Positions 1 to 64,000 of a stretch of DNA of 64,000 nt are shown here, piece after piece; position 1 is the stretch's first letter, and every line of letters starts with the position of its first letter. The notes beneath the pieces were generated by a model. It was not told the DNA's origin. It saw nothing but the letters and a program-made list of their open reading frames with translations, and did no database searches. The translations under genes were made by a program, and so were the position numbers. The DNA is taken from assembly GCF_003952365.1 (NCBI RefSeq), contig NZ_CP034443.1, positions 2,845,001 through 2,909,000 on the forward strand, in the 5' to 3' direction. The stretch comes from Mesorhizobium sp. M9A.F.Ca.ET.002.03.1.2. GTDB lineage: Bacteria; Pseudomonadota; Alphaproteobacteria; Rhizobiales; Rhizobiaceae.

Positions 1-1021
1 CGTTGTGGCTGGCGAGATCACCAGCCATGCCCACATCGATTACAGCCAAGTCGCCCGCGATACGATACTCGATATTGGCTACGACGATGATGCGATTGGC
101 TTTGATGGTCGACGTTGCGCCGTCGTTCTGGCCCTCACCGAGCAGTCGCCCGACATAAGCCAGGGCGTTGATGAAGGACGAGGGCAGGATCTCGGGCAGG
201 GGGCAGGGGATCAGGGCATCATGTTTGGATTCGCATGCAACGAGACGGATACATTGATGCCCCTGCCGATCCAACTCGCTCACCATTTGACGAAAAGACA
301 GGCCGAGGTCCGGAAAGCGGGACAGCTTGGCTGGCTGCGTCCGGACGTGAAATCTCAAGTGTCCGTACGCTACGAAGGGCTCCGCCCGGTGGCGCTGGAT
401 ACCATAGTCCTGTCGACGCAGCATGACGAAGCGGTCTCACAAGCCACGGTCCGCGAAGGCGTCATTGAGGAGATCATAAAACCGGTCCTGCCGGCCCACC
501 TGGATACTTCGGGGATCAGATTTCTGGTCAACCCAACAGGGCGGTTCGTGGTCGGTGGGCCTGCCGGCGACTGCGGCCTCACAGGACGGAAGATCATCGT
601 CGATTCCTACGGTGGGACCGGGCGTCACGGCGGCGGTGCCTTTTCGGGCAAGGACCCATCCAAGGTTGACCGCTCGGCGGCCTATGCCGCCCGGTATGTC
701 GCGAAGAACATCGTTGCCAGCGGCCTTGCGGAGGTCTGCGAGGTTCAGCTTGCCTACGCGATCGGCGTGGCCAGTCCGGTTTCTGTCATGGTCAATACTT
801 TCGGAACCGCAAGGATCGAGGAAAAAAGGATCGAGCGCCTTGTTCTCGAGGTTTTCAATCTCCGACCGAAAGGCATCATCAAGATGCTTGATCTCTTACG
901 CCCGATATACCGCAAGACGGCGACATACGGACACTTCGGGCGTGAAGAGCCTGAGTTCACCTGGGAGAAGACGGACAAAGCTGACGATTTGCTGCGTGAA
1001 GCAGGACCGGCAGCTGCGTGA
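1..1021 (+). CDS. metK: S-adenosylmethionine synthetase, 5'-truncated by window edge
   Basis: Makes S-adenosylmethionine from methionine and ATP in the cytoplasm. The reading frame is open from the first bases, so the true start lies before the window; about 50 N-terminal residues are missing compared with E. coli MetK. Visible family signatures are [10 protein letters not shown], the [16 protein letters not shown] loop and the C-terminal YGHFGRE. The stop falls a few bases before the adenosine kinase start region, so the two probably form one transcript that makes SAM and handles adenosine released from its cycle. It may be a second, island-borne copy, which is inference because the rest of the genome is not seen. 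Family assignment is secure. Confidence 0.95.
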
Positions 1022-1040
1022 GGGCGGCTGGATCAAGCGC

Positions 1041-2135
1041 ATGCGGCAACCCATTTCAACTCGCGAGACCACGCCCGGCCGGCATGGCAAGAAGCCGGCT
1101 CGGGTTTTTGGCGGAGATTTTGATGCGGATTATGACGTGCTCTGCATCGGTAATGCCATTGTCGACATCATCGCCCAGTGCGACGAGGCATTCCTCGAGA
1201 CCAACGGCATCATCAAGGGAGCGATGAACCTCATCGACACAAGGCGCGCCGAGCTGCTCTACAGCCGCATGGGTCCGGCGATCGAGGCCTCCGGCGGCAG
1301 CGCCGGCAACACGGCGGCCGGCGTCGCCAGCTTTGGCGGCCGCGCCGCCTTCTTCGGCAAGGTCTCCAACGATGCGCTGGGCGAAATCTACGCCCACGAC
1401 ATCCATGCGCAAGGCGTCGCCTTCGACACCACGCCGCTCAAGGGTGAACCGCCGACGGCGCGCTCGATGATCTTCGTCACGCCCGACGGCGAGCGCTCGA
1501 TGAACACCTATCTCGGCGCCTGCGTCGAGCTCGGGCCTGAGGATGTCGAGGCGGACAAGGCCTCTGGCGCCAAGGTCACCTATTTCGAAGGCTATCTGTG
1601 GGATCCGCCGCGCGCCAAGGAAGCAATCCGCCAGACGGCGATGCTGGCGCACGCGGCAGGCCGCGAAGTGTCGATGACCCTGTCGGATTCGTTCTGCGTC
1701 GACCGCTACCGCGACGAGTTCCTCGAGCTGATGCGTTCGGGTACCGTCGACATCGTCTTTGCCAACAGCCACGAGATCAAATCGCTTTACCAGACGGCGT
1801 CGTTCGACGAAGCGCTGGCGCAGATTCGCAAGGATTGCCGCATCGCCGCCGTGACCCGATCGGAAAAAGGCTCGGTGATCGTGCGCGGCGACGAGACCGT
1901 GGTGATCAAGGCGACCGCCATCAAGGAGCTGATCGACACGACGGGCGCCGGCGATCTCTATGCCGCCGGCTTCCTGCATGGCTACACGCAAGGCCGTGAC
2001 TTGCAGACCTGCGGCGACCTTGGCTCACTGGCAGCCGGATTGGTGATCCAGCAGATCGGCCCCAGGCCCCGTCAGAATTTGCGCCGCGAGGCCGAGCAGG
2101 CGGGGCTGACCATTCCGGACGTTCAAACGAGTTAG
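1041..2135 (+). CDS. Adenosine kinase-like PfkB/ribokinase-family sugar kinase
   Basis: Predicted cytoplasmic kinase of the PfkB family, closest in layout to rhizobial adenosine kinases (adenosine to AMP). The N-terminal GNAIVDIIA, the [12 protein letters not shown] substrate loop and the C-terminal [13 protein letters not shown] anion-hole and catalytic-base signature are all present, with Asp of GAGD as expected catalytic base. The frame is open far upstream, but only from the ATG at 1041 onward does the sequence look like the family, and the first ~25 residues from that ATG are unconserved, so the start is uncertain. It follows metK by about 20 bases, suggesting recycling of adenosine from S-adenosylhomocysteine. 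Confidence 0.88.
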
Positions 2136-2200
2136 TGGCCTACCTTCCCGTTGTGCAGGCTATCTCGCCAGAAGCGCAATCACGGAATAGGGAAATCCTG

Positions 2201-3235
2201 ATGTCGAACATGATGAAGGCGCTTGTGAAGGCCAAGGCCGAACCGGGCATCTGGATGGAAGAGGTGCCGGTGCCGGAAATCGGCCCCAACGACGTGCTGA
2301 TCAAGATCAAGAAGACGGCGATCTGCGGCACCGACGTGCACATCTACAATTGGGACCAGTGGGCGCAGAAGACGGTGCCGGTGCCGATGGTGACGGGCCA
2401 TGAATTCGTCGGCACCGTTGCCGATTTCGGCGCAGCGGTCACCGAATACAAGGTCGGCCAGCGTGTATCGGGCGAAGGCCACATCGTCTGCGGCCATTGC
2501 CGCAACTGTCGCGCCGGGCGAGGGCATCTGTGCCGCAACACACTCGGCGTCGGCGTCAACCGTCCGGGCGCGTTCGGCGAGTATCTGGCGATCCCGCAGC
2601 ACAATGTCGTGCCGATCCCCGACGATGTGCCCGATGAGATTGCCGCGATCTTCGATCCCTTGGGCAATGCCGTCCACACCGCATTGTCCTTCGATCTGGT
2701 CGGCGAGGACGTGCTGGTGACTGGCGCCGGGCCGATCGGCATCATGGGCGCGCTCGTCGCCCAATGCGTCGGTGCGCGCAAAGTGGTCATCACTGACATC
2801 AACCCGGTGCGGCTGGCACTGGCGAAAAAGCTCGGCGTCCAGCATGTCGTCGACGCCTCGAAGGAAAAGCTGCGCGACGTCATGCCGGCGCTCGGCATGA
2901 CCGAGGGGTTTGACGTCGGCCTCGAAATGTCGGGCGCAGCCCCCGCCTTCCGCGACATGATCGATACCATGAACAATGGCGGCAAGATCGCCATTCTGGG
3001 CATTGCGCCGACCGGCTTCGAGATCGACTGGAACAAGGTCATCTTCAAGATGCTGCATCTCAAGGGCATCTACGGCCGCGAGATGTTCGAGACCTGGTAC
3101 AAGATGATCGCGCTGGTGCAGGGTCCTCTCGACGTGTCGGGCCTGATCACACACCGCATCGGGGTCGATGACTACCTCGACGGTTTCGAGGCGATGAAGA
3201 GCGGCAATTCGGGGAAGGTGGTGATGGATTGGTAG
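2201..3235 (+). CDS. tdh: L-threonine 3-dehydrogenase
   Basis: Zinc-dependent medium-chain dehydrogenase that oxidises L-threonine to 2-amino-3-ketobutyrate with NAD. The start at 2201 gives 344 residues, the usual length; the upstream in-frame extension to 2135 is not conserved. Visible are the catalytic zinc site (AICGTDVH and GHEFVG), the structural-zinc cysteines ([15 protein letters not shown]) and the Rossmann loop [10 protein letters not shown]. The partner kbl (2-amino-3-ketobutyrate CoA ligase), which normally accompanies tdh, is not next to it. It lies about 65 bases after the kinase on the same strand and may be co-transcribed. Confidence 0.93.
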
Positions 3236-3639
3236 GGATTGCCTTGGCCGCTCTTCAGGAAAAGCTGACGGGACAGCACCCCTCTGGTCCGCCGGACATC
3301 TTCCAACGAGGGGAACATGGCTGGGTGGAGAGCTATGGCTCCGCTAGGTGCGCCCCCTAATCATGATACGGCGACGTATCGCGGCCCATCCGATAACGGT
3401 CGATGGTGGCAATTCGCCTCAGCCGATGACGGAAATCCGGTGAACGGATGCTCACAGGCCCCCACGCGATCGTCTATTTCCTAAGATCTGCGATTGAGGT
3501 CGAGGTGTTGCCGCCGTTTCAGCGGGTAAGATGCGTTAGACGACTTCCGGTACCTTTCCGGTCAGCGAATTAACGAAGGCAACGAGCCGCATTGGACAGG
3601 TCGTGCCATTCCGGTTCGGGGGAAGTATGGCGCGGCTCA
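3236..3639. other. Intergenic stretch, no gene seen
   Basis: About 400 bases after tdh. No open frame with family resemblance and no clear hairpin with a T-run were seen. It leads into transposase remnants. Confidence 0.5.
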
Positions 3640-4146
3640 GCATGGCGACACGGTCGGAACTGAAGCGGCGATCGTGGAGCGTTATCGCGGCGTTGACAAG
3701 CGGCGCATTCTGAATGAGTTCGGGGCGGTAATCGGCTATTATCGCAAGCGCGCGCGATCCGTCTTATGAACCGTCGTGAGCAGAGGCCGTCTGCGAGCAA
3801 GAGCCGCAGCCGCTGTTACGGCAGCGATGTCCGCGAGGCGCTCATCGTGTTGTGGGAGGCTTCGGAGCGGCTGAGGTCCGCATCGTCGCTCGCGGCGGCC
3901 AGCGCCGCCGGGCAGGAATGAGTTCGGCAGTTCGCCGCTCGGTGCAAGCCCGCACCTCGGCGATTGGAAAGATCCGCCGCCCGGCTTTGTTGAGCGCATT
4001 CGGGCACGTCTTGGTCGGGGAGCTTCGTGCAGACGATGGTGCTGACCGAAATTGCCACCGGCTGGACCGAATGCATTCCGGTCCGCACGCGCAACAGCGG
4101 CAATGTGATCATGGCGATCAAGCAGGCCCGCTCGCGGTTTCCCTGA
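3640..4146 (+). pseudogene. Decayed integrase-core transposase remnant
   Basis: Conceptual translation in shifting frames gives pieces typical of a DDE integrase-type transposase: RRILNEFGAVIGYYRKRA near 3700, GSDVREALIVLWEASERL near 3822-3875, then TMVLTEIATGWTECIPV near 4033-4085, the stretch after the first catalytic Asp. The pieces are joined by deletions and stops, so no functional protein can be made. It marks past insertion activity just before the type III regulator. The exact IS family is not certain; an ISNCY-like element is my best guess. Confidence 0.65.
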
Positions 4147-4556
4147 CCCTGTGCTGCTGTTTGCCGGCATCCGCCCGCACAGGAAGAGCTTGGAAAGCGG
4201 TCGATCGTCGTGGCCTGAATGCGGAAATCGAGGAGCCGTTGGTCGTCGATCTCCAGCCTGAACGCGGTCGTTTCCTGGTGCCGCAAATCGGCTGTTGCAT
4301 ACACATCCCTGTCAGACGTCAGTTTTCCTCGCCCATTTTGGTGTCGAGATGCGAAGTGCTCTTTTGGACCAGCAAGGCTTTTTGGAAATCTGAGAGCGGC
4401 TTTCCGCGGGGCGCTCCATTTTTGAGCATCAAGCTACCACAGCCAATGACGCGCAGGTTCCACCAGACTCGCCAGCCTTGAAGGACAGCGAAATAGCAGA
4501 GCACGACAGACACAACAATCCATCAGGAAGCCGCAGTCGTTGAAGATGCGGCGCTG
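4147..4556. other. Intergenic stretch, no gene seen
   Basis: About 400 bases between the transposase remnant and the nod box. Open frames occur on both strands, but none resembles a known family or has a convincing ribosome binding site. Confidence 0.4.
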
Positions 4557-4557
4557 C

Positions 4558-4605
4558 ATCCATACCGTGGATGCATTCGATCCAAATAATCGATTTGTTC
4601 AATCA
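4558..4605 (+). promoter_or_regulatory. nod box (NodD binding site) upstream of ttsI
   Basis: The segment begins ATCCATACCGTGGATG and continues through ATCCAAATAATCGATTT to CAATC. It matches the rhizobial nod box consensus (ATCCAYNNYRYRGATG...ATCNAAACAATCRATTTTACCAATC) almost throughout, with about four to five mismatches in the 3' third. It lies about 305 bases before the ttsI ATG, in the right orientation. In rhizobia NodD plus flavonoid drives ttsI from such a box, so flavonoid control of the type III system is the expected role. Confidence 0.88.
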
Positions 4606-4630
4606 GTTTCTCGAAAGCTAACCCTACCCT
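4600..4630 (+). promoter_or_regulatory. tts-box-like element overlapping the nod box end
   Basis: The core TCAGTTTCTCGAAAGCT at 4603-4619, followed by AACCCTACC, resembles the TtsI-binding tts box. The same core, with CC for TT, occurs at 52012-52028 before the effector gene. The element begins inside the last bases of the nod box, so NodD and TtsI sites share sequence. Autoregulation of ttsI is inferred from this and not proven. Confidence 0.65.
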
Positions 4631-4911
4631 CTGTGGGAATCGGGCTCTGGGCCGCGACGCTGCCTTGCGAGCGCAGGGGCTGCACGTAGGAGAGATGATG
4701 CAACGAGAAATCGCACGCGGGTTGCTGGCGTCGTGGGTTCGCCGACCGGCGTATTTGAGCCCGTCAGTTGGTCCTCACCCGCGCCTATTGCCACCGAGCG
4801 ACTTGCATGTCCCTCCAACTCGGACCTGTTCCGAGAGATGCGACGAGTTGTGCGCCGTGTGCTCCGATCAGATGGCCGCCGGTGACGCGTCTCTCTTCGA
4901 TAGGAGATGAA

Positions 4912-5598
4912 ATGCGAACGCTGCTCGTGGATCATCATGCGGATCTTGCGCGCGCCATGCGACTTGCGCTCGGGGATGGCGGCTTCGTCGTTGATGTCGT
5001 TGGTACTCTGGAACTGGCCTCGAGTGCATTTTCTTGCGCCAGCTATGAAATTCTCCTGCTGGAATTGGCTCTGCCAGATGGCGATGGCTTGGGTTGGCTG
5101 AGGCAGTTGAGGACCCACGGGCATTCAGTTCCTGCCGTCATTATGAGCAGCCTTAACGATCTCGATAAGCGAATTGCGATCTTCAACGGTGGTGCGGACG
5201 ACTTTCTGCTCAAACCCGTCTCTACCGATGAGCTTATCGCCAGAATGAGAGCCATTCTGCGCCGGGCGTCACAGATGACCGACCTGAGGCTCGTATTTGG
5301 CAATCTCAACTTCGATCCGGTCGCCCGGCAGGTTTTCGTTGCTGGGCACCCAATGATGATCGCACGTCGCGAACTCTGTATTCTAGAGCATCTGCTTAAC
5401 CGGGCAGGCCGCATCGTGCCCCGTGCGCAGTTGGAAGATCACCTCTATTCGTTCAACGACGACGTGTCTGCCAACGCGCTTGAAGTCGGAATCTATCGTT
5501 TACGTGGACATCTGACCAGATCAGGTGCAACGCCACGGATCAAGACCATCCGTGGCATTGGCTACATTCTAGAATTGACTGACGCGTCATCCGCATAG
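4912..5598 (+). CDS. ttsI: TtsI-type response regulator of type III secretion
   Basis: Two-domain OmpR-like regulator of 228 residues. The receiver domain is residues 1-115 and the winged-helix DNA-binding domain about 130-222. In rhizobia TtsI binds tts boxes and switches on type III secretion and effector genes. The phosphoacceptor position holds Glu51 (LLLELALPDGDG) where most receivers have Asp; this replacement is a recognised TtsI trait and suggests phosphorylation-independent activity. Lys101 is kept (FLLKP). The ATG at 4912 is preceded by TAGGAGATGA, a strong ribosome site; the longer frame from 4768 is not needed. Next is rhcC2, in the order ttsI-rhcC2-y4xK also known from Sinorhizobium fredii NGR234. 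Confidence 0.9.
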   Translation: MRTLLVDHHADLARAMRLALGDGGFVVDVVGTLELASSAFSCASYEILLLELALPDGDGLGWLRQLRTHGHSVPAVIMSSLNDLDKRIAIFNGGADDFLLKPVSTDELIARMRAILRRASQMTDLRLVFGNLNFDPVARQVFVAGHPMMIARRELCILEHLLNRAGRIVPRAQLEDHLYSFNDDVSANALEVGIYRLRGHLTRSGATPRIKTIRGIGYILELTDASSA

Positions 5599-5624
5599 TT
5601 TGTCGAATCGAAAGAAGATCTATT

Positions 5625-7091
5625 TTGCTGATCCTTCAACATCCTTGCCCTGCGCTCAATTGGCGGGCGATCGCCATCAAGGTTCCGAGACCTGCAGTGC
5701 CCCGTTACCTGGGCCATCTCCTCTGCGCGCTTATTGTGACTTTCCCACTTGGTGTCGCGGCGCAAAACAAGCAGGACAAAGGCGCGCCGCGTGCGGCTTC
5801 GAATAGCATCAATGCCACGCTGACCCTTTCCTCTTCGCTCGGGGAGACCGTTCATCTGCCCGCGCCAGCCACGACCATCTTTGTTGCTGACCCGACGATC
5901 GCGGATTTTCAGGCACCATCGAGCAAAACAATCTTCGTCTTTGGCAAGAAATCGGGGCGGACCAGCCTATTCGCCTTGGACGGCAACGGCGAGCCTCTCG
6001 CCGAATTGCGTATCGTTGTCACGCAACCGATCGGGGATTTACGCGCCATGTTGCGGGAGCAGGTCGGCGACTATCCCATCCGCGTCAACTATACGCCGCG
6101 CGGCGCAATCCTTAGCGGGACGGCGCCCGACGCAGAGGTCGCCGACACCGCAAAAAGAGTCACTGAGCAATATCTGGGCGACGGAGCGCAAGTCGTCAAC
6201 AACATCAAGGTCGCTGGATCCCTGCAAGTTAACCTCAGCGTGCGCGTAGCCGAAGTCTCACGCAGCGCCATGAAGTCACTTGGCGTCAACCTGTCCGCCT
6301 TCGGTCAAATCGGCAATTTCAAAGTGGGCGTTCTAAGCGGAAGCGGTGCAAGCGCTGGATCTGGTTCAACCCAGGGTGGCGGTACAGCAGAAATCGGATT
6401 CGACAACGGTGTCGTCAACGTCAGCGCGGTTCTCGACGCGCTCGCCAAGGAGCATATAGCTTCCGTCCTGGCTGAGCCGAACCTCACCGCTATGTCGGGT
6501 GAAAAAGCCAGCTTTCTAGCTGGCGGCGAATTTCCCATTCCTGTCCTGCAGGAAAACAGGCAGGTATCGGTTGAATTCCGTCACTTCGGCGTCAGTCTGG
6601 AATTTGTGCCGACAGTTCTCAGCAACAATCAAATCAACATTCACGTAACGCCCGAAGTCAGTGAACTGTCGACGCAAGGTGCCGTGCAAATCAACGGAAT
6701 TTCCGTGCCGGCAGTTTCCACGCGCCGAGCCGATACGGTCGTCGAACTCGCCAGTGGGCAGAGCTTCGCAATCGGCGGTCTAATCAGGCGGAACGTCAAC
6801 AATGATGTCAGGGCCTTTCCCTGGCTCGGAGAAATGCCGATCCTGGGACCGCTTTTTCGCTCGTCCTCGTTTCAAAAAGAGGAGTCAGAACTGGTCATTC
6901 TAGTTACGCCTTACATTGTAAGACCAGGCTCCAACCCAAACCAGATGAGCGCACCTACGGAGCGGGCGGCACCGGCTTTGAACGGAGGGGGCGCTCCGAC
7001 GAATTCCGTGGCAAGTCCCCCGCGAGACCGCGCTGCTATCCGTGCGGGCGCGCCAAGCGCCCAGGGCGGTCTCGGCTTCATCATCGAATAG
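5625..7091 (+). CDS. rhcC2: Type III secretion outer-membrane secretin RhcC2
   Basis: Secretin-family outer-membrane ring protein. In rhizobial type III systems the secretin is split, RhcC2 carrying the membrane domain. An N-terminal signal peptide is visible (LGHLLCALIVTFPLGVAAQ), then an N-domain with a BON-like segment (about residues 135-200), then the secretin domain to about residue 430, including VLAEPNLTAMSGEKASFLAGGE, PILGPLFRS and ELVILVTPYIVRP. The closest overall layout is the CpaC secretin of Tad pili. A TTG at 5625 opens the frame, but a GTG at 5697, immediately before the signal peptide, may be the real start. It follows ttsI by 26 bases. Confidence 0.85.
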   Translation: MLILQHPCPALNWRAIAIKVPRPAVPRYLGHLLCALIVTFPLGVAAQNKQDKGAPRAASNSINATLTLSSSLGETVHLPAPATTIFVADPTIADFQAPSSKTIFVFGKKSGRTSLFALDGNGEPLAELRIVVTQPIGDLRAMLREQVGDYPIRVNYTPRGAILSGTAPDAEVADTAKRVTEQYLGDGAQVVNNIKVAGSLQVNLSVRVAEVSRSAMKSLGVNLSAFGQIGNFKVGVLSGSGASAGSGSTQGGGTAEIGFDNGVVNVSAVLDALAKEHIASVLAEPNLTAMSGEKASFLAGGEFPIPVLQENRQVSVEFRHFGVSLEFVPTVLSNNQINIHVTPEVSELSTQGAVQINGISVPAVSTRRADTVVELASGQSFAIGGLIRRNVNNDVRAFPWLGEMPILGPLFRSSSFQKEESELVILVTPYIVRPGSNPNQMSAPTERAAPALNGGGAPTNSVASPPRDRAAIRAGAPSAQGGLGFIIE

Positions 7092-7100
7092 TGTCGTCCA

Positions 7101-7664
7101 ATGATGTTGCGTTTTATAGTCCTCTTTGTCGCTCTGGCACCAAGCGTAAGTGGCTGCACAAGCACTACGCCAGTTGATGTCGAACCATCGGCATCAATGC
7201 TTGTCCGAGAGGAGACCACCCTCCTGACGTTGCAAAGCCTGCGCGCTTCCGAACGGCAGCGTTTGCGTGATTTCCTAAACAAGGCCAGTCGCGGCCGATT
7301 CGATGCCCTCCACCTCCTCATCAGCGGTTCGCCCCAGCTCAGCGCAGGGGTAGCCCATCAGGCCAGGCAGTTGGCAATCGAAGCAGACAACATTCAATTG
7401 CTCGATCAACACGACGCCGGCTCAGTGCGAATTGAGGCGATTGTCTATCACGCCCGTCCGCCGGTCTGTCCCTCATATGGTGCCTTACCCAATGAAGAAT
7501 CCTTCAAACAGCCGCTTGGTTGTTCGACAGGATTTAACCTGGCCGTGATGGTCAACGATCCGCGCGATCTGCTCGACAATCAGGCCGTCAAGTCCGGCGA
7601 TGGCGATCGTGCTTCTGTACCAGTTGCCACTTACAGAACGTTCGGGACGGATAAAGGTGGCTGA
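7101..7664 (+). CDS. CpaD/Y4xK-like lipoprotein of the type III locus
   Basis: A 187-residue lipoprotein: signal peptide with lipobox ending VSGC, Cys19 being the lipidation site. The C-terminal half contains GCSTGFNLAVMVNDPRDLL, the signature of CpaD pilus lipoproteins that assist CpaC secretins. It lies 9 bases after rhcC2, in the position of y4xK of S. fredii NGR234. A role as a secretin-assisting lipoprotein (pilotin-like) is inferred from family and position. The ATG at 7101 has no strong ribosome site, which fits translational coupling. Confidence 0.75.
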   Translation: MMLRFIVLFVALAPSVSGCTSTTPVDVEPSASMLVREETTLLTLQSLRASERQRLRDFLNKASRGRFDALHLLISGSPQLSAGVAHQARQLAIEADNIQLLDQHDAGSVRIEAIVYHARPPVCPSYGALPNEESFKQPLGCSTGFNLAVMVNDPRDLLDNQAVKSGDGDRASVPVATYRTFGTDKGG

Positions 7665-7696
7665 TACCGGCCCTTATCTTGGCAGCACTCCTACCG

Positions 7697-7718
7697 GAGA
7701 TTGAAAGCTTCCAATCTC
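7697..7718. repeat. 22-bp near-perfect palindrome
   Basis: GAGATTGAAAGCTTCCAATC and its continuation form arms of GAGATTG and CAATCTC around an AAGCTT centre, between the y4xK-like gene and the acyltransferase. There is no T-run after it, so it could be a weak terminator or an operator for the next gene. Confidence 0.4.
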
Positions 7719-7748
7719 GTCCTGATCTAAAATCAAAGGAACCGCTGG

Positions 7749-9620
7749 ATGCAATATAGGCGCGATATCGCGGGCCTTAGGGCTGTTGCTGTACTTCCGG
7801 TCGTACTCTTTCATTTCGGAATTTCGGCGATCCCGGGTGGCTTTAGCGGGGTTGATATCTTCTTCGTCATCTCCGGCTACCTTATCAGCGGAAGCCTCTT
7901 GGATGACCTTGAACGCGGCCAATTTTCGATCGTCAACTTCTACTGGCGCCGTGCCCGGCGCATTCTGCCGGCTCTCGTCTTTGTGATGCTTCTCACCTGC
8001 ATTGCCGCATTGTTCATTCTTCTGCCATCGGATCTGCGCGAATTCGGTCTTAGCATCATAGCTGCCTCGACCTTCTGGTCGAACGTTTTTTTCTGGAAAA
8101 CGTCAAGTTACTTCTCGATCGATGCCGCGCTTCGACCACTGTTGCACACCTGGTCGCTTTCCGTAGAGGAGCAGTACTACATCTTCGCCCCAATCCTGAT
8201 GTTCCTAATCTATCGCTACATCGGGAAGCGCTGGCTGACGACACTTCTTCCGATAATTCTCTGCAGCTTCGTAATGGCGGTGATGGCGACATCGCTGGCG
8301 CCCACCGCCGGATTCTATCTGCTGCCGACCCGAATCTGGGAACTCATGTTGGGCGCCCTGCTCATGCTCAAACGCCCCCCGCCGTTGGGCAACAGATTCC
8401 TGATGGAGTCGGTGGGGTTGGCCGGATTTGGCCTTCTCGCCATCGGGTTCTTCGCGCTTTCGGAGAGCGACCCGTTCCCAGGCTACAACGCCTTGTATCC
8501 ATGCATCGGAACGGCCCTTCTGATCTATGTTGGCCAAAATTCCCCCTCGACGGTCGCCAGCCGCATGCTCGAAGTCCGGCCGCTGGTCTGGATTGGGCTC
8601 ATCTCGTATTCTTTGTATCTTGTTCACTGGCCGCTCAATGCGTTCGCGCATTATCTTTCGTTCCAAAAACTCGATCCTTTGATGACCGGTGCGATGTTGG
8701 TAGCAAGCCTCGCATTGGCTGCATTCTCCTGGAAGTTTGTAGAGCAGCCGTTTCGACAGAAGAGGGCCTTCACCGCCCCGGGGCCTATCTTTGCCTTTTC
8801 AGCGCTCGCGATCGTTGTTCTTTGTGCCGGCGGAGCGGCGGGGGCGCTCGGCAACGGCTTTCCGCAACGGTTTCCGGACTATGTCCAGCGGCGCATTTCC
8901 GTCGGGGACTGGAGGAATGGCATCTGTTTCAACGAGGGCACCAGCCGGATCGAAAGCTGGAATATGGAGGATTGCACGCGCACTCGCGGTTTTCCAACAA
9001 CGGTTTTTTTGTGGGGCGACTCCTTCGCCGCGCACTATGTTTCCGGCCTGGGTGCTAACATAAATCGGTTGCAGGCGAACATCGTGGAATATACGTACGC
9101 CGGCTGCCCGCCGATACTCTCTTACTACTCTTACGCTCGTCTTGATTGTGTCCGGTTCAATCGCAAGGCCTTGGACATCATCTTGGAAGCGGACATCAAG
9201 ACGGTTATCCTCAGCGGTAAATGGAGTGACTATGAGGTCAGAGGCTTCGACGGTCTTCAGCAAACAATCGATACGCTTCGTGCCCTGGGCGTGCGCGTGT
9301 TTGTCATCGGCCAGTCTCCGCAGTTCCCAACTGACGTCCGGAAAATTGCGTTCTTCGCCAAGCGCCAAAATCTGGACGATACGTCCTGGCCGATGGCGAT
9401 GGACCCCGGCATCAACGAACGTGTGCGCTCATTTACCAAAGGCGCCACATTCATCGATCCGCTGAAATTCCTGTGCAGCGCAGGACGCTGCCCCTATTCC
9501 GACAGAGGAGAGTTTATGTATTTCGACTATGGTCATTTCTCTTCAGCCGGCGCCACACTGGCAATCTCGAAATACTGGCCGGCTTTTGGCAAAGACAATG
9601 CTCTTCCTAAGACGAAGTAG
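7749..9620 (+). CDS. OafA-type O-acyltransferase with SGNH domain
   Basis: Inner-membrane acyltransferase of 623 residues, expected to acylate (often O-acetylate) surface polysaccharide or LPS. The N-terminal acyltransferase-3 domain (about residues 1-340, ten or so hydrophobic helices) has the family signatures YRRDIAGLRAVAV, FHFG, FFVISGYLI, YWRRARRILPAL and SVEEQYY. The C-terminal half is an SGNH/GDSL-type domain with WGDSF near residue 423 and DYGH near residue 597, the catalytic Ser and Asp/His positions. The ATG at 7749 follows AAAGGAACCGCTGG. The substrate cannot be told from sequence; LPS or exopolysaccharide relevant to the plant is plausible. Confidence 0.88.
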   Translation: MQYRRDIAGLRAVAVLPVVLFHFGISAIPGGFSGVDIFFVISGYLISGSLLDDLERGQFSIVNFYWRRARRILPALVFVMLLTCIAALFILLPSDLREFGLSIIAASTFWSNVFFWKTSSYFSIDAALRPLLHTWSLSVEEQYYIFAPILMFLIYRYIGKRWLTTLLPIILCSFVMAVMATSLAPTAGFYLLPTRIWELMLGALLMLKRPPPLGNRFLMESVGLAGFGLLAIGFFALSESDPFPGYNALYPCIGTALLIYVGQNSPSTVASRMLEVRPLVWIGLISYSLYLVHWPLNAFAHYLSFQKLDPLMTGAMLVASLALAAFSWKFVEQPFRQKRAFTAPGPIFAFSALAIVVLCAGGAAGALGNGFPQRFPDYVQRRISVGDWRNGICFNEGTSRIESWNMEDCTRTRGFPTTVFLWGDSFAAHYVSGLGANINRLQANIVEYTYAGCPPILSYYSYARLDCVRFNRKALDIILEADIKTVILSGKWSDYEVRGFDGLQQTIDTLRALGVRVFVIGQSPQFPTDVRKIAFFAKRQNLDDTSWPMAMDPGINERVRSFTKGATFIDPLKFLCSAGRCPYSDRGEFMYFDYGHFSSAGATLAISKYWPAFGKDNALPKTK

Positions 9621-10029
9621 CGGGTCAGACGGCTGACAAGCACCAGTGCGGGTCCCTGTGATTGCTCCTGCTTCGGCAGCAGCCGCGACGATGGAGCTGT
9701 TCAGGTTTAAGGCCACCCGATAGCGACCTAGGATGGGTGCTGCCACGCGGATCGGACTAAGCGTGCATTATCACGTAAATGTTGAGAGAATGAATGGCGC
9801 CGCGAAGGGCAATTCCAGCCATCCACAGCGACAGGCGTGTCGCGGTCCCGACATAGCAGTGGCACTTACCTGACACGGCCTCACACTGCCCTCTAAACGG
9901 CCCCGAATTTGAACTGACCACCCCTGGCCGGTTCATTGGGCAGGTCAAGGGCTAGGCTGTATTACACAGGGCTCACCCCTTTCAGTCTCAAGTTGGTACG
10001 ATGGGCCGTGGACGGTCGATGCAGACTTC
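9621..10029. other. Intergenic stretch, no intact gene
   Basis: Convergent gap after the acyltransferase. No intact frame with family resemblance was seen. The right edge runs into a transposase fragment. Confidence 0.45.
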
Positions 10030-10105
10030 AAGGATGGCGAAAGAAGCTCTCTATGCGTGCGTTGTCGAGGCAAGTGCCTTTGCCAGAGATGCTCGCGGCT
10101 GGAGA
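10030..10105 (-). pseudogene. IS3-family transposase fragment
   Basis: On the minus strand the frame reads ASISGKGTCLDNARIESFF, matching the SMSGKGNCYDNA-ESFF signature around the catalytic Glu region of IS3-family OrfB transposases. Only about 25 residues remain, abutting the 3' end of the porin gene, so this is a scar of an old insertion. Confidence 0.65.
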
Positions 10106-10109
10106 GATT

Positions 10110-11249
10110 TCAAAATGAGCGTTGGAAGCGGAGAATGCCGCCGACGCTGTTCGGCTTGCTCGTGCCCTTGACGGTGGTAGGGTCGGCAGGGCCGACGCCA
10201 AAGTTGCCGTAGCGGTCGTAATCGACCTCGGCTGTGACCGTGAAGCCAGGAACGACCATATAGACGACGTTTGCAGCCAAACCAGAATTCTTGAGCTGAT
10301 CACTCGAGACCTGAAAGTTGAACGAAGTTTTCTCGTCAAACTCGTAGGTGGCGCCCGCCCAGAAAGCCCACTGGCCGTTCCAGATTTTGTACGAGCCGCG
10401 CACATGATTGGCGATTGCGCCGTTTGAGTCCTCGTTGAGACTGCCATTGGAACCGTAGCCGAACAGTCCAAACAGCGACAGCTGGTTTGTGACAGCGACG
10501 TCGACACGGATCTTGCCGGCCAAAGCTTCGTAGTTGCTGTCATAAGCCGCGACGCCGGTGATCGAGCCCCAGCCTTGCGTGTATTTCAAGCCGGCGACAA
10601 CGTGCGGAATATAGCTGTCGATAGTACCGGCTGAGCCCGATCCTTGTTCGAGCGAAATCACGGTCGAAATGCCGTTGCCGGCGTCGAAGTAGTACTGAGC
10701 CACGTTGGTGTCGAAGCCGGCCGACCGAACGAGCATACTATCGAGAACGTTGCCAGCGTAGCTTACAAACGTATCGAAGGCCGACCCGTCCTTGCCAACT
10801 CGCAGGCCCCCCAGCTCGACCCAGGCAGAAGCCAGTGCGAGGCCGCTGTTGAAACCATAGTTCTGAGGACTGTCACGCGAGTTAGCGCTATTGCCAAAAT
10901 TCACGTGGGTTTCGGTATAGGTCGTCAACGCGCCGAGCTCGGTCTGCTGGCCGCTCCAAGTTTTGAACGTGAAGCGTGTGTTGTTTCGCCAAGTGCCTTG
11001 GTCCTCGCCAGTTCTCACATCCGAGGTTCTTGCGCTGTCATACGATCGGACATCACCCAGGCCGATATCATAACGGACATAGCCGCCGATGCGCAGGCAG
11101 GTCTCGGTGTTGGGAATATAGAAATACCCCGAGCCGAGGACGTCGCAGATCTTGATGTACTCGGCCGGTTCCCGCTCGGCGCCAGCTGCTCGAACGACGG
11201 AGGCGGCGATCAGAGCAGTTAAGCCGAGAAGACGAATCTTGATGTACAT
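10110..11249 (-). CDS. RopA-type alphaproteobacterial outer-membrane porin
   Basis: Outer-membrane beta-barrel porin of 379 residues. The ATG at 11249 is preceded by GGAG and begins a signal peptide (MYIKIRLLGLTALIAASVVR); the 111 codons upstream in the same frame are not conserved. The mature start has the family's EYIKICDVLGSGYFYIPNTE then CLRIGGYVRYD, with the two cysteines usual in rhizobial porins. The C-terminus ends in an aromatic residue (LRFQRSF), as needed for barrel assembly. A transposase scar touches its 3' end but the reading frame is complete. It diffuses small solutes; island-borne copies may alter surface properties. Confidence 0.88.
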   Translation of the reverse strand: MYIKIRLLGLTALIAASVVRAAGAEREPAEYIKICDVLGSGYFYIPNTETCLRIGGYVRYDIGLGDVRSYDSARTSDVRTGEDQGTWRNNTRFTFKTWSGQQTELGALTTYTETHVNFGNSANSRDSPQNYGFNSGLALASAWVELGGLRVGKDGSAFDTFVSYAGNVLDSMLVRSAGFDTNVAQYYFDAGNGISTVISLEQGSGSAGTIDSYIPHVVAGLKYTQGWGSITGVAAYDSNYEALAGKIRVDVAVTNQLSLFGLFGYGSNGSLNEDSNGAIANHVRGSYKIWNGQWAFWAGATYEFDEKTSFNFQVSSDQLKNSGLAANVVYMVVPGFTVTAEVDYDRYGNFGVGPADPTTVKGTSKPNSVGGILRFQRSF

Positions 11250-11931
11250 GTCTAGATCTCCATGAAGGAATAAAAAGGATAGAGGCGTAAGAGCAAGCTT
11301 TACTCTAAATTTTGTGCGTGTTGTCTCCAATTTGTGGACGTAAAAGCGCTTGACATGGGAGGTTATCCAGCGTAAAAGCCACATGTACTTAGAATAGTGT
11401 TTTCTGCTAGGAGATTCATTATCGTTTATATGTGAAACACTCCGGTCAGACCGCTGCAGCCTCGGAATAGAGCAGCAAGCGACATGCCAACCTGAAGCGT
11501 AGATGCGGCCGACACCAAAATTGGGCCGACGCGCCTTCGTCTCGCTGGAATCACTTTTTTTGAGGGTCACTGCGAAAAGCAATGTGCGACACGGTTCGCC
11601 ATGTTCGATATGTGACAGTCTCGTTTAACAGCGACGGCTTCCCGTCTGACCGCAACGGAGGCCGCTTCATGCGCTACCGAGAAGGATTACTGCGCGCGTG
11701 CGGTCCGCAAGGGCTGCGCCAGGAACAGAGGGCGTCCACGTCCGATGTGTCGCATGGTGGCCGAAGCACCTTTTCGCCGCTGTAAGTTCGCCGTGCAGGT
11801 ACATTGCGCGGCCGATAGCGAGAAGGGATCGCACCCTGAAACGGTTGCCTAGGGCTCGCCTCGAGTAATTGGCGATGAACAGCATTCTCGAGAACTTAGT
11901 CTCGACGGAAAGAGCAACGAAAGGAAGCCGC
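11250..11931. other. Divergent intergenic region between porin and membrane protein
   Basis: About 680 bases holding the 5' region of the porin. It has an AT-rich patch around 11285-11420 likely to contain the porin promoter. Short frames (for example 11582-11785) show no family resemblance. Confidence 0.4.
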
Positions 11932-12288
11932 TTGGACGAGCACGATCCGAAGGAAGAACTGATCGAGACCATTTTCCGCAACGGCACAATCACTGCCGTG
12001 GGTATCCTGCTTGCCTTTTCGCTCGGCTTCCTCACTCATTGGGCGGCGAACCCCTTGCCATGGCAACTCTACGATCTGTTCGCCGTAGTGCCGATCCTGC
12101 TCGGCATCGCACTGCAGATGAGAGCGCTGTCCATGCTGCTCGACATGAGTTCCTTGCGCCGCCCCATCTACGAACGCGCCAATCGCATTTTCATGGTCGG
12201 CCTCATCCAGACCGCGTGTGGCGTCGGGATGGCGATCTTGGTCGATCTTTTCGGGATATCGGTAGGGGGCACGCTGCCCGGCGCTTGA
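11932..12288 (+). CDS. Small integral membrane protein, function unknown
   Basis: Not recognised as a named family. From the TTG at 11932, which follows AAAGGAAG at good spacing, the product is 118 residues; an ATG at 11875 would add 19. An acidic, hydrophilic N-terminus (DEHDPKEELIETIF) precedes three hydrophobic segments (GILLAFSLGFL, LFAVVPILLGIAL and MVGLIQTACGVGMAIL). This looks like a three-helix inner-membrane protein. Neighbours give no clue: a porin on one side and hemN on the other. Confidence 0.6.
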   Translation: MDEHDPKEELIETIFRNGTITAVGILLAFSLGFLTHWAANPLPWQLYDLFAVVPILLGIALQMRALSMLLDMSSLRRPIYERANRIFMVGLIQTACGVGMAILVDLFGISVGGTLPGA

Positions 12289-12783
12289 CGACAAGCCACA
12301 CCGCCGCTCATCGCTCGAAGCGACGTCAAGCTGGGGAGCCTTGTGCACCCCCTAGCGGCGCCTTCCTTTCATCAAATGAGCGGACGTCAGCTTTAGAGCG
12401 TCTCGGTGGCTAAAGCCGGTATGGTTTTTCGGCCGGCAGGGAAGGCCGCTGGCTGGACCTGGATGGCGTCTGACCGAGGCTTGACAGGTGCGTTGCGACG
12501 TTTGGCGTCGGACATGAATTTCGCATTGCAAAGTTCTTCCGCAGACGCCTCAAGCACACTGCATCGGCGTCACGTACTCAAACGTTGAATGCGGCACCGC
12601 ACCATCACCTCAGGCGGACCATGGCACGCGCGCTCGGTTGATACCGTCCTGTCCAAGCGAGACTGCGACATCGCCGCCTCCGCCTTGAAAACGCGGAGAA
12701 AGCGGGACGCACTGACTTAGGTCAGAGACAGGACGAGCGCGCAACGAAACAATGATGGATCAGCGACGTGGGACGACAGCTCC
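12289..12783. other. Intergenic stretch upstream of hemN
   Basis: Nearly 500 bases without a supported gene. I looked for an FNR/FixK-type box (TTGAT-N4-ATCAA) expected before hemN and did not find a good one. Confidence 0.4.
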
Positions 12784-14111
12784 TTGCACACCTCAATCCT
12801 GACAAAGTACCGGGACCCCCGGCCGCCTTGGTATACCATCTATCCGACTGTGCCAGACTTCTCTGCGGCGGTTGGTGCTGACGATTATGAGGAATGGCTG
12901 GGGGGCCTCCCGGCCGACGAATCGGTGTCGCTCTATTTCCACATTCCGTTTTGCCGATCCATGTGCTGGTATTGCGGCTTCCCTACCGCCGTCACCCGTC
13001 GCAACGGCCCGATCCTTAATTATTTGGCGTGCTGCGTCAGGAGATCAGTTTGGTGTCGGAGCAAGTTCGGCAAGGGCTGCCGGTGAGCGATGTGCATTTC
13101 GGCGGCGGAACGCCTCACCTTATCGGGCCAGCCGAGCACTTGGCGCTGATGGAATTTCTACGCCGCCACTTCGCTTTCAGCAAAACTGCTGCGATCGCCG
13201 TGGAGATCGATCCCCGAACGTTCACACCGGAAATGGCCGAACCCTTGGCAGCTACCGGTGTCAACCGCGCGAGCATCGGCGTGCAGAGCTTTGATCCCGA
13301 TGTGCAAAAGGCGATCAATCGGATCCAGAGTAAGGTGCAGACGGCCGCTGCCGTCGAAAATCTCCGCCGGCATGGCGTTGGCCATATCAACTTCGATCTC
13401 ATCTTCGGTCTCCCGAAACAGACTGTGCAGTCCTGCATCCAGACCGCGATGGCTGCGGTCGCCATGCGCTCCAACCGGTTTGCGGTGTTCGGCTACGCGC
13501 ATATTCCTTCCGTGATAAAGAATCAGCGCCTAATCGAGCAGGCAGGTCTACCGGACGGCGATGTTCGCGCCGAACAGGCTGCAGCTGTCGCCGAGACACT
13601 GGTTGGCGCCGGCTACCGGGAGATCGGGCTCGATCATTTCGCTCTGCCGGACGACGAACTCGCGCTAGCGCAGAAGACCGGGCGCCTGCGGCGTAATTCG
13701 CTGGGATACTCGGCCGATACTTGCAAAACCGTGATCGGCTTCGGCGCGTCGGCTATTGGCCGAGTCGGCGAGGGGTACGTTCAGAACGAAGTAACACGGG
13801 ATTCTTACGCCCGGCACATCGCAAGTGGACGTCTGGCGACATCAAAGGGCCACCGGCTGACCGACGATGACCGGGTGCGCGCAGCAATCATCGAGCGACT
13901 GATGTGCGATTTGGAGGCCGACGTGCCGACCATCTGTGCCGCCCACGAAATCGAACCAGCTCGTTTTCTCGATTCAGTTGAGCGTTTGGTGACGCTGGCT
14001 GAGGAGGGGATCGTGGACGTCGAAAACGGCTTCATCCGCGTGCGGCCGGAGCACCGCTTTGTTGTTCGCGCCGTTGCTGCTGCATTCGATGCTTTTCTCG
14101 CGAATCGATGA
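12784..14111 (+). pseudogene. hemN: Oxygen-independent coproporphyrinogen III oxidase, frameshifted
   Basis: Radical-SAM enzyme for the anaerobic step of haem synthesis. The first frame (12784 to about 13026) carries the HemN N-terminus and the cluster motif CRSMCWYC. The rest (to 14111) continues in another frame with HFGGGTP, ASIGVQSFD, INFDLIFGLPKQ and the C-terminal HemN domain. The shift is at TATTTGGCGTG near 13026, where one extra G would restore Y-L-G-V-L-R-Q. Corrected length is about 442 residues, normal for HemN. Either a recent pseudogene or a one-base sequencing error; all key residues are kept. The TTG at 12784 is a tentative start. Confidence 0.85.
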
Positions 14112-14341
14112 GTTGAGGCCACGACTCCGAAGGCATCAGACCTTGTTTGGCGCTCGTCGGCATGGGCTCTCGCAGAAGACTCCGCAAGCGCATGCAGGGG
14201 ACTCCACTTGACGCCGCGTTCATCATCATCTCGCCTGGGTGCGCTCGATCGCACAACTCGGAGCACGCTGCTCTCGGCGTGAGGCTGTGCTCTGCAAAGC
14301 ACCGGTGATCCACCCTGTCCCTGGATAGCAGCTTGATGGCG

Positions 14342-15985
14342 TCATCTTGGAGGACGAGAAAAGATTGTCGAGGTACGGGTACGAATTGCCTCGGTCGTTC
14401 GTTCAATCGAAAGCACTGTCTGCGGAGGCACCTCTCCTTCATGCAGTGACAGGAGATGCTGGCCGACTTCCTTATCTGCTGCGGTGAGTCGATGATTTAG
14501 GCGGAGAAAGTCCATCCAGGTGGGGGTGCGGAATGTCTCCGTCCAAAGTGACGGTGTTTGCAGATTTCGCTGGAGCGTCCAGTTTCGTGCACCGGCACGG
14601 CTCTGGACGTGTCGCCGCGTGCGCATGTAGCCCAGAAAGGCCTCGATATTTTCCTCCGATATCAAATACTCGACCTTGGCCACGATAGGGCCACTTCTGG
14701 GTTTCAGATCGAGAGCCACGTCCGGCGGATGAAAAACTGAACTTTCTTGATCCGTTTCTTCCCAGGGACGGACCGGCAACACGATCCCCGCTGCTGCAAC
14801 CAGCAACAGAGCGCCCGCGGCGCCCTCCAATGCTGAGGTCAAGGAATAGTTTTGCGCGACAGAACCCCAGATCCAGCTGCCAGCAGCCATACCGCCTGCG
14901 CTCAAGGCGTAGTAAATGGAGAGCGTGCGGCCTACAACCCACCTTGGGCTTGCCAACTGCACCGACACGTCAATGCCCGTCCAGGTGATAAGCCAACCCG
15001 CTCCGCCGAGCGCCAGCGAAATGGCCGCCACAGGAACCGACGATGTCAGGGCAAGGGAGAGGCAACAGACTGCACAAGCCACAGAGGCGAAGGCCACCAG
15101 CCTGTTTTGAGACGTGACCTTCCTCAAGAAGCCGTTGCCCATGCCCGCGATGAAAGCACCCATGCCGAAGCCGGCCAATAAGATACCGTAGACAATTGGC
15201 CCACTCTTCAACTGATCCCGGACGACGAGAGGGAGCAACGCCAGAATGGAGATGCTTGCCAATCCGAAAAGAGCTGCTCGGGCGGTCGCTGCCCTGATCT
15301 CCAAAGACATCGCCGTAAAGCGCACTCCGTCATGAATTGCCGTCGTCATTCTCTCATGAGGGAGAGGCGAAGAGCGGACCTCCCATTTGGTGCGCCATAT
15401 CGCGCTTATAGGCGCCAGATCACTCACCGCAGCCAAGGCGAAAGCGGCCAGCGGCCCAAAGACGGCCAGGATCACGCCCCCTAAGGCCGGACCAACGCTG
15501 CGCACAATGTTGTATCCGACGGACATAAGCGTCACTGCGGCCGGAATGTCGCGTTTGTGAAGGATATCGCCGACCGAAGCGTGCCAGGCCGGATCATTCA
15601 AGGCAAAGCCGCAGCCGGCCAGGAAACCTAACCCGAGAATCAGCCAAGGACTGACAAATCCCAGACCCACAGAAATCATCAGCGTCATCGACGCCGATGC
15701 TATCAGGCAGTGTCCCGCAAACATCACCCACCGGCGGCTGAAGTTGTCGGCAATGGCTCCGGCGAAAACTGAGAGGAAGAACACCGGCAGTGTGGATGCG
15801 GCCTGGACGAGAGCCACCATAAGGTCGGACGCTGAAATCGTTGCCATAAGCCAACTGATGGCGACCGTTTGCACTAGCCAACCGAGGCTGGAAATCTGGG
15901 TGGCCGTCCAAATTGAGCGAAACACCTTGTTTCGAAATGGGGCGAGCGTCTTTGAAACGGGCGGTTGAGGATTTTCGCTCTGCAT
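14342..15985 (-). CDS. MFS exporter (EntS/DHA3-like) with C-terminal extension
   Basis: Major facilitator transporter of 547 residues. About twelve hydrophobic segments fill residues 20-410, with the family loop ADNFSRRWVMFAGH after helix 2. The pattern fits the MFS_3/enterobactin-exporter group. Residues about 420-547 form a soluble C-terminal domain (VAKVEYLISEENIEAFLGYM to WTLQRN), which resembles the monooxygenase-like tail seen on some bacterial MFS proteins; this is a weaker judgement. The substrate is unknown. It stands alone on the minus strand, facing hemN. Confidence 0.85.
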   Translation of the reverse strand: MQSENPQPPVSKTLAPFRNKVFRSIWTATQISSLGWLVQTVAISWLMATISASDLMVALVQAASTLPVFFLSVFAGAIADNFSRRWVMFAGHCLIASASMTLMISVGLGFVSPWLILGLGFLAGCGFALNDPAWHASVGDILHKRDIPAAVTLMSVGYNIVRSVGPALGGVILAVFGPLAAFALAAVSDLAPISAIWRTKWEVRSSPLPHERMTTAIHDGVRFTAMSLEIRAATARAALFGLASISILALLPLVVRDQLKSGPIVYGILLAGFGMGAFIAGMGNGFLRKVTSQNRLVAFASVACAVCCLSLALTSSVPVAAISLALGGAGWLITWTGIDVSVQLASPRWVVGRTLSIYYALSAGGMAAGSWIWGSVAQNYSLTSALEGAAGALLLVAAAGIVLPVRPWEETDQESSVFHPPDVALDLKPRSGPIVAKVEYLISEENIEAFLGYMRTRRHVQSRAGARNWTLQRNLQTPSLWTETFRTPTWMDFLRLNHRLTAADKEVGQHLLSLHEGEVPPQTVLSIERTTEAIRTRTSTIFSRPPR

Positions 15986-16158
15986 GAGGTTTTGCTGGCC
16001 TTCGATGAGCGCTGCGATTTGAGCAAGTGGGTCGATACTTAGACATCGCGGAGCACCGCACGGAACCCAGCTCTATGGAGCTTGCCGGCGACTATTTGCG
16101 TATTGAGCCATTCTCATAGTCTCATTCATGAGCAGTCCTATGCGCAAGCGTTGCTTTG

Positions 16159-17142
16159 CTAAATTCCCACGACAAGCGCGCCGCCGCTGAGACCCGCACC
16201 CGCTGCCGCCAAGAGGACTTTCTCGCCAGGCCGAAACGGCTGCGCCCGATGGGCGAGCGACAACGAGAGCGGGATCGTCGCGGCGGAAGAGTTGCCATAT
16301 TCGGCGATCGTCTTGACCATCGAGTGATCTGTGATGCCGAGGTTCCTGCCGACCGCGTCGAAAATGCGAGCATTGGCCTGATGCGGCACGAAACGATCGA
16401 GGTCTTGCGGCCTCAGTCGGGCAGCAGTGAGCGCATCTCTCGAGCAGGCGGTCATCATCTCCACGGCCTTGGCGAACACTTCGCGGCCATCGGTGATCGT
16501 CATCCGGGTCTGCTCGAGGTCGAGGCCGCCATGGAACGGATTGTTGCTTCCACCGGCAGGAATCTGGATCAGCCCGTAACGCGAGCCGTCCGAATCCACC
16601 GAAGCGCCGAGAATGCCTCGATCCGGGTCATCGCACGGACCGATCACCACCGCGCCGGCGGCATCGGCAAACAGCACGGCGCTGGCGCGCTCGGCCGGAT
16701 TGATGCGGCGGCTGAGGATGTTGGCGGCAATGACAAGGCTCGCTTTGCCATGCAGGCGAGTGAACCCGTCGGCGAACATCAGCGCATAGATGAAGCCGGC
16801 GCAAGCGCCGGTCAGGTCGATCGCGCCGGCGCGACCTAGTCCCAGCCGATGTGCGACCAGGGGCGCGCTTGGCGGCAGAAGATGATCGGGTGTGGAGGTA
16901 GCGAGCAACAGCAGGCCGATGTCGCCGCGGTCGATACCGGCATTGGTCAGCGCCATGTCGCCGGCGTGCGCGGCAAGGGCCGACAGCGTGTCTTCGTCCG
17001 CTGCCCAGAAGCGCGACCGTATCCCGGTGCGCCGCTCGATCCAGCCGGGTTCAAGCCCGAGACGATCTTCGATTTCCGGATTCTCCACCTTGCGCGCGGG
17101 CGCATGATGGCCAAGCCCGAGAATGCGCGATGATCGGCTCAT
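16159..17142 (-). CDS. bioZ: BioZ, KAS III-like enzyme of pimelate synthesis
   Basis: Beta-ketoacyl-ACP synthase III homologue of 327 residues. In rhizobia BioZ starts biotin synthesis by condensing a glutaryl thioester with malonyl-ACP, replacing the BioC-BioH route. The catalytic Cys lies in DLTGACAGF (near residue 113), His in VPHQANAR and Asn in YGNSSAA, the usual triad. It is the last gene of bioB-F-D-A-Z; the upstream bioA stop overlaps its start by four bases, which indicates translational coupling. The same gene order is known from Mesorhizobium loti symbiosis islands. Confidence 0.92.
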
Positions 17143-18404
17143 GGCTTTGAGCCGAAGCGTTCGCCGGCCTCCTCGATGGCGTCATAGAGCCCATCCAACT
17201 CGTTGCCGGTAATGCAATAGGGCGGCAGAAGGTACAGGACATTGCCGAGCGGGCGCACGAGCAGGCCGCGCTCAAGAAAAAAAGCGCGCAGTTTTGGCCC
17301 GATCTCGGCCAGATAACCGGCTGAGCCGGTGCGTAGGTCGAGTGCCGCGATGGTGCCGGTTGTCCGGCAATCGGTGAAGCGAGGGTTGTCGCGAAAGCGT
17401 CGAAGCCCGGCGGCCTGTCGCTCGCTCAAGGCCGCGATCCGATCGGCCACCGGCTCGTCGTGCCAGATCTCGACATTGGCAAGTGCCGCCGCGCATGCAA
17501 TCGGATTGGCGGTGTAGGAGCTCGAATGGAAAAACGTCTTCTTGCGATCCTCGGAATAGTGAGCCTGGAAGATGGCATCGGTGGCGATCGTGGCGGCCAG
17601 CGGGATGGTACCACCGGTCAGACCTTTCGAGGTGCACAGGATGTCCGGCGAGACGGACGCCTGTTCGCAGGCGAACATGGTTCCGGTGCGCCCCCAGCCG
17701 GTCATCACTTCATCGGCGATCAGCAGCGTGCCGGCGGCCTCAGTGATCCTCTTCAATTCGGTCAGAACCCAGGCCGGATACATGAGCATGCCGCCGGCGC
17801 CGAGCACGAGCGGCTCGACGATCAGCGCGGCGGCGCGCCGGTCGCGGGAGAGTGCCTCGAACCGATCCAGCGTTTCCTGCTCGCGCCCGGCGGCCGGGAA
17901 GGGGATGGTGTCGACCTCGAACAGCAAGGGCTCGTAGGCGGCGTTGAACACGCCACGGGCGCCGACGCTCATCGCCCCGATCGTGTCACCATGATAGCTG
18001 TGCTCCATGACGACGATGCGCGAACGCGGCGCGCCGATGTTGCGGAAATAGCCGAGCGCCATCTTCAGCGCGACTTCGATTGAGGTCGAGCCACTGTCGG
18101 AATAGAACACCCGGTCAAGGCCGGCGGGTGCGAGGCCGACAAGCGCCTCGGCCAGGCGCTCGGCCGGCTCGTGGGTAAAGCCCGCGAAGATGATCTGGTC
18201 GAGGTTCGACGCGGTCGTCTCGATGGCCTTCATGATGCGGGGGTGGCGGTGGCCATGAGTGACGACCCACCAGGAAGAAATCGCATCCAGGATGCGGGAG
18301 CCGTCGGCCTTGTGGAGATAGGCGCCTTCAGTCAGCACGATTTCAGGGATCGAGGGCTCTAGCGCGTGCTGCGTGAACGGATGCCAGACTCGAGACTGCG
18401 CCAT
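17139..18404 (-). CDS. bioA: Adenosylmethionine-8-amino-7-oxononanoate aminotransferase
   Basis: PLP-dependent class III aminotransferase of 421 residues that makes 7,8-diaminopelargonate from KAPA using SAM as amino donor. The PLP lysine is in CTSKGLTGG (near residue 275). The aspartate signature is [15 protein letters not shown], and the N-terminal W-H-P-F-T-Q is typical of BioA. Its stop overlaps the bioZ start and its start abuts the bioD stop, so the biotin genes are tightly packed on the minus strand. Confidence 0.96.
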
Positions 18405-19039
18405 CAGTCGCCTCCGGCAATCATGGCCAGGTCGAAGCCGGAAATCATTGCATCTCTCAACGTTTCACCCGTCAGCGGACCGAGGTGCGGCAGCCTGCCG
18501 AGCTGCGGCACGCCGCCGAATTCCACGATTGTCCTTTGCGTATCGGCCACCTCTTCGCCCATGAAGGCAATGCCGATGAGCGGGATGGAGCGGGCTCTCA
18601 GGGCCTCGATCGACAACAGCGTATGATTGATGGTGCCGAGCGCGGTGCGGGCGCACAGTATGACCGGCAGCCGCCATTGTTCGAATATGTCAATGAACCT
18701 TGTCTGTCGATTGAGCGGCACCATCAGCCCGCCGGCGCCTTCGATGACGAGCGGTGTCGGCAGGACCGGAAATGAAAGATCGTCGGCCTCGATCGCGACG
18801 CCGTCGATTTCGGCTGATCGATGCGGCGACAGCGGCATCGTCAGTCGATAGACTTCGGGCAGCACGCGTCCGTCGGGCAAGCCGGAAAGCCGGGCGACGA
18901 CCTCGCTGTCAGTCTCCTCGTCGAGGCCCGATTGCACCGGCTTCCAGTAGAAGCCGTCGAGCAGCCCGGCAAGTCCGGCCGAAAATACTGTCTTGCCAAT
19001 TCCGGTGTCTGTTCCGGTGACGACGATGCGTTTGGTCAT
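18404..19039 (-). CDS. bioD: Dethiobiotin synthetase
   Basis: ATP-dependent carboxylase closing the ureido ring of dethiobiotin; 211 residues. The P-loop GTDTGIGKT is at residues 8-16, the [11 protein letters not shown] motif near residue 100, both diagnostic. It overlaps bioF by four bases upstream and touches bioA by one base, as expected for an operon. Confidence 0.95.
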
Positions 19040-20175
19040 GCTGTGGCCAACACCTCAACGAGAGCCTCGACCATGGCGGAAATGTCGGTCTCGTCGACGT
19101 TGAGCGTCAGCGAAATGCGCAGGCGCGATGTGCCCTCGGGCACCGTCGGCGGACGTATGCCGCGTATGTCGAAGCCGCGTGCCTGCAGGGCCGCCGCCAC
19201 CGCCATGGTGCGCCCAACGTCGCCGATGACAAATGGCTGGATCTGCGAGCCGCTGGGTACGACGCCGCAGCGCTCGGCCAATTGGCGGCCGGCGCAGGCA
19301 ACGCGTTCCTGCAGCTGAGCGCGGCGCATGGGCTCGTCGGACAGAATAGTCAGCGCTTCGCGCGCCGCGACCGCCATCAGCGGCGAGGGCGCGGTGGCGT
19401 AGATGAACGGCCGGCACCGGTTGACGAGATAATCGCACAGTGTCCTCGGCCCGGTGACGAGTGCACCGGATGCGCCGAGCGCCTTGCCGCATGAGTGGAG
19501 CGTGACGATGTTGTCGCGGCCTTGGCACGCGGCGGCCAGTCCCCGGCCGTCCGGTCCCCAGATGCCGGTGGCATGCGCTTCATCGACGACGATGAATGCC
19601 TGGTGCCGATCGGCCATCGCGACCAGGCTCTCCATCGGCGCGCGGTCGCCATCCATGCTGTAAAGGCTTTCGACGGCGATCCACACGCGCCCCGTGCCGC
19701 CTTCGGCGCGCCAGCGGGTGATTGCGTCCTCGACAGCGTCGACGTCGTTGTGCGCGGCCAGCTTGAACTCGGCGCGCCCGGCCTGCGCGCCCTCATGCAT
19801 GCTGGCATGGGCGAGTTCGTCGAGGACCAGCAGGTCGCCTTTCTGCGGCAGCGCGGTCAACAGGGCGAAGTTGGCGATGTAGCCGCTGCCAAAGAACAGC
19901 GCACGGTCGGCGCCGAAGAATGCCGCGGCGTCCGCCTCCAGTTGCTCATGTTCCGGTGCGTTGCCGCGCAACAGCCGCGACCCGGTGGCGCCAACCGGCG
20001 TGCCCCGCGCAATCGCCGCCGCAACCGCTTCGCCAAGTCTTTTGGAGGCGGCAAGTCCGAGATAGTCGTTCGACGAGAAGTCGAGACCGGCGCGCGGTGC
20101 GAGCGTCCGCAACCGGTCCTTGCGCGCCAGTCCGCGCAAGGATGCGTCATAGCGGGCAAGAATTGCCTCGTTCAT
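19036..20175 (-). CDS. bioF: 8-amino-7-oxononanoate synthase
   Basis: PLP enzyme of the alpha-oxoamine synthase family, joining pimeloyl thioester and L-alanine to KAPA; 379 residues. The PLP lysine lies in [13 protein letters not shown], the N-terminal [10 protein letters not shown] and the GSRLLRGN substrate loop are intact. It overlaps both neighbours by four bases, so bioB, bioF and bioD are translationally coupled. Confidence 0.95.
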
Positions 20176-21182
20176 TGCGTGGCGAGTTCCATCGGCTCGA
20201 TGCCGAGACGCTGGAACAGAAGGCTATCCTTGTCCTCGCCGGGATTGTCCGCCGTCAGCAGCGTGTCGCCGACAAAGATCGAGTTAGCGCCGGCAAAGAA
20301 GCACAACGCCTGCGTTTCGTCGCTCATCGCCGTCCTGCCGGCGGACAGCCTTACACAGGATTTCGGCATCATCACCCGCGCGAGCGCAACGATGCGGACG
20401 AAATCGATCGGATCGATGGCGTCGGCCGCGGCAAGCGGCGTGCCTTCGATGGGAATAAGCATGTTGATCGGCACGCTTTCCGGCGGCTCGGGCAGGTTCG
20501 CGAGCGTGACCAGCATGTCGATGCGATCGGTCTTTTCTTCTCCCATCCCGACGATGCCGCCGCAGCAGACTTTCATCCCAACCGCGCGCACGTGCCCAAG
20601 CGTTTCCAGCCGGTCGGCAAAAGTCCTGGTTGAAATAACCTCGCCATAGTAGCGCTCAGAGGTATCGATGTTGTGGTTATAGTAGTCGAGACCGGCCTGC
20701 TTCAGGCGAGCAGCTTGCTCAAGATCGAGCATGCCGAGCGTCATGCAGGTCTCCATGCCGAGCGCCTTGACGCCCTCGATCATGGCGACCACAACGTCCA
20801 TGTCGCGCTCCTTGGGACTTCGCCACGCTGCGCCCATGCAATAGCGCGTTGCGCCGCCATCACGCGCCTTGGCCGCTTCGTCGATGACATGCTTGACGTT
20901 CATCAGCTTCGACGCCTTCACCCCGGTTTCGTAATGCGCAGACTGGCTGCAATAGCCGCAATCTTCGGGGCAGCCGCCGGTCTTGATGCTAAGGAGCCGC
21001 GACAGCTGCACTCGGTTTCGATCGAAGTTCTGGCGGTGGATCGTCTGAGCTAGGAACAGCAGATCGTTGAATGGCATGCCGTAGATGGCCTCAGCCTCTT
21101 TGCGGTTCCATCGCGGAGGCGTTCCATCGACCGATTGCATGGTCTGGTTCACGTCGAACTCCGAGTTCATTCCAACCGTCAT
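20172..21182 (-). CDS. bioB: Biotin synthase (radical SAM)
   Basis: Inserts sulphur into dethiobiotin. The radical-SAM cluster motif is CPEDCGYC, and residues for the second cluster ([30 protein letters not shown]) are present. The ATG at 21182, with AAAGG seven bases before it, gives 336 residues; the open frame extends back to 21299 but the extra residues are unconserved. First gene of bioBFDAZ. The 165 bases before it, down to the nadC stop, probably hold its own promoter; no BioR-type palindrome was recognised there. Confidence 0.95.
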
Positions 21183-21347
21183 CGTCAAACCTTTGTTGCT
21201 AGTCCGGTACGCCTTCAGGAGTCTGTCGACCGGCAAGCTCGGTCCGACTTGGCTTTGGAGCGCACTCGCTAAAAGGCGAGCTGCGGCACGTCTTTCCACC
21301 GCCTTCCTACGCCTGCCGAGCTGATGTTGCTCCTCATGCCGTAATCC

Positions 21348-22229
21348 TCAGTTCAAATGCTTGCAGATGTTCTGGTGGTCCGGCATGTCCAGGCCGATGT
21401 CGAGGATCGGGGCGCTGTGCGTCAGCCATCCCATGGAGATGAGATCGACACCGGTCGCCGCAATCGCCGCCGCCGTTTTCGGCGTCACCCGACCGGAAGC
21501 CTCGGTGATCGTACGGCCACCCACTATAGAAACCGCGCGGGCAAGATCCTCGACCGACATATTGTCGAGCAGCACCGCGTCAACACCAATCGCGAGCGCT
21601 GCATCGAGCTGCTTCAGCGTGTCGACCTCAACCTCGACCTTCACCATATGCCCTGCGGCGGCGCGCGCCCGCTCTATTGCTGTGCGGATATCGCCGGCGA
21701 TCGCGATGTGATTGTCCTTTATGAGCACGCCGTCATCGAGGCCGAAGCGGTGATTGGCACCGCCGCCGACGCGCACGGCGTATTTTTCCAATACCCGCAG
21801 GCCGGGCGTCGTCTTTCGCGTCGATACGATCCTCGCCTTGTGACCGCGCACGGCCTCAACCATCGCCGCTGTGGCAGTGGCAATGCCGCTCAGCCGGCAT
21901 AAGAAATTGAGGGCAGTGCGTTCGGCCGTGAGCAGGCCTCGCGCGGGTCCGGACAATCTTGCAATGGTTTCCCCGGCCCCGACATCGCTGCCATCAGGGC
22001 GCCAGATCTGGATGTTGATCGCCGGTTCCACGAGCAGGAAGGCGTACGAGACCAGATCGAGCCCGGCAACGACGCCCGCCTGCCTCGATCTGAGCACCAA
22101 CGTGGCAGTGCAATCATGCGGGATAACCGCATCGCTGGTCAGGTCGCCGCATCTGCCCAGGTCTTCGAGGAGCGCACCGCGCACAATCGGTTCGATCAGG
22201 GTCGCGGGGAGGGGGGAGAATGAAATCAC
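21348..22229 (-). CDS. nadC: Nicotinate-nucleotide pyrophosphorylase (quinolinate PRTase)
   Basis: Converts quinolinate and PRPP to nicotinate mononucleotide; 293 residues. Key elements are the RTALNFLCRLSGIAT helix, STRKTTPGLR, GGGANHRFGLDDGVLIKDNH and the C-terminal ITEASGRV. Last gene of nadABC; the nadB stop is two bases before its start. Confidence 0.95.
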   Translation of the reverse strand: MISFSPLPATLIEPIVRGALLEDLGRCGDLTSDAVIPHDCTATLVLRSRQAGVVAGLDLVSYAFLLVEPAINIQIWRPDGSDVGAGETIARLSGPARGLLTAERTALNFLCRLSGIATATAAMVEAVRGHKARIVSTRKTTPGLRVLEKYAVRVGGGANHRFGLDDGVLIKDNHIAIAGDIRTAIERARAAAGHMVKVEVEVDTLKQLDAALAIGVDAVLLDNMSVEDLARAVSIVGGRTITEASGRVTPKTAAAIAATGVDLISMGWLTHSAPILDIGLDMPDHQNICKHLN

Positions 22230-22230
22230 A

Positions 22231-23772
22231 TCAGGTGCTCCGTATGGTAGCCCGGCAATCGAGTGCGGCCGCGGCCCGCATTGCGCTGTGCAGTGTCAGC
22301 CGTGATGGGCGCGCGTCGGCATCGTGGAGCGGGAAATCGGACCGACAGTGCGCGCCTCGACTCTCTTCCCGCCCCAGGGCCGCCACGGCGATCATCAGTG
22401 AGACCAAAGCCGGACCAGAGGCAGCGACATTGTCAGCTGCGATCGGCAGCAGGGTCGCCACCGCTTCGCGCATTGCCTCGCCGTCGCGGATGATACCCAG
22501 GGCGGCGGAGACAATTGGGCGGACCGCGGAAGCGTCTGGTCGTGGAGGGACGAATGTGGAGCATCTGCGCGGTCGCCGGGTATACGACGTGCCGGCAACG
22601 CTTTCGGCAACCCAGCTCGCGGTGACCGCCGCTTCGGTGAGCGAGTTGCTGGCCAGGCGGTTGGCGCCGTGCAGGCCGGTACAGGCGACCTCACCGCAGG
22701 CCCACAATCCCTCGATGGAGCTGCGGCCGGCGCTGTCTACGGCGACGCCGCCCATGTGATAATGTGCCGCCGGGCGCACCGGGATCGGGTCGGTCGCGGG
22801 GTCGACCCCTGCGCTCCGGCACAATTCGGCGATGCCTGGAAAACGCTTGCCAAATCTCGGGCCGAGACTTTGCCGTGCATCCAGGAATACGCGGCGTCCA
22901 ACGGCAAGCTGGTGCCAAATGGCGCGCGCTACGACGTCGCGAGGCGCAAGTTCACCGCCAGGTGTGTCAGCGAGGAAGCGCTCTCCTCGCTCATCGATGA
23001 GCACCGCGCCTTCGCCACGCACGGCTTCGCTCACCAGCGGCATCGGCCGGCGCGGACCGTCGAGCGCAGTTGGATGGAACTGTATGAATTCCAAGTCGGC
23101 GAGTTCCGCCCCCGCCCATGCGGCGAGCGCCAGCCCGTGACCCCATGAGCCAGCGGGGTTTGTCGTGTCGCAAAACAGCCCGCCGACGCCGCCGGTCGCC
23201 AGCACCGCGCGACGCGTGGGCAGAGCGAGCGCGCCGGCTCGTCCTGCGGCGACCACGGCGATGACCGACCCGTCCTGCACGACCAGCCGGCGGACCTCCA
23301 CATTTTCGATAGTGGTGATCGAGGCTGTACGCCGAACCGCGGCGATGAGCACGCGCACCAACTCGCGACCGGTGGCGTCGCCGGCTGCATGCACAATCCG
23401 CCGTCGCGAGTGTGCCGCCTCGAGCCCAAGTCGCAACGCGCGGTCAGGGTGCTGGTCGAAGGCGACGCCGAACCTTTGGATCGTCCTAATCGCTTCGGGT
23501 GCAGCTCGGACCACTCGCCGCACCGTGGCCTCGTCGCAGAGTCCGTCGCCGGCAGCTATCGTGTCGCAAAGGTGAAAATCCGGGCCGTCGTCGCCGCCGA
23601 GACTTGCCGCAAGACCGCCCTGGGCAAGCTCACTGCAGGCTCCGGTTCCAAGCGGCGCGTTGGTCAAAAGCACGACCGGTTCCGGCGCCAGATGAAGCGC
23701 CGTCATCAGGCCGGCAATGCCGCCACCGATGACGACCGGCGCCCCGGCGATGTCGCGAACCTCCAGGCTCAT
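22231..23772 (-). CDS. nadB: L-aspartate oxidase
   Basis: FAD enzyme oxidising aspartate to iminoaspartate, the first step of NAD synthesis; 513 residues. The FAD loop [13 protein letters not shown] is near residues 14-26, [13 protein letters not shown] follows, and the covalent-family motif FIQFHPTAL and [12 protein letters not shown] are intact. It overlaps nadA by four bases. Confidence 0.95.
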
Positions 23773-24743
23773 AGGGAAAGCATGCGCTCGACCGCGCGGC
23801 GGGCGGGGCCGGCAATTTCGGGATCAATCCGGACCTCATGCCGGTTCTGCTCGAGCGCGGCGCGAATGTTGGCCAGGTTGATGCGCTTCATGTGCGGGCA
23901 CAGGTTGCATGGGCGAACGAACTCGACGTCGGGATGCGCGACCGCGACGTTGTCGCTCATCGAACATTCGGTCAGAAGGACGACACGCGTCGGTTTCTCC
24001 CGCTCGACATAATCCGACATCGCTGCGGTCGAGCCGGAGAACTCCGCCTCCGCGACAACGTCTGGTGGGCATTCTGGATGGGCCAGCACGATGACGCCTG
24101 GATGGGCATCGCGCAGTTCCCGAATGTCTGCTGCGGTGAAGCGCTCATGCACCTCGCAATGGCCTTTCCAGGCGATGATCTCGACGTCTGTATCGGCTGC
24201 CACGTTCCTCGCCAGATATTCGTCCGGCAGCATCAGCACACGCGCCACGCCAAGCGATTCCACCACCGCCTTCGCGTTGCCGGACGTGCAGCAGATGTCG
24301 GACTCCGCTTTTACGGCGGCCGAAGTGTTGACGTAAGTAACAACGGGGACCCCCGGATACCGCAGCCGCATTAGCCGCACGTCGTCTGCCGTGATCGATT
24401 CGGCCAGCGAGCAGCCGGCGCTGAGATCCGGGATGAGCACGGTCTTGTTCGGATTGAGCAGTTTTGCCGTCTCGGCCATGAAATGAACGCCGGCAACCAC
24501 GATGATGTCGGCGTCGACCGTCACCGCCTTGTGGGCCAACGCCAGGCTGTCGCCGACGATGTCTGCCACGCAATGAAAAATTTCGGGCGTCTGGTAATTG
24601 TGCGCCAGCACCACCGCATTGCGCTCACGCTTCAGCGCTAAGATGGCTTCAATATCGCCGGCGAACGCGAGCCATTCAACGGGAGGGATCACCCGCCGGA
24701 CACGCTCATACAGGGACGCAGCCATAGGTAACGCCCCAGCCAT
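23769..24743 (-). CDS. nadA: Quinolinate synthase (4Fe-4S)
   Basis: Condenses iminoaspartate with dihydroxyacetone phosphate; 324 residues. The three cluster cysteines are seen in [17 protein letters not shown] and [20 protein letters not shown] is the substrate motif. ATG at 24743 is chosen; an ATG at 24725 is an alternative. The segment just upstream contains two candidate NadQ operator half-site pairs and then the nadQ gene. Confidence 0.95.
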
Positions 24744-24764
24744 TGGCGCCTCGATTATATTCGG

Positions 24765-24809
24765 TTTGACAATAAGGGAATATGTCTACCTTGACTATAA
24801 GTATGTCAA
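24765..24809 (-). promoter_or_regulatory. Candidate NadQ operator, two imperfect palindromes
   Basis: Two related sites stand between nadQ and nadA: TTTGACAATAAGG...ATGTC (24765-24786) and TTGACTATAAGTATGTCAA (24791-24809). Both share TTGAC-ATAAG and ATGTC, with TTGAC/GTCAA arms in the second. Their place directly before nadABC and beside a NadQ-type regulator makes them likely operators. The second overlaps the nadQ stop codon. Confidence 0.55.
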
Positions 24810-25768
24810 GCCCGCGCCAGCGGTAATTTTGTCCCGGCGATAGCCCTGTCGTCGAGAACGGCATGGCGGAAGCGATAAAGCTTCGCCGGTCGGCCGCCCG
24901 TGTCGAGGGAGGTCTCCCCAGTCTCCTCAACAAGATCCTGCTGCTCGACCAGTCTCCGGAAGTTGGGCTTGTTGATGAGCCTGCCAGCCAGAGCTTCCAC
25001 GGTTCGCTGCAGTTGCAGCAGCGTGAAGGAAGGCCGCATAAGCTCGAACACGACCGGCCGGTATTTGATCTTCGAACGCAGCCGCGCAATCCCGGTTGCC
25101 AGAATACGACGGTGGTCAGCGACCATTGGTTTGCCAGCCGCGGCCGCAATCGCGTCCCTGCCGCCACCGGCCTCTTCAATCAGAGCAGCTTCATAGAGCA
25201 ACTCGTAGCGTTGGAGCGTGAGTTCCTCGTTCCAATGGCGGTCGTCGAAGCCGAAGGCTATCGCAGCGCGCTGCCGGCGCTCGCGTTGAGTGGTCGGCTC
25301 GCTGGCGCCGCCGGCCCACTCAATCAGGCGGGGCCGCAATCTATCGAGCAGCACAGGCGGCGTGCCGAAGCGGTGGTCCTCCCAGGGAAAATATTCGTAC
25401 CAACTTTGCCAGCCGCACGCGGCCGAGTTCGTTGCCTGTTCCTTCCTGGTCAATGCGAGATAGCTGATTGAGATGACGCGCTGGTGGCGCTCAGTGCCGA
25501 TGCGATCGCGATCGGCGAAGGTGTAGAGTTGCTCGATGTATCCCAGTGCATGGCCGGTCTGCTGCTCCACCCACCCCCTCAAACCCGACTGCAGCGATCG
25601 ATGCTCAAGCGCAAAAGGTCCAGAAGGGAGGGTGTCCGCATGACCGACGGTGAGGACACAGGGCTCACTGTCGTTTACGGCGACCACGACGGCAGTCAGG
25701 TCCACTTTGGCTTCGTCAGCTTTGACGGCGGCTTTGCCTTTCTTGGTTCTTCTTGTCTGAGGATCCAT
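24806..25768 (-). CDS. nadQ: NadQ-type NUDIX-like/winged-helix regulator of NAD synthesis
   Basis: Predicted DNA-binding repressor of the nad genes in alphaproteobacteria. The N-terminal half (about residues 20-150) is a NUDIX-like ligand domain (LTAVVVAVNDSEPCVLTV, GYIEQLYTFADRDR) without a full catalytic Nudix box. The C-terminal part (about 235-315) is a winged helix (FTLLQLQRTVEALAG, NFRRLVEQQDLVEETG, RPAKLYRFR), a layout shared with NrtR-like proteins. The ATG at 25768 gives 320 residues; a TTG at 25792 adds eight. It sits upstream of nadABC on the same strand with probable operators between. Confidence 0.85.
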   Translation of the reverse strand: MDPQTRRTKKGKAAVKADEAKVDLTAVVVAVNDSEPCVLTVGHADTLPSGPFALEHRSLQSGLRGWVEQQTGHALGYIEQLYTFADRDRIGTERHQRVISISYLALTRKEQATNSAACGWQSWYEYFPWEDHRFGTPPVLLDRLRPRLIEWAGGASEPTTQRERRQRAAIAFGFDDRHWNEELTLQRYELLYEAALIEEAGGGRDAIAAAAGKPMVADHRRILATGIARLRSKIKYRPVVFELMRPSFTLLQLQRTVEALAGRLINKPNFRRLVEQQDLVEETGETSLDTGGRPAKLYRFRHAVLDDRAIAGTKLPLARA

Positions 25769-25940
25769 GTTTGCGAAAGTGGGTTGGCCCAACGGAGCGC
25801 CTTAATCGATTGAATGTAACCTTGGCAGCCAGCACGTCAACACCGTACTACTCAAGCACTGTTTTTAGCTCTTCGCAGTCGCACAAAAATATGCCAAACG
25901 CGACACCCGCTGTTGGTAACGTAAGGGAAGGGGGCGTCGG

Positions 25941-26776
25941 TTGAGCGCGGCTGGTGAGATAAAAGGGATTAACCCTCCAGATATTCGATTGCGAAAAGGC
26001 CAAACGCCACTTGTATGCTTGACGGCCTACACCACGCCGGTCGCGAGGCTACTCGATCGCCACTGCGACATCGTTCTTGTCGGCGACAGCGTCGGCATGG
26101 TGGGCACGGCCTGTCGTCGACGCTGGGCGTCACGCTCGACATGATGATCATGCACGGACAGGCCGTTCGCCGCGGCCTTGAACACGCGCTGATGGTCGTC
26201 GACCTGCCCTTCGGTTCCTACGAGGAAAGCCCAGAGCACGCTTTCGGCAACGCTGCGCGCGTGATGGGTGAGACCGGTTGTTCAGCGGTGAAGCTCGAGG
26301 GCGGCGAGACCATCGCGGAAACCATCCGCTTCCTTACCGCGCGCGGCGTACCTGTCATGGCCCATGTGGGGCTGACGCCGCAGGCGGTAAACACGTTCGG
26401 AGGCTATCGTGTGCAGGGCCGGGGAGCCGATGCAGAGCGGATCAGGCGCGACGCCAGGGCGGTAACCGAGGCGGGCGCCTTCTCCTTGGTGCTCGAAAAG
26501 ATACCGGAGCAGCTTGCACGGCAGATAACCGCCGATATCGACATACCCACCATCGGCATCGGTGCCTCGCCAGCTTGCGACGGCCAGATTCTGGTGAGCG
26601 ACGATATGCTCGGGCTCTTCACCTCATTTCGGCCGAAGTTCGTCAAACGCTATGCCGAGCTCGGTGAGCAGGCTGAGGCGGCAATCGCCGCTTACGCCAC
26701 CGATGTGCGGAACCGGCACTTTCCGGCGGTCGAACATCTCTATGTCAACGCCTTGAAGGCCGGAGACTTCACATGA
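25941..26776 (+). pseudogene. panB: Ketopantoate hydroxymethyltransferase, frameshifted
   Basis: First step of pantothenate synthesis (alpha-ketoisovalerate to ketopantoate). Frame one (25941 to about 26105) has the PanB start, [16 protein letters not shown] and [12 protein letters not shown]; the rest, from [10 protein letters not shown] onward, is in the next frame and runs to 26776 with [23 protein letters not shown] and GIGAS. One base is missing near 26098-26105 (ATGGTGGGCACGG, where the family has M-V-L-H-G). With this repaired the protein has about 278 residues, the normal length. The TTG at 25941 has GGAAGGGGG before it. A real mutation would break the pan pathway here; a sequencing error is equally possible. 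Confidence 0.88.
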
Positions 26777-27681
26777 GCGTGCCGATCGCTCGAACTGTGA
26801 GCGAGCTGCGCGCCGTCGTTGCGCAATGGCGTCGCTCGGGTGCCACGATCGGTATTGTGCCGACCATGGGAGCCTTGCACGACGGGCATCTGAGCCTTGT
26901 GCGGAAGGCGCTTGAAAGGGCCGAGCGGGTGATCGTGACGCTGTTCGTAAACCCCAAGCAGTTCAACAGCCCCGCCGACCTGATTGCCTATCCTCGGACG
27001 GAAAGCGAAGATGCTGCCAAGCTCGCGCCGCTGGGCACGCATCTGCTCTATGTGCCGGACGCAGAGGAAATGTACCCGGCGGGCTTCGCCACGGTCGTTT
27101 CAGTGTCCGGCATCAGCGAATGCCTGTGCGGCGCATTCCGGCCCGGCCATTTCAATGGCGTGGCGACGGTCGTGGCCAAGCTCTTCCTGCAGGCCGGCGC
27201 TGACTTCGCCTTTTTTGGCGAAAAGGATTTTCAGCAACTTCAGCTTGTCAGGCGCTTGGTCCGGGACCTCGACATTCCGATCACTATTGTGCCCTGTCCG
27301 ACAGTCCGCGAAGCCGATGGTCTTGCGCTATCGTCGCGTAACGTGCGGCTCTCCCCAGCCCAACGCGCCATTGCCCCAAAACTAGCATCGGTCCTGCTCG
27401 ATACGGCCGAGCGGCTTGCACGCGGCTCTCCCATCCTGCCTACGCTTGATGAAGCGCGTGCAACAATTCTGGCTGCCGGCTATCGCGAGCTCGAATACCT
27501 GGAGCTTCGCGGAGAAACAGACCTGCAATCGTTAGCAAGCCTTGACCGACCGGCACGCTTGCTTGCTGCGGCTTGGCTTGGCGACACGCGGCTCATCGAT
27601 AACGTCGCAATATCACCCATCGGTAGTTGGTCAGGTGCGCGGAGCTCTCTCCAATCGGAAGCAGCACAGCAATTGCGGTGA
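26773..27681 (+). CDS. panC: Pantothenate synthetase
   Basis: Ligates pantoate and beta-alanine using ATP; 302 residues. The ATP site has [13 protein letters not shown] (near residues 31-43), and FGEKDFQQL and LSSRNVRL are present. Its start overlaps the panB stop by four bases. The C-terminal ~20 residues are unrelated to the family core. Confidence 0.95.
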
Positions 27682-27780
27682 TGACGGCGGCGCGTCGTAC
27701 GCCCTGCAGGGACAGGCCATCATTTAGAACCACGTCTCCGCCCGGCTTCCAGCAACCTCCGCGAGGTAGGCAAAGCGCAG

Positions 27781-28500
27781 ATGCATCGCGTATTTGAAAC
27801 CTTGGTCGAGCAACTCTCTGCAAGCGTCGATGCCGTCGATCTCCATGAGGCAATGGCGTCCGCCGCAGCCGGGTTCGACTTTCCGTTCTTCGCTTATTTC
27901 ACCTACCCATCCGCTTCCGGCGACACGCCGCGATTGATCTCGAATTATCCATCATCATGGACATCACATTACCTGCAACTGCGCTACCACAGCGTGGATC
28001 CCGTGATCCTGCGGGGACTGCGAGGCTGGGATACCTTCGACTGGGGTGTGGACCGCGATCACCGTTATTTGCCGACCTCGCAGCAGGAAGTCCTGGAAAA
28101 AGCAGCTGAGTTCGGCATTCGCGGCGGACTGACCATGTCGATGCATGATCATCGCGGCCGGTTCGCCGCACTGACCTTCGCCTCCAACGAGGCGCATCCG
28201 CCACTTTTGAGGTCGCTGACGCGCTACGAAAAAGCAATGCAGTTGGTTGCGATCAACGTTCATATCCATGCCCGGCGCAGGCTCGCCGAAGATTGCGTGG
28301 TAGATGGCATAACGCTCACCCCGCGGGAGTTCGAGTGCCTGAAATGGGCGGCGTGCGGCAAGTCGGCCTGGGATATCAGCCAGATTCTCGGTGTCTCGAA
28401 ACGCACCGTGACCTTCCATCAGGAAAACGCCAAGGCGAAGCTTGGCGTGCGAACCATCAACCAGGCCATAGTGCGGATGGCTGCTCGGGCGAGATCCTGA
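27781..28500 (+). CDS. LuxR-family quorum-sensing regulator (TraR/MrtR-like)
   Basis: Transcription factor of 239 residues with an N-terminal autoinducer-binding domain (about 15-165; family residues in YLQLRYHSVDPV and WDTFDWG) and a C-terminal LuxR helix-turn-helix (LTPREFECLKWAACGKSAWD, then ILGVSKRTVTFH). It should bind an acyl-homoserine lactone made by the adjacent synthase and a lux-type box. In Mesorhizobium ICEs such a pair controls excision and transfer, which is the likely role here. The ATG at 27781 has GAGGTAGG upstream. Confidence 0.9.
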   Translation: MHRVFETLVEQLSASVDAVDLHEAMASAAAGFDFPFFAYFTYPSASGDTPRLISNYPSSWTSHYLQLRYHSVDPVILRGLRGWDTFDWGVDRDHRYLPTSQQEVLEKAAEFGIRGGLTMSMHDHRGRFAALTFASNEAHPPLLRSLTRYEKAMQLVAINVHIHARRRLAEDCVVDGITLTPREFECLKWAACGKSAWDISQILGVSKRTVTFHQENAKAKLGVRTINQAIVRMAARARS

Positions 28501-28516
28501 TCCTCTCCAAGGCTAG

Positions 28517-28532
28517 CTGTAAAGGTCTACAG
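28517..28532 (+). promoter_or_regulatory. lux/tra-box-like palindrome before luxI homologue
   Basis: CTGTAAAGGTCTACAG has perfect five-base arms (CTGTA/TACAG) around six bases. It lies 60 bases before the synthase ATG, in the short gap after the luxR homologue, as expected for a LuxR-controlled synthase promoter. Confidence 0.6.
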
Positions 28533-28592
28533 GCTGCATTCATGACGGCTTTGCCCTTCGATTGCGTGGACACATCCCGCACGGAGACGACA

Positions 28593-29225
28593 ATGATGCA
28601 GCTGATAACACCCGACTGCTACGCCGAGTTCGCGAGCGAACTCAGGGAAATGCACGGGCTTAGGTATCGGGTTTTCAAGAAGCGGCTCGATTGGGAAGTG
28701 CAGACCGAAGGCGAAATGGAAACGGACCCGTTTGACAGCCTGAACCCCGTCTACCTACTTCTCAAGGGGTCCGATTGGCGAACTTGCGGCTGCGTCCGCC
28801 TTTTGCCGACCACCGGACCGACTATGTTGCGCGATACGTTTCCGGCGCTGCTGGATGAGATGGTGGTCCCTGCGAGTGCCGATATCTGGGAGAGTAGTCG
28901 TTTCGCGCTCGATCTCCCTGCGACAGCGCCGAAGGCTGCTGGCGGCCTGGCACAAGCAACCTACGAGCTCTTCGCGGGCATCATCGAATTCGGCTTGGCC
29001 AACAATCTCTCCGGGATCGTAACGGTGACAGATACGCGCATCGAAAGGATCCTTCGTCTCGCGACCTGGCCGTTGTCACGTATCGGACAGCCCCAGCAGG
29101 TCGGCAACACCGAGGCAGTCGCCGGCTTCCTCGAGATTTCCTACGCCAGTCTCTTGCGCATCCGCTGGAGGGGACGCCTGAACGGGCCGGTGTTGTGGCA
29201 ACCAGTTCTCGTCCAATCGGCATAG
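28593..29225 (+). CDS. Acyl-homoserine-lactone synthase (LuxI/TraI family)
   Basis: Makes acyl-homoserine lactone signal from SAM and acyl-ACP; 210 residues from ATG 28593, which has GGAG nine bases upstream. Family positions visible are RYRVFKKRLDW (conserved Arg and Trp), D-F/D-PFD with the NPVYLL strand, GCVRLLPTTGP and WESSRFALD (Glu, Arg). A longer frame begins at 28542 without a ribosome site. It follows the LuxR gene and a lux-type box, giving a standard autoinduction unit. Confidence 0.92.
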   Translation: MMQLITPDCYAEFASELREMHGLRYRVFKKRLDWEVQTEGEMETDPFDSLNPVYLLLKGSDWRTCGCVRLLPTTGPTMLRDTFPALLDEMVVPASADIWESSRFALDLPATAPKAAGGLAQATYELFAGIIEFGLANNLSGIVTVTDTRIERILRLATWPLSRIGQPQQVGNTEAVAGFLEISYASLLRIRWRGRLNGPVLWQPVLVQSA

Positions 29226-29589
29226 CGCCTGCGGATGGTCAGCCGTGACCTGGGTTAAGTCTGCTCACGGCCGCCACCGCCCGCCGTCAAGCTGAGCGGA
29301 CCCGGCCCCACGAGCATTCGACTGTTCCGGTCGATCGACTCGCGCGGCCGGACTTCGGATTTCCGTAGGCGCAACCCGCAGTCCAGCGTGAGCACGCCAA
29401 AGTGGCGCCCGTCCGCTTGGAAAGAAGCCAATGTGGCTTCTGAGATCGCCTTGGAATATTGGACCGGCCGCCGTGAGCGATCCCAACCTCAAACCTTTGC
29501 CGGTATGCCGGTTTGGCCGGACCGTCGGCCAGTCGGAGCAGTCCCCCGATAAGGACCCGAGCTGACGCGCGATCCAACAGCGCCCAAGC
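29226..29589. other. Intergenic stretch, no gene seen
   Basis: After the AHL synthase. No frame on either strand resembles a known protein. Confidence 0.4.
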
Positions 29590-29838
29590 CTATGCTATGT
29601 GCATTACCGTTCGGTTGGCCATATCGTCCAAGACCGCATGAAGAAGCCTTCCAACCTCCTGCGCAGCGAACTCTGGCGCAATTCCTACATCGGACAATTG
29701 AATGAGCATTTTCTTGGCAGCACAGCGCCAGAACGCACTCGCCGCCTCGCCGTTCTTGGTCTCGAGGGCCTGGGCGATACTTTCGACCAATGTGCGTCGC
29801 CGATGCAGCGGAAATACGCAAATGTTTGAGTCATGCAT
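29590..29838 (-). CDS. Small DUF6074-like rhizobial protein
   Basis: Basic-helical protein of 82 residues starting at ATG 29838, preceded by GAGGTG. The opening CVFPLHRRRTLVESIA and the later FWRCAAKKMLIQLSDVGI resemble the small DUF6074 family common on rhizobial plasmids and islands. No function is known. It stands alone between two gene-poor stretches. Confidence 0.6.
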   Translation of the reverse strand: MHDSNICVFPLHRRRTLVESIAQALETKNGEAASAFWRCAAKKMLIQLSDVGIAPEFAAQEVGRLLHAVLDDMANRTVMHIA

Positions 29839-29841
29839 CAA

Positions 29842-30372
29842 TCACCTCACAGTTTCAGTTCCACAAAGAAAACACCGGCGTCTTCAAAAGCGCCGCTTAG
29901 CGCGGTGACGGTTCGCGGCGACATGACGAGTTCCACTTCCCCTCGACAAGCCATTGGGCGATGAGCCGCCGGACCGCACATCCGGACCGCACATAAGGTG
30001 AACCACCATTGCTGATCCGGCTGCGTTTCCTGTGCCGTTCCGCGACGAGGCGTTCCAGCCCGAATTGACGTCCAATGACTTGATTTCTGAAAGGGCAGGG
30101 CGGCACGAATCACCCGACTGTTCCGCCGCTTACATTCCTGCGAGCTTGTGTATGAATGATTAAAGCGTGCCCGAGCCGTTCTTGGTGGCCGCAGAAGGGA
30201 ATCATGTCATCCGCGCCTATCGTAAGGCCGCGCGACTTCTAGCATGGCTGCACTGCCCCGACAGGGCTTTGCAATCGCGCGTTTCGAAGCCTATGCTTGG
30301 CATCGGCCGTCAGTTACTTCGGATGCAGCCGACAGTAAGAGGTACGCGCTCTTGCCCGCATGAGAGAGAGCC
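29842..30372. other. Intergenic stretch upstream of Crp-family gene
   Basis: About 530 bases. Short open frames on both strands lack any resemblance or ribosome site. The last 20 bases hold GAGAGAG, the likely ribosome site of the next gene. Confidence 0.4.
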
Positions 30373-31077
30373 TTGCCCGAATCCCTTTTTCGCAACCGGG
30401 TGCTGAAATCCCTTTCGCCGGAGGACTTCGCGCTGTTGCGACCATCGCTGCATCGCGTCGAACTGGACATCAAGGCTCAGTTGGAGATCGCGCATCAGCC
30501 GATCAGGAATGGATATTTTCCCGAGAGGGGCATCGCCTCGGTGGTCGCCACCATGACCGGCGGACGGCAATGTGAAGTCGGCATTATCGGATATGACGGG
30601 ATGACAGGAATTGCCCTCATTCTCGGACAGGACAGCTCTTCCAACGAGACCTATATCCAGGTCGCAGGCAATGGCTGGCGCCTGCCGGTTGAAATCATTC
30701 GTCCTGCGGTTGCGGAAAGCCCGTCGCTGCGCACGTCAGTGCTGGACTATGCCCACGCGTTCCTTGTCCAGTCGTCCCGGACGGCACTGGTCAATGGCCA
30801 CTCCAAAATCGAGGAACGGCTGGCCCGCTGGTTGCTGATGATCCATGACCGCTCTGACGGAGACAAGATCTACCTGACGCATGAATTTCTGGCGACCATG
30901 CTCGGCGCCCGCCGTCCCGGGGTCACCACGGCCCTGCAAATGCTTGAATATCGAGGACTTGTCCGTGCCAAGCGCGGCGAGGTCACGATTATCGACCGCG
31001 TCGGATTGATGGAACTCACGCATGGCGCTTACGGCGAGGAGGAGCAACGTTATTTCGGCCTGGCCACCGCTGCCTGA
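30373..31077 (+). CDS. Crp/Fnr-family transcriptional regulator
   Basis: Regulator of 234 residues. Residues about 10-140 form a cyclic-nucleotide-type beta-roll domain, and 150-225 a Crp winged helix (LTHEFLATMLGARRPGVTT is the recognition helix region). No cysteine cluster like that of Fnr is visible, and the nucleotide-binding residues are not clearly conserved, so the signal is unknown. The start is TTG 30373, with GAGAGAG just before it. Similar proteins are widespread in rhizobia with unclear targets. Confidence 0.82.
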   Translation: MPESLFRNRVLKSLSPEDFALLRPSLHRVELDIKAQLEIAHQPIRNGYFPERGIASVVATMTGGRQCEVGIIGYDGMTGIALILGQDSSSNETYIQVAGNGWRLPVEIIRPAVAESPSLRTSVLDYAHAFLVQSSRTALVNGHSKIEERLARWLLMIHDRSDGDKIYLTHEFLATMLGARRPGVTTALQMLEYRGLVRAKRGEVTIIDRVGLMELTHGAYGEEEQRYFGLATAA

Positions 31078-31373
31078 TTGTCCGGTATCGGACATAGGCT
31101 TGAAGGCTGCCGAACTCCCGTCCTAGATCGTGTCAGTCAGAGTTTCAGGGAGGCGGGTGAAAAAGCCGCCGAAGCCTATGTTCTGTCCAGAGGCAAGGCC
31201 CGGTTCCTCTCCACCGCCCAGGCGATCCGCGCCATTCGAACGCTTATGCCGGCGTGCAAAGCGACCGATCGCGAGTTGAGGAATTGGTGGCGGCGACGTC
31301 CATCGTTCACGGTGTGCCCGTCGCCTTCGACGCAAAAACAGCCGAGGGAGTAGAACCACGGCTGCATTCCTAG
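31078..31373 (+). pseudogene. Small rhizobial protein, frameshifted near its end
   Basis: The frame directly after the Crp gene encodes SFREAGEKAAEAYVLSRGKA, then FLSTAQAIRAIRTLMPACKATDREL, resembling small conserved rhizobial proteins of unknown function. After DREL the frame is lost; the next frame continues the family pattern as EELVAATSIVHGVPVAFDAK and ends at 31373. One missing G in GAGTTGAGGAATTG near 31280 explains it. The true start inside 31078-31135 is unsure. Confidence 0.55.
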
Positions 31374-31565
31374 GAGGGCATGCCGCGCCGTCCAGACTGT
31401 CAGATCGGGCATTCGTCAGATGGTTGTCCGCTAACTTAACTGGCAGAGTCTACAGGACGTGTCCAGCATTGCGAACTCACCGATCGCTTGGCGGCCAAAG
31501 CTGCCGGCAAGCGATCGCCTCATCCAGCCGTCTGCACCATCTCATCACAGACATCATCGGTGATG

Positions 31566-31952
31566 CTACCTGCCCAGCATATGTCCAGCATTTCGCAGGG
31601 CGGCCAGAAGGAGCCTCGCATAGCCTGTGACATCGATCTGGGCCTGCATGGACAGGGGCATGCTGGTCCAGTTCTCCAATGGTGCAATGAAAGGTGAGAA
31701 GGTGCCATTGACAAGGCAACAGCAGCTAACAAGGCCCTCTCGGTCCAATGCCACCACACCGATCTTGTCGCCTGGATATCCAATGGCTGCGACTCGCTGG
31801 ACCTCCAGGTCACCGTCAACCCGCACGTCGAAAAGAAGGCTACCACGGCTCCTCGTGGCTATCTCAGCCGCCTTCTCATCAAAGCTTGAAGAGAGCAAGC
31901 GGACGCTTTCCACCGCCATCTGGAAAATCACCAAATCCAGTTCATTCACGGC
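31566..31952 (-). CDS. Hypothetical protein, 128 residues
   Basis: Not recognised. From ATG 31952 the product reads as a balanced soluble protein with alternating strands and helices (FQMAVESVRLLSSSFDEKAA, GYPGDKIGVVALDREG), unlike the noise frames around it. There is no clear ribosome site, and an upstream ATG at 31997 is possible. It may be a real small gene or a remnant. Confidence 0.35.
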   Translation of the reverse strand, partial: AVNELDLVIFQMAVESVRLLSSSFDEKAAEIATRSRGSLLFDVRVDGDLEVQRVAAIGYPGDKIGVVALDREGLVSCCCLVNGTFSPFIAPLENWTSMPLSMQAQIDVTGYARLLLAALRNAGHMLGR

Positions 31953-31997
31953 CATATGGGCAATTGCGCGCAATGGGTGGTGATTGCAATGACACAC

Positions 31998-32560
31998 ACT
32001 GCTTGTTCACAGATGTCGGTCACGAACGATCATTCGTCGGGTTCCGGTTCCGACCAACGGTGTGGCCACCTGATCGTGCTGCGGTTCGAACATTCCTAAC
32101 GCGAGCCGAGCGCTGTTGATGAGGATGGAGTCTAGGTCTCGGGCCCTGCCTCGCGGCTTGCTCATCCTTGGCAGACCCCTTGCAACGCCGCCGCGATGGC
32201 GCAAACGCCAGATGACGCTGATCCATCGCTTAATCGTGAACTGAGCTTCTGAACACCCTTGGTGGGACAGCAGGGTGGAAGGGCTTGACCAACGCTGCCG
32301 CCGTTTTCGAAGAGGGCCCGTCCTCGATTGAATCTTTGGAGCCCCGTGCGGCGCGCAGGAAAATGTTGACCATCTGGACGCAGGTCCCAGACCCCAAGGC
32401 AAACAGGGAACCTTCCAGCCAGCCAAGCTGCGCCGAAGCAAAGAGCGACCTTTGGAATTCCCAAGAACGGACCCTTCCATAGTTGACTGGCAACCGCAGC
32501 GCGAGTGCGGGAGAGCGAACAAGCACTGCGTGAGAGGTCCTGCGCGTTTTCCCCTCTTTG
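31998..32560. other. Gene-poor stretch before dctA
   Basis: No protein family was recognised in any frame. The 3' part should hold activator sites for the sigma-54 promoter that follows. The imperfect inverted segment GAGTGCGG...GCACTGC near 32503-32530 is a weak candidate. Confidence 0.4.
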
Positions 32561-32565
32561 CTATT

Positions 32566-32580
32566 TGGCACATCGCTTGC
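32566..32580 (+). promoter_or_regulatory. Sigma-54 (RpoN) -24/-12 promoter of dctA
   Basis: TGGCACATCGCTTGC matches the TGGCAC-N5-TTGC consensus exactly. It lies about 83 bases before the dctA start, and dctA genes are classically controlled by RpoN with DctD or NifA. Confidence 0.75.
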
Positions 32581-32662
32581 GCCGAAGTGGGCGCAGCGTT
32601 CGACCGGAGCACTGCATGGGAGAAGGAGGAGCCCCACCCCGATCCGGTCAAGGAGAGAAACG

Positions 32663-33655
32663 GTGTTGGTTCCACAAGTCCCCATAGCGATCGCAGCGCC
32701 CCGCAAGCGCCATTTTGCCCGGGCCTACGTGCAGATGCTTGCCGCCATAATCCTGGGTGCTGCAATCGGCTATTTCCATTTGGAGACCGGCCAGAGCCTG
32801 AAGCCGCTCGGCGATGCCTTCGTCGATGTCGTCAAGATAATCACCGTACCTGTCATCTTCCTGACAATTGCGACCGGCATTGCCGGCATGAGCGATCTGC
32901 AGAAGGTCGGCCGAGTTGCCGCCAAGGCGATGGTTTATTTCCTCACCTTCTCGACGCTTGCACTCGTTGTCGGACTGATTGTCGCGAATATCGTTCAGCC
33001 TGGCGCCGGCCTCAACATCGATCCGGCCTCGCTCGATGTCCAAGCCGTTAAGGGCTATGTGGCCACGGCTCACGAGCAGTCCGTGACCAGCTTCCTGATG
33101 AACATCATCCCGTCAACCATTGCCAGTGCCTTCGCGGAAGGCGACATCCTGCAAGTCTTGTTCTTCTCGGTCCTGTTCGGCGCGGTCTGCCGCTACAACG
33201 GCCGCTCGATCTTCTCTCTCGTCCGATACATCAAGGACGAGCTGCTGCTCGCAACGTCCTCCTCGGAGGCCGCGCTGCCCTCGCTCATGGAGAAGATGGA
33301 AAAGGCCGGCGCCACGCATTCGGTCGTGGGTCTCATTCCATTCAATCTGGACGGCACGAATATGATGCTCGCCGCCCTCTTCATCGCCCAGACGACGAAA
33401 ACTGATCTGCCGATCGGCTGCCGGATCCTCATGCTGTTCGTCGCATTGTTCCCTTCGAACGGAACAACCCGCATTACCGGTGCAGGCCTCGTCACAATGG
33501 CTGCAACGCTCTTTCTTGTTCCGGCCGCACCGGTCACCTCCGTGGGTCTTATTCTTGGCGTCGATCAGCTTATGTCCGAATGCCACGCGCTGACGATATT
33601 TCTCCGCAGCGTAGCGGCAACGCTGGCTGTCGCCCGGTCTGGGGCGAGCGGGATA
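32663..33655 (+). pseudogene. dctA: C4-dicarboxylate transporter DctA, internally deleted
   Basis: Dicarboxylate:cation symporter remnant. DctA imports succinate, malate and fumarate, the main carbon supplied to bacteroids. GTG 32663 follows AGGAGAG. The first ~170 codons are well conserved ([47 protein letters not shown]). Then about 80 residues, including several membrane helices, are missing, and FG joins directly to AVCRYNG. Smaller in-frame losses hit the LLVLGTSSSE and IPTGYSFNLDGTN loops, the substrate site. The family match ends near 33655 and the frame runs on into duplicated sequence to 34597. Transport is very unlikely, although frame and promoter are kept. Confidence 0.82.
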
Positions 33656-33690
33656 AACGACGATTCGGGGAGCGCCTCACTAGCGGACCG

Positions 33691-34570
33691 TTCAGCGCTC
33701 TGGCGGTGGACGGTCAAGTCGCCCGGCGTGGTGAACGCAGTTCCCCGCGCGAACGACGCTCAGCTATTGGGGTGGGCCCGATGGCGCAAAGCCGTATTTG
33801 AGAAACCGCCAGATCGCACCCGCACCTGTGCGCCTGTAGCAACTGCGGGGCACGATCAAAAGCGACCCATTTTACACCGAAAAGGCGGGCCGTTGCTGCC
33901 ACGCCGTCCATGGATTGGAGCCTCATGTCTAAGACAACGGCCACCACTCTCGCGGTTCTCCTTTTTCTCCTCGCCGTGCTGCTTTCCGTGCTGGCGAGCC
34001 ATAATAGCGCGCACCCGCCGCGGGAAAGGCCGCCCCCGCCCATGCAGTCGTGCCAATGGACAGTCAAAAGTGGAGCGGCGCACTCGTCAACGACCCCGCT
34101 TCGCCAAATCGCCGGCAACCCGGAAGGTCCGGGGACCCTTCAGCGCTCTGCCGGGCGGACGGTCAGTCGCCCGGCGTGGTGAATGGCGGTCGCGGTTGCC
34201 CGGCCCGCGCGAACGACGCTCAGCTGGGTGGGGTGGGCCCGATGGCGCAAGGCCATCTTTCCAGAAACCGCCAGAGCGCACCGGCATCTATAGCTGTGCG
34301 CCCTCGCGACTGCGCCCTGTGGCAAGTGCGGGGCTCGATCAAAAGCATTTTACACCAAAAGGCGGGCCGTTGCTGCCACGCCGTCCATGGATTGGAGACT
34401 CATGTCTAAGCCGACTGCCATCACTGTCGCAGCTCTTCTTTTACTCCTCGCCGTGCTGGCGAGCCAATATAGCGCGAACCTGCACCGGCAGGCGTGGTCG
34501 ATCGACAGGCAAAAGTGGAGCGGCGCATTCGACAACGACCCCCTTCGCCAATCGCCGGCAACCCGCAAGG
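33691..34570 (+). repeat. Tandem direct duplication of about 445 bp
   Basis: Unit 1 (about 33691-34122) and unit 2 (about 34139-34570) share long stretches such as TTCAGCGCTCTG, GAACGACGCTCAGCT, GTGGGCCCGATGGCGCAA and GGCGGGCCGTTGCTGCCACG, with small indels; the offset runs 443-477 bases. Each unit contains the start of a DsbA-like gene (M-S-K ATGs at 33925 and 34402). The copies have diverged visibly, so the duplication is not recent. Confidence 0.8.
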
Positions 34571-35049
34571 CGATGCCGTTCTGGTCATATTCAATGACTA
34601 CCACAACTGTCCGCATTGCAGACTGGCAGATCTCAACTACCAAAAAGCCTTCAAGAATGATCCCAATCTGAAGCTTGTGATCAGACGGTTCCCGGTCCTG
34701 GGACCGGATTCCCAATCGCACTCGCCTCGAGAAAACAGGGAAAGTTCGACGAATTCCACCGCGCCCTTATGACTTCCCCCAGTTGGATCATTGAAAGGAT
34801 CACTCTCAAGATCGCAGCGCGTGTGGGCCTTGACGTGGAGCAGCTCAAGCGGGAATGCAAGATCCGGCCATCGCAGATGAACTTGCGCGCGTCCGCGCAC
34901 TCGCGAAAGGTCTGCACATCGACCGTACGCCCGCGTTGGTGGTCGGCGATATAGTGATCGCCCACCTGGTCGACATGGCCAGCTTGCAACGCTTGCTCGC
35001 CGATGCGCGCTCAAAGCGTGCAGGCTCTCGTGCGGGGCAGCATCTGTAG
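34402..35049 (+). pseudogene. DsbA-family thiol-disulfide protein, multiply frameshifted
   Basis: The product would be a membrane-anchored periplasmic thioredoxin-fold protein: an N-terminal hydrophobic anchor ([19 protein letters not shown]), a CPHC redox motif in [18 protein letters not shown] and a C-terminal RTPALVVGD cis-proline strand. Reading it through needs three frame changes, near 34550, 34705 and 34862, each explained by one missing base. A 5' fragment of the same gene lies in the upstream duplicated unit (33925 onward). Three breaks point to real decay. Confidence 0.75.
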
Positions 35050-35525
35050 ATCGGCCACGCTGTTGTTGCCGGAGCGTGCCGTTTGTGGCAGCTGGCTTTG
35101 CTGTTGCTCCTCGGCATCTTGTTGCGGTCATCCAGCTGCCGTGGGCGCCAACAACAATCCTGAGCGCCCGCGCCTGAAGGCGCTGGCCGGGTGCTCGTGA
35201 ACCGAGCCCGCTTATCTTCGCCAGGCTCAGGCGGTCTTGGCCCTGCGGCTTCGCCCCCTGGCGCGGGGCAGCCTTCGGCTGCTGACGGTCGCCGGCCTGT
35301 CGGCCGGCGTCGTTTTTATCGTGGCCTTCCCCGGTGGCGCAGGGCGGGCAGCACTCCCTTCTAGGCCCGCCGCGGCGTCCCGCAACCCTTCGCTTTCGCT
35401 TCGGGTCCTCCACTCCGTTCCGGTCCTGCGGATGCAGTCCGCCTCCGACGTCGGGCCTTTCCGGTCGCTTTCGCCGCCCACCCCGCTTCCGGGGAGGGCG
35501 CGATTGAAGAGCGGAGGACATCACG
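35050..35525. other. Long GC-rich leader before the ArdC gene
   Basis: No gene is supported. The last 300 bases are rich in short inverted repeats (for example CGGCCTGTCGGCCGGCG near 35291-35310) and pyrimidine-rich runs such as CGCAACCCTTCGCTTTCGCT. A similar run precedes the DUF736 gene (CGGATCCTTCGCTGTCGCTG near 40010). Such leaders could regulate early transfer genes. Confidence 0.45.
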
Positions 35526-36527
35526 ATGCGTGCAAACAACAAACGTTGCGGCAGCCGACAGGCTGGCGCAGAGAGTGGCGGGCGCACCGGCGCCAGCCTT
35601 TATCAGGAAATCACCGACCGCATCATTGCCGAACTGGAGCGCGGCACCGTGCCATGGGTCAAGCCGTGGGGCAGGACAAGGACAGGCCTCGGCCTGCCGC
35701 GGAATGCGGCCACCCAGCGCCGATATTCCGGCATCAATATCCTGATCCTGTGGGGCGGGGTCATCGATCGCGGTTTCCCCAGCCAGAACTGGCTCACCTT
35801 CCGGCAGGCGCTTTCCCTAGGTGGCAATGTCAGGAAGGGTGAGCACGGCACCACCATCGTTCACGCTGACCGCTTTGTTCCCAAGAACGAAAAGCAACGC
35901 GCCGACACCGATGGCGACGAACCGCAGGCGGTGCCCTTCCTGAAGCGCTTTACCGTCTTCAATGTCGCGCAGTGCGATAATCTGCCCGAACATCTTTATG
36001 CCGCCGGCGAGCCTCTGCCTGAGCGCGAGATGGTCCCGCAGGCCGAGGCGCTCATTCATGCAACCGGCGCTGATTTTCGCATCGGCGGCGAGCGCGCCTT
36101 CTACATGCCCGGCAGCGACACCATACAGGTGCCGCCGCAGCCGGCTTTCTTCCACCAGATCGACTATTACCGGACCTGCTTTCACGAGCTTGGCCACTGG
36201 ACCGGCCACCCGACGCGACTCGCGCGCGACCTGTCCGGCTCCTTCGGGTCCAACACCTATGCGCGCGAGGAACTGGTCGCCGAAATCGCATCAGCCTTCA
36301 TCTGCAGCAGTCTCGGCATCGAGCCGACCGTGCGCCATGCCGACTACATCGGCTCATGGCTGACGGTTTTGCGCGAGGACAACCGCGCCATCTTCCGCGC
36401 CGCAAGCCATGCCTCGAAAGCCGCCGATTTCCTGCTTGGCCGCAATGCCGATGTCGAAGGCGAGGCACATGCCGAAACCGCCTATGGAAGCGCGCAATCA
36501 TCACACGCGGCCGCCTTGCGCCTCTGA
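35526..36527 (+). CDS. ardC: ArdC-like antirestriction protein
   Basis: Protein of 333 residues with an N-terminal ssDNA-binding ArdC domain (YQEITDRIIAELERGTVPWV at about 25-45, GINILILW, GGNVRKGEHGT) and a C-terminal zincin-like domain whose metal site is FHELGHWTGH near residue 220, followed by REELVAEIASAF with the third ligand Glu. ArdC proteins of conjugative elements protect incoming DNA from restriction in the recipient. The start at 35526 follows GAGGACATCACG. It stands next to groESL and upstream of the transfer genes, consistent with a zygotic-induction type early gene. Confidence 0.9.
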   Translation: MRANNKRCGSRQAGAESGGRTGASLYQEITDRIIAELERGTVPWVKPWGRTRTGLGLPRNAATQRRYSGINILILWGGVIDRGFPSQNWLTFRQALSLGGNVRKGEHGTTIVHADRFVPKNEKQRADTDGDEPQAVPFLKRFTVFNVAQCDNLPEHLYAAGEPLPEREMVPQAEALIHATGADFRIGGERAFYMPGSDTIQVPPQPAFFHQIDYYRTCFHELGHWTGHPTRLARDLSGSFGSNTYAREELVAEIASAFICSSLGIEPTVRHADYIGSWLTVLREDNRAIFRAASHASKAADFLLGRNADVEGEAHAETAYGSAQSSHAAALRL

Positions 36528-36622
36528 TGACGCAAAAGCCGCGCAACCAACTCGACAGTTCTTTTGAGGTTGCGCTAACATGGCCGGCGTTGGCGCCGAT
36601 CGTTTATCGGATCGAGGTTCGC

Positions 36623-36649
36623 AAAAAAAGGGCGGCATTGCTGCCGCCC
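36623..36649 (-). terminator. Rho-independent terminator of groESL
   Basis: On the minus strand GGGCGGCAGCAATGCCGCCC is followed by seven Ts: an eight-base-pair GC stem, a four-base loop and a T-run, starting about 28 bases after the groEL stop. Confidence 0.92.
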
Positions 36650-36676
36650 CTCGTTGCGAAAGCTGCCAGAGCTGGA

Positions 36677-38703
<2,027 letters not shown>

Positions 38704-38743
38704 TTTCGGATTTTTCCCTGGTGCGGATGTTGAGGGGTTTTTG

Positions 38744-38770
38744 TTAGCACTCGCGATGGACGAGTGCTAA
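38744..38770 (-). promoter_or_regulatory. CIRCE operator (HrcA binding site)
   Basis: A perfect TTAGCACTC-N9-GAGTGCTAA inverted repeat, 40 bases before the groES start. This is the conserved operator of the heat-shock repressor HrcA. Confidence 0.95.
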
Positions 38771-38804
38771 CGCGATAGTGAGGTAGGCTGTAAGCGGGCA
38801 CTCG

Positions 38805-39113
38805 TCAAGACGGACGAGGGCAGGCGAGGAGCTCTGGCCCCCTCCCCGGTGGAACCCAACGCATACGCGCATCCGCGTTGATGGCTGCGAGCCCCACATT
38901 TCCATTGAATTCGGCGTCATGACGCCAACTTGCGCGCGCCGCTTCCAAGTCGTCAGTCGTGCTGCCGTCAGCACGAACATGGGGCTGCGCTTCACTTCCC
39001 GTCGAAGCCGCGGCAAGCAGCGTCGCCGTCAGCACGCTCCTTTGCAGATGCTTGCCAAAGGTGGACAGTGAGCGCACCTGCGCCGGGCTGTTGGTGCGAA
39101 CGTAAGACGTCAT
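38805..39113 (-). CDS. Small predicted exported protein, function unknown
   Basis: No family recognised. The ATG at 39113 has a strong AAAAAGGAG ribosome site seven bases before it and opens a 102-residue protein. A basic stretch then a hydrophobic run (LQRSVLTATLLAAASTGSEA) looks like a signal peptide with cleavage near S-E-A, leaving a short hydrophilic mature part. The upstream open frame to 39263 is not needed. It stands on the same strand as groESL but ahead of the CIRCE promoter, so it is probably a separate transcript. Confidence 0.5.
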   Translation of the reverse strand: MTSYVRTNSPAQVRSLSTFGKHLQRSVLTATLLAAASTGSEAQPHVRADGSTTDDLEAARASWRHDAEFNGNVGLAAINADARMRWVPPGRGPELLACPRPS

Positions 39114-40123
39114 TGACAACTCCTTTTTGCAAGTCGAGCCCTTCTCCACCTTCGGCCGCCGTCGACGCGAAGAAGTCCGCATCGCGTTGATGACGAGCTG
39201 CGAAAAAGAGAAAGATGTGTTTGATGGCTGCGGCCCCAACGGTGCCTTCAGATTTGAGATCACTTCCGCCGCGAGCGGCTGAAGCTCCTCGCAACGTCAC
39301 AATCGAATCTGCTGCCAAGCCTCCAGGAAAGGAGAGCATTGCTCATCTCGCGCTTGTGCATGCAGTCAACCTTCGATCCGTGTTGCCACATCTCAAGTGC
39401 AAATGCCGTGCCAAAGCTCACTGGGTAGTGAACGCATGGCTCTCCCTGAAAACCTCACAAATCCAGCATGGTCAATTGTGCGGAACCCGACATGCGTCTT
39501 CTGCCACTGTCAGCTTTCGGACAGGCATGACGCGTTTCGCGCCGACCACCGGTCGATCGGTTTTGGGGCCGGTCTGTTCGCCTCATAAGAGCGCGTCACG
39601 TTGCGTAGCGGTTTCCCGAGCGCCGCCACATGACACTGGACCTGCAGGTAGCACCGGCTTCTCATCCAGCCTTGCTTTGGCCCCTTCGCGTATCAAATTC
39701 CCGCTGGCGAGCCCTGCTTTCATAGATCGCACCATGCCGGATGTCTGCTCTGGCGCCCGACCCGCTGGCACGATCTCGATCCGGCATAAGGGCGCAGCAT
39801 CTTTGCAGGCCGTTTCATCCCGGCGTCCTGCTTGGCTGAAAGACCGCACTTGGCGAGCGGTCTCCATGCTCTCTCCAAGGACCATCCCTGCGGCTGGCTT
39901 GTCGACCTATGGGCGGGTCCGGCCGCCCGAAACCCTCGCCATCAGCTTTTTTCCCCGCCGCCTGCGGCGGCTTCCTCGCGCCGCTTCGCTCACAAAAAAG
40001 CTGCCCGCTCGGATCCTTCGCTGTCGCTGCGGCCCTGTCGGATTCAGGCGGTCCTGACGCGCCCATTACGGTGCGCCATCGCAGGGGATGGTCCCCGGCG
40101 AAACCACAAAAGGAGACTTCGAA
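39114..40123. other. Long stretch without supported gene, leader before DUF736 gene
   Basis: About 1 kb. A 280-codon plus-strand frame (39215-40057) is open but Arg/Ser/Pro-rich and unlike any protein, typical of GC-rich noise. The last 200 bases carry short GC inverted repeats (CCGCCTGCGGCGG near 39957-39969) and a pyrimidine-rich run akin to the one before the ArdC gene. Confidence 0.45.
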
Positions 40124-40447
40124 ATGACCGCGATCGGTTACGTCAACAAGCAGGAAAACGGCGCCTACAAGGGCCAGCTCAAGACGCTCAGCGTCCGCGC
40201 CGACATCGATATCGTCCCCAACCAGGCCAAGAGCGCCGACAACCATCCCGACTTCCGGGTGCTTACGCAAGGAGTCGAAGTTGGCGCCGGCTGGATCCGC
40301 ACCGGCGAGACTTCCGGCAAGGATTATGTGAGCCTGTCGATTGCAGCGCCGGAGTTCGGACCGCGCAAGCTCTACGCCAATCTCGGCCGCGCCGCCGGCC
40401 AGGACGATCACGACACCTACGCCATCATCTGGAACCCGGCCGACTGA
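40124..40447 (+). CDS. DUF736 family protein
   Basis: Small conserved protein of 107 residues found on rhizobial plasmids and conjugative islands, usually close to relaxase and antirestriction genes. The opening IGYVNKQENGAYKGQLKTLS and the central GVEVGAGW and SLSIAAPEFGPRKLYANLG are standard for the family. The ATG at 40124 has AAAAGGAGA before it. Molecular role is unknown. Confidence 0.92.
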   Translation: MTAIGYVNKQENGAYKGQLKTLSVRADIDIVPNQAKSADNHPDFRVLTQGVEVGAGWIRTGETSGKDYVSLSIAAPEFGPRKLYANLGRAAGQDDHDTYAIIWNPAD

Positions 40448-40460
40448 CCGGCCGAGATAG

Positions 40461-40491
40461 AGCCTCGCGCCGCAGCCCCGGCGCGGGGCTC
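40461..40491 (+). terminator. Strong GC hairpin after DUF736 gene
   Basis: GAGCCTCGCGCCG pairs with CGGCGCGGGGCTC around a five-base loop, 13 bases after the DUF736 stop. There is no T-run, so it may be a transcript-end stabiliser or an attenuator rather than a classical terminator. Confidence 0.45.
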
Positions 40492-40627
40492 ATTCCCAGG
40501 AGTTCCACCCAAACCCCGTCCGCCCTAAAGGGCGGCGAAAACTCTCCCCCGACTCTTCGCCCGTCCCCGAGACGATCTCCCTCGCCCATCCTCGCCCTCG
40601 CTTGTCCGAAGCGAAACGAGGATCATC

Positions 40628-40897
40628 ATGGACGACGAAAACGAACGCGCGGCCCGCGCGAAAAAGGGCAGCCCGTTTCTCAGCACAGCCCAAGCCGCCT
40701 TCTATATCGGGCTCTCCCAGCGCACGCTCGAAAAGATGCGGCTCAAGGGCGGCGGCCCGAAATTCCGCAAGCACGGCCGCTATGTCCGCTATCACATCGA
40801 CGAACTCGACCATTGGTCGAAAGGACACCCGCAGCACTCCACCGCCGGCGATGGCAAGGCCGGTTCCGGCCAGGGCGGCACGGGAGGCCGTTCATGA
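40628..40897 (+). CDS. rdfS: Helix-turn-helix excisionase-like protein (RdfS-like)
   Basis: 89-residue protein with a MerR/excisionase-type winged helix: FLSTAQAAFYIGLSQRTLEKMRLKG, then GGPKFRKHGRYVRYHIDELDHW. In the M. loti ICE the recombination directionality factor RdfS has this fold and lies directly upstream of traF and the relaxase gene, exactly the position here; it directs excision of the element. The symbol rests on fold plus position. ATG 40628 follows GAAACGAGGATCATC. Its stop overlaps the traF start. The leader 40510-40535 contains a CGCCCT-AA-AGGGCG hairpin followed by AAAA. Confidence 0.72.
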   Translation: MDDENERAARAKKGSPFLSTAQAAFYIGLSQRTLEKMRLKGGGPKFRKHGRYVRYHIDELDHWSKGHPQHSTAGDGKAGSGQGGTGGRS

Positions 40898-41442
40898 GGC
40901 GGCGCCCTTCCATCCATCTGATCGGCAGCCGCCTGAGGCGTGTTCGAGCCCGTAAGACGGTCGCCTTGGCCGCGGCCGGTCTCGGTCTTTTGGGCTTCAC
41001 GGCGCTGGGAAAGCCCACCCCTTGGCTGGTCTGGAACGCCTCGGCCAGCGCGCCGATCGGCCTTTACCGCATCGCTGCGGGAGCGCTGGCGCGTGGCGAT
41101 CTCGTGCTCGTGCGCCCGCCTGAATACGCGGCGTATCTCGCCGCCGAGCGCAGCTATCTGCCTCGCAATGTGCCGCTGGCAAAACGTCTTGCAGCGCTGC
41201 CGGACGATAATGTCTGCGCCTTCAATGACGCCATCATCATCGGCGGCGACATCGTCGCGCGCCGGCTCAAAATCGACGCCGAAGGCCGACCTTTGCCATG
41301 GTGGAACGGCTGCCGAGCGCTCGGGGATAACGAGGTTTTCCTGCTCGGCAGCGACAAAAACCGCTCCTTCGACAGCCGCTATTTCGGGCCTGTTCCCACT
41401 CAAAATGTCATCGGGAGGCTCGTACCGCTATGGACCGAGTGA
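40894..41442 (+). CDS. traF: TraF-type S26 signal peptidase for conjugation
   Basis: Membrane-bound maturation peptidase of 182 residues that in RP4-like systems cyclises or trims the TrbC pilin. One N-terminal membrane segment (TVALAAAGLGLLGFTALG) precedes the S26 motif SAPIGLYRI holding the catalytic Ser. Other S26-like strands are GDLVLVRPP, DIVARRL, then DNEVFLLGSDKNRSFDSRYFG. It overlaps rdfS by four bases and the transglycosylase gene by 13, so the three are coupled. Confidence 0.9.
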   Translation: MRRRPSIHLIGSRLRRVRARKTVALAAAGLGLLGFTALGKPTPWLVWNASASAPIGLYRIAAGALARGDLVLVRPPEYAAYLAAERSYLPRNVPLAKRLAALPDDNVCAFNDAIIIGGDIVARRLKIDAEGRPLPWWNGCRALGDNEVFLLGSDKNRSFDSRYFGPVPTQNVIGRLVPLWTE

Positions 41443-42113
41443 CCCTCCTCTTGTTGGGCATGATCGCCATTGCGCCATGCGCCTGTTCCGCCTCGACCGG
41501 CGCTGAGCCGGTCGCCATCTCCCAAAGTCCGCAGCTGCGAAAGTGGCAGACGTTGGTATCGGAAGCAAGCCGGCGCTTCCATATTCCCCAAGCCTGGATC
41601 TATGCCGTCATGGCTGCCGAAAGCGGCGGCAAGACAATGCGCGGCGGCCGCCCCATCACCTCCCCCGCTGGCGCCATGGGCCTCATGCAGGTGATGCCCG
41701 GCACCTATGAGGAGATGCGGGTCGAACACGGCCTTGGGCCTAACCCCCACGATCCGCGCGACAATATCCTGGCCGGCACGGCCTATCTCAGCGCCATGTA
41801 TGACCGCTTCGGATTTCCTGGCCTGTTTGGCGCCTACAATGCCGGTCCCGAGCGCTACGACGAGCATTTGAAGCGTGGCAAACCGCTGCCAGAAGAGACC
41901 GTCGAGTACCTCGACCAACTCAAGGCGGCCGGAGTTTCGGCGGCCGACATCGAGGCGTTCGAAAGCCAATCTGTCGCTCCAAAGGCGCAAATCGCTCCTC
42001 TCGGACGGTCGCTGTTCTTCATTCATGACGGTGTTCACTCAGGCGTGCGAAACGGCGATCTCTTCGTGCCGCTCGGCAAGGACGGCGCGCAGCCGAAGGA
42101 GCCGGTGCGTTAG
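41430..42113 (+). CDS. Lytic transglycosylase (VirB1-like)
   Basis: Periplasmic muramidase of 227 residues that opens peptidoglycan for the conjugation channel. A signal peptide (LLLLGMIAIAPCACSAS, possibly lipidated at its Cys) precedes an SLT domain: IYAVMAAESGGKT with catalytic Glu, GAMGLMQVMPGTY, and YNAGP. A C-terminal tail after residue 150 is family-specific. It lies between traF and rlxS in the conserved order of Mesorhizobium ICEs. Confidence 0.9.
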   Translation: MDRVTLLLLGMIAIAPCACSASTGAEPVAISQSPQLRKWQTLVSEASRRFHIPQAWIYAVMAAESGGKTMRGGRPITSPAGAMGLMQVMPGTYEEMRVEHGLGPNPHDPRDNILAGTAYLSAMYDRFGFPGLFGAYNAGPERYDEHLKRGKPLPEETVEYLDQLKAAGVSAADIEAFESQSVAPKAQIAPLGRSLFFIHDGVHSGVRNGDLFVPLGKDGAQPKEPVR

Positions 42114-42292
42114 CCATGGGCGGACGGGGGCGCGTCTGGCGGGGCTGGGCGCGTAAGGCAAGATAAAGGTACCGCCTCCAGGAGGCGGTTAAATCTTTGT
42201 CTGCACATCGTTTTTCCAGGAGGCTGCCGCCGGTGCCAAGAGGGTTGGACGTGTAAGTGTCTGATTTTGCTTGATATGTCTGGGAGGCTCGC
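42114..42292 (+). other. Intergenic region before relaxase gene, candidate oriT
   Basis: 180 bases between the transglycosylase and the relaxase gene. It includes a perfect hairpin ACCGCCTCC-A-GGAGGCGGT (42171-42189) followed by the AT-rich TTAAATCTTTGTC. Origins of transfer typically lie beside the relaxase gene and show such inverted repeats. The nic site cannot be named from sequence alone. Confidence 0.35.
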
Positions 42293-44263
42293 ATGAAGGA
42301 TGACGAGTTCAGGCCGAAGCTCGGCAAAATCGGGTCGCGCGGCTCGAAGGCAGGCAAACGCTATGCCGGTCAAGTCCGGGCAGCCGTCAACCGAGCCGGC
42401 GGCCAGCCCCAGCCCGGCGGTCGCTTCACGGGCAGCCGGACAGGGCGCGGCGGGGCGGCTGCGGCGCTGCTGAAATCGCGCGACCGGTATGCCGCCTTCC
42501 GCCAGCGCCGGGTGATCGTCAAGGCGCGGATCGTCAAGCTCGCCGGCAAGGGCGCGGACGGGGCGCGTGCCCATCTACGCTATCTTCAGCGCGACGGCGT
42601 CACCCGAGAAGGTGCGCCTGGCGAGCTCTACGGCGCCGACAGCGACCGCGTCGACGGCAAGGCGTTCATCGATCGCGCGGACGGCGACCGCCACCAATTC
42701 CGCTTCATCGTCGCTGCCGAAGACGGCATCGAGTATGAAGACCTGAAGGCGCTGACGCGGCGGCTCATGGCGCAGATGCAGGAAGACCTCGGCACGAAGC
42801 TCGACTGGGTCGCGGTTGATCATTTCAACACCGGCCACCCGCACAGCCACATCATCGTCCGAGGCAGGGACGACCGTGGCGAGAACCTGGTCATCGCGCG
42901 CGAATATATCTCATCTGGCATCCGCGAGCGGGCGGCCGAGCTGGTCAGCCTCGATCTCGGTCCGCGAACCGACCGCGAGATTGAGCTTCGCCTGCGCCGG
43001 GAAATGGAGCAGGAACGCTTCACCAGCATCGACCGTCGGCTGCTCAGCATGCGTGATGATGACGGGCTGGTCTCGCCGGGCGGTCCCGACGCCATTCGCC
43101 AGACGCTGCACCAGGGACGGCTGCGCAAGCTCGAGCGGATGGGTCTGGCCGCGGAGGTCGGCGCTGGCTCCTGGCGCCTCGACGATGAGCTCGAAGCCAC
43201 GCTGCGCCGCACCGGCGAACGCGGCGACATCATCAAGACCATCCACCGCGAACTGGCCGGCAAGGGGCTTGCACGCAGTGCCGCCGACTGGGTGATCCAC
43301 GATCGAGCCGGCGAGCCCGTCCAGTCTCTCGTCGGTCGCGTTGTCGCGCGTGGACTGGCCGACGAGATCAATGACCGCCACTACATGATCGTCGACGCCG
43401 TCGACGGTAAGAGCCATTGGATCGACATCGGTAGAGGCGAGGCGATGGAAACGATGCCTAATGGCTGCATCGTGCGTGTCGCGCCAAGGAACACCGAGCC
43501 GAGGCGGGTCGATCGTACCATCGCCGAAATCGCCGCCGCGAATGGCGGCCGTTACGACGTCGATATCCACCTGAAGCATGACCCATCCGCCACCGAGAGC
43601 TTTGCGCGAACGCATGTGCGGCGGCTGGAGGCGATCCGCCGCGCGACCGGCGGCGTTGAGCGAGAGCCGAACGGCACCTGGCTCATCGCGCCGGACCATC
43701 TCGATCGCGTCGCGAATTATGAGGGCCAGCGGGCCAGGGCCGAGCCTTTCGTTGTCGACAAGCTCTCCTCAATGGCGCTGGAGCGACAGGTCAGCTTCAA
43801 CGGCGCCACCTGGCTCGACCGGGAGCTGGTTGCCGATAGACCCGAGCCTTTGCACGGATCCGGCTTCGGCTGCGACGTGAGAGAGGCGCAAGCTCGCCGG
43901 CGGGAGTGGCTGATCGCGCAAGGCCACGCGCATGAAGAACAGGATCGGATCGTCTATCGAGCCAACATGCTTTCGATCCTGCGCCAGCGAGAACTGAACC
44001 GTGTTGCTGGCCAACTGTCGGAGGAACTTGGCCTGCCCTATGCCGAAGCGCGATCCGGAGGACGAGTAGAGGGTACGCTCCGCCGCTCCGTCGAGCTTGC
44101 CAGCGGAAAATATGCCGTCGTTGAGAAGTCGCGCGAGTTCACGCTGGTGCCATGGCGGCCGGTGCTTGAGCGCCATGTGGGCAAGGAGGTCTCCGGTGTC
44201 GTGAGTGGGGAGGGGATTTCATGGACCGTCGGCCGGCAAAGGAGCGGACCTGGTGTTTCGTGA
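42293..44263 (+). CDS. rlxS: RlxS-type relaxase (VirD2-like, DUF3363)
   Basis: Conjugative relaxase of 656 residues that nicks oriT and leads the strand into the recipient. The N-terminal relaxase region has RVIVKARIVKL, RAHLRYLQRDGV and the metal-binding histidines in VDHFNTGHPHSHIIVRG (near residues 180-195). The remainder is the DUF3363 domain found in relaxases of rhizobial ICEs. The C-terminus ends ISWTVGRQRSGPGVS. It is the fourth gene of the rdfS cluster. Part of its 3' end is duplicated at 48135-48236. Confidence 0.92.
   Translation: MKDDEFRPKLGKIGSRGSKAGKRYAGQVRAAVNRAGGQPQPGGRFTGSRTGRGGAAAALLKSRDRYAAFRQRRVIVKARIVKLAGKGADGARAHLRYLQRDGVTREGAPGELYGADSDRVDGKAFIDRADGDRHQFRFIVAAEDGIEYEDLKALTRRLMAQMQEDLGTKLDWVAVDHFNTGHPHSHIIVRGRDDRGENLVIAREYISSGIRERAAELVSLDLGPRTDREIELRLRREMEQERFTSIDRRLLSMRDDDGLVSPGGPDAIRQTLHQGRLRKLERMGLAAEVGAGSWRLDDELEATLRRTGERGDIIKTIHRELAGKGLARSAADWVIHDRAGEPVQSLVGRVVARGLADEINDRHYMIVDAVDGKSHWIDIGRGEAMETMPNGCIVRVAPRNTEPRRVDRTIAEIAAANGGRYDVDIHLKHDPSATESFARTHVRRLEAIRRATGGVEREPNGTWLIAPDHLDRVANYEGQRARAEPFVVDKLSSMALERQVSFNGATWLDRELVADRPEPLHGSGFGCDVREAQARRREWLIAQGHAHEEQDRIVYRANMLSILRQRELNRVAGQLSEELGLPYAEARSGGRVEGTLRRSVELASGKYAVVEKSREFTLVPWRPVLERHVGKEVSGVVSGEGISWTVGRQRSGPGVS
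44144..44257 (+). repeat. rlxS 3' end, upstream copy of a direct repeat
   Basis: Runs from CTGGTGCCATGGCGGCCGGT through GGCAAGGAGGT to CGGCAAAGGAGCGGACC. It matches 48135-48236 (CTGGTGCCATGGCGGCTGGT, GGCAAGGAGGTGTC, GGGCAAAGGAGCGGGCC) with scattered substitutions and a short deletion. The two copies bracket the ietAS pair. Confidence 0.75.
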
Positions 44264-44619
44264 GATGGTGTACAGCTTTTTTAGCCAGCGGCGCGGGCAG
44301 CCATGCGAGCCCGCGTAGACCTTATGGCCGCACGCCCGCAATCGGTCGCATGGACCTGCCAGGCGGGGCGGCTTTGGAGCGTTCGGACCCGACACGCTGC
44401 GTGAGTGGCCAGACTTCGAGCGCTCGAAGATGCGGACTGTTGTCTGCTGGCCGGCGTTATTCCGGCTGGCCTATGACCGCGGCGCAACAGTTCACCGCTG
44501 AAGTTGCCACGGGCGAACATCGACAAGAGAAAAAACACCATTGCGCGATACAAATCGCCGTTGAAAGCGTTTAGGTTGCATGCGCTTCGCCAAGTAAACG
44601 GATACCCCAGAAGAGAGCC
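44264..44619. other. Intergenic region before ietA
   Basis: About 350 bases after rlxS. No supported gene. The last 100 bases (AGAAAAAACACC, and TACCCCAGAAGAGAGCC with a GAGAG ribosome site) should contain the ietA promoter. Confidence 0.4.
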
Positions 44620-45600
44620 ATGACCACGGCCCGCCATATCGTGACGCTGCTTAAAAGCCACTTTGCCGGCGACGAGGATCGTTTCCTCTCTATCGCGATG
44701 CAGCTTGCTGCGCATGAGGCACGTCAAGGCCATGGCAAGCTTGCTCAGGAGCTCAAGGATCTGGTCGACGCAGCCAAGAGCAGGGACGCCCGGATTGCCA
44801 AGAGCAGTCGGCCGGTTCCCCTTTTTCAGCCAAAGGGCGAGCTCGCAGGGCTCCTGCATGTGCGCTATCCGGACCTGCGACTGACCGACATGATTTTGCC
44901 GGACAGTCTGCGCTCGCGCCTGCACCGCGTGCTGGGAGAGCAGCGCCAACAAGCAAGCTTGCGCGAGCACGGGCTTGTTCCCCGTCGCAAACTGCTTCTG
45001 GTCGGCCCGCCAGGATCAGGCAAGACGATGACCGCATCGGCATTGGCCGGGGAGCTTCATCTGCCCCTTTTCACGATCGTCCTCGATGGTTTGATCACCA
45101 AGTTCATGGGAGAGACTGCCGGAAAGCTGCGGCTTGTTTTTGATGCAATGCAGGCGACGCGGGGCGTCTACTTCTTTGACGAATTCGATGCCATCGGCGC
45201 GCGTCGAGGCGAACGCCAGGATGTTGGCGAGATTCGGCGCGTGCTGAATTCGTTTCTGCAGTTTCTCGAGCAAGACGACAGCCACAGCCTGATTATTGCG
45301 GCAACAAATCATCCCGAGCTGCTCGACAGAGCTTTGTTCCGCCGTTTCGACAATGTCATCGAATACGCCGTGCCCGATCGGCCGATTATCGAGGCGCTGC
45401 TTCGGGCTCGACTCGACCGCTTCGACACCAGAGGGCTTGCCTGGAACGAGGCGATCTCTCAGGCAGAGAGACTGTCGCAGGCCGAGATCACCCGCGCGGC
45501 CGACGACGCTGCAAAAACCATCATATTGCGGGGGGGGGCGGATCACCTCGGAAGCGCTCATCGACGCTCTGAAGGAACGCCGGCAGGCTTCGCTGTCTGA
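44620..45600 (+). CDS. ietA: AAA+ ATPase, IetA-like (Gao_Iet type)
   Basis: AAA+ ATPase of 326 residues paired with a subtilase. The N-terminus (1-115) is helical; then Walker A GPPGSGKTM near residue 128, Walker B GVYFFDEFDAIG, sensor-1 IIAATNHPELLD and arginine-finger region RALFRRFDN. Such AAA-subtilase pairs are IetAS, described as a plasmid stability and incompatibility module in Agrobacterium and later listed among antiphage systems. A run of nine Gs at 45530-45538 shifts the last ~30 residues; with eight Gs the tail would read GGRITSEALIDALKERRQ and stop at 45604, which fits the family better. Confidence 0.85.
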   Translation: MTTARHIVTLLKSHFAGDEDRFLSIAMQLAAHEARQGHGKLAQELKDLVDAAKSRDARIAKSSRPVPLFQPKGELAGLLHVRYPDLRLTDMILPDSLRSRLHRVLGEQRQQASLREHGLVPRRKLLLVGPPGSGKTMTASALAGELHLPLFTIVLDGLITKFMGETAGKLRLVFDAMQATRGVYFFDEFDAIGARRGERQDVGEIRRVLNSFLQFLEQDDSHSLIIAATNHPELLDRALFRRFDNVIEYAVPDRPIIEALLRARLDRFDTRGLAWNEAISQAERLSQAEITRAADDAAKTIILRGGADHLGSAHRRSEGTPAGFAV

Positions 45601-45621
45601 GTAGCGACAGCACAGATCATA

Positions 45622-48089
45622 ATGGCAGACGATTTTCCGCGCGACCGCGCCCATATCCACCTTCGCAACAACGGCATTCGGGAAGCCTATCGGCGGCCCA
45701 ACCAACTTATACATGCACCGCCGCTGCCGGCGCGTGATCGGGCGTCGCATGCTGCGGCCTTGACGCAATCCATCGAACAAGCGGTCGAAAGTGCACGCCA
45801 GCAGATTGCGGCGCGTGACCCCCAGCTGTCGGTCGGCACGCCTGGCTTTTATCTCGAGATCGATCTGCCCATGTCCGGACGGGCGGCCCTCGACCAGTTG
45901 GCCGATCGTCGCCAGCACATGGAGCTGGTCGCCGTCCATGAGCCAACTCAACCCGGTGCTCCCATCACAGCGTCGGTGTTCCTGCCGCAAAGCGCGCAAG
46001 CCTATTATTTGCGGAAAGTCGAGGCGTATCGAGACGTTGACACTGACCGCGGCAGACCGCGCAACGAGCCGCTCGTCTCCCGCATGGAGACAGTCAGGCT
46101 GGCGACTGCACGATCGTTGTTTACCGACCACGACGACCTCTTCCCCCAGGCCGCTGACGAGCAGGTGTGGTGGGAAGTCTGGCTGCGCGACGGTCGCCGC
46201 GAGAACTTCGAGCACATTGCCGAAGCCCTGAACATCACTTTGCGCACGCATGCGGTCAGGTTTCCGGAGCGGGTGGTCATGCTGGCACTCGCCAGCACGG
46301 CAATGCTCGACCGCATGATTGCGCACAGCGATGTCGTCGCCGAGCTGCGGCGCGCGAAGGATACGCCGTCCTTCTTCATGGGCCTTGGCGGCGCGGAGCA
46401 AAGGGACTGGAGCGACGAGCTTCTCGGGCGCGTCAGACCGCCTCAACCGATATTGCGGTCTGCATTCTCGACAGCGGCGTGCGTCGCACCCACCCGTTGA
46501 TCGAACCCGCACTTGCCGTTGAAGACTGGCACACCGTCAAACCGGCATGGGGCAGCGACGACACACCTGCGTGGAGCGGCCACGGGACGCGAATGGCAGG
46601 TGTCGGCCTGTACGGTGATCTGGTCCCGCTCCTGGTCGGAGGCGATCCAGTTCCATTGCCCTTTCGGCTGGAGAGTGTTCGTATCCTTCCGCCAGAAGAC
46701 GAGGCAAACGATCCAGAACTCTATGGCGCGATCACCGCGGAAGCGATCGCCCGCGCCGAGGTGCAGGCGCCGGAGCGCCGCCGCGCGATCGCAATGGCTG
46801 TGACAAGCGCCAGTCCGGCGCGTGGAAGGCCCACATCGTGGTCTGCCGCTATCGACCAACTCTGTTTCGAAGAGGAACAGCGACGCTTGATCGTTCTCTC
46901 TGCCGGCAACATCGGCGATGACCTCATGCCGGCCGAGCATTTGACGCGCAACGATCTGGAAGCAGTCGATGATCCTTCTCAGGCCTGGAATGCGCTGACG
47001 GTCGGCGCTTTCACAGAAAAGGTCGATATCATTGACACCGACTTTGCGGGCTACGCTCCGATCGCGCCGGTCGGCGAGCTCTCGCCGCGCAGTCGCACTT
47101 CGGTCGTTTGGGACAGGCAGTGGCCGGTGAAGCCCGAGGTCGTCTTCGAAGGCGGCAATCTCGCCCATGACGGTGTGTTGCCTGGCGAGCCGATCGACGA
47201 TCTGCAGATATTGACCACTTTCTATCGACCCGAACTGCGCCACTTCACCACCCTCGGAGATACGAGCGCGGCAACGGCCCATGCCGCACGGATGGCGGGA
47301 CTAATTCTATCAGCGCGCCCCGAGCTGTGGCCTGAAACGGTTCGCGCCCTGATCGTCCACTCGGCCGAATGGACTCCGGCGATGCGCGCACGCATCGATG
47401 CGTGCAACGGAGCGAAGGGCGAGATCCAGGCGCTCGTGCGGCGCTATGGTTATGGCGTGCCAGATCTTGGGCGCGCGCTTCTGTCAACGGTGAACGACCT
47501 CACGCTTATCGTTGAAGATGAGCTTCAGCCTTTCCAGCGCGAGGGCGGCGCGGCTGCCAAAACGCGTGACATGAAGCTGCATCGCCTGCCTTGGCCGAAG
47601 GAGCAGCTCGCGGCGCTCGGCGCTGCCCAGGTCGAGCTCCGCGTCACGCTGTCCTATTTCATCGAACCCAACCCCGGTGAACGCGGATGGACCCGCCGGC
47701 ATCGTTACGCGTCCCATGGTCTTCGGTTCAGAGTAAAGTCAGCGACCGAGACAGTCGACGAATTCCGAGCCCGCATCAATCAGGCCGCTCGGGACGAGGA
47801 GGAAGGGGCGCCTGCTGGAGGCGGAGAAGAGTGGCTGCTCGGCACCTTCCGCGATCGCGGCTCGTTGCACGCCGATTTCTGGTCGGGCAGCGCCGCCGAT
47901 CTCGCCGAGCGTGACGCGATCGGCGTGTTCCCGGTCGGGGGCTGGTGGAAGGAGAAGCCTTACCTGGAACGCGTCGACGCTCTGGCTCGGTACGCCCTGA
48001 TTGTGACGATTCGGGCGCCTGGGGTCGATGTTGACATCTTCACACCCGTCGAAGCAGCCCTGACTGTCGAGACGTCGGTCGAGACCTGA
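45622..48089 (+). pseudogene. ietS: Subtilisin-like protease, IetS-like, one frameshift
   Basis: Large S8 peptidase partner of the AAA ATPase. Frame one (45622 to about 46440) has the N-terminal domain, to AEQRDWSDELLGRV; the next frame then has the catalytic domain: Asp in VCILDSGV, His in SGHGTRMAG, oxyanion Asn in VLSAGNIGDD and Ser in LGDTSAATAHAARMA, ending at 48089 after a C-terminal beta-rich domain. One base is missing near 46436-46442 (GTCAGACCGCCTCAACCG). Repaired length is about 822 residues. All catalytic residues are intact, so an error in the read or a recent inactivation are both possible. Confidence 0.8.
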
Positions 48090-48134
48090 TGCAGCACTGT
48101 CCAAACCGGCCAACAACGGAGGTTTGACCAGCCT

Positions 48135-48236
48135 CTGGTGCCATGGCGGCTGGTGCTGGATCATCACGTCGGCAAGGAGGTGTCAGGGATCATGCGCGGA
48201 GGACGATAGGCGGGCAAAGGAGCGGGCCAAGCGTGT
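48135..48236 (+). repeat. rlxS 3' end, downstream copy of a direct repeat
   Basis: A plus-strand fragment with codons LVPWRLVLDHHVGKEVSG, parallel to LVPWRPVLERHVGKEVSG of the intact relaxase. It has no open frame of its own beyond this. It marks the right border of the ietAS segment and lies just before the ubiquitin-like operon. Confidence 0.75.
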
Positions 48237-48303
48237 CATAATGGCGCCCATGGTCACGCCCACAAGCCGCGCCCCCTGCGTCCACGGAGAGGTGCGCGTC
48301 TGC

Positions 48304-49863
48304 TTAGGCGGCCGAGACATCGCTTACCTGATCAACGGGCTCGCCGTATTTGCGCCTGTAAGCGGCAATGAAATCGTCGTCGCTACAGATGCAGCGGCCG
48401 CTGGAGTCCTTGGCCTTCGGATCGTGCAAGTGAGAGCCAAGGGGGCGCAGAAGATTCACCCGAGTGCTCGTCGTCGGGCTCATGGGAAACCCCGCACTAT
48501 GTTTGACCAAATCCGCGGCAAGCATAATCCCGGCAAGCACCGACTGAAAGGCCATCGGAACGACAGTTCGAACGCGGCGACTTCCTTCGCTAAGCTGGAA
48601 CACCAGACCGCCGCAGATAGCCTGCTGATAAAAGGAGCGCAGGGGCTGGCCGACAAACGGGGCTAGCGGTTCAAACGGCACAGCCATCGCTGTAGCCACG
48701 CGAACTACAAAGTCGTTGGGAACTCCGGCATTGGTCTGCAGGAGCGTTTTCACCTGCTCGTGTGCTTCCGGTATTCCGAGTTCCTCGGCAATCAGCTGGT
48801 GCTCGTCCTTGGATTTTCCGGATGGCAGGTACATGCAACAAAGGCAAGCCTGGCCGTCATCGAAACCATGCCGGGAGATACCGAGATCGTGCTCCTGCGT
48901 CCAAGCGTTTGCGATCCATCGCGGCAGTGCACCTTGGACAGCCAGACGGTCGGCGGCGGTGTCAAGCGCCACACCCACTTGGTCGAAGACCCAATTGCCC
49001 CGGCGCGCAACATATTCTGCCCACGTCAGAGGGTGCGCCTCGACCTCAAGGGCAGTCGATCTAAGGGCGGTGGCTGCAAGAACCGCCTTGGACATACCAA
49101 TCTCCGCCTGGCCGGCCAATGCGTAGCGCTGCAGGTTTGAGAGTTCGATCGCTTCGTGATCGATTACATGCAGACGACCCTTGAGATCGGGTTGTCTCGC
49201 TAGCGCCCAAAGCGAGCCATGGCCTATCGCACCGAGCCCAACGAGGTGGGTTTCGCCAAGGTCGACTGGAAAGTCGATCGGGCCAGCCTCCCCGGCTTTG
49301 GTCTTGTCGTAGCTGCATAGCGAGAGGTCGATGGTTTCGTCCAACTCGGCGCCGGTCAACTGGGCGGCGAAGATAGTTCGAAAGACGTTGGCGGCGCCGA
49401 AGCAACTGGCGGCGCCAGCTCCATAAGGCAGCAGACTTGGGCCAGAGCCCACCGGGTCCGTACGCGACAGCTTTGCCGCCCAACCGTCCGATCCCACGAA
49501 AAAGATCGGGCACCGGAGTGATGGGCGCGTTACCCCTGCAACGACGCAGACGGTGGCAGACTTGCCGGAACGCCGGATGCCGACTTTTGGATTGATCGAC
49601 TTTGCCAAGCGCTCCAGCGCTTGGGCTTGAGAGCTCGCCGCGCTGTCCAGCGGGAGTATCGCCAGAACCGGGTAGAGCCTAGCGAGCAATCTCACCGCAA
49701 GATCTAATGTCGCCTGGCCTTCGGCGCAGGAAGCGGCCTGATGGTCGAAGGCGACTGCCACGACCTGCTTTTCAAGAGCTGCTTTGAAGTCTCCCAGATG
49801 AAAATCGGCCAGGACCTGAGATGCCGCCGTGGCGGCGCGATCGATGAAGTTAGCGAATGCCAT
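48304..49863 (-). CDS. E1-like ThiF-family activating enzyme of ubiquitin-like system
   Basis: 519-residue protein with an N-terminal region of about 200 residues, possibly an inactive Rossmann-like domain, and a ThiF/E1 adenylation domain. The ATP loop is LVGLGAIGHGS near residue 210, then the DHEAIELSNLQRY acidic and Arg motif and the GMSKA lysine. ACLCCMYLPSGK near residue 330 supplies candidate catalytic or zinc cysteines. It should adenylate the C-terminus of the small Ubl encoded first in the operon and pass it on as a thioester. Last gene of Ubl-E2-like-JAB-E1, three bases after the JAB gene. No role is demonstrated; related operons act in antiphage defence. Confidence 0.87.
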   Translation of the reverse strand: MAFANFIDRAATAASQVLADFHLGDFKAALEKQVVAVAFDHQAASCAEGQATLDLAVRLLARLYPVLAILPLDSAASSQAQALERLAKSINPKVGIRRSGKSATVCVVAGVTRPSLRCPIFFVGSDGWAAKLSRTDPVGSGPSLLPYGAGAASCFGAANVFRTIFAAQLTGAELDETIDLSLCSYDKTKAGEAGPIDFPVDLGETHLVGLGAIGHGSLWALARQPDLKGRLHVIDHEAIELSNLQRYALAGQAEIGMSKAVLAATALRSTALEVEAHPLTWAEYVARRGNWVFDQVGVALDTAADRLAVQGALPRWIANAWTQEHDLGISRHGFDDGQACLCCMYLPSGKSKDEHQLIAEELGIPEAHEQVKTLLQTNAGVPNDFVVRVATAMAVPFEPLAPFVGQPLRSFYQQAICGGLVFQLSEGSRRVRTVVPMAFQSVLAGIMLAADLVKHSAGFPMSPTTSTRVNLLRPLGSHLHDPKAKDSSGRCICSDDDFIAAYRRKYGEPVDQVSDVSAA

Positions 49864-49866
49864 TGT

Positions 49867-50355
49867 TCAACTCGATATCATGATCATTCGCGACAGTGCC
49901 GCGGGAGGGAGCGCATTCCATTTGGCCTTTTCGTCAAGCCGATAGGCGGCGACCCGAGCAAAATCGAAAGGCTCGCGGGCGAAATTCGGCACCACCAGCG
50001 ACAGACACCCAACCGTGGTAGCAACCGCATAAGCGTCGTCCGTCGTCGAATGGTAGGCGCGGCCCGGATGGCTGTGAATCTGGGCCAAGAGTTTCAGGCC
50101 GCTTTTGTAGAGCCAGACATTGAGCCGGTGCAGTTCTTCGGCCGCAACGATCACGCAAACGCCATCGTTTGTTCGAATGTGACGCTGCGCCGGGATAACC
50201 GTCTCTGTTACGGCAAAGTGCCGGTCTTCCTGAACGCCGACCCAAAGTGCCATCCCCTCATTGCCCTCGCGACCAACTGAGCGCAGATGCCCATGCGTGG
50301 TCGAGATGCAGCCGCGCGGGAGAGTCACGATCGTTACATCTCTCAAACCAGTCAT
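49867..50355 (-). CDS. JAB/MPN-type isopeptidase of ubiquitin-like system
   Basis: 162-residue JAMM metalloprotease. Zinc ligands are in QIHSHPGRAYHSTTDD (H-S-H-P-x5-S-x2-D) with the upstream Glu in FAVTETVIP. In this setting it is expected to trim the Ubl precursor or remove Ubl from targets. ATG 50355 overlaps the preceding gene's stop by four bases; the longer frame to 50505 is an antisense-free extension into that gene and is not conserved. Confidence 0.87.
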   Translation of the reverse strand: MTGLRDVTIVTLPRGCISTTHGHLRSVGREGNEGMALWVGVQEDRHFAVTETVIPAQRHIRTNDGVCVIVAAEELHRLNVWLYKSGLKLLAQIHSHPGRAYHSTTDDAYAVATTVGCLSLVVPNFAREPFDFARVAAYRLDEKAKWNALPPAALSRMIMISS

Positions 50356-50969
50356 TCTTGTATCGCCTGAGGGGATACCACCATTCCTACGATTGTCGGT
50401 TGGAGTTGAATCTGCAACTGCTCTATAGGAACGATTCCGTACTTGATGATCTTGTCCAGGATGAAGGCCAAACAGCCTTCGCCAGAACCCCGATGAAGTA
50501 GCCATGGATCACCTGAATGGGCTGGATTGTCGTGGTATTCCCGGACGCCCGCCATGCACAGGAATGGTTCGTCCTCGGGACTGTTGGCCTGGATGAAGTC
50601 CGTCAGCGGCACGGCGTTCTGCTGGATGAGAGCTCCTATCATCTCCGGCGGCGTTCCGGGCAGCGGCGGACGTCTAAGCATTTTCAGGTATAGATCTTTC
50701 CGGGCAATCGGATCACGCGTAAACGGATCGACGAAGACCACGGACGGTGGTCTTAAGTCGTAGTCGGTGAAGTCGACCTCGCTCGCTGCGCTGACCACCC
50801 GTGGCTTTAACTTGGGGCTGGCGAAAATGAAGAAAGCGCGCGGAAAAGTCGCCTCGATCAAGAAGCAGCCCTGAGCCCGATAGACATCAGCATATGGCCG
50901 GAACCGGCCGATCTCCCGATCAAACTTCGCTCGGGAGACCTCCGGATCCACACTTTGGGGTTTAGGCAC
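50352..50969 (-). CDS. E2-like protein with CEHH motif
   Basis: 205 residues from a GTG at 50969 that overlaps the Ubl stop. Residues about 30-100 resemble the E2 fold (FLIEATFPRAFFIFASP, DLRPPSVVFVDPFTRDP). The conserved C-terminal motif FLCMAGVREYHDNPAHSGDPW contains Cys, Glu, His and His in the order of the CEHH family known from bacterial ubiquitin-like operons. The Cys is the best candidate for a thioester-carrying or metal-binding residue. E2 activity is inference from position and fold resemblance. Confidence 0.72.
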   Translation of the reverse strand: MPKPQSVDPEVSRAKFDREIGRFRPYADVYRAQGCFLIEATFPRAFFIFASPKLKPRVVSAASEVDFTDYDLRPPSVVFVDPFTRDPIARKDLYLKMLRRPPLPGTPPEMIGALIQQNAVPLTDFIQANSPEDEPFLCMAGVREYHDNPAHSGDPWLLHRGSGEGCLAFILDKIIKYGIVPIEQLQIQLQPTIVGMVVSPQAIQE

Positions 50970-51258
50970 CTGCGACGCCCGCCTTCAGGCTGAGGAACAG
51001 GGTCACAGTATTCGGGAAACCGAAATCGCCAAGCTTCTTGTCGACGTCGAGCAAGTTGCCGGCCTCATCCTTGAATTCCCAATTCTCGGCTGGTTGGGCG
51101 ACATTCTGCGTGTTCTCAAGGGCTTTGGTACGAATGACGTGAAGCGGCTGGTTGGGATTGGCTTCGACCTGCGTGGGCTGGCCGTTCACCACCACCGTGA
51201 TCTCGATCTTGCCCGGTCCGCCGCCGTGATTATCGCCCTTACCCGAATCCTTCGACAT
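50962..51258 (-). CDS. Ubiquitin-like protein (DUF2604/multiubiquitin type)
   Basis: 98 residues. After a flexible Gly-rich N-terminus (KDSGKGDNHGGGPGK) comes a single beta-grasp domain: IEITVVVNGQPTQVEANPNQ, HVIRTKALENT, NWEFKDEAGNLLDVDKK, DFGFPNTVTLFLS. It ends KAGVAGA, without a Gly-Gly terminus but with a small-residue tail that the JAB protein could trim. The ATG at 51258 has AGGAG before it. First gene of the four-gene operon. Confidence 0.85.
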   Translation of the reverse strand: MSKDSGKGDNHGGGPGKIEITVVVNGQPTQVEANPNQPLHVIRTKALENTQNVAQPAENWEFKDEAGNLLDVDKKLGDFGFPNTVTLFLSLKAGVAGA

Positions 51259-52008
51259 TGTCCTACTCCTGTGGCTTGCCAACCGCCCCACGCCCTGGCA
51301 CCCACCTGCGAGTGAGACCGGCGGTCTTCAATCGTTCACCCGGCGCCACGGCCGCGAGTACGCGAAAGACAGGGGATAAGCTACCGAATCGGTGCTTGCC
51401 TTCTTTTATGGGTGACTTGAGCCGCAAGTAAATGGTCTCAAATTGCTCCTCACAACTATAATCGATTAGAGCAATGCGAAAATATTGGCGACACGCCTAT
51501 TCATCTGCTCTCTCACTCGCCTGCTCCGTGCTCGGCAAGGGGAGCTTTGATCTGCGTCACGCGTCCCCAAGCAGCTGATTGCGCCGGCAGCGCCATAGGA
51601 ACCGTCGTTCAGAGTCTTCACCACTCAAGCACCCGCATGGATGCATGCCGACGCTCGTCTCCACAAAACAGCGCAAGTGGTGCCTTGTTGGATAAGGTCG
51701 CCTCGTACCTGGTGCAGCATCTCTCGGAACGCATGCCGCTGCGAGACCAGGCCTCATCATCGCGTCACATAGGAGCTGAAGCTTTCCGGATCGGGTATCC
51801 AATCGGCATCCAGTTGCTCGGCGATATGGTTGAATTCTGCCCTCAGGACAAGAGTGAGTAGAGCAGCCCCGCTACGAAAATCCCATCCTGGTTCGTTTGA
51901 CGCATCGACTATTCAGATTGATTGGCGTGATACCCGGCGCGGCCGCAACACGCGAGGCCGTCAACCGCTGAGCAGAAAACCAGCCTTCGCCTTCCGCGGC
52001 GGCGGACC
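51259..52008. other. Intergenic stretch, no supported gene
   Basis: About 750 bases between the ubiquitin-like operon and the effector. A 104-codon frame (51547-51861) lacks family resemblance. The AT-rich block near 51440-51500 probably contains the promoter of the minus-strand operon or of a lost gene. Confidence 0.4.
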
Positions 52009-52040
52009 TCGTCAGCCTCTCGAAAGCTTGCCTGAGTAGG
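52009..52040 (+). promoter_or_regulatory. tts box (TtsI binding site) before effector gene
   Basis: TCGTCAGCCTCTCGAAAGCT followed by TGCCTGAGTAGG matches the rhizobial tts box well. It ends about 33 bases before the chosen effector start. This predicts TtsI control and hence flavonoid induction. Confidence 0.85.
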
Positions 52041-52072
52041 TTGCTCATGTGATCTGTGGAAGTGAGGATAGC

Positions 52073-55000
52073 GTGCACCCGTACAAACTAGACATTCATC
52101 GTGGCAGCTTGGCTGCAGGTGCAGCACGCCGTACCGCACGAGCAAGCGGACAGGCCGGCCAAGCCGGTTTTGAGCAGCACTTGGGCGAACTGCAGGCGGC
52201 GGACGAGTTGATGGGTGCGCCAGGCGAGGAGGTCCTCGTCAATGGCTCGCATGGTAAAGGTGAGTTGAGACCAACGAAGAGGCAGAGGATCCAAAGCAAT
52301 CTGCAGCATGCTGTCACTGAGCGGCAACCAGGTGAGGTTGGCAACTCAGGCGCTCGCGTGATGATGCAACTCCCCACCCATCAGGTGGGTACATCGGAAC
52401 GGGAGGCGCAACTTGTGATGCAGGGGGACGAGCACGAATACACCCCAGCACCGCATCTCGACGGGTCGATGCCCTCGACAGTGCAGCCGGATCGTCCAAT
52501 TGTGGTCCCCGACGGTGCCGACAAGCGTCCTGTTTATTCCAACGATGCCACCGCCATCGAAGGGCTGAAGTCAGCACTCCTTGCGGGTAAAGCCAGGCCG
52601 GACACGGTCACTCGCAGCACAAATTCTCTTTTCGGCTTTAGTCGTTGGCTCTTTCAAAACAACAAGCCAGGGCTTGCTGCTCGGCTTTACCATCCGTCGC
52701 TGAGCCAGGATCTCGAGGAGTACGAGAGTAGGGGTGGTTCCTCCACCGTGGCTGGCGCACTGCGTCAATTGATGAAGTCGATGGGCGGAGCCGGCCCGAT
52801 TGTGGGTCGCGCTGTCCTGAACCCCCATCCTGACGACGCCGCGCTCACCAGACATTTCAGATCCGCGAGCGGCTACGCAACTGCTCTTAACCATTTCAGT
52901 CATTACCTACGTCAAAATGACAAGCTCGGAATTGCGGGTCGCATTTACGATAAATCGCTGGATAAAGATGTTGAGAGCTACAAGGCCGCCTCCTCTAATG
53001 GTGGAGCTCCGATCGAATCTGCGCTGGTTTATCTCCGCAAGAACCCGCCGCGCGTTATACTCGGGAATCATCTGGAAAACGCGGTCAGCATGGAGGCTCG
53101 TCCCCGTGGCGACGCTGCTCAGCATACCGCACCACAGCAGGGATTCGATTGGCCAGAGGAGCTCCTGCCGGTAGGTTATAAGGAGGGCACCGATCTACCA
53201 TTGTCTCTCGCCCCAACCGCGCACCAACACCAAGCGCCCGACTTTGGAGAGGCCGTCCCTCACTTGAACTGGCGCCACGGCGACCAGGGCGCCCCGGAGG
53301 AGCTGGTAGCTGCACGGGACAGGAGCAGCCCGCTGCCAAGCGAGGCGGTGCCACATAAATCTGGACGGGGACTCGCTACGCAGCCCAGATTGTGGGCGGA
53401 GAAATCCGCCTCGCCAGAGCTCTTTCGACGGCGGGCGGAGCAGGCTCTGCCGGCGTCCGCCAGAGGTGTGGAGACATCCTCCGCGGTTGATGAAGCCGCG
53501 CAGGCCGCTCGCCAAGCTTTGGCTTGGTTGCAGCAGGAGATGGAGGGGATCGAACCGATGCAGGATCCTCATAAGGTGGCTACACCGGAATGTGAGGCGC
53601 AGCTCGTCAGGCAGAGGGATGAGCACGAATCCACCCCAGCACCGCATCCCGGAGGTGGTGGGTCGATGCCCTCGACAGTGCAGCCGGATCGTCCAATTGT
53701 AGTCCCCGACGGTGCCGACAAGCGTCCTGTCTATTCCAACGATGCGACCGCTATCGAAGGGCTGAGGGCAGCATTCCACGCGGGTAAGGCCAAAGCGAAC
53801 ACGGTCACTTACAATGTAAATTCTCTTTTCGGCTTTAGTCGGTGGCTCCTTCAAAACAACAAGCCAGGGTTTGCTGCTCGGCTTTACCATTCGTCGCTGG
53901 ATCAGGATCTCAAGGAGTACGAGAGTACGGGTGGTTCCTCCACCGTGGCTGGCGCACTGCGTTACCTCAAGAAGTCGACAGGCGGAGCCCAGATTATGGC
54001 TCGCCCTGTCGTGATCCCCTATCCTGACGATGCCGAGCTCATTAGAAATTACAGAGCCGCTTCGACCAAGGAGTACCTGGCAGCGCCTGCGACCGGACGG
54101 AATCCAGATACCGTGGGCGGCTATACAAATTTTCTTAGACATTTTAGTCAGTACCTGCGTCAAAATAACAAGCTTGGGATTGCGGCTCGGATTCACGACA
54201 AATCGCTGGATAAAGATGTTGAGAGCTTCAAGGCTGTCTCCTATGGTAATAGGCTAAGTATCAGTTCTGCATTGGCTCACCTCCGGGATATCCTGCCGCG
54301 CATTGTGCTCGGGCGCGAAACTGTCCTTTCTGCTCATCCGGCAGACGCAGTCACCAGGCGCGTTGGGGCCGCTGCTGAAGCTGGGCCAGCGGCACCGGCA
54401 AGAGCTCCCCAACCCGCCTCGCCAGCAACCGCTAGGCTGCCAGGCACCTACCGCGGCCTTCCACTGGTTGATGTGACCACACTGACTACCAGTTCCTCTG
54501 GGGCTCAGATCGGGTCGCTCGATCCGACAGCCCCGTCCAACGTTGCAACGGGGCGGGTGCTCGGCGCCGCCGAATGGCTGAGCGACGCCCATATCCAGAG
54601 AGATTACAATTTGCTGGAGGGGCAACTGCAGGGGATCAATCCGGCGCTCGCTGCCCGGACTCGGCTGGTGGATCCTTCCGTATCCCATCTACTGCGACAC
54701 ACGTCGCCGCAAGACGCTCGAGGCATATTGCAGTCCATCTATAATCAAAACAACGCCACAGCCGACTTCCTGTTCTTGCCAGTGAATAATGGCACGGCTA
54801 CTAGCCCCGGCACCCATTGGTCGCTGCTGCTCGTTGATCGCCGCGACCCGGAAAGGCGGTTCGCCTATCACTACGACTCCCTCCAGCGAGAGGGATATAA
54901 CGACGTGCCTGCAAAACAGCTCGCAGGACTGCTGAATGCCACCTTGGCGCCAGCCCCCATGGCCAGACAGACGAACCATTATGATTGCGGCGTATTTGTC

Positions 55001-55645
55001 CTGGAGGGCACGTGGGCGCTGGTTGAACGATTGGTGAAAGGGCAGCGGCCAGACCACGAGCCGCTGCCCCTCGACAACCTCGTTGCCGATCGGCAGGCGC
55101 TGCAAGACCGGCTAAGGAGGCGCTTGCCGCACGAGGAAGAGCCGCGGCAGCTGCTGGAGGATGAACCCGCCTCCCCACCGATGATGGCATTCGAGCCAGG
55201 GGAACTGCGGCAACTGTTGGAAGACGAGCCTGCCTCCCCACCAATGATGGCGTTCGAGCCAGGGGAACTGCGGCAACTGTTGGAGGACGAACCTGCCTCC
55301 CCACCAATGATGGCGTTCGAGCCAGGGGAACTGCGGCAACTGTTGGAGGACGAGCCTGCCTCCCCACCAATGATGGCGTTCCAGCCAGGGGAACTGCGGC
55401 AGCTGTTGGAGGATGAACCCGCTTCCCCACCGATGATGGCGTTCGAGCCAGGGGAACTGCGGCAACTGTTGGAGGATGAACCCGCTTCCCCACCGATGAT
55501 GGCGTTCGAGCCAGGGGAACTGCGGCAACTGTTGGAAGACGAGCCTGCCTCCACTTGGGCACAAATCAATTCGACCCCACATGCGCGAGCGGACGGTGTT
55601 CATCAGCCAGCCCAGGCGCCGTGGCTCCCTGAACGCAGAAGATAA
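52073..55645 (+). CDS. Type III effector with Ulp1/XopD-type SUMO protease domain
   Basis: Predicted secreted effector of 1190 residues, of the NopD/XopD-like C48 peptidase group, likely cleaving SUMO from host proteins. GTG 52073 has GAGG five bases before it; a GTG at 52049 adds eight residues. N-terminal region includes a basic RPTKRQR, a possible nuclear signal. The middle holds four related segments (pattern FSxWLxxNxKxGxAxRxYxxSL), in two large duplicated blocks. The protease domain (about 870-1010) has His in GTHWSLLLVD, Asp in YHYDSLQ, Gln and Cys in RQTNHYDCGVFV. The C-terminus has seven 21-residue repeats. A tts box precedes it. Secretion and target are inferred. Confidence 0.87.
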   Translation: MHPYKLDIHRGSLAAGAARRTARASGQAGQAGFEQHLGELQAADELMGAPGEEVLVNGSHGKGELRPTKRQRIQSNLQHAVTERQPGEVGNSGARVMMQLPTHQVGTSEREAQLVMQGDEHEYTPAPHLDGSMPSTVQPDRPIVVPDGADKRPVYSNDATAIEGLKSALLAGKARPDTVTRSTNSLFGFSRWLFQNNKPGLAARLYHPSLSQDLEEYESRGGSSTVAGALRQLMKSMGGAGPIVGRAVLNPHPDDAALTRHFRSASGYATALNHFSHYLRQNDKLGIAGRIYDKSLDKDVESYKAASSNGGAPIESALVYLRKNPPRVILGNHLENAVSMEARPRGDAAQHTAPQQGFDWPEELLPVGYKEGTDLPLSLAPTAHQHQAPDFGEAVPHLNWRHGDQGAPEELVAARDRSSPLPSEAVPHKSGRGLATQPRLWAEKSASPELFRRRAEQALPASARGVETSSAVDEAAQAARQALAWLQQEMEGIEPMQDPHKVATPECEAQLVRQRDEHESTPAPHPGGGGSMPSTVQPDRPIVVPDGADKRPVYSNDATAIEGLRAAFHAGKAKANTVTYNVNSLFGFSRWLLQNNKPGFAARLYHSSLDQDLKEYESTGGSSTVAGALRYLKKSTGGAQIMARPVVIPYPDDAELIRNYRAASTKEYLAAPATGRNPDTVGGYTNFLRHFSQYLRQNNKLGIAARIHDKSLDKDVESFKAVSYGNRLSISSALAHLRDILPRIVLGRETVLSAHPADAVTRRVGAAAEAGPAAPARAPQPASPATARLPGTYRGLPLVDVTTLTTSSSGAQIGSLDPTAPSNVATGRVLGAAEWLSDAHIQRDYNLLEGQLQGINPALAARTRLVDPSVSHLLRHTSPQDARGILQSIYNQNNATADFLFLPVNNGTATSPGTHWSLLLVDRRDPERRFAYHYDSLQREGYNDVPAKQLAGLLNATLAPAPMARQTNHYDCGVFVLEGTWALVERLVKGQRPDHEPLPLDNLVADRQALQDRLRRRLPHEEEPRQLLEDEPASPPMMAFEPGELRQLLEDEPASPPMMAFEPGELRQLLEDEPASPPMMAFEPGELRQLLEDEPASPPMMAFQPGELRQLLEDEPASPPMMAFEPGELRQLLEDEPASPPMMAFEPGELRQLLEDEPASTWAQINSTPHARADGVHQPAQAPWLPERRR
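52389..54310 (+). repeat. Large internal duplication inside effector gene
   Basis: Block A (52389-53075) and block B (53580-54310) are closely similar, for example CAGTGCAGCCGGATCGTCCA in both. Each encodes two helical units of the FSRWL/FSHYL kind, so the protein has four. The pattern recalls the SAM-like core-binding domain of tyrosine recombinases and the repeats of other rhizobial effectors. Confidence 0.85.
55145..55552 (+). repeat. 63-bp coding tandem repeat, six full copies plus a partial
   Basis: Encodes RQLLEDEPASPPMMAF(E/Q)PGEL, 21 residues, six times, then RQLLEDEPAS. Copies differ by only a few, mostly silent, bases, which points to recent expansion. Acidic, Pro/Met-rich and with LL motifs, at the effector C-terminus after the protease domain. 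Confidence 0.95.
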
Positions 55646-55863
55646 CTTTGCGGAGGAGCGGTCACGCAACTGTCGGCGGCGCCGGGCCTCAGGGTGAATG
55701 GAAAGGATGGAGTGGCGGATGGTGTCGCGTGAAGGCGCAACACGCGTGCTGACCGACCTGATACGTAGGAAGTCGTTCATTGCTCCCAAATCGTATGTGA
55801 GGAACATTCCTGTCCCGGCTGCGCCGCGCGATGCTAGGTCGCGTTGTTCAGCGGGCCAAGCCG

Positions 55864-57894
55864 ATGACACCTACGAAGCTACTGATCGGGCAGATCGCCG
55901 TTGTGTGCGCAATTGTCATTATCGGCGTATGGACGGCAACCCAATGGTGCGCTCAAATGCTGACCTACCAGACGCCTCTCGGCGCACCATGGTTTCTCTT
56001 CGCCGGCTGGCCAATCTACAAGCCGTGGAAGCTGTTTGAATGGTGGTTCCACTTCGATGCTTATGCGCCGGAGGTCTTCGACAAAGCCGGTACGCTTGCA
56101 GGCGCCAGCGGATTCCTGGGCTGTGCCGCCGCAATCGCTGGCTCGCTTTTGCGCGCGCGACAGCGCGGGTCGGTTACGACCTATGGGTCTTCACGGTGGG
56201 CCACGACTCATGAGGTCGAGACGGCAGGGTTGTTACGGCCGGCGGGCGTTTTCCTCGGTAGGCTGAACGATCGCTATCTGCGCCATGACGGCCCGGAGCA
56301 CGTCATGGCATTTGCGCCGACGCGTTCGGGCAAGGGCGTGGGGCTGGTTGTTCCAACGCTACTTTCCTGGACCGGGTCTGCCATCATTCATGATATAAAA
56401 GGCGAAAATTGGCAGTTGACCTCCGGCTGGCGGTCGAAATTCTCGTACTGCCTTCTGTTCAATCCGACCGACCCGAGATCGGCACGCTACAACCCGCTGC
56501 TGGAGGTACGCAAAGGCCCAGATGAGATCCGAGACGTTCAAAACATCGCCGACATCCTCGTCGATCCCGAGGGCGCGCTGGAGCGACGGAACCACTGGGA
56601 GAAGACCAGCCATTCACTCCTAGTTGGCGCCATTTTGCACGTGCTCTACGCTGAAGAGGAAAAGACGCTGGCCCGCGTCGCCACCTTCCTGTCGGACCCG
56701 CAACGCTCGTTTGCCGCAACGCTACAGCGGATGACGACGACAAACCATCTCGGGACGGGGCATAACCCTCAGGTCCATCCCGTAGTGGCCTCGGCGGCTC
56801 GCGAACTCCTGAACAAGTCGGAGAACGAGCGCTCAGGCGTCCTCTCGACCGCCATGTCCTTTCTCGGGCTTTATCGTGATCCAACGGTCGCGACGGCCAC
56901 TTCGTCCTGCGACTGGCGCATCGCTGACCTAGTGGATGGAGAGCGACCGCTGTCGCTCTATCTGGTCGTGCCGCCTTCGGATATCTCGCGCACCAAGCCT
57001 TTGGTGCGACTGATCTTGAACCAGATCGGCAGGCGGTTGACGGAGCGCCTGGAGGGGGACCCGAAGAAGAGCCGTAAGCATCAACTGCTCATGATGCTGG
57101 ACGAGTTTCCGGCGCTCGGTCGCCTCGACTTCTTCGAGACGGCGCTCGCCTTCATGGCAGGTTATGGCATTCGCTCCTATCTGATCGCACAATCTTTGAA
57201 CCAGGTTTCAAAGGCCTATGGCGAGAACAATGCTATTCTCGACAATTGCCACGTGCGAATTGCCTTTTCCTCCAATGACGAACGCACGGCCAAGCGCATC
57301 TCGGATGCCCTCGGCACCGCAACCGAACTTAGGTCGATGCGCAACTATGCGGGCCATCGGCTTGCGCCCTGGCTTTCGCATGTCATGGTGAGCCGCCAGG
57401 AAACCGCGCGCCCGCTCCTGACGCCAGGCGAGGTGATGCAATTGCCGCCGTCAGACGAATTGGTCCTGGTTTCTGGGTTGCCGCCGATCCGCGCCAAGAA
57501 GCTGCGCTATTATCAGGATCAGAATTTCACAGACCGGGTGCTGCCTGCGCCGGTGCTGCGCGACGGTCCCTATGCGGACTGCCCTGCATCACGCCCGGAC
57601 GGCTGGACTGGACAAGTGTGCAGCGTCGATAGCCGACTTGCTGCGGACGACGAAAGCGCCGACGCGCCAGTTGAAGACGAGGGAGGCGTTCAGCAGCAAC
57701 GCCATCCAAGCCTGCCCGTAGAAGACGTTGTTGTCTCTCAAGAGCCCGATCAGGCCGATCTGTTGAAGCCCGCAGACGATGACAGCGAAGCGCTCGCGGA
57801 CAAGCGTGTCATGGATCGGATTTCCACTGCGGCCCGCGCCTACGGTATCAACGAGGGCAGGGGCGACGACAAGGATGTCATTCCCGGCTTCTGA
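55864..57894 (+). CDS. traG: TraG/VirD4-type conjugative coupling protein
   Basis: Inner-membrane ATPase that links the relaxosome to the mating channel; 676 residues from ATG 55864 (an ATG at 55831 would add 11). Two N-terminal membrane segments (QIAVVCAIVIIGVWTATQW and GASGFLGCAAAIAGSLL) precede Walker A APTRSGKGVG near residue 155 and Walker B LLMMLDEFPALGRL near residue 415, with the family GENNAILDNCHVRIAF motif. A hydrophilic acidic tail follows residue 560. It heads the transfer block that continues into trb genes. Confidence 0.93.
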   Translation: MTPTKLLIGQIAVVCAIVIIGVWTATQWCAQMLTYQTPLGAPWFLFAGWPIYKPWKLFEWWFHFDAYAPEVFDKAGTLAGASGFLGCAAAIAGSLLRARQRGSVTTYGSSRWATTHEVETAGLLRPAGVFLGRLNDRYLRHDGPEHVMAFAPTRSGKGVGLVVPTLLSWTGSAIIHDIKGENWQLTSGWRSKFSYCLLFNPTDPRSARYNPLLEVRKGPDEIRDVQNIADILVDPEGALERRNHWEKTSHSLLVGAILHVLYAEEEKTLARVATFLSDPQRSFAATLQRMTTTNHLGTGHNPQVHPVVASAARELLNKSENERSGVLSTAMSFLGLYRDPTVATATSSCDWRIADLVDGERPLSLYLVVPPSDISRTKPLVRLILNQIGRRLTERLEGDPKKSRKHQLLMMLDEFPALGRLDFFETALAFMAGYGIRSYLIAQSLNQVSKAYGENNAILDNCHVRIAFSSNDERTAKRISDALGTATELRSMRNYAGHRLAPWLSHVMVSRQETARPLLTPGEVMQLPPSDELVLVSGLPPIRAKKLRYYQDQNFTDRVLPAPVLRDGPYADCPASRPDGWTGQVCSVDSRLAADDESADAPVEDEGGVQQQRHPSLPVEDVVVSQEPDQADLLKPADDDSEALADKRVMDRISTAARAYGINEGRGDDKDVIPGF

Positions 57895-58010
57895 AGTCCG
57901 CTGAGTTGCAGAGCGCATCTCAGCGTAGATAACGGCCATAAGCAATTTTGAGCGTCTGGCCGATCCTTCTCCCGTCGCCGGCGCAACGCCGGGCCGTCGG
58001 AACGAGCCGC

Positions 58011-58424
58011 ATGAAGCCCCACCGCATTCGCCATCAGTTTCTGCTTGAGCCGGAGCTCAGCGAGAAACTGGACAACCTCAGTCGCGATCCGTCAACGACC
58101 AAATCAGCGATCGTGGCGAAGGCGGTCGAGGCGTTCATCGAGCGGCGTGGCGAGAACGAGTTCGATCGGCGCTACGGCGTAAGGCTTGACCGGCTCTCCC
58201 GCGACCTTGCCCACGTCAGGCGCGATGCCGAGGTGATCCTGGAGAGTCTGGCGCTCTTCATCCGCTTTTCGATCACGCTTCATGCCCACACGCCTGTGCC
58301 GGACAGGGCGACCCAGGCGATTGCCCAGGAGCGTTTTGACAAATTCGTTGAGCAGGTCGGCCGCCAGATCGCTTCCGGCAAAAGGTCGCTTAGCAAAGAC
58401 AATGGTGGGGGAGGGGAAGGATGA
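58011..58424 (+). CDS. Ribbon-helix-helix (CopG-like) protein before trbB
   Basis: 137 residues from ATG 58011. The N-terminus (RIRHQFLLEPELSEKLDNLS, then TTKSAIVAKAVEAFIERR) is a CopG-type ribbon-helix-helix DNA-binding domain; the rest is a helical tail ending in a Gly-rich stretch. Homologues commonly sit between traG and trbB in rhizobial elements and may regulate the trb operon. It overlaps trbB by four bases. The earlier frame start at 57948 is unconserved. Confidence 0.8.
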   Translation: MKPHRIRHQFLLEPELSEKLDNLSRDPSTTKSAIVAKAVEAFIERRGENEFDRRYGVRLDRLSRDLAHVRRDAEVILESLALFIRFSITLHAHTPVPDRATQAIAQERFDKFVEQVGRQIASGKRSLSKDNGGGGEG

Positions 58425-59389
58425 GCTCTCATCCCGAGGCCGACCACCGGCGGCGTGTCATGCTGCGCACCGCCCTGGGTCCGGCAATCACCGAAGCCCT
58501 TGCCGATCCGTCCGTCATCGAGGTGATGGTCAATCCCGACGGTGCGCTGCGGCTCGACCGGCTGGGCGAGGGCCGAGTCAATACGGGCGTGCATCTGCAC
58601 CCGTCCGAGGCGGAACGCATCATCCGCCTGGTCGCCTCCCATGTGCGGGTCGAGGCGCACGCGGACAATCCGATTGTCAGTGCCGAACTGCCGTCGGGCG
58701 AGCGCTTCGAGGGTCTGCTGCCGCCGGTCGTGCTCGCGCCATGCTTTGCCATCCGTAAACCAGCGGCAAAGCTCTACACGCTGGCCGACTATGTCGCGGA
58801 CCGGATCATGCTGCCGCTGCAGGTCGATGTGCTCAAGAGGGCAGTCCGCGAGCGGCGCAACATCCTGGTCGCCGGCGGCACGTCTTCGGGCAAGACAACC
58901 CTTGCCAATGCGCTGCTGGCGGAGGTCGCAGAATGCGACGAGCGGGTGATCCTCATCGAGGACACGCGCGAACTGCAGTGCGCGGCCAGGGACTGCGTTG
59001 CCCTGAGAACGAGGCGGGGCTCGGTCACCCTTGCCGATCTCGTGCGCTCAACGCTGCGGCTCAGGCCCGACCGCATCATCGTCGGCGAAGTAAGAGGTGC
59101 GGAAGCACTCGACATGCTGAAGGCATGGAACACCGGGCACCCCGGCGGCATCGCCACGGTTCACGCCAATTCGGCGCGCTCCGCACTCTACCGTATCGAG
59201 CAGCTCGCACAGGAAGCAGTCGTCACCGTTCCCCGCCGCCTCATCGCCGATGCCGTCGACCTGCTCGTCTTCATCGCCGGCCGCGGCTCGTCGCGCCACA
59301 TCGACGCAATCGCCGAGGTCACCGGTCTCGACGGCAGCGGCGATTACGCCGTTGCCCCGCTCACGCTTTCGCAACTCCAGCAGCTTTGA
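58421..59389 (+). CDS. trbB: TrbB, VirB11-like secretion ATPase
   Basis: Cytoplasmic hexameric traffic ATPase of the P-type mating-pair apparatus; 322 residues. Walker A GGTSSGKTT near residue 150, Asp box VILIEDTRELQ, His box GHPGGIATVHANS and LRLRPDRIIVGEVRG are all intact. It starts the trbBCDEJL run. Confidence 0.95.
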   Translation: MSSHPEADHRRRVMLRTALGPAITEALADPSVIEVMVNPDGALRLDRLGEGRVNTGVHLHPSEAERIIRLVASHVRVEAHADNPIVSAELPSGERFEGLLPPVVLAPCFAIRKPAAKLYTLADYVADRIMLPLQVDVLKRAVRERRNILVAGGTSSGKTTLANALLAEVAECDERVILIEDTRELQCAARDCVALRTRRGSVTLADLVRSTLRLRPDRIIVGEVRGAEALDMLKAWNTGHPGGIATVHANSARSALYRIEQLAQEAVVTVPRRLIADAVDLLVFIAGRGSSRHIDAIAEVTGLDGSGDYAVAPLTLSQLQQL

Positions 59390-59401
59390 AAGGCCTTCCT
59401 C

Positions 59402-59710
59402 ATGCGCAAGAAGCTTCGCTTTCTTTCGTCCACAGCGCTCGCGTTTCTTATCACGGCCCCCGTTTATGCGGCCGGCTCCGGCATGCCGTGGGAGCAGCCG
59501 CTGCAGCAGATCCTGGAGTCGGTGCAGGGACCGGTCGCCAAGATCGTTGCGGTGATCATCATTATCACCACCGGCCTGACGCTTGCCTTCGGCGACACCG
59601 CCGGTGGTTTTCGGCGCCTGATTCAGATCGTCTTCGGTCTGTCGATCGCCTTCGCGGCATCGAGCTTCTTCCTCTCCTTCTTCTCCTTCGGTGGTGGGGC
59701 GCTCGTCTGA
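59402..59710 (+). CDS. trbC: TrbC, conjugative pilin precursor
   Basis: VirB2-like pilin of 102 residues: signal peptide (LSSTALAFLITAPVYA), then two hydrophobic segments (KIVAVIIIITTGLTLAFGD and IVFGLSIAFAASSFFLSFF). The TraF-type peptidase encoded at 40894 is its probable maturation enzyme. It overlaps trbD by one base. Confidence 0.92.
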   Translation: MRKKLRFLSSTALAFLITAPVYAAGSGMPWEQPLQQILESVQGPVAKIVAVIIIITTGLTLAFGDTAGGFRRLIQIVFGLSIAFAASSFFLSFFSFGGGALV

Positions 59711-59982
59711 TGGCCGCCGGGGAGCAGCATATCGAGGGCTTCGCAGTACCGGTCCACCGGGCGCTGACCGAGCCGATCCTGCTCGGCGGGGCTCCGCGCG
59801 CGGTGGCGATCCTCAACGGTACAGTGGCCGCGGCCATTGGCTTCGGCTTGCAGCAATGGATTGCTGGTCTGGTGCTTTGGATCGCGGGCCACTCGTTAGC
59901 GGTCTTTGCCGCAAGACGCGATCCGGACTTCGCCAGCGTGCTTGTGCGCCACCTTCGTCTGAAGGGGTGGCTTGCATGCTGA
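59710..59982 (+). CDS. trbD: TrbD, VirB3-like inner-membrane protein
   Basis: 90 residues, with the family opening GFAVPVHRALTEPILLGGAPR and a hydrophobic hairpin (AVAILNGTVAAAIGFGLQQW, then IAGLVLWIAGHSLAVFAARRDP). It overlaps trbE by seven bases. Confidence 0.92.
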   Translation: MAAGEQHIEGFAVPVHRALTEPILLGGAPRAVAILNGTVAAAIGFGLQQWIAGLVLWIAGHSLAVFAARRDPDFASVLVRHLRLKGWLAC

Positions 59983-62426
59983 ACCTTTCGGAATATCGAA
60001 GCAAAGCCGACCGGCTTGCCGACCATCTACCCTGGGCTGCCTTGGTGGCGCCCGGCATCGTGCTCAACAAGGACGGCAGCTTTCAGCGGACGTTGCGGTT
60101 CCGCGGCCCGGATCTCGAAAGTGCGACGGAGGCTGAACTCGTCGGCATTTGCGGCCGGGCGAACAATGCTCTCAGACGCCTTGGCTCTGGCTGGGCATTG
60201 TTCTTTGAGGCCGAGCGCATAGAAGCGCTGGGCTATCCGAACTCGCATTTTCCTGACGCCGCGTCGTGGCTGGTCGACGAAGAACGCCGCGCTGCTTTCG
60301 AGGGGAAGGTAGCGCACTACGAGAGCCGCTATCATGTGACCTTAGTGTTTATGCCACCGCCCGACGCCCAGGCGCGCGCGGAAAGCGCGCTCGTCGACTC
60401 TCATTATTCCCAAGGAGAAAGAGACTGGCGCCAGGATCTGGCGAGGTTCCGTGACGAGACCAACCGCGTGCTCGATCTCTTCTCGGGCTTCATGCCCGAA
60501 GTACGCGTCCTCGATGATGCTCAGACGTTGACCTATCTCCACGGCACGATTTCGCCTCGACGCCATCCTATCATGGTCCCGGAAACGCCGATATATCTGG
60601 ATGCCATCCTGGTCGATGCGCCGCTTGCCGGTGGCCTGGAGCCGATGCTGGGTGAGCAGCATCTTCGCACACTGACCATCCTCGGCTTTCCGAACCTCAC
60701 CCGGCCCGGGATTCTCGATGCCCTCAATCATCAGGATTTCGCCTATCGCTGGATGACGCGCTTCATTCCGCTCGAGAAAACGGAAGCCACGAAGACGCTG
60801 ACGCGGTTGCGCCGGCAGTGGTTTGCCAAGCGCAAATCGATCGTGGCAATCCTACGCGAGGTCATTACCAACGAGCCGGTCCCGCTTGTCGACAGCGATG
60901 CCGACAACAAGGCGCTCGATGCCGACGAAGCCCTTCAGGCATTGGGCGGCGATCATGTGAGCTTCGGCTATCTCACCACGACCGTGACGGTGTGGGGCGA
61001 GGATCGCCAAGCCGCTGCAGAGAAGCTTCGCGCGGTCGAGCGCATCATCAATGGGATCGGTTTCACCACGATCCGAGAAGGCGTCAATGCGGTCGAGGCT
61101 TGGCTCGGCTCATTGCCTGGCCATGTCTACGCTAACGTTCGCCAACCGCTCGTTCATACTTTGAACCTTGCCCATCTCATGCCGCTGTCGTCGGTTTGGG
61201 CCGGTCCTGCGACAAACGAGTATCTCGCGAAAGTCACCCAAACCGAAGCGCCACCGCTTCTCGTTGCCGAGACCAGCGGGTCGACACCGTTTCGGCTTTC
61301 CACCCACGTCGAAGATGTCGGCCACATGCTGGCTGTTGGTCCGACCGGCGCCGGCAAGTCGGTTCTGCTTGCTCTGATTGCTCTGCAGTTCAGGCGCTAT
61401 GCCGGCGCCCAGGTTTATGTCTTCGACAAAGGCAATTCGGCCCGTGCTGCAACACTTGCCATGGGTGGAGAACACCACGCGCTAGGAGCGGACGGTTCCC
61501 TTGCCTTTCAGCCACTGCGCAGCATCAACGACCAGGCTAGCCGAAGCTGGGCGGCCGAATGGATCGCCAGCCTTATTGCCCACGAGAACGTCACCGTCAC
61601 GCCGGAGGTGAAGGAGGCTATCTGGTCAGCGCTGGCCAGCCTTGCCACCGCGCCGGCGCAGGAACGCACACTGACCGGCCTTTCGGTCCTGCTTCAATCC
61701 AATGCGCTGAAGTCCGCATTGATGCCCTACACGCTCGACGGTCCCTTCGGCCGCCTGCTCGATGCCGATCATGATGGGCTGGCCTTGTCGGATGTGCAGT
61801 GTTTCGAGACCGAGGAGCTGATGCACAGCCAAGGCGCTTTGCTGCCGGTGCTTACCTATCTGTTCCAGCGACTTGAGGAACGGTTCGACGGACGGCCCAC
61901 GCTGATCATGCTCGACGAGGCGTGGGTCTATCTCGACAATCCGCTGTTCGCCGCCCGCATCCGCGAATGGCTGAAGGTGCTGCGAAAGAAGAACGTGTCG
62001 GTTGTCTTCGCTACGCAGTCGCTGGCTGATATCGCGGGCTCTGCCATAGCGCCGGCAATCATCGAAAGCTGCCCGCAGCGCATTTTCCTTCCCAATGATC
62101 GTGCCGTGGAACCCCAGGCGCGCACAGCCTACGAACGCTTCGGTTTAAGCGAGCGGCAGATCGAATTGATCGCCCGCGCCACGCCGAAGCGTCAGTATTA
62201 TCTGCAATCGCGCCGCGGCAACCGTCTGTTCGAGCTCGGGCTTGGCCCCATCGCTCTTGCGCTTTGCGGTGCTTCCGATCCGGCCACGCAGACTCTGATC
62301 GACAGGATCCTGTCCGAAGACGGGCAAGGCAGCTTTGCCTCGCAGTTCCTGATCGCGCGCGGCCTCGATTGGGCCGGCGAACTTCTCAAGCAATTCCCTC
62401 AACCAGACAAGGAGCAATTAGCATGA
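59976..62426 (+). CDS. trbE: TrbE, VirB4-like conjugation ATPase
   Basis: 816-residue ATPase powering pilus assembly and transfer. Start ATG 59976 (MLNLSEYRSKADRLADHLPW) is typical. CagE/VirB4 N-domain to about 420, Walker A VGPTGAGKSVLL near residue 455, Walker B LIMLDEAWVYLDNP near residue 645, and the FATQSLADIAGS sensor region. It overlaps trbD and ends four bases into trbJ. Confidence 0.95.
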   Translation: MLNLSEYRSKADRLADHLPWAALVAPGIVLNKDGSFQRTLRFRGPDLESATEAELVGICGRANNALRRLGSGWALFFEAERIEALGYPNSHFPDAASWLVDEERRAAFEGKVAHYESRYHVTLVFMPPPDAQARAESALVDSHYSQGERDWRQDLARFRDETNRVLDLFSGFMPEVRVLDDAQTLTYLHGTISPRRHPIMVPETPIYLDAILVDAPLAGGLEPMLGEQHLRTLTILGFPNLTRPGILDALNHQDFAYRWMTRFIPLEKTEATKTLTRLRRQWFAKRKSIVAILREVITNEPVPLVDSDADNKALDADEALQALGGDHVSFGYLTTTVTVWGEDRQAAAEKLRAVERIINGIGFTTIREGVNAVEAWLGSLPGHVYANVRQPLVHTLNLAHLMPLSSVWAGPATNEYLAKVTQTEAPPLLVAETSGSTPFRLSTHVEDVGHMLAVGPTGAGKSVLLALIALQFRRYAGAQVYVFDKGNSARAATLAMGGEHHALGADGSLAFQPLRSINDQASRSWAAEWIASLIAHENVTVTPEVKEAIWSALASLATAPAQERTLTGLSVLLQSNALKSALMPYTLDGPFGRLLDADHDGLALSDVQCFETEELMHSQGALLPVLTYLFQRLEERFDGRPTLIMLDEAWVYLDNPLFAARIREWLKVLRKKNVSVVFATQSLADIAGSAIAPAIIESCPQRIFLPNDRAVEPQARTAYERFGLSERQIELIARATPKRQYYLQSRRGNRLFELGLGPIALALCGASDPATQTLIDRILSEDGQGSFASQFLIARGLDWAGELLKQFPQPDKEQLA

Positions 62427-63148
62427 TGCGGCGACGCCTTCTCTCCGGCCTGATCACCGTTTCCCTGATCGCCAAGCCTATGGCCGACTATGTGCAGCCC
62501 GCCTACGCCCTTATCGTGTTCGATCCGTCCAATTATGCGCAGAACGTGCTGACGGCCGCGCGCGCCCTGGAGCAGATCAACAACCAGATCCAGTCGCTGC
62601 AGAATCAGGCGACCATGCTGCAGAACATGGCGCGCAATCTTCAGCGTCTGGATTTCTCTTCCGTTGGCCAACTCACCGGTTCGCTCCATCGCATCGACGG
62701 CTTGATGGACCAGGCGAGTGGCCTCAGCTTTGATCTGGGCAAGCTTCAAGACCAGTGGCGCAGCCAATATCCGGAAAGCTACGACGCCACGATCAAGGTC
62801 AGCGATGTGGCGAGTGCTGCGCGCGAGCGTTGGCAAAGCGCCATGCAGGCGTTCCGCCAGACCATGGGGGTCCAGTCGCAAATCGTCGAGAACGTCCGCG
62901 CCGACGGCGATCTGCTCGCCGATCTCGTCAACCGCAGCCAAGGGGCGGCCGGTGCGCTTCAGGCAAGCCAGGCCACCAACCAGCTGATAGCGCTTTCGAC
63001 AAAGCAGCAGATGCAGATCCAGACGCTGCTCGCAACGCAGTTTCGAGCTGAGGCCGAGGATGCCGCCCGCAAGGCCCAGTCAGAGGAAGCCGCCCGCGAG
63101 ATGACGAAGCGATTCTTGGGTACCGGCTCGGCTTATCCCGGCAATTAA
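62423..63148 (+). CDS. trbJ: TrbJ, VirB5-like mating-pair protein
   Basis: Exported protein of 241 residues. AAGGAGCAATTAGC precedes ATG 62423; the signal peptide is followed by ALIVFDPSNYAQNVLTAARA and a coiled-coil-rich region (QINNQIQSLQNQATMLQNMA), typical of TrbJ. No trbK entry-exclusion gene lies between it and trbL, only a 33-base gap. Confidence 0.93.
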   Translation: MMRRRLLSGLITVSLIAKPMADYVQPAYALIVFDPSNYAQNVLTAARALEQINNQIQSLQNQATMLQNMARNLQRLDFSSVGQLTGSLHRIDGLMDQASGLSFDLGKLQDQWRSQYPESYDATIKVSDVASAARERWQSAMQAFRQTMGVQSQIVENVRADGDLLADLVNRSQGAAGALQASQATNQLIALSTKQQMQIQTLLATQFRAEAEDAARKAQSEEAAREMTKRFLGTGSAYPGN

Positions 63149-63181
63149 TCACGAGTTCATCACGACGAGGAAGGCAGCGGC

Positions 63182-64000
63182 ATGAACGACCTTGGCGTCA
63201 TCGATCGCTTCATGGAGACCTTCATCCGCTACATCGACAGCGGGTTCGGTCTGCTCTCGGGCGACGTCGCCTTCCTCACTACCATTCTGATCGGCATTGA
63301 CATCACACTTGCCGGCCTGGCGTGGGCGCTCGGCGAGGAGACCAGCGTTCTCGGCCGGCTTGTCCGCAAGGTGCTCTATGTTGGCGTCTTCGCCTTCATC
63401 CTGAACAATTTCAAGAACCTCGCCGATATCATTTATCGTTCTTTTGCCGGTCTCGGGATTAATGCGTCGGCCGGCAATCTGTCGGCAGACAATCTCCTGC
63501 GCCCGGGCCGCATTGCCGCGACCGGTTTCGAAGGTGCTTGGCCAATGCTTGACCAAGCCAGTCAGCTCCTGGGCTTCCCGGAAATCTTCGGCAACGCACT
63601 GACCATCTTCGTGCTGCTGATGGCCTGGTTCCTGGTCATCATCGCCTTCTTCATCCTTTCCATCCAGCTTTTCATCACTATCCTTGAGTTCAAGCTCACC
63701 ACGCTGGCAGGTTTTGTTTTGGTTCCATTCGCACTTTGGAACCGTTCAGCGTTCCTGGCCGAACGCGTGCTCGGCCATGTTATCTCGTCAGGCATCAAGG
63801 TGATGGTGCTCGCCGTCATTGTCGGCATCGGCTCCACGCTCTTCGGGGAGTTCGCTTCCGCATTGCAAGGCAAGGAGCCGGATCTGGCCGCTGCCATGTC
63901 CCAGGTACTGGGCGCACTGGCACTGCTTGGCCTTGGCATTTTTGGGCCGGGGATCGCGTCGGGTCTTGTCTCAGGCGCACCGCAGCTTGGCGCGGGCGCC
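63182..64000 (+). CDS. trbL: TrbL, VirB6-like polytopic protein, cut by window end
   Basis: Starts at ATG 63182 after GAGGAAGGCAGCGG and remains open to the last base, so the 3' part is outside. The 273 visible codons have the TrbL opening (IDRFMETFIRYIDSGFGLLS) and at least five membrane segments, including TTILIGIDITLAGLAWALG and ILSIQLFITILEFKLTTLAG. Forms part of the inner-membrane core of the mating apparatus. Confidence 0.92.
   Translation, partial: MNDLGVIDRFMETFIRYIDSGFGLLSGDVAFLTTILIGIDITLAGLAWALGEETSVLGRLVRKVLYVGVFAFILNNFKNLADIIYRSFAGLGINASAGNLSADNLLRPGRIAATGFEGAWPMLDQASQLLGFPEIFGNALTIFVLLMAWFLVIIAFFILSIQLFITILEFKLTTLAGFVLVPFALWNRSAFLAERVLGHVISSGIKVMVLAVIVGIGSTLFGEFASALQGKEPDLAAAMSQVLGALALLGLGIFGPGIASGLVSGAPQLGAGA

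Follow-up and report, generated by a model that had tools for sequence, protein, structure and literature searches.

Judged by sequence, the four minus-strand genes at 48304..51258 are an intact copy of the known bacterial Bil operon, encoding a ubiquitin-like protein (Ubl, BilA), a CEHH-type E2 (BilB), a JAB peptidase (BilC) and an E1 (BilD). The likely role of this complete conjugation operon is defence against phages. It appears to travel with a Mesorhizobium symbiosis ICE, next to the relaxase gene and in a place where defence genes are over-represented. The system itself already has solved structures; what is informative about this further copy is its setting. The window, the whole 64-kb stretch of DNA analysed here (G000:C1:2845001-2909000), comes from a 6.4 Mb genome in a single contig; the named records that carry an identical E2 are Mesorhizobium, which is therefore the probable host. 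The operon comprises:

50962..51258, minus strand: bilA, ubiquitin-like protein (DUF2604), 98 aa, with Gly97 followed by one Ala (Pfam 2e-36; PDB 8TYX_A 1.7e-57; tail comparison)
50352..50969, minus strand: bilB, CEHH-type E2, 205 aa, GTG start (Pfam Metal_CEHH 8.4e-100; PDB 8TYZ_C 3.5e-112; residues; model match to 8TZ0/8TYZ E2 chains)
49867..50355, minus strand: bilC, JAB/JAMM peptidase, 162 aa (Pfam Prok-JAB 6.8e-7; PADLOC BilC 5.2e-17; PDB 8TYX_B 8.5e-86; residues)
48304..49863, minus strand: bilD, E1, 519 aa (Pfam Prok-E2_C 1.1e-76 and ThiF 4.5e-11; PADLOC BilD 2.4e-15; PDB 8TYZ_A 1049.7 bits over 518 residues; Cys417)

All four ORFs lie where an earlier note on this DNA had placed them, and each is stop-terminated with zero internal stops. 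They had been described as overlapping, which holds for two of the three junctions (Ubl/E2 by 8 bp, E2/JAB by 4 bp), whereas JAB and E1 are separated by 3 bp. The proposed Ubl, E2, JAB and E1 identities are borne out by Pfam profiles (DUF2604, Metal_CEHH, Prok-JAB, Prok-E2_C and ThiF) and by a PDB sequence search, which returned orthologues of all four proteins aligned over nearly their whole length. A PADLOC profile scan names BilC and BilD and has no model matching the Ubl or E2 of the operon; an NCBIfam scan gave zero matches for Ubl, E2 and JAB. Together in one operon, these genes make up the Bil (BilABCD) composition. A scan for promoters and terminators gave no signal above that of shuffled sequence.

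The PDB orthologues are chains named BilA–BilD in entries 8TYX, 8TYY, 8TYZ and 8TZ0, which we take, from a legend and reference 54 of PMC11354881, to be the Ensifer aridi Bil of Chambers et al.; the kinship with a phage-defence system that the earlier note had seen is upheld. Active residues are the same in the two systems and we see no mechanistic difference; what sets the window's copy apart is its allele set and its place next to rlxS on a Mesorhizobium ICE. An E. aridi genome (L066) carries the same operon, with 93, 84, 80 and 91% identity for Ubl, E2, JAB and E1, respectively. The novelty implied for the operon does not survive: a novel conjugation system is ruled out by these solved orthologues and by an operon table in print since 2006. 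Row 6c of that table (Iyer et al. 2006, PMC1779556) lists an E2+E1 protein, a JAB and a ‘predicted metal binding protein’ in M. loti, R. etli, NGR234, R. palustris and M. magnetotacticum; these operons are of the same type as the window's, the Ubl is absent from the row's list, and the table's mobile-element remark belongs to sister row 6b, not 6c.

The Collimonas Bil (Hor et al. 2024, as described in PMC12948488 and PMC11364771) has the same four-part conjugation set, with a BilA described as having two ubiquitin-like domains where the window's has one. A review (PMC11354881) also words BilA as a two-domain protein, which does not fit the single DUF2604 domain of 98 aa found here; because the PDB chains named BilA are likewise single-domain, at 98–100 aa, the two-domain form is not family-defining. 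Type II CBASS also contains E1/E2 and JAB parts, and PF14455, PF14464 and PF14459 appear under both CBASS and Bil in PMC10952713. As opposed to Type II CBASS, the Ubl here is a separate gene, and no CD-NTase cyclase model matched in the four genes and two plus-strand neighbours (PADLOC) or in seven proteins (Pfam), on which ground we reject Type II CBASS membership.

The catalytic machinery appears complete. Cys138, Glu144, His146 and His151 of BilB and Cys417 of BilD are present at numbering identical to that given for the system in the review PMC11354881, and BilC retains Glu33, His94, His96 and Asp106-107. The motifs picked out from the sequence at the start (GLGAIG in the E1, HSHP at 94 in the JAB, the CEHH Cys in the E2 and the Ubl tail AGVAGA) are all as read. 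Across relatives, the E2 catalytic residues are invariant in 100/100 rows having a letter there and those of the JAB in 101/101; Cys417 of the E1 is invariant in all 69 rows that reach the position, the other 32 ending before it. An AlphaFold2 model of BilB from 14 alignment rows (mean pLDDT 71.5, pTM 0.68, weak at 141-155 and 184-205) matched the PDB three times at E 0.001 or better, each time the E2 chain of an E1-E2-Ubl complex (8TZ0/8TYZ), with a TM of 0.87 by target length; the E2 fold anticipated for the CEHH protein is what the model gives.

The BilA tail lacks GG, and trimming by the JAB protein had been suggested to define its true end. An alignment with 100 relatives (L001, L004, L008 and L009 left out) agrees with this idea: Gly97 is kept in 99 of them, the exception being the decayed L081. 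It is followed by Ala in 75 cases, Gly in 14 and Val in 7; nothing follows in 3 (L007, L084 and L085, which end at the glycine itself), and L081 differs. Since the glycine is so constant and what follows may be A, G, V or nothing, Gly97, in the motif AG, is likely the mature, conjugating end of BilA, and the last residue is likely dispensable. Where BilA has nothing to trim, BilC presumably deconjugates.

The operon sits among conjugation genes, as the earlier note had recognized. Besides biotin, NAD and pantothenate genes, the window has genes for a LuxR-type regulator, ArdC, a candidate signal-peptidase-type TraF, a relaxase, TraG and T4SS components; nodA is found on the same contig at 2,444,288, and four genes of the nitrogenase family lie at 2.496-2.502 Mb. 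No tRNA marking an island end occurs within the 64 kb. The nearest landmarks are:

42293..44263, plus strand: relaxase (DUF3363/Relaxase), rlxS-type by family and setting, adjoining bil (Pfam DUF3363 3.9e-145; synteny)
44620..45600, plus strand: IetA-like AAA ATPase, between relaxase and bil (PADLOC IetA 9.6e-72)
45622..48089, plus strand: IetS-like subtilase with a broken frame, context outside Bil (PADLOC IetS 1.5e-25, longer ORF)
52049..55645, plus strand: Ulp1-domain protein resembling secreted SUMO proteases, neighbour outside Bil (Pfam Peptidase_C48 3.2e-7; XopD model 81.1 bits, cut-off 700)
55831..57894, plus strand: TraG-type coupling protein of the ICE, context (Pfam T4SS-DNA_transf 3.1e-105)
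58421..59389, plus strand: TrbB-like T4SS ATPase of the ICE, context (Pfam T2SSE 1.8e-40)

The IetS-like gene is in two parts in different reading frames. By analogy with the ICEMlSymR7A gene order rdfS-traF-msi107-oriT-rlxS, as given in PMC11963761, oriT may lie just upstream of 42293. The Ulp1-domain neighbour had been read as an effector attacking host SUMO. The activity is suggested by the domain, with a XopD match far under its cut-off; a partnership with Bil we reject. Among the bil loci compared, 40 have a Ulp1-type gene and all are of the window's island lineage except one plasmid, L106 (64% identity); L082, also of that lineage, has no such gene within its 20.6 kb.

The position beside the relaxase is a recurrent feature of Mesorhizobium. 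Among 55 CEHH places scoring at least 285 bits in 146 Mesorhizobium genomes, a cut set after viewing the score gap, 54 have the ICE relaxase gene rlxS in convergent orientation, and the one without a convergent relaxase on its contig, G448, has an internal stop. The distance from the relaxase 3′ end to the E2 end is at most 2.5 kb in 16 of the 55, 2.5-7 kb in 36, and 11 and 16 kb in two. Four diverged full-length matches outside this set (G155, G397, the second copy of G414 and G493, at 242-247 bits) have no adjoining rlxS match. A convergent relaxase is likewise present in 42 of 43 fetched Mesorhizobium-type loci, L081 being without; the gap to bil is 40-71 bp in 13 of those loci and 3.7-4.1 kb in 29 window-lineage loci, where IetAS-type genes fill it. 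One locus, L076, is M. loti CJ3Sym, the recipient of ICEMlSymR7A by mating according to PMC4572658, so that bil is probably on this reference island. We found no report linking Bil to rlxS or symbiosis islands in the open-access literature searched, and the main texts of the ICESym papers PMC8627217, PMC4572658, PMC8090884 and PMC11963761 contain no word beginning ‘ubiquitin’.

Such constant pairing could mean that Bil acts mainly on competing mobile elements, or on ICE entry or transfer, by tagging conjugation proteins, and the description of ICESyms as being without the entry-exclusion gene trbK (PMC8627217) would leave room for such a role. We regard this as improbable, however. The ICE needs no bil, as 48 of 101 nodA-positive Mesorhizobium genomes are without a high-scoring copy; the Sinorhizobium, Rhizobium and Bradyrhizobium loci have no relaxase of the rlxS family near bil; and the other occupants of the rlxS site match phage-defence models.

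To sample these occupants, 35 rlxS-type places were picked by hand; four lie in genomes with a high-scoring bil (G466, G476, G489 and G505) and the other 31 in genomes lacking one. At the 3′ sides of rlxS without adjacent bil, 19 of 33 had a defence-model match, compared with 1 of 19 random windows (p = 2.4e-4, with kinship ignored and single-gene matches counted); this value and a second, 1.1e-4, take unscanned loci as negative. The 33 are the places with enough DNA (L124 and L126 being too short), and PADLOC was run on 29 of them, using the largest ORF within 7.5 kb; selection went in two rounds, with long ORFs from 19 loci (20 proteins) and afterwards the largest ORFs from a further 10; L113, L116, L127 and L130 count as negative. 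All 19 matches in the 29 scanned loci reach E 1e-5 or better and 17 reach 1e-15 or better, to models that include DndD/PbeC, PDC-S06, ZacC, HamB, PD-Lambda-4, DruA, LmuB, PifA, dCTPase, DpdB and IetS. For the controls, 20 stretches of 8.3 kb were drawn at random from ten genomes of this set; L158, which overlaps rlxS, was dropped, and of the 19 tested a single one, L157, gave a weak match, to the model that is also weakly matched at L109. Matches are not all independent, as L137/L139, L128/L142 and L140/L141 hit the same models pairwise, and single-gene matches are not proof of complete systems; widespread helicase or ATPase domains form part of some models. Some rlxS sites, for example L112, are occupied by metabolic genes. 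We propose that the rlxS-side position in Mesorhizobium elements is a site enriched for defence genes.

Within the operon, bilB appears to have a history of its own. Between the window and six B-type relatives (L003, L071, L072, L073, L076 and L078), dS is 0.70-0.81 for bilB and 0.16-0.29 for bilA, bilC and bilD. The two Mesorhizobium groups cannot be joined in the bilB tree (p-AU 2e-6), and a group of the window with Sinorhizobium is rejected in the bilD tree (p 4e-36); in a first check of the E1, the best tree placed the window and L071 groups and L079 in one clade with support of only 74/59. A triplet test with E. aridi L066 as the third row locates the best segment at 205-912 of the operon, with 0/5000 permutations as extreme; eight of ten such tests gave 0/5000, while WIN/L083/L066 gave 23 and L066/L002/L071 gave 497. 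Comparing nine A-type with six B-type rows, positions without any shared residue number 31 in the E2 and one each in the Ubl, JAB and E1. The A and B groups were named after viewing the identity profile, which makes the p-values optimistic. L079 is a further mosaic that reaches into bilC.

This pattern looks like an exchange of bilB alone between operon lineages, with the E2 gene as the exchangeable part, and such a single-gene exchange suggests that the E2 may choose the conjugation target. Fast evolution in place, with no swapped cassette, would fit the E2 protein identity of 72-75% to the six B-type relatives and the better-kept catalytic segment (82-88% in four of the six). We find it improbable, given that the rise in synonymous divergence, roughly three- to four-fold, is restricted to bilB and spans the entire gene (0.46-0.53 even in the catalytic segment of the four relatives tested), and given the conflicting trees and the triplet result, optimistic as their p-values are.

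The operon is also closely associated with nodulation genes. In Mesorhizobium, nodA is present in 53/53 genomes with a CEHH match of at least 285 bits and in 48/93 others, or in 57/59 against 44/87 with every CEHH match counted (p = 3e-10), kinship being ignored in both. In Bradyrhizobium the figures are 14/15 and 94/180, again ignoring kinship, with 16 weak nodA matches dropped and 15 of 22 CEHH genomes used; they become 16/17 and 92/178 with two 144-bit genomes. A PglZ control shows no such link (nodA in 6/8 against 95/138, p = 1). In a family-wide sample, CEHH exceeds 240 bits in 4 of 394 genomes, three of them with nodA, and all eight matching plasmid records are from Sinorhizobium or Mesorhizobium, including pNGR234a. 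Where nodA and bil share a contig (24 tabulated cases), they are 17-41 kb (13) or 258-813 kb (11) apart. None of these linkage counts represents independent events. So tight a tie to symbiosis elements could also mean a symbiotic role, in which Bil would serve nodulation or bacteroids by modifying bacterial or host proteins. We hold this to be very unlikely: position on the ICE accounts for the nodA link, and although nodA occurs in 36 of 40 named genomes (40 of 67 loci), related operons without it are found in the other four (Bradyrhizobium nitroreducens, two Methylobacterium and one Sphingomonadales MAG).

The operon is under constraint. All four proteins are matched in 102 of 104 loci, two of the 104 being the window's own and L008 and L009 lacking a Ubl match; loss of integrity in close relatives, which the earlier note had said would count against its reading, is thus not what we see. 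Internal stops in the best alignments are confined to L081 (one in the E2, two in the E1) and L101 (one in the E1). In comparisons with dS from 0.09 to 1, dN/dS is 0.07-0.38. A conserved fifth component was sought and rejected: at the thresholds used, no neighbour family recurs across genera in 28 representative loci, save for three-locus families among Sinorhizobium/Rhizobium records. That the operon is a decaying passenger without present function is the least credible account, for although the adjoining IetS frame is broken here and L081 carries a decayed bil, the four genes of the window are intact, catalytic residues are kept across relatives and dN/dS is low.

Phage defence is the favoured function, on the strength of the orthologue structures, the E2 model match, the invariant residues, the low dN/dS, the enrichment beside rlxS and the IetAS-type neighbours. 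Antiphage action of Bil has been reported (PMC12948488, PMC11364771), and the same sources give the target of the Collimonas system as the central tail fibre of the phage, with defective particles as the outcome; removal of the last BilA residue by BilC is reported for the family in a review. By extension, BilC would remove the last residue of the window's BilA and free Gly97, BilD would activate BilA and hold it on Cys417, and BilB would accept it on Cys138 and pass it to the target protein, here perhaps also phage tails. The mechanism is drawn from another genus via reviews, and phage defence is most likely what the window's copy provides.

The operon has no E3 gene. Taken together, and tentatively, Mesorhizobium symbiosis ICEs and related elements may exchange defence systems at the 3′ side of rlxS, where Bil would keep its Ubl–E1 core while swapping the E2 as a specificity cassette, so that the E2, with no E3, would pick the phage target. 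The setting links Bil with symbiosis elements that pass from one nodule bacterium to another and points to a relaxase-side defence site. With A-type and B-type bilB alleles occurring naturally in operons that are otherwise alike, target choice without an E3 becomes testable.

The IetS-like subtilase gene that adjoins the bil operon on its relaxase side (45622–48089, plus strand) consists of two parts, each lying in a different frame. This split-frame arrangement is common to 9 of the 29 related loci, and in 20 of the 29 the two parts share one frame; among these 20, two loci (L039 and L041) carry the second part in pieces. Copies with an intact frame do occur. On the other side of bil, the Ulp1-domain gene, which resembles secreted SUMO proteases, contains a tandem array at 55144–55552, built from 6.5 copies of a 63-base unit.

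On three Sinorhizobium plasmids (L002, L105 and L107), genes annotated as VapC toxin and StbC lie upstream of the operon, divergent from the ubiquitin-like gene bilA. Small genes recur 3′ of bil in seven Bradyrhizobium loci (L086, L087, L090, L092, L093, L095 and L096) and, judged by eye, look like peroxiredoxin and AhpD. The operon itself is decayed at locus L081, where the E2 and E1 genes contain stops and the tail of the ubiquitin-like protein is altered.

A Mesorhizobium plasmid (L003) carries a second ubiquitin-like set at 5017–7083, ~8–10 kb away from bil, comprising a multiubiquitin protein and ThiF by existing annotation. Two bil operons are present in Rhizobium mesoamericanum STM3625 (L064 and L077) and in R. 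altiplani (L065 and L074). Two of the genomes searched, G465 and G466, each have two copies of the E2-like gene bilB, found as CEHH matches, one lying ~320–330 kb and the other ~18 kb from a nodA gene.
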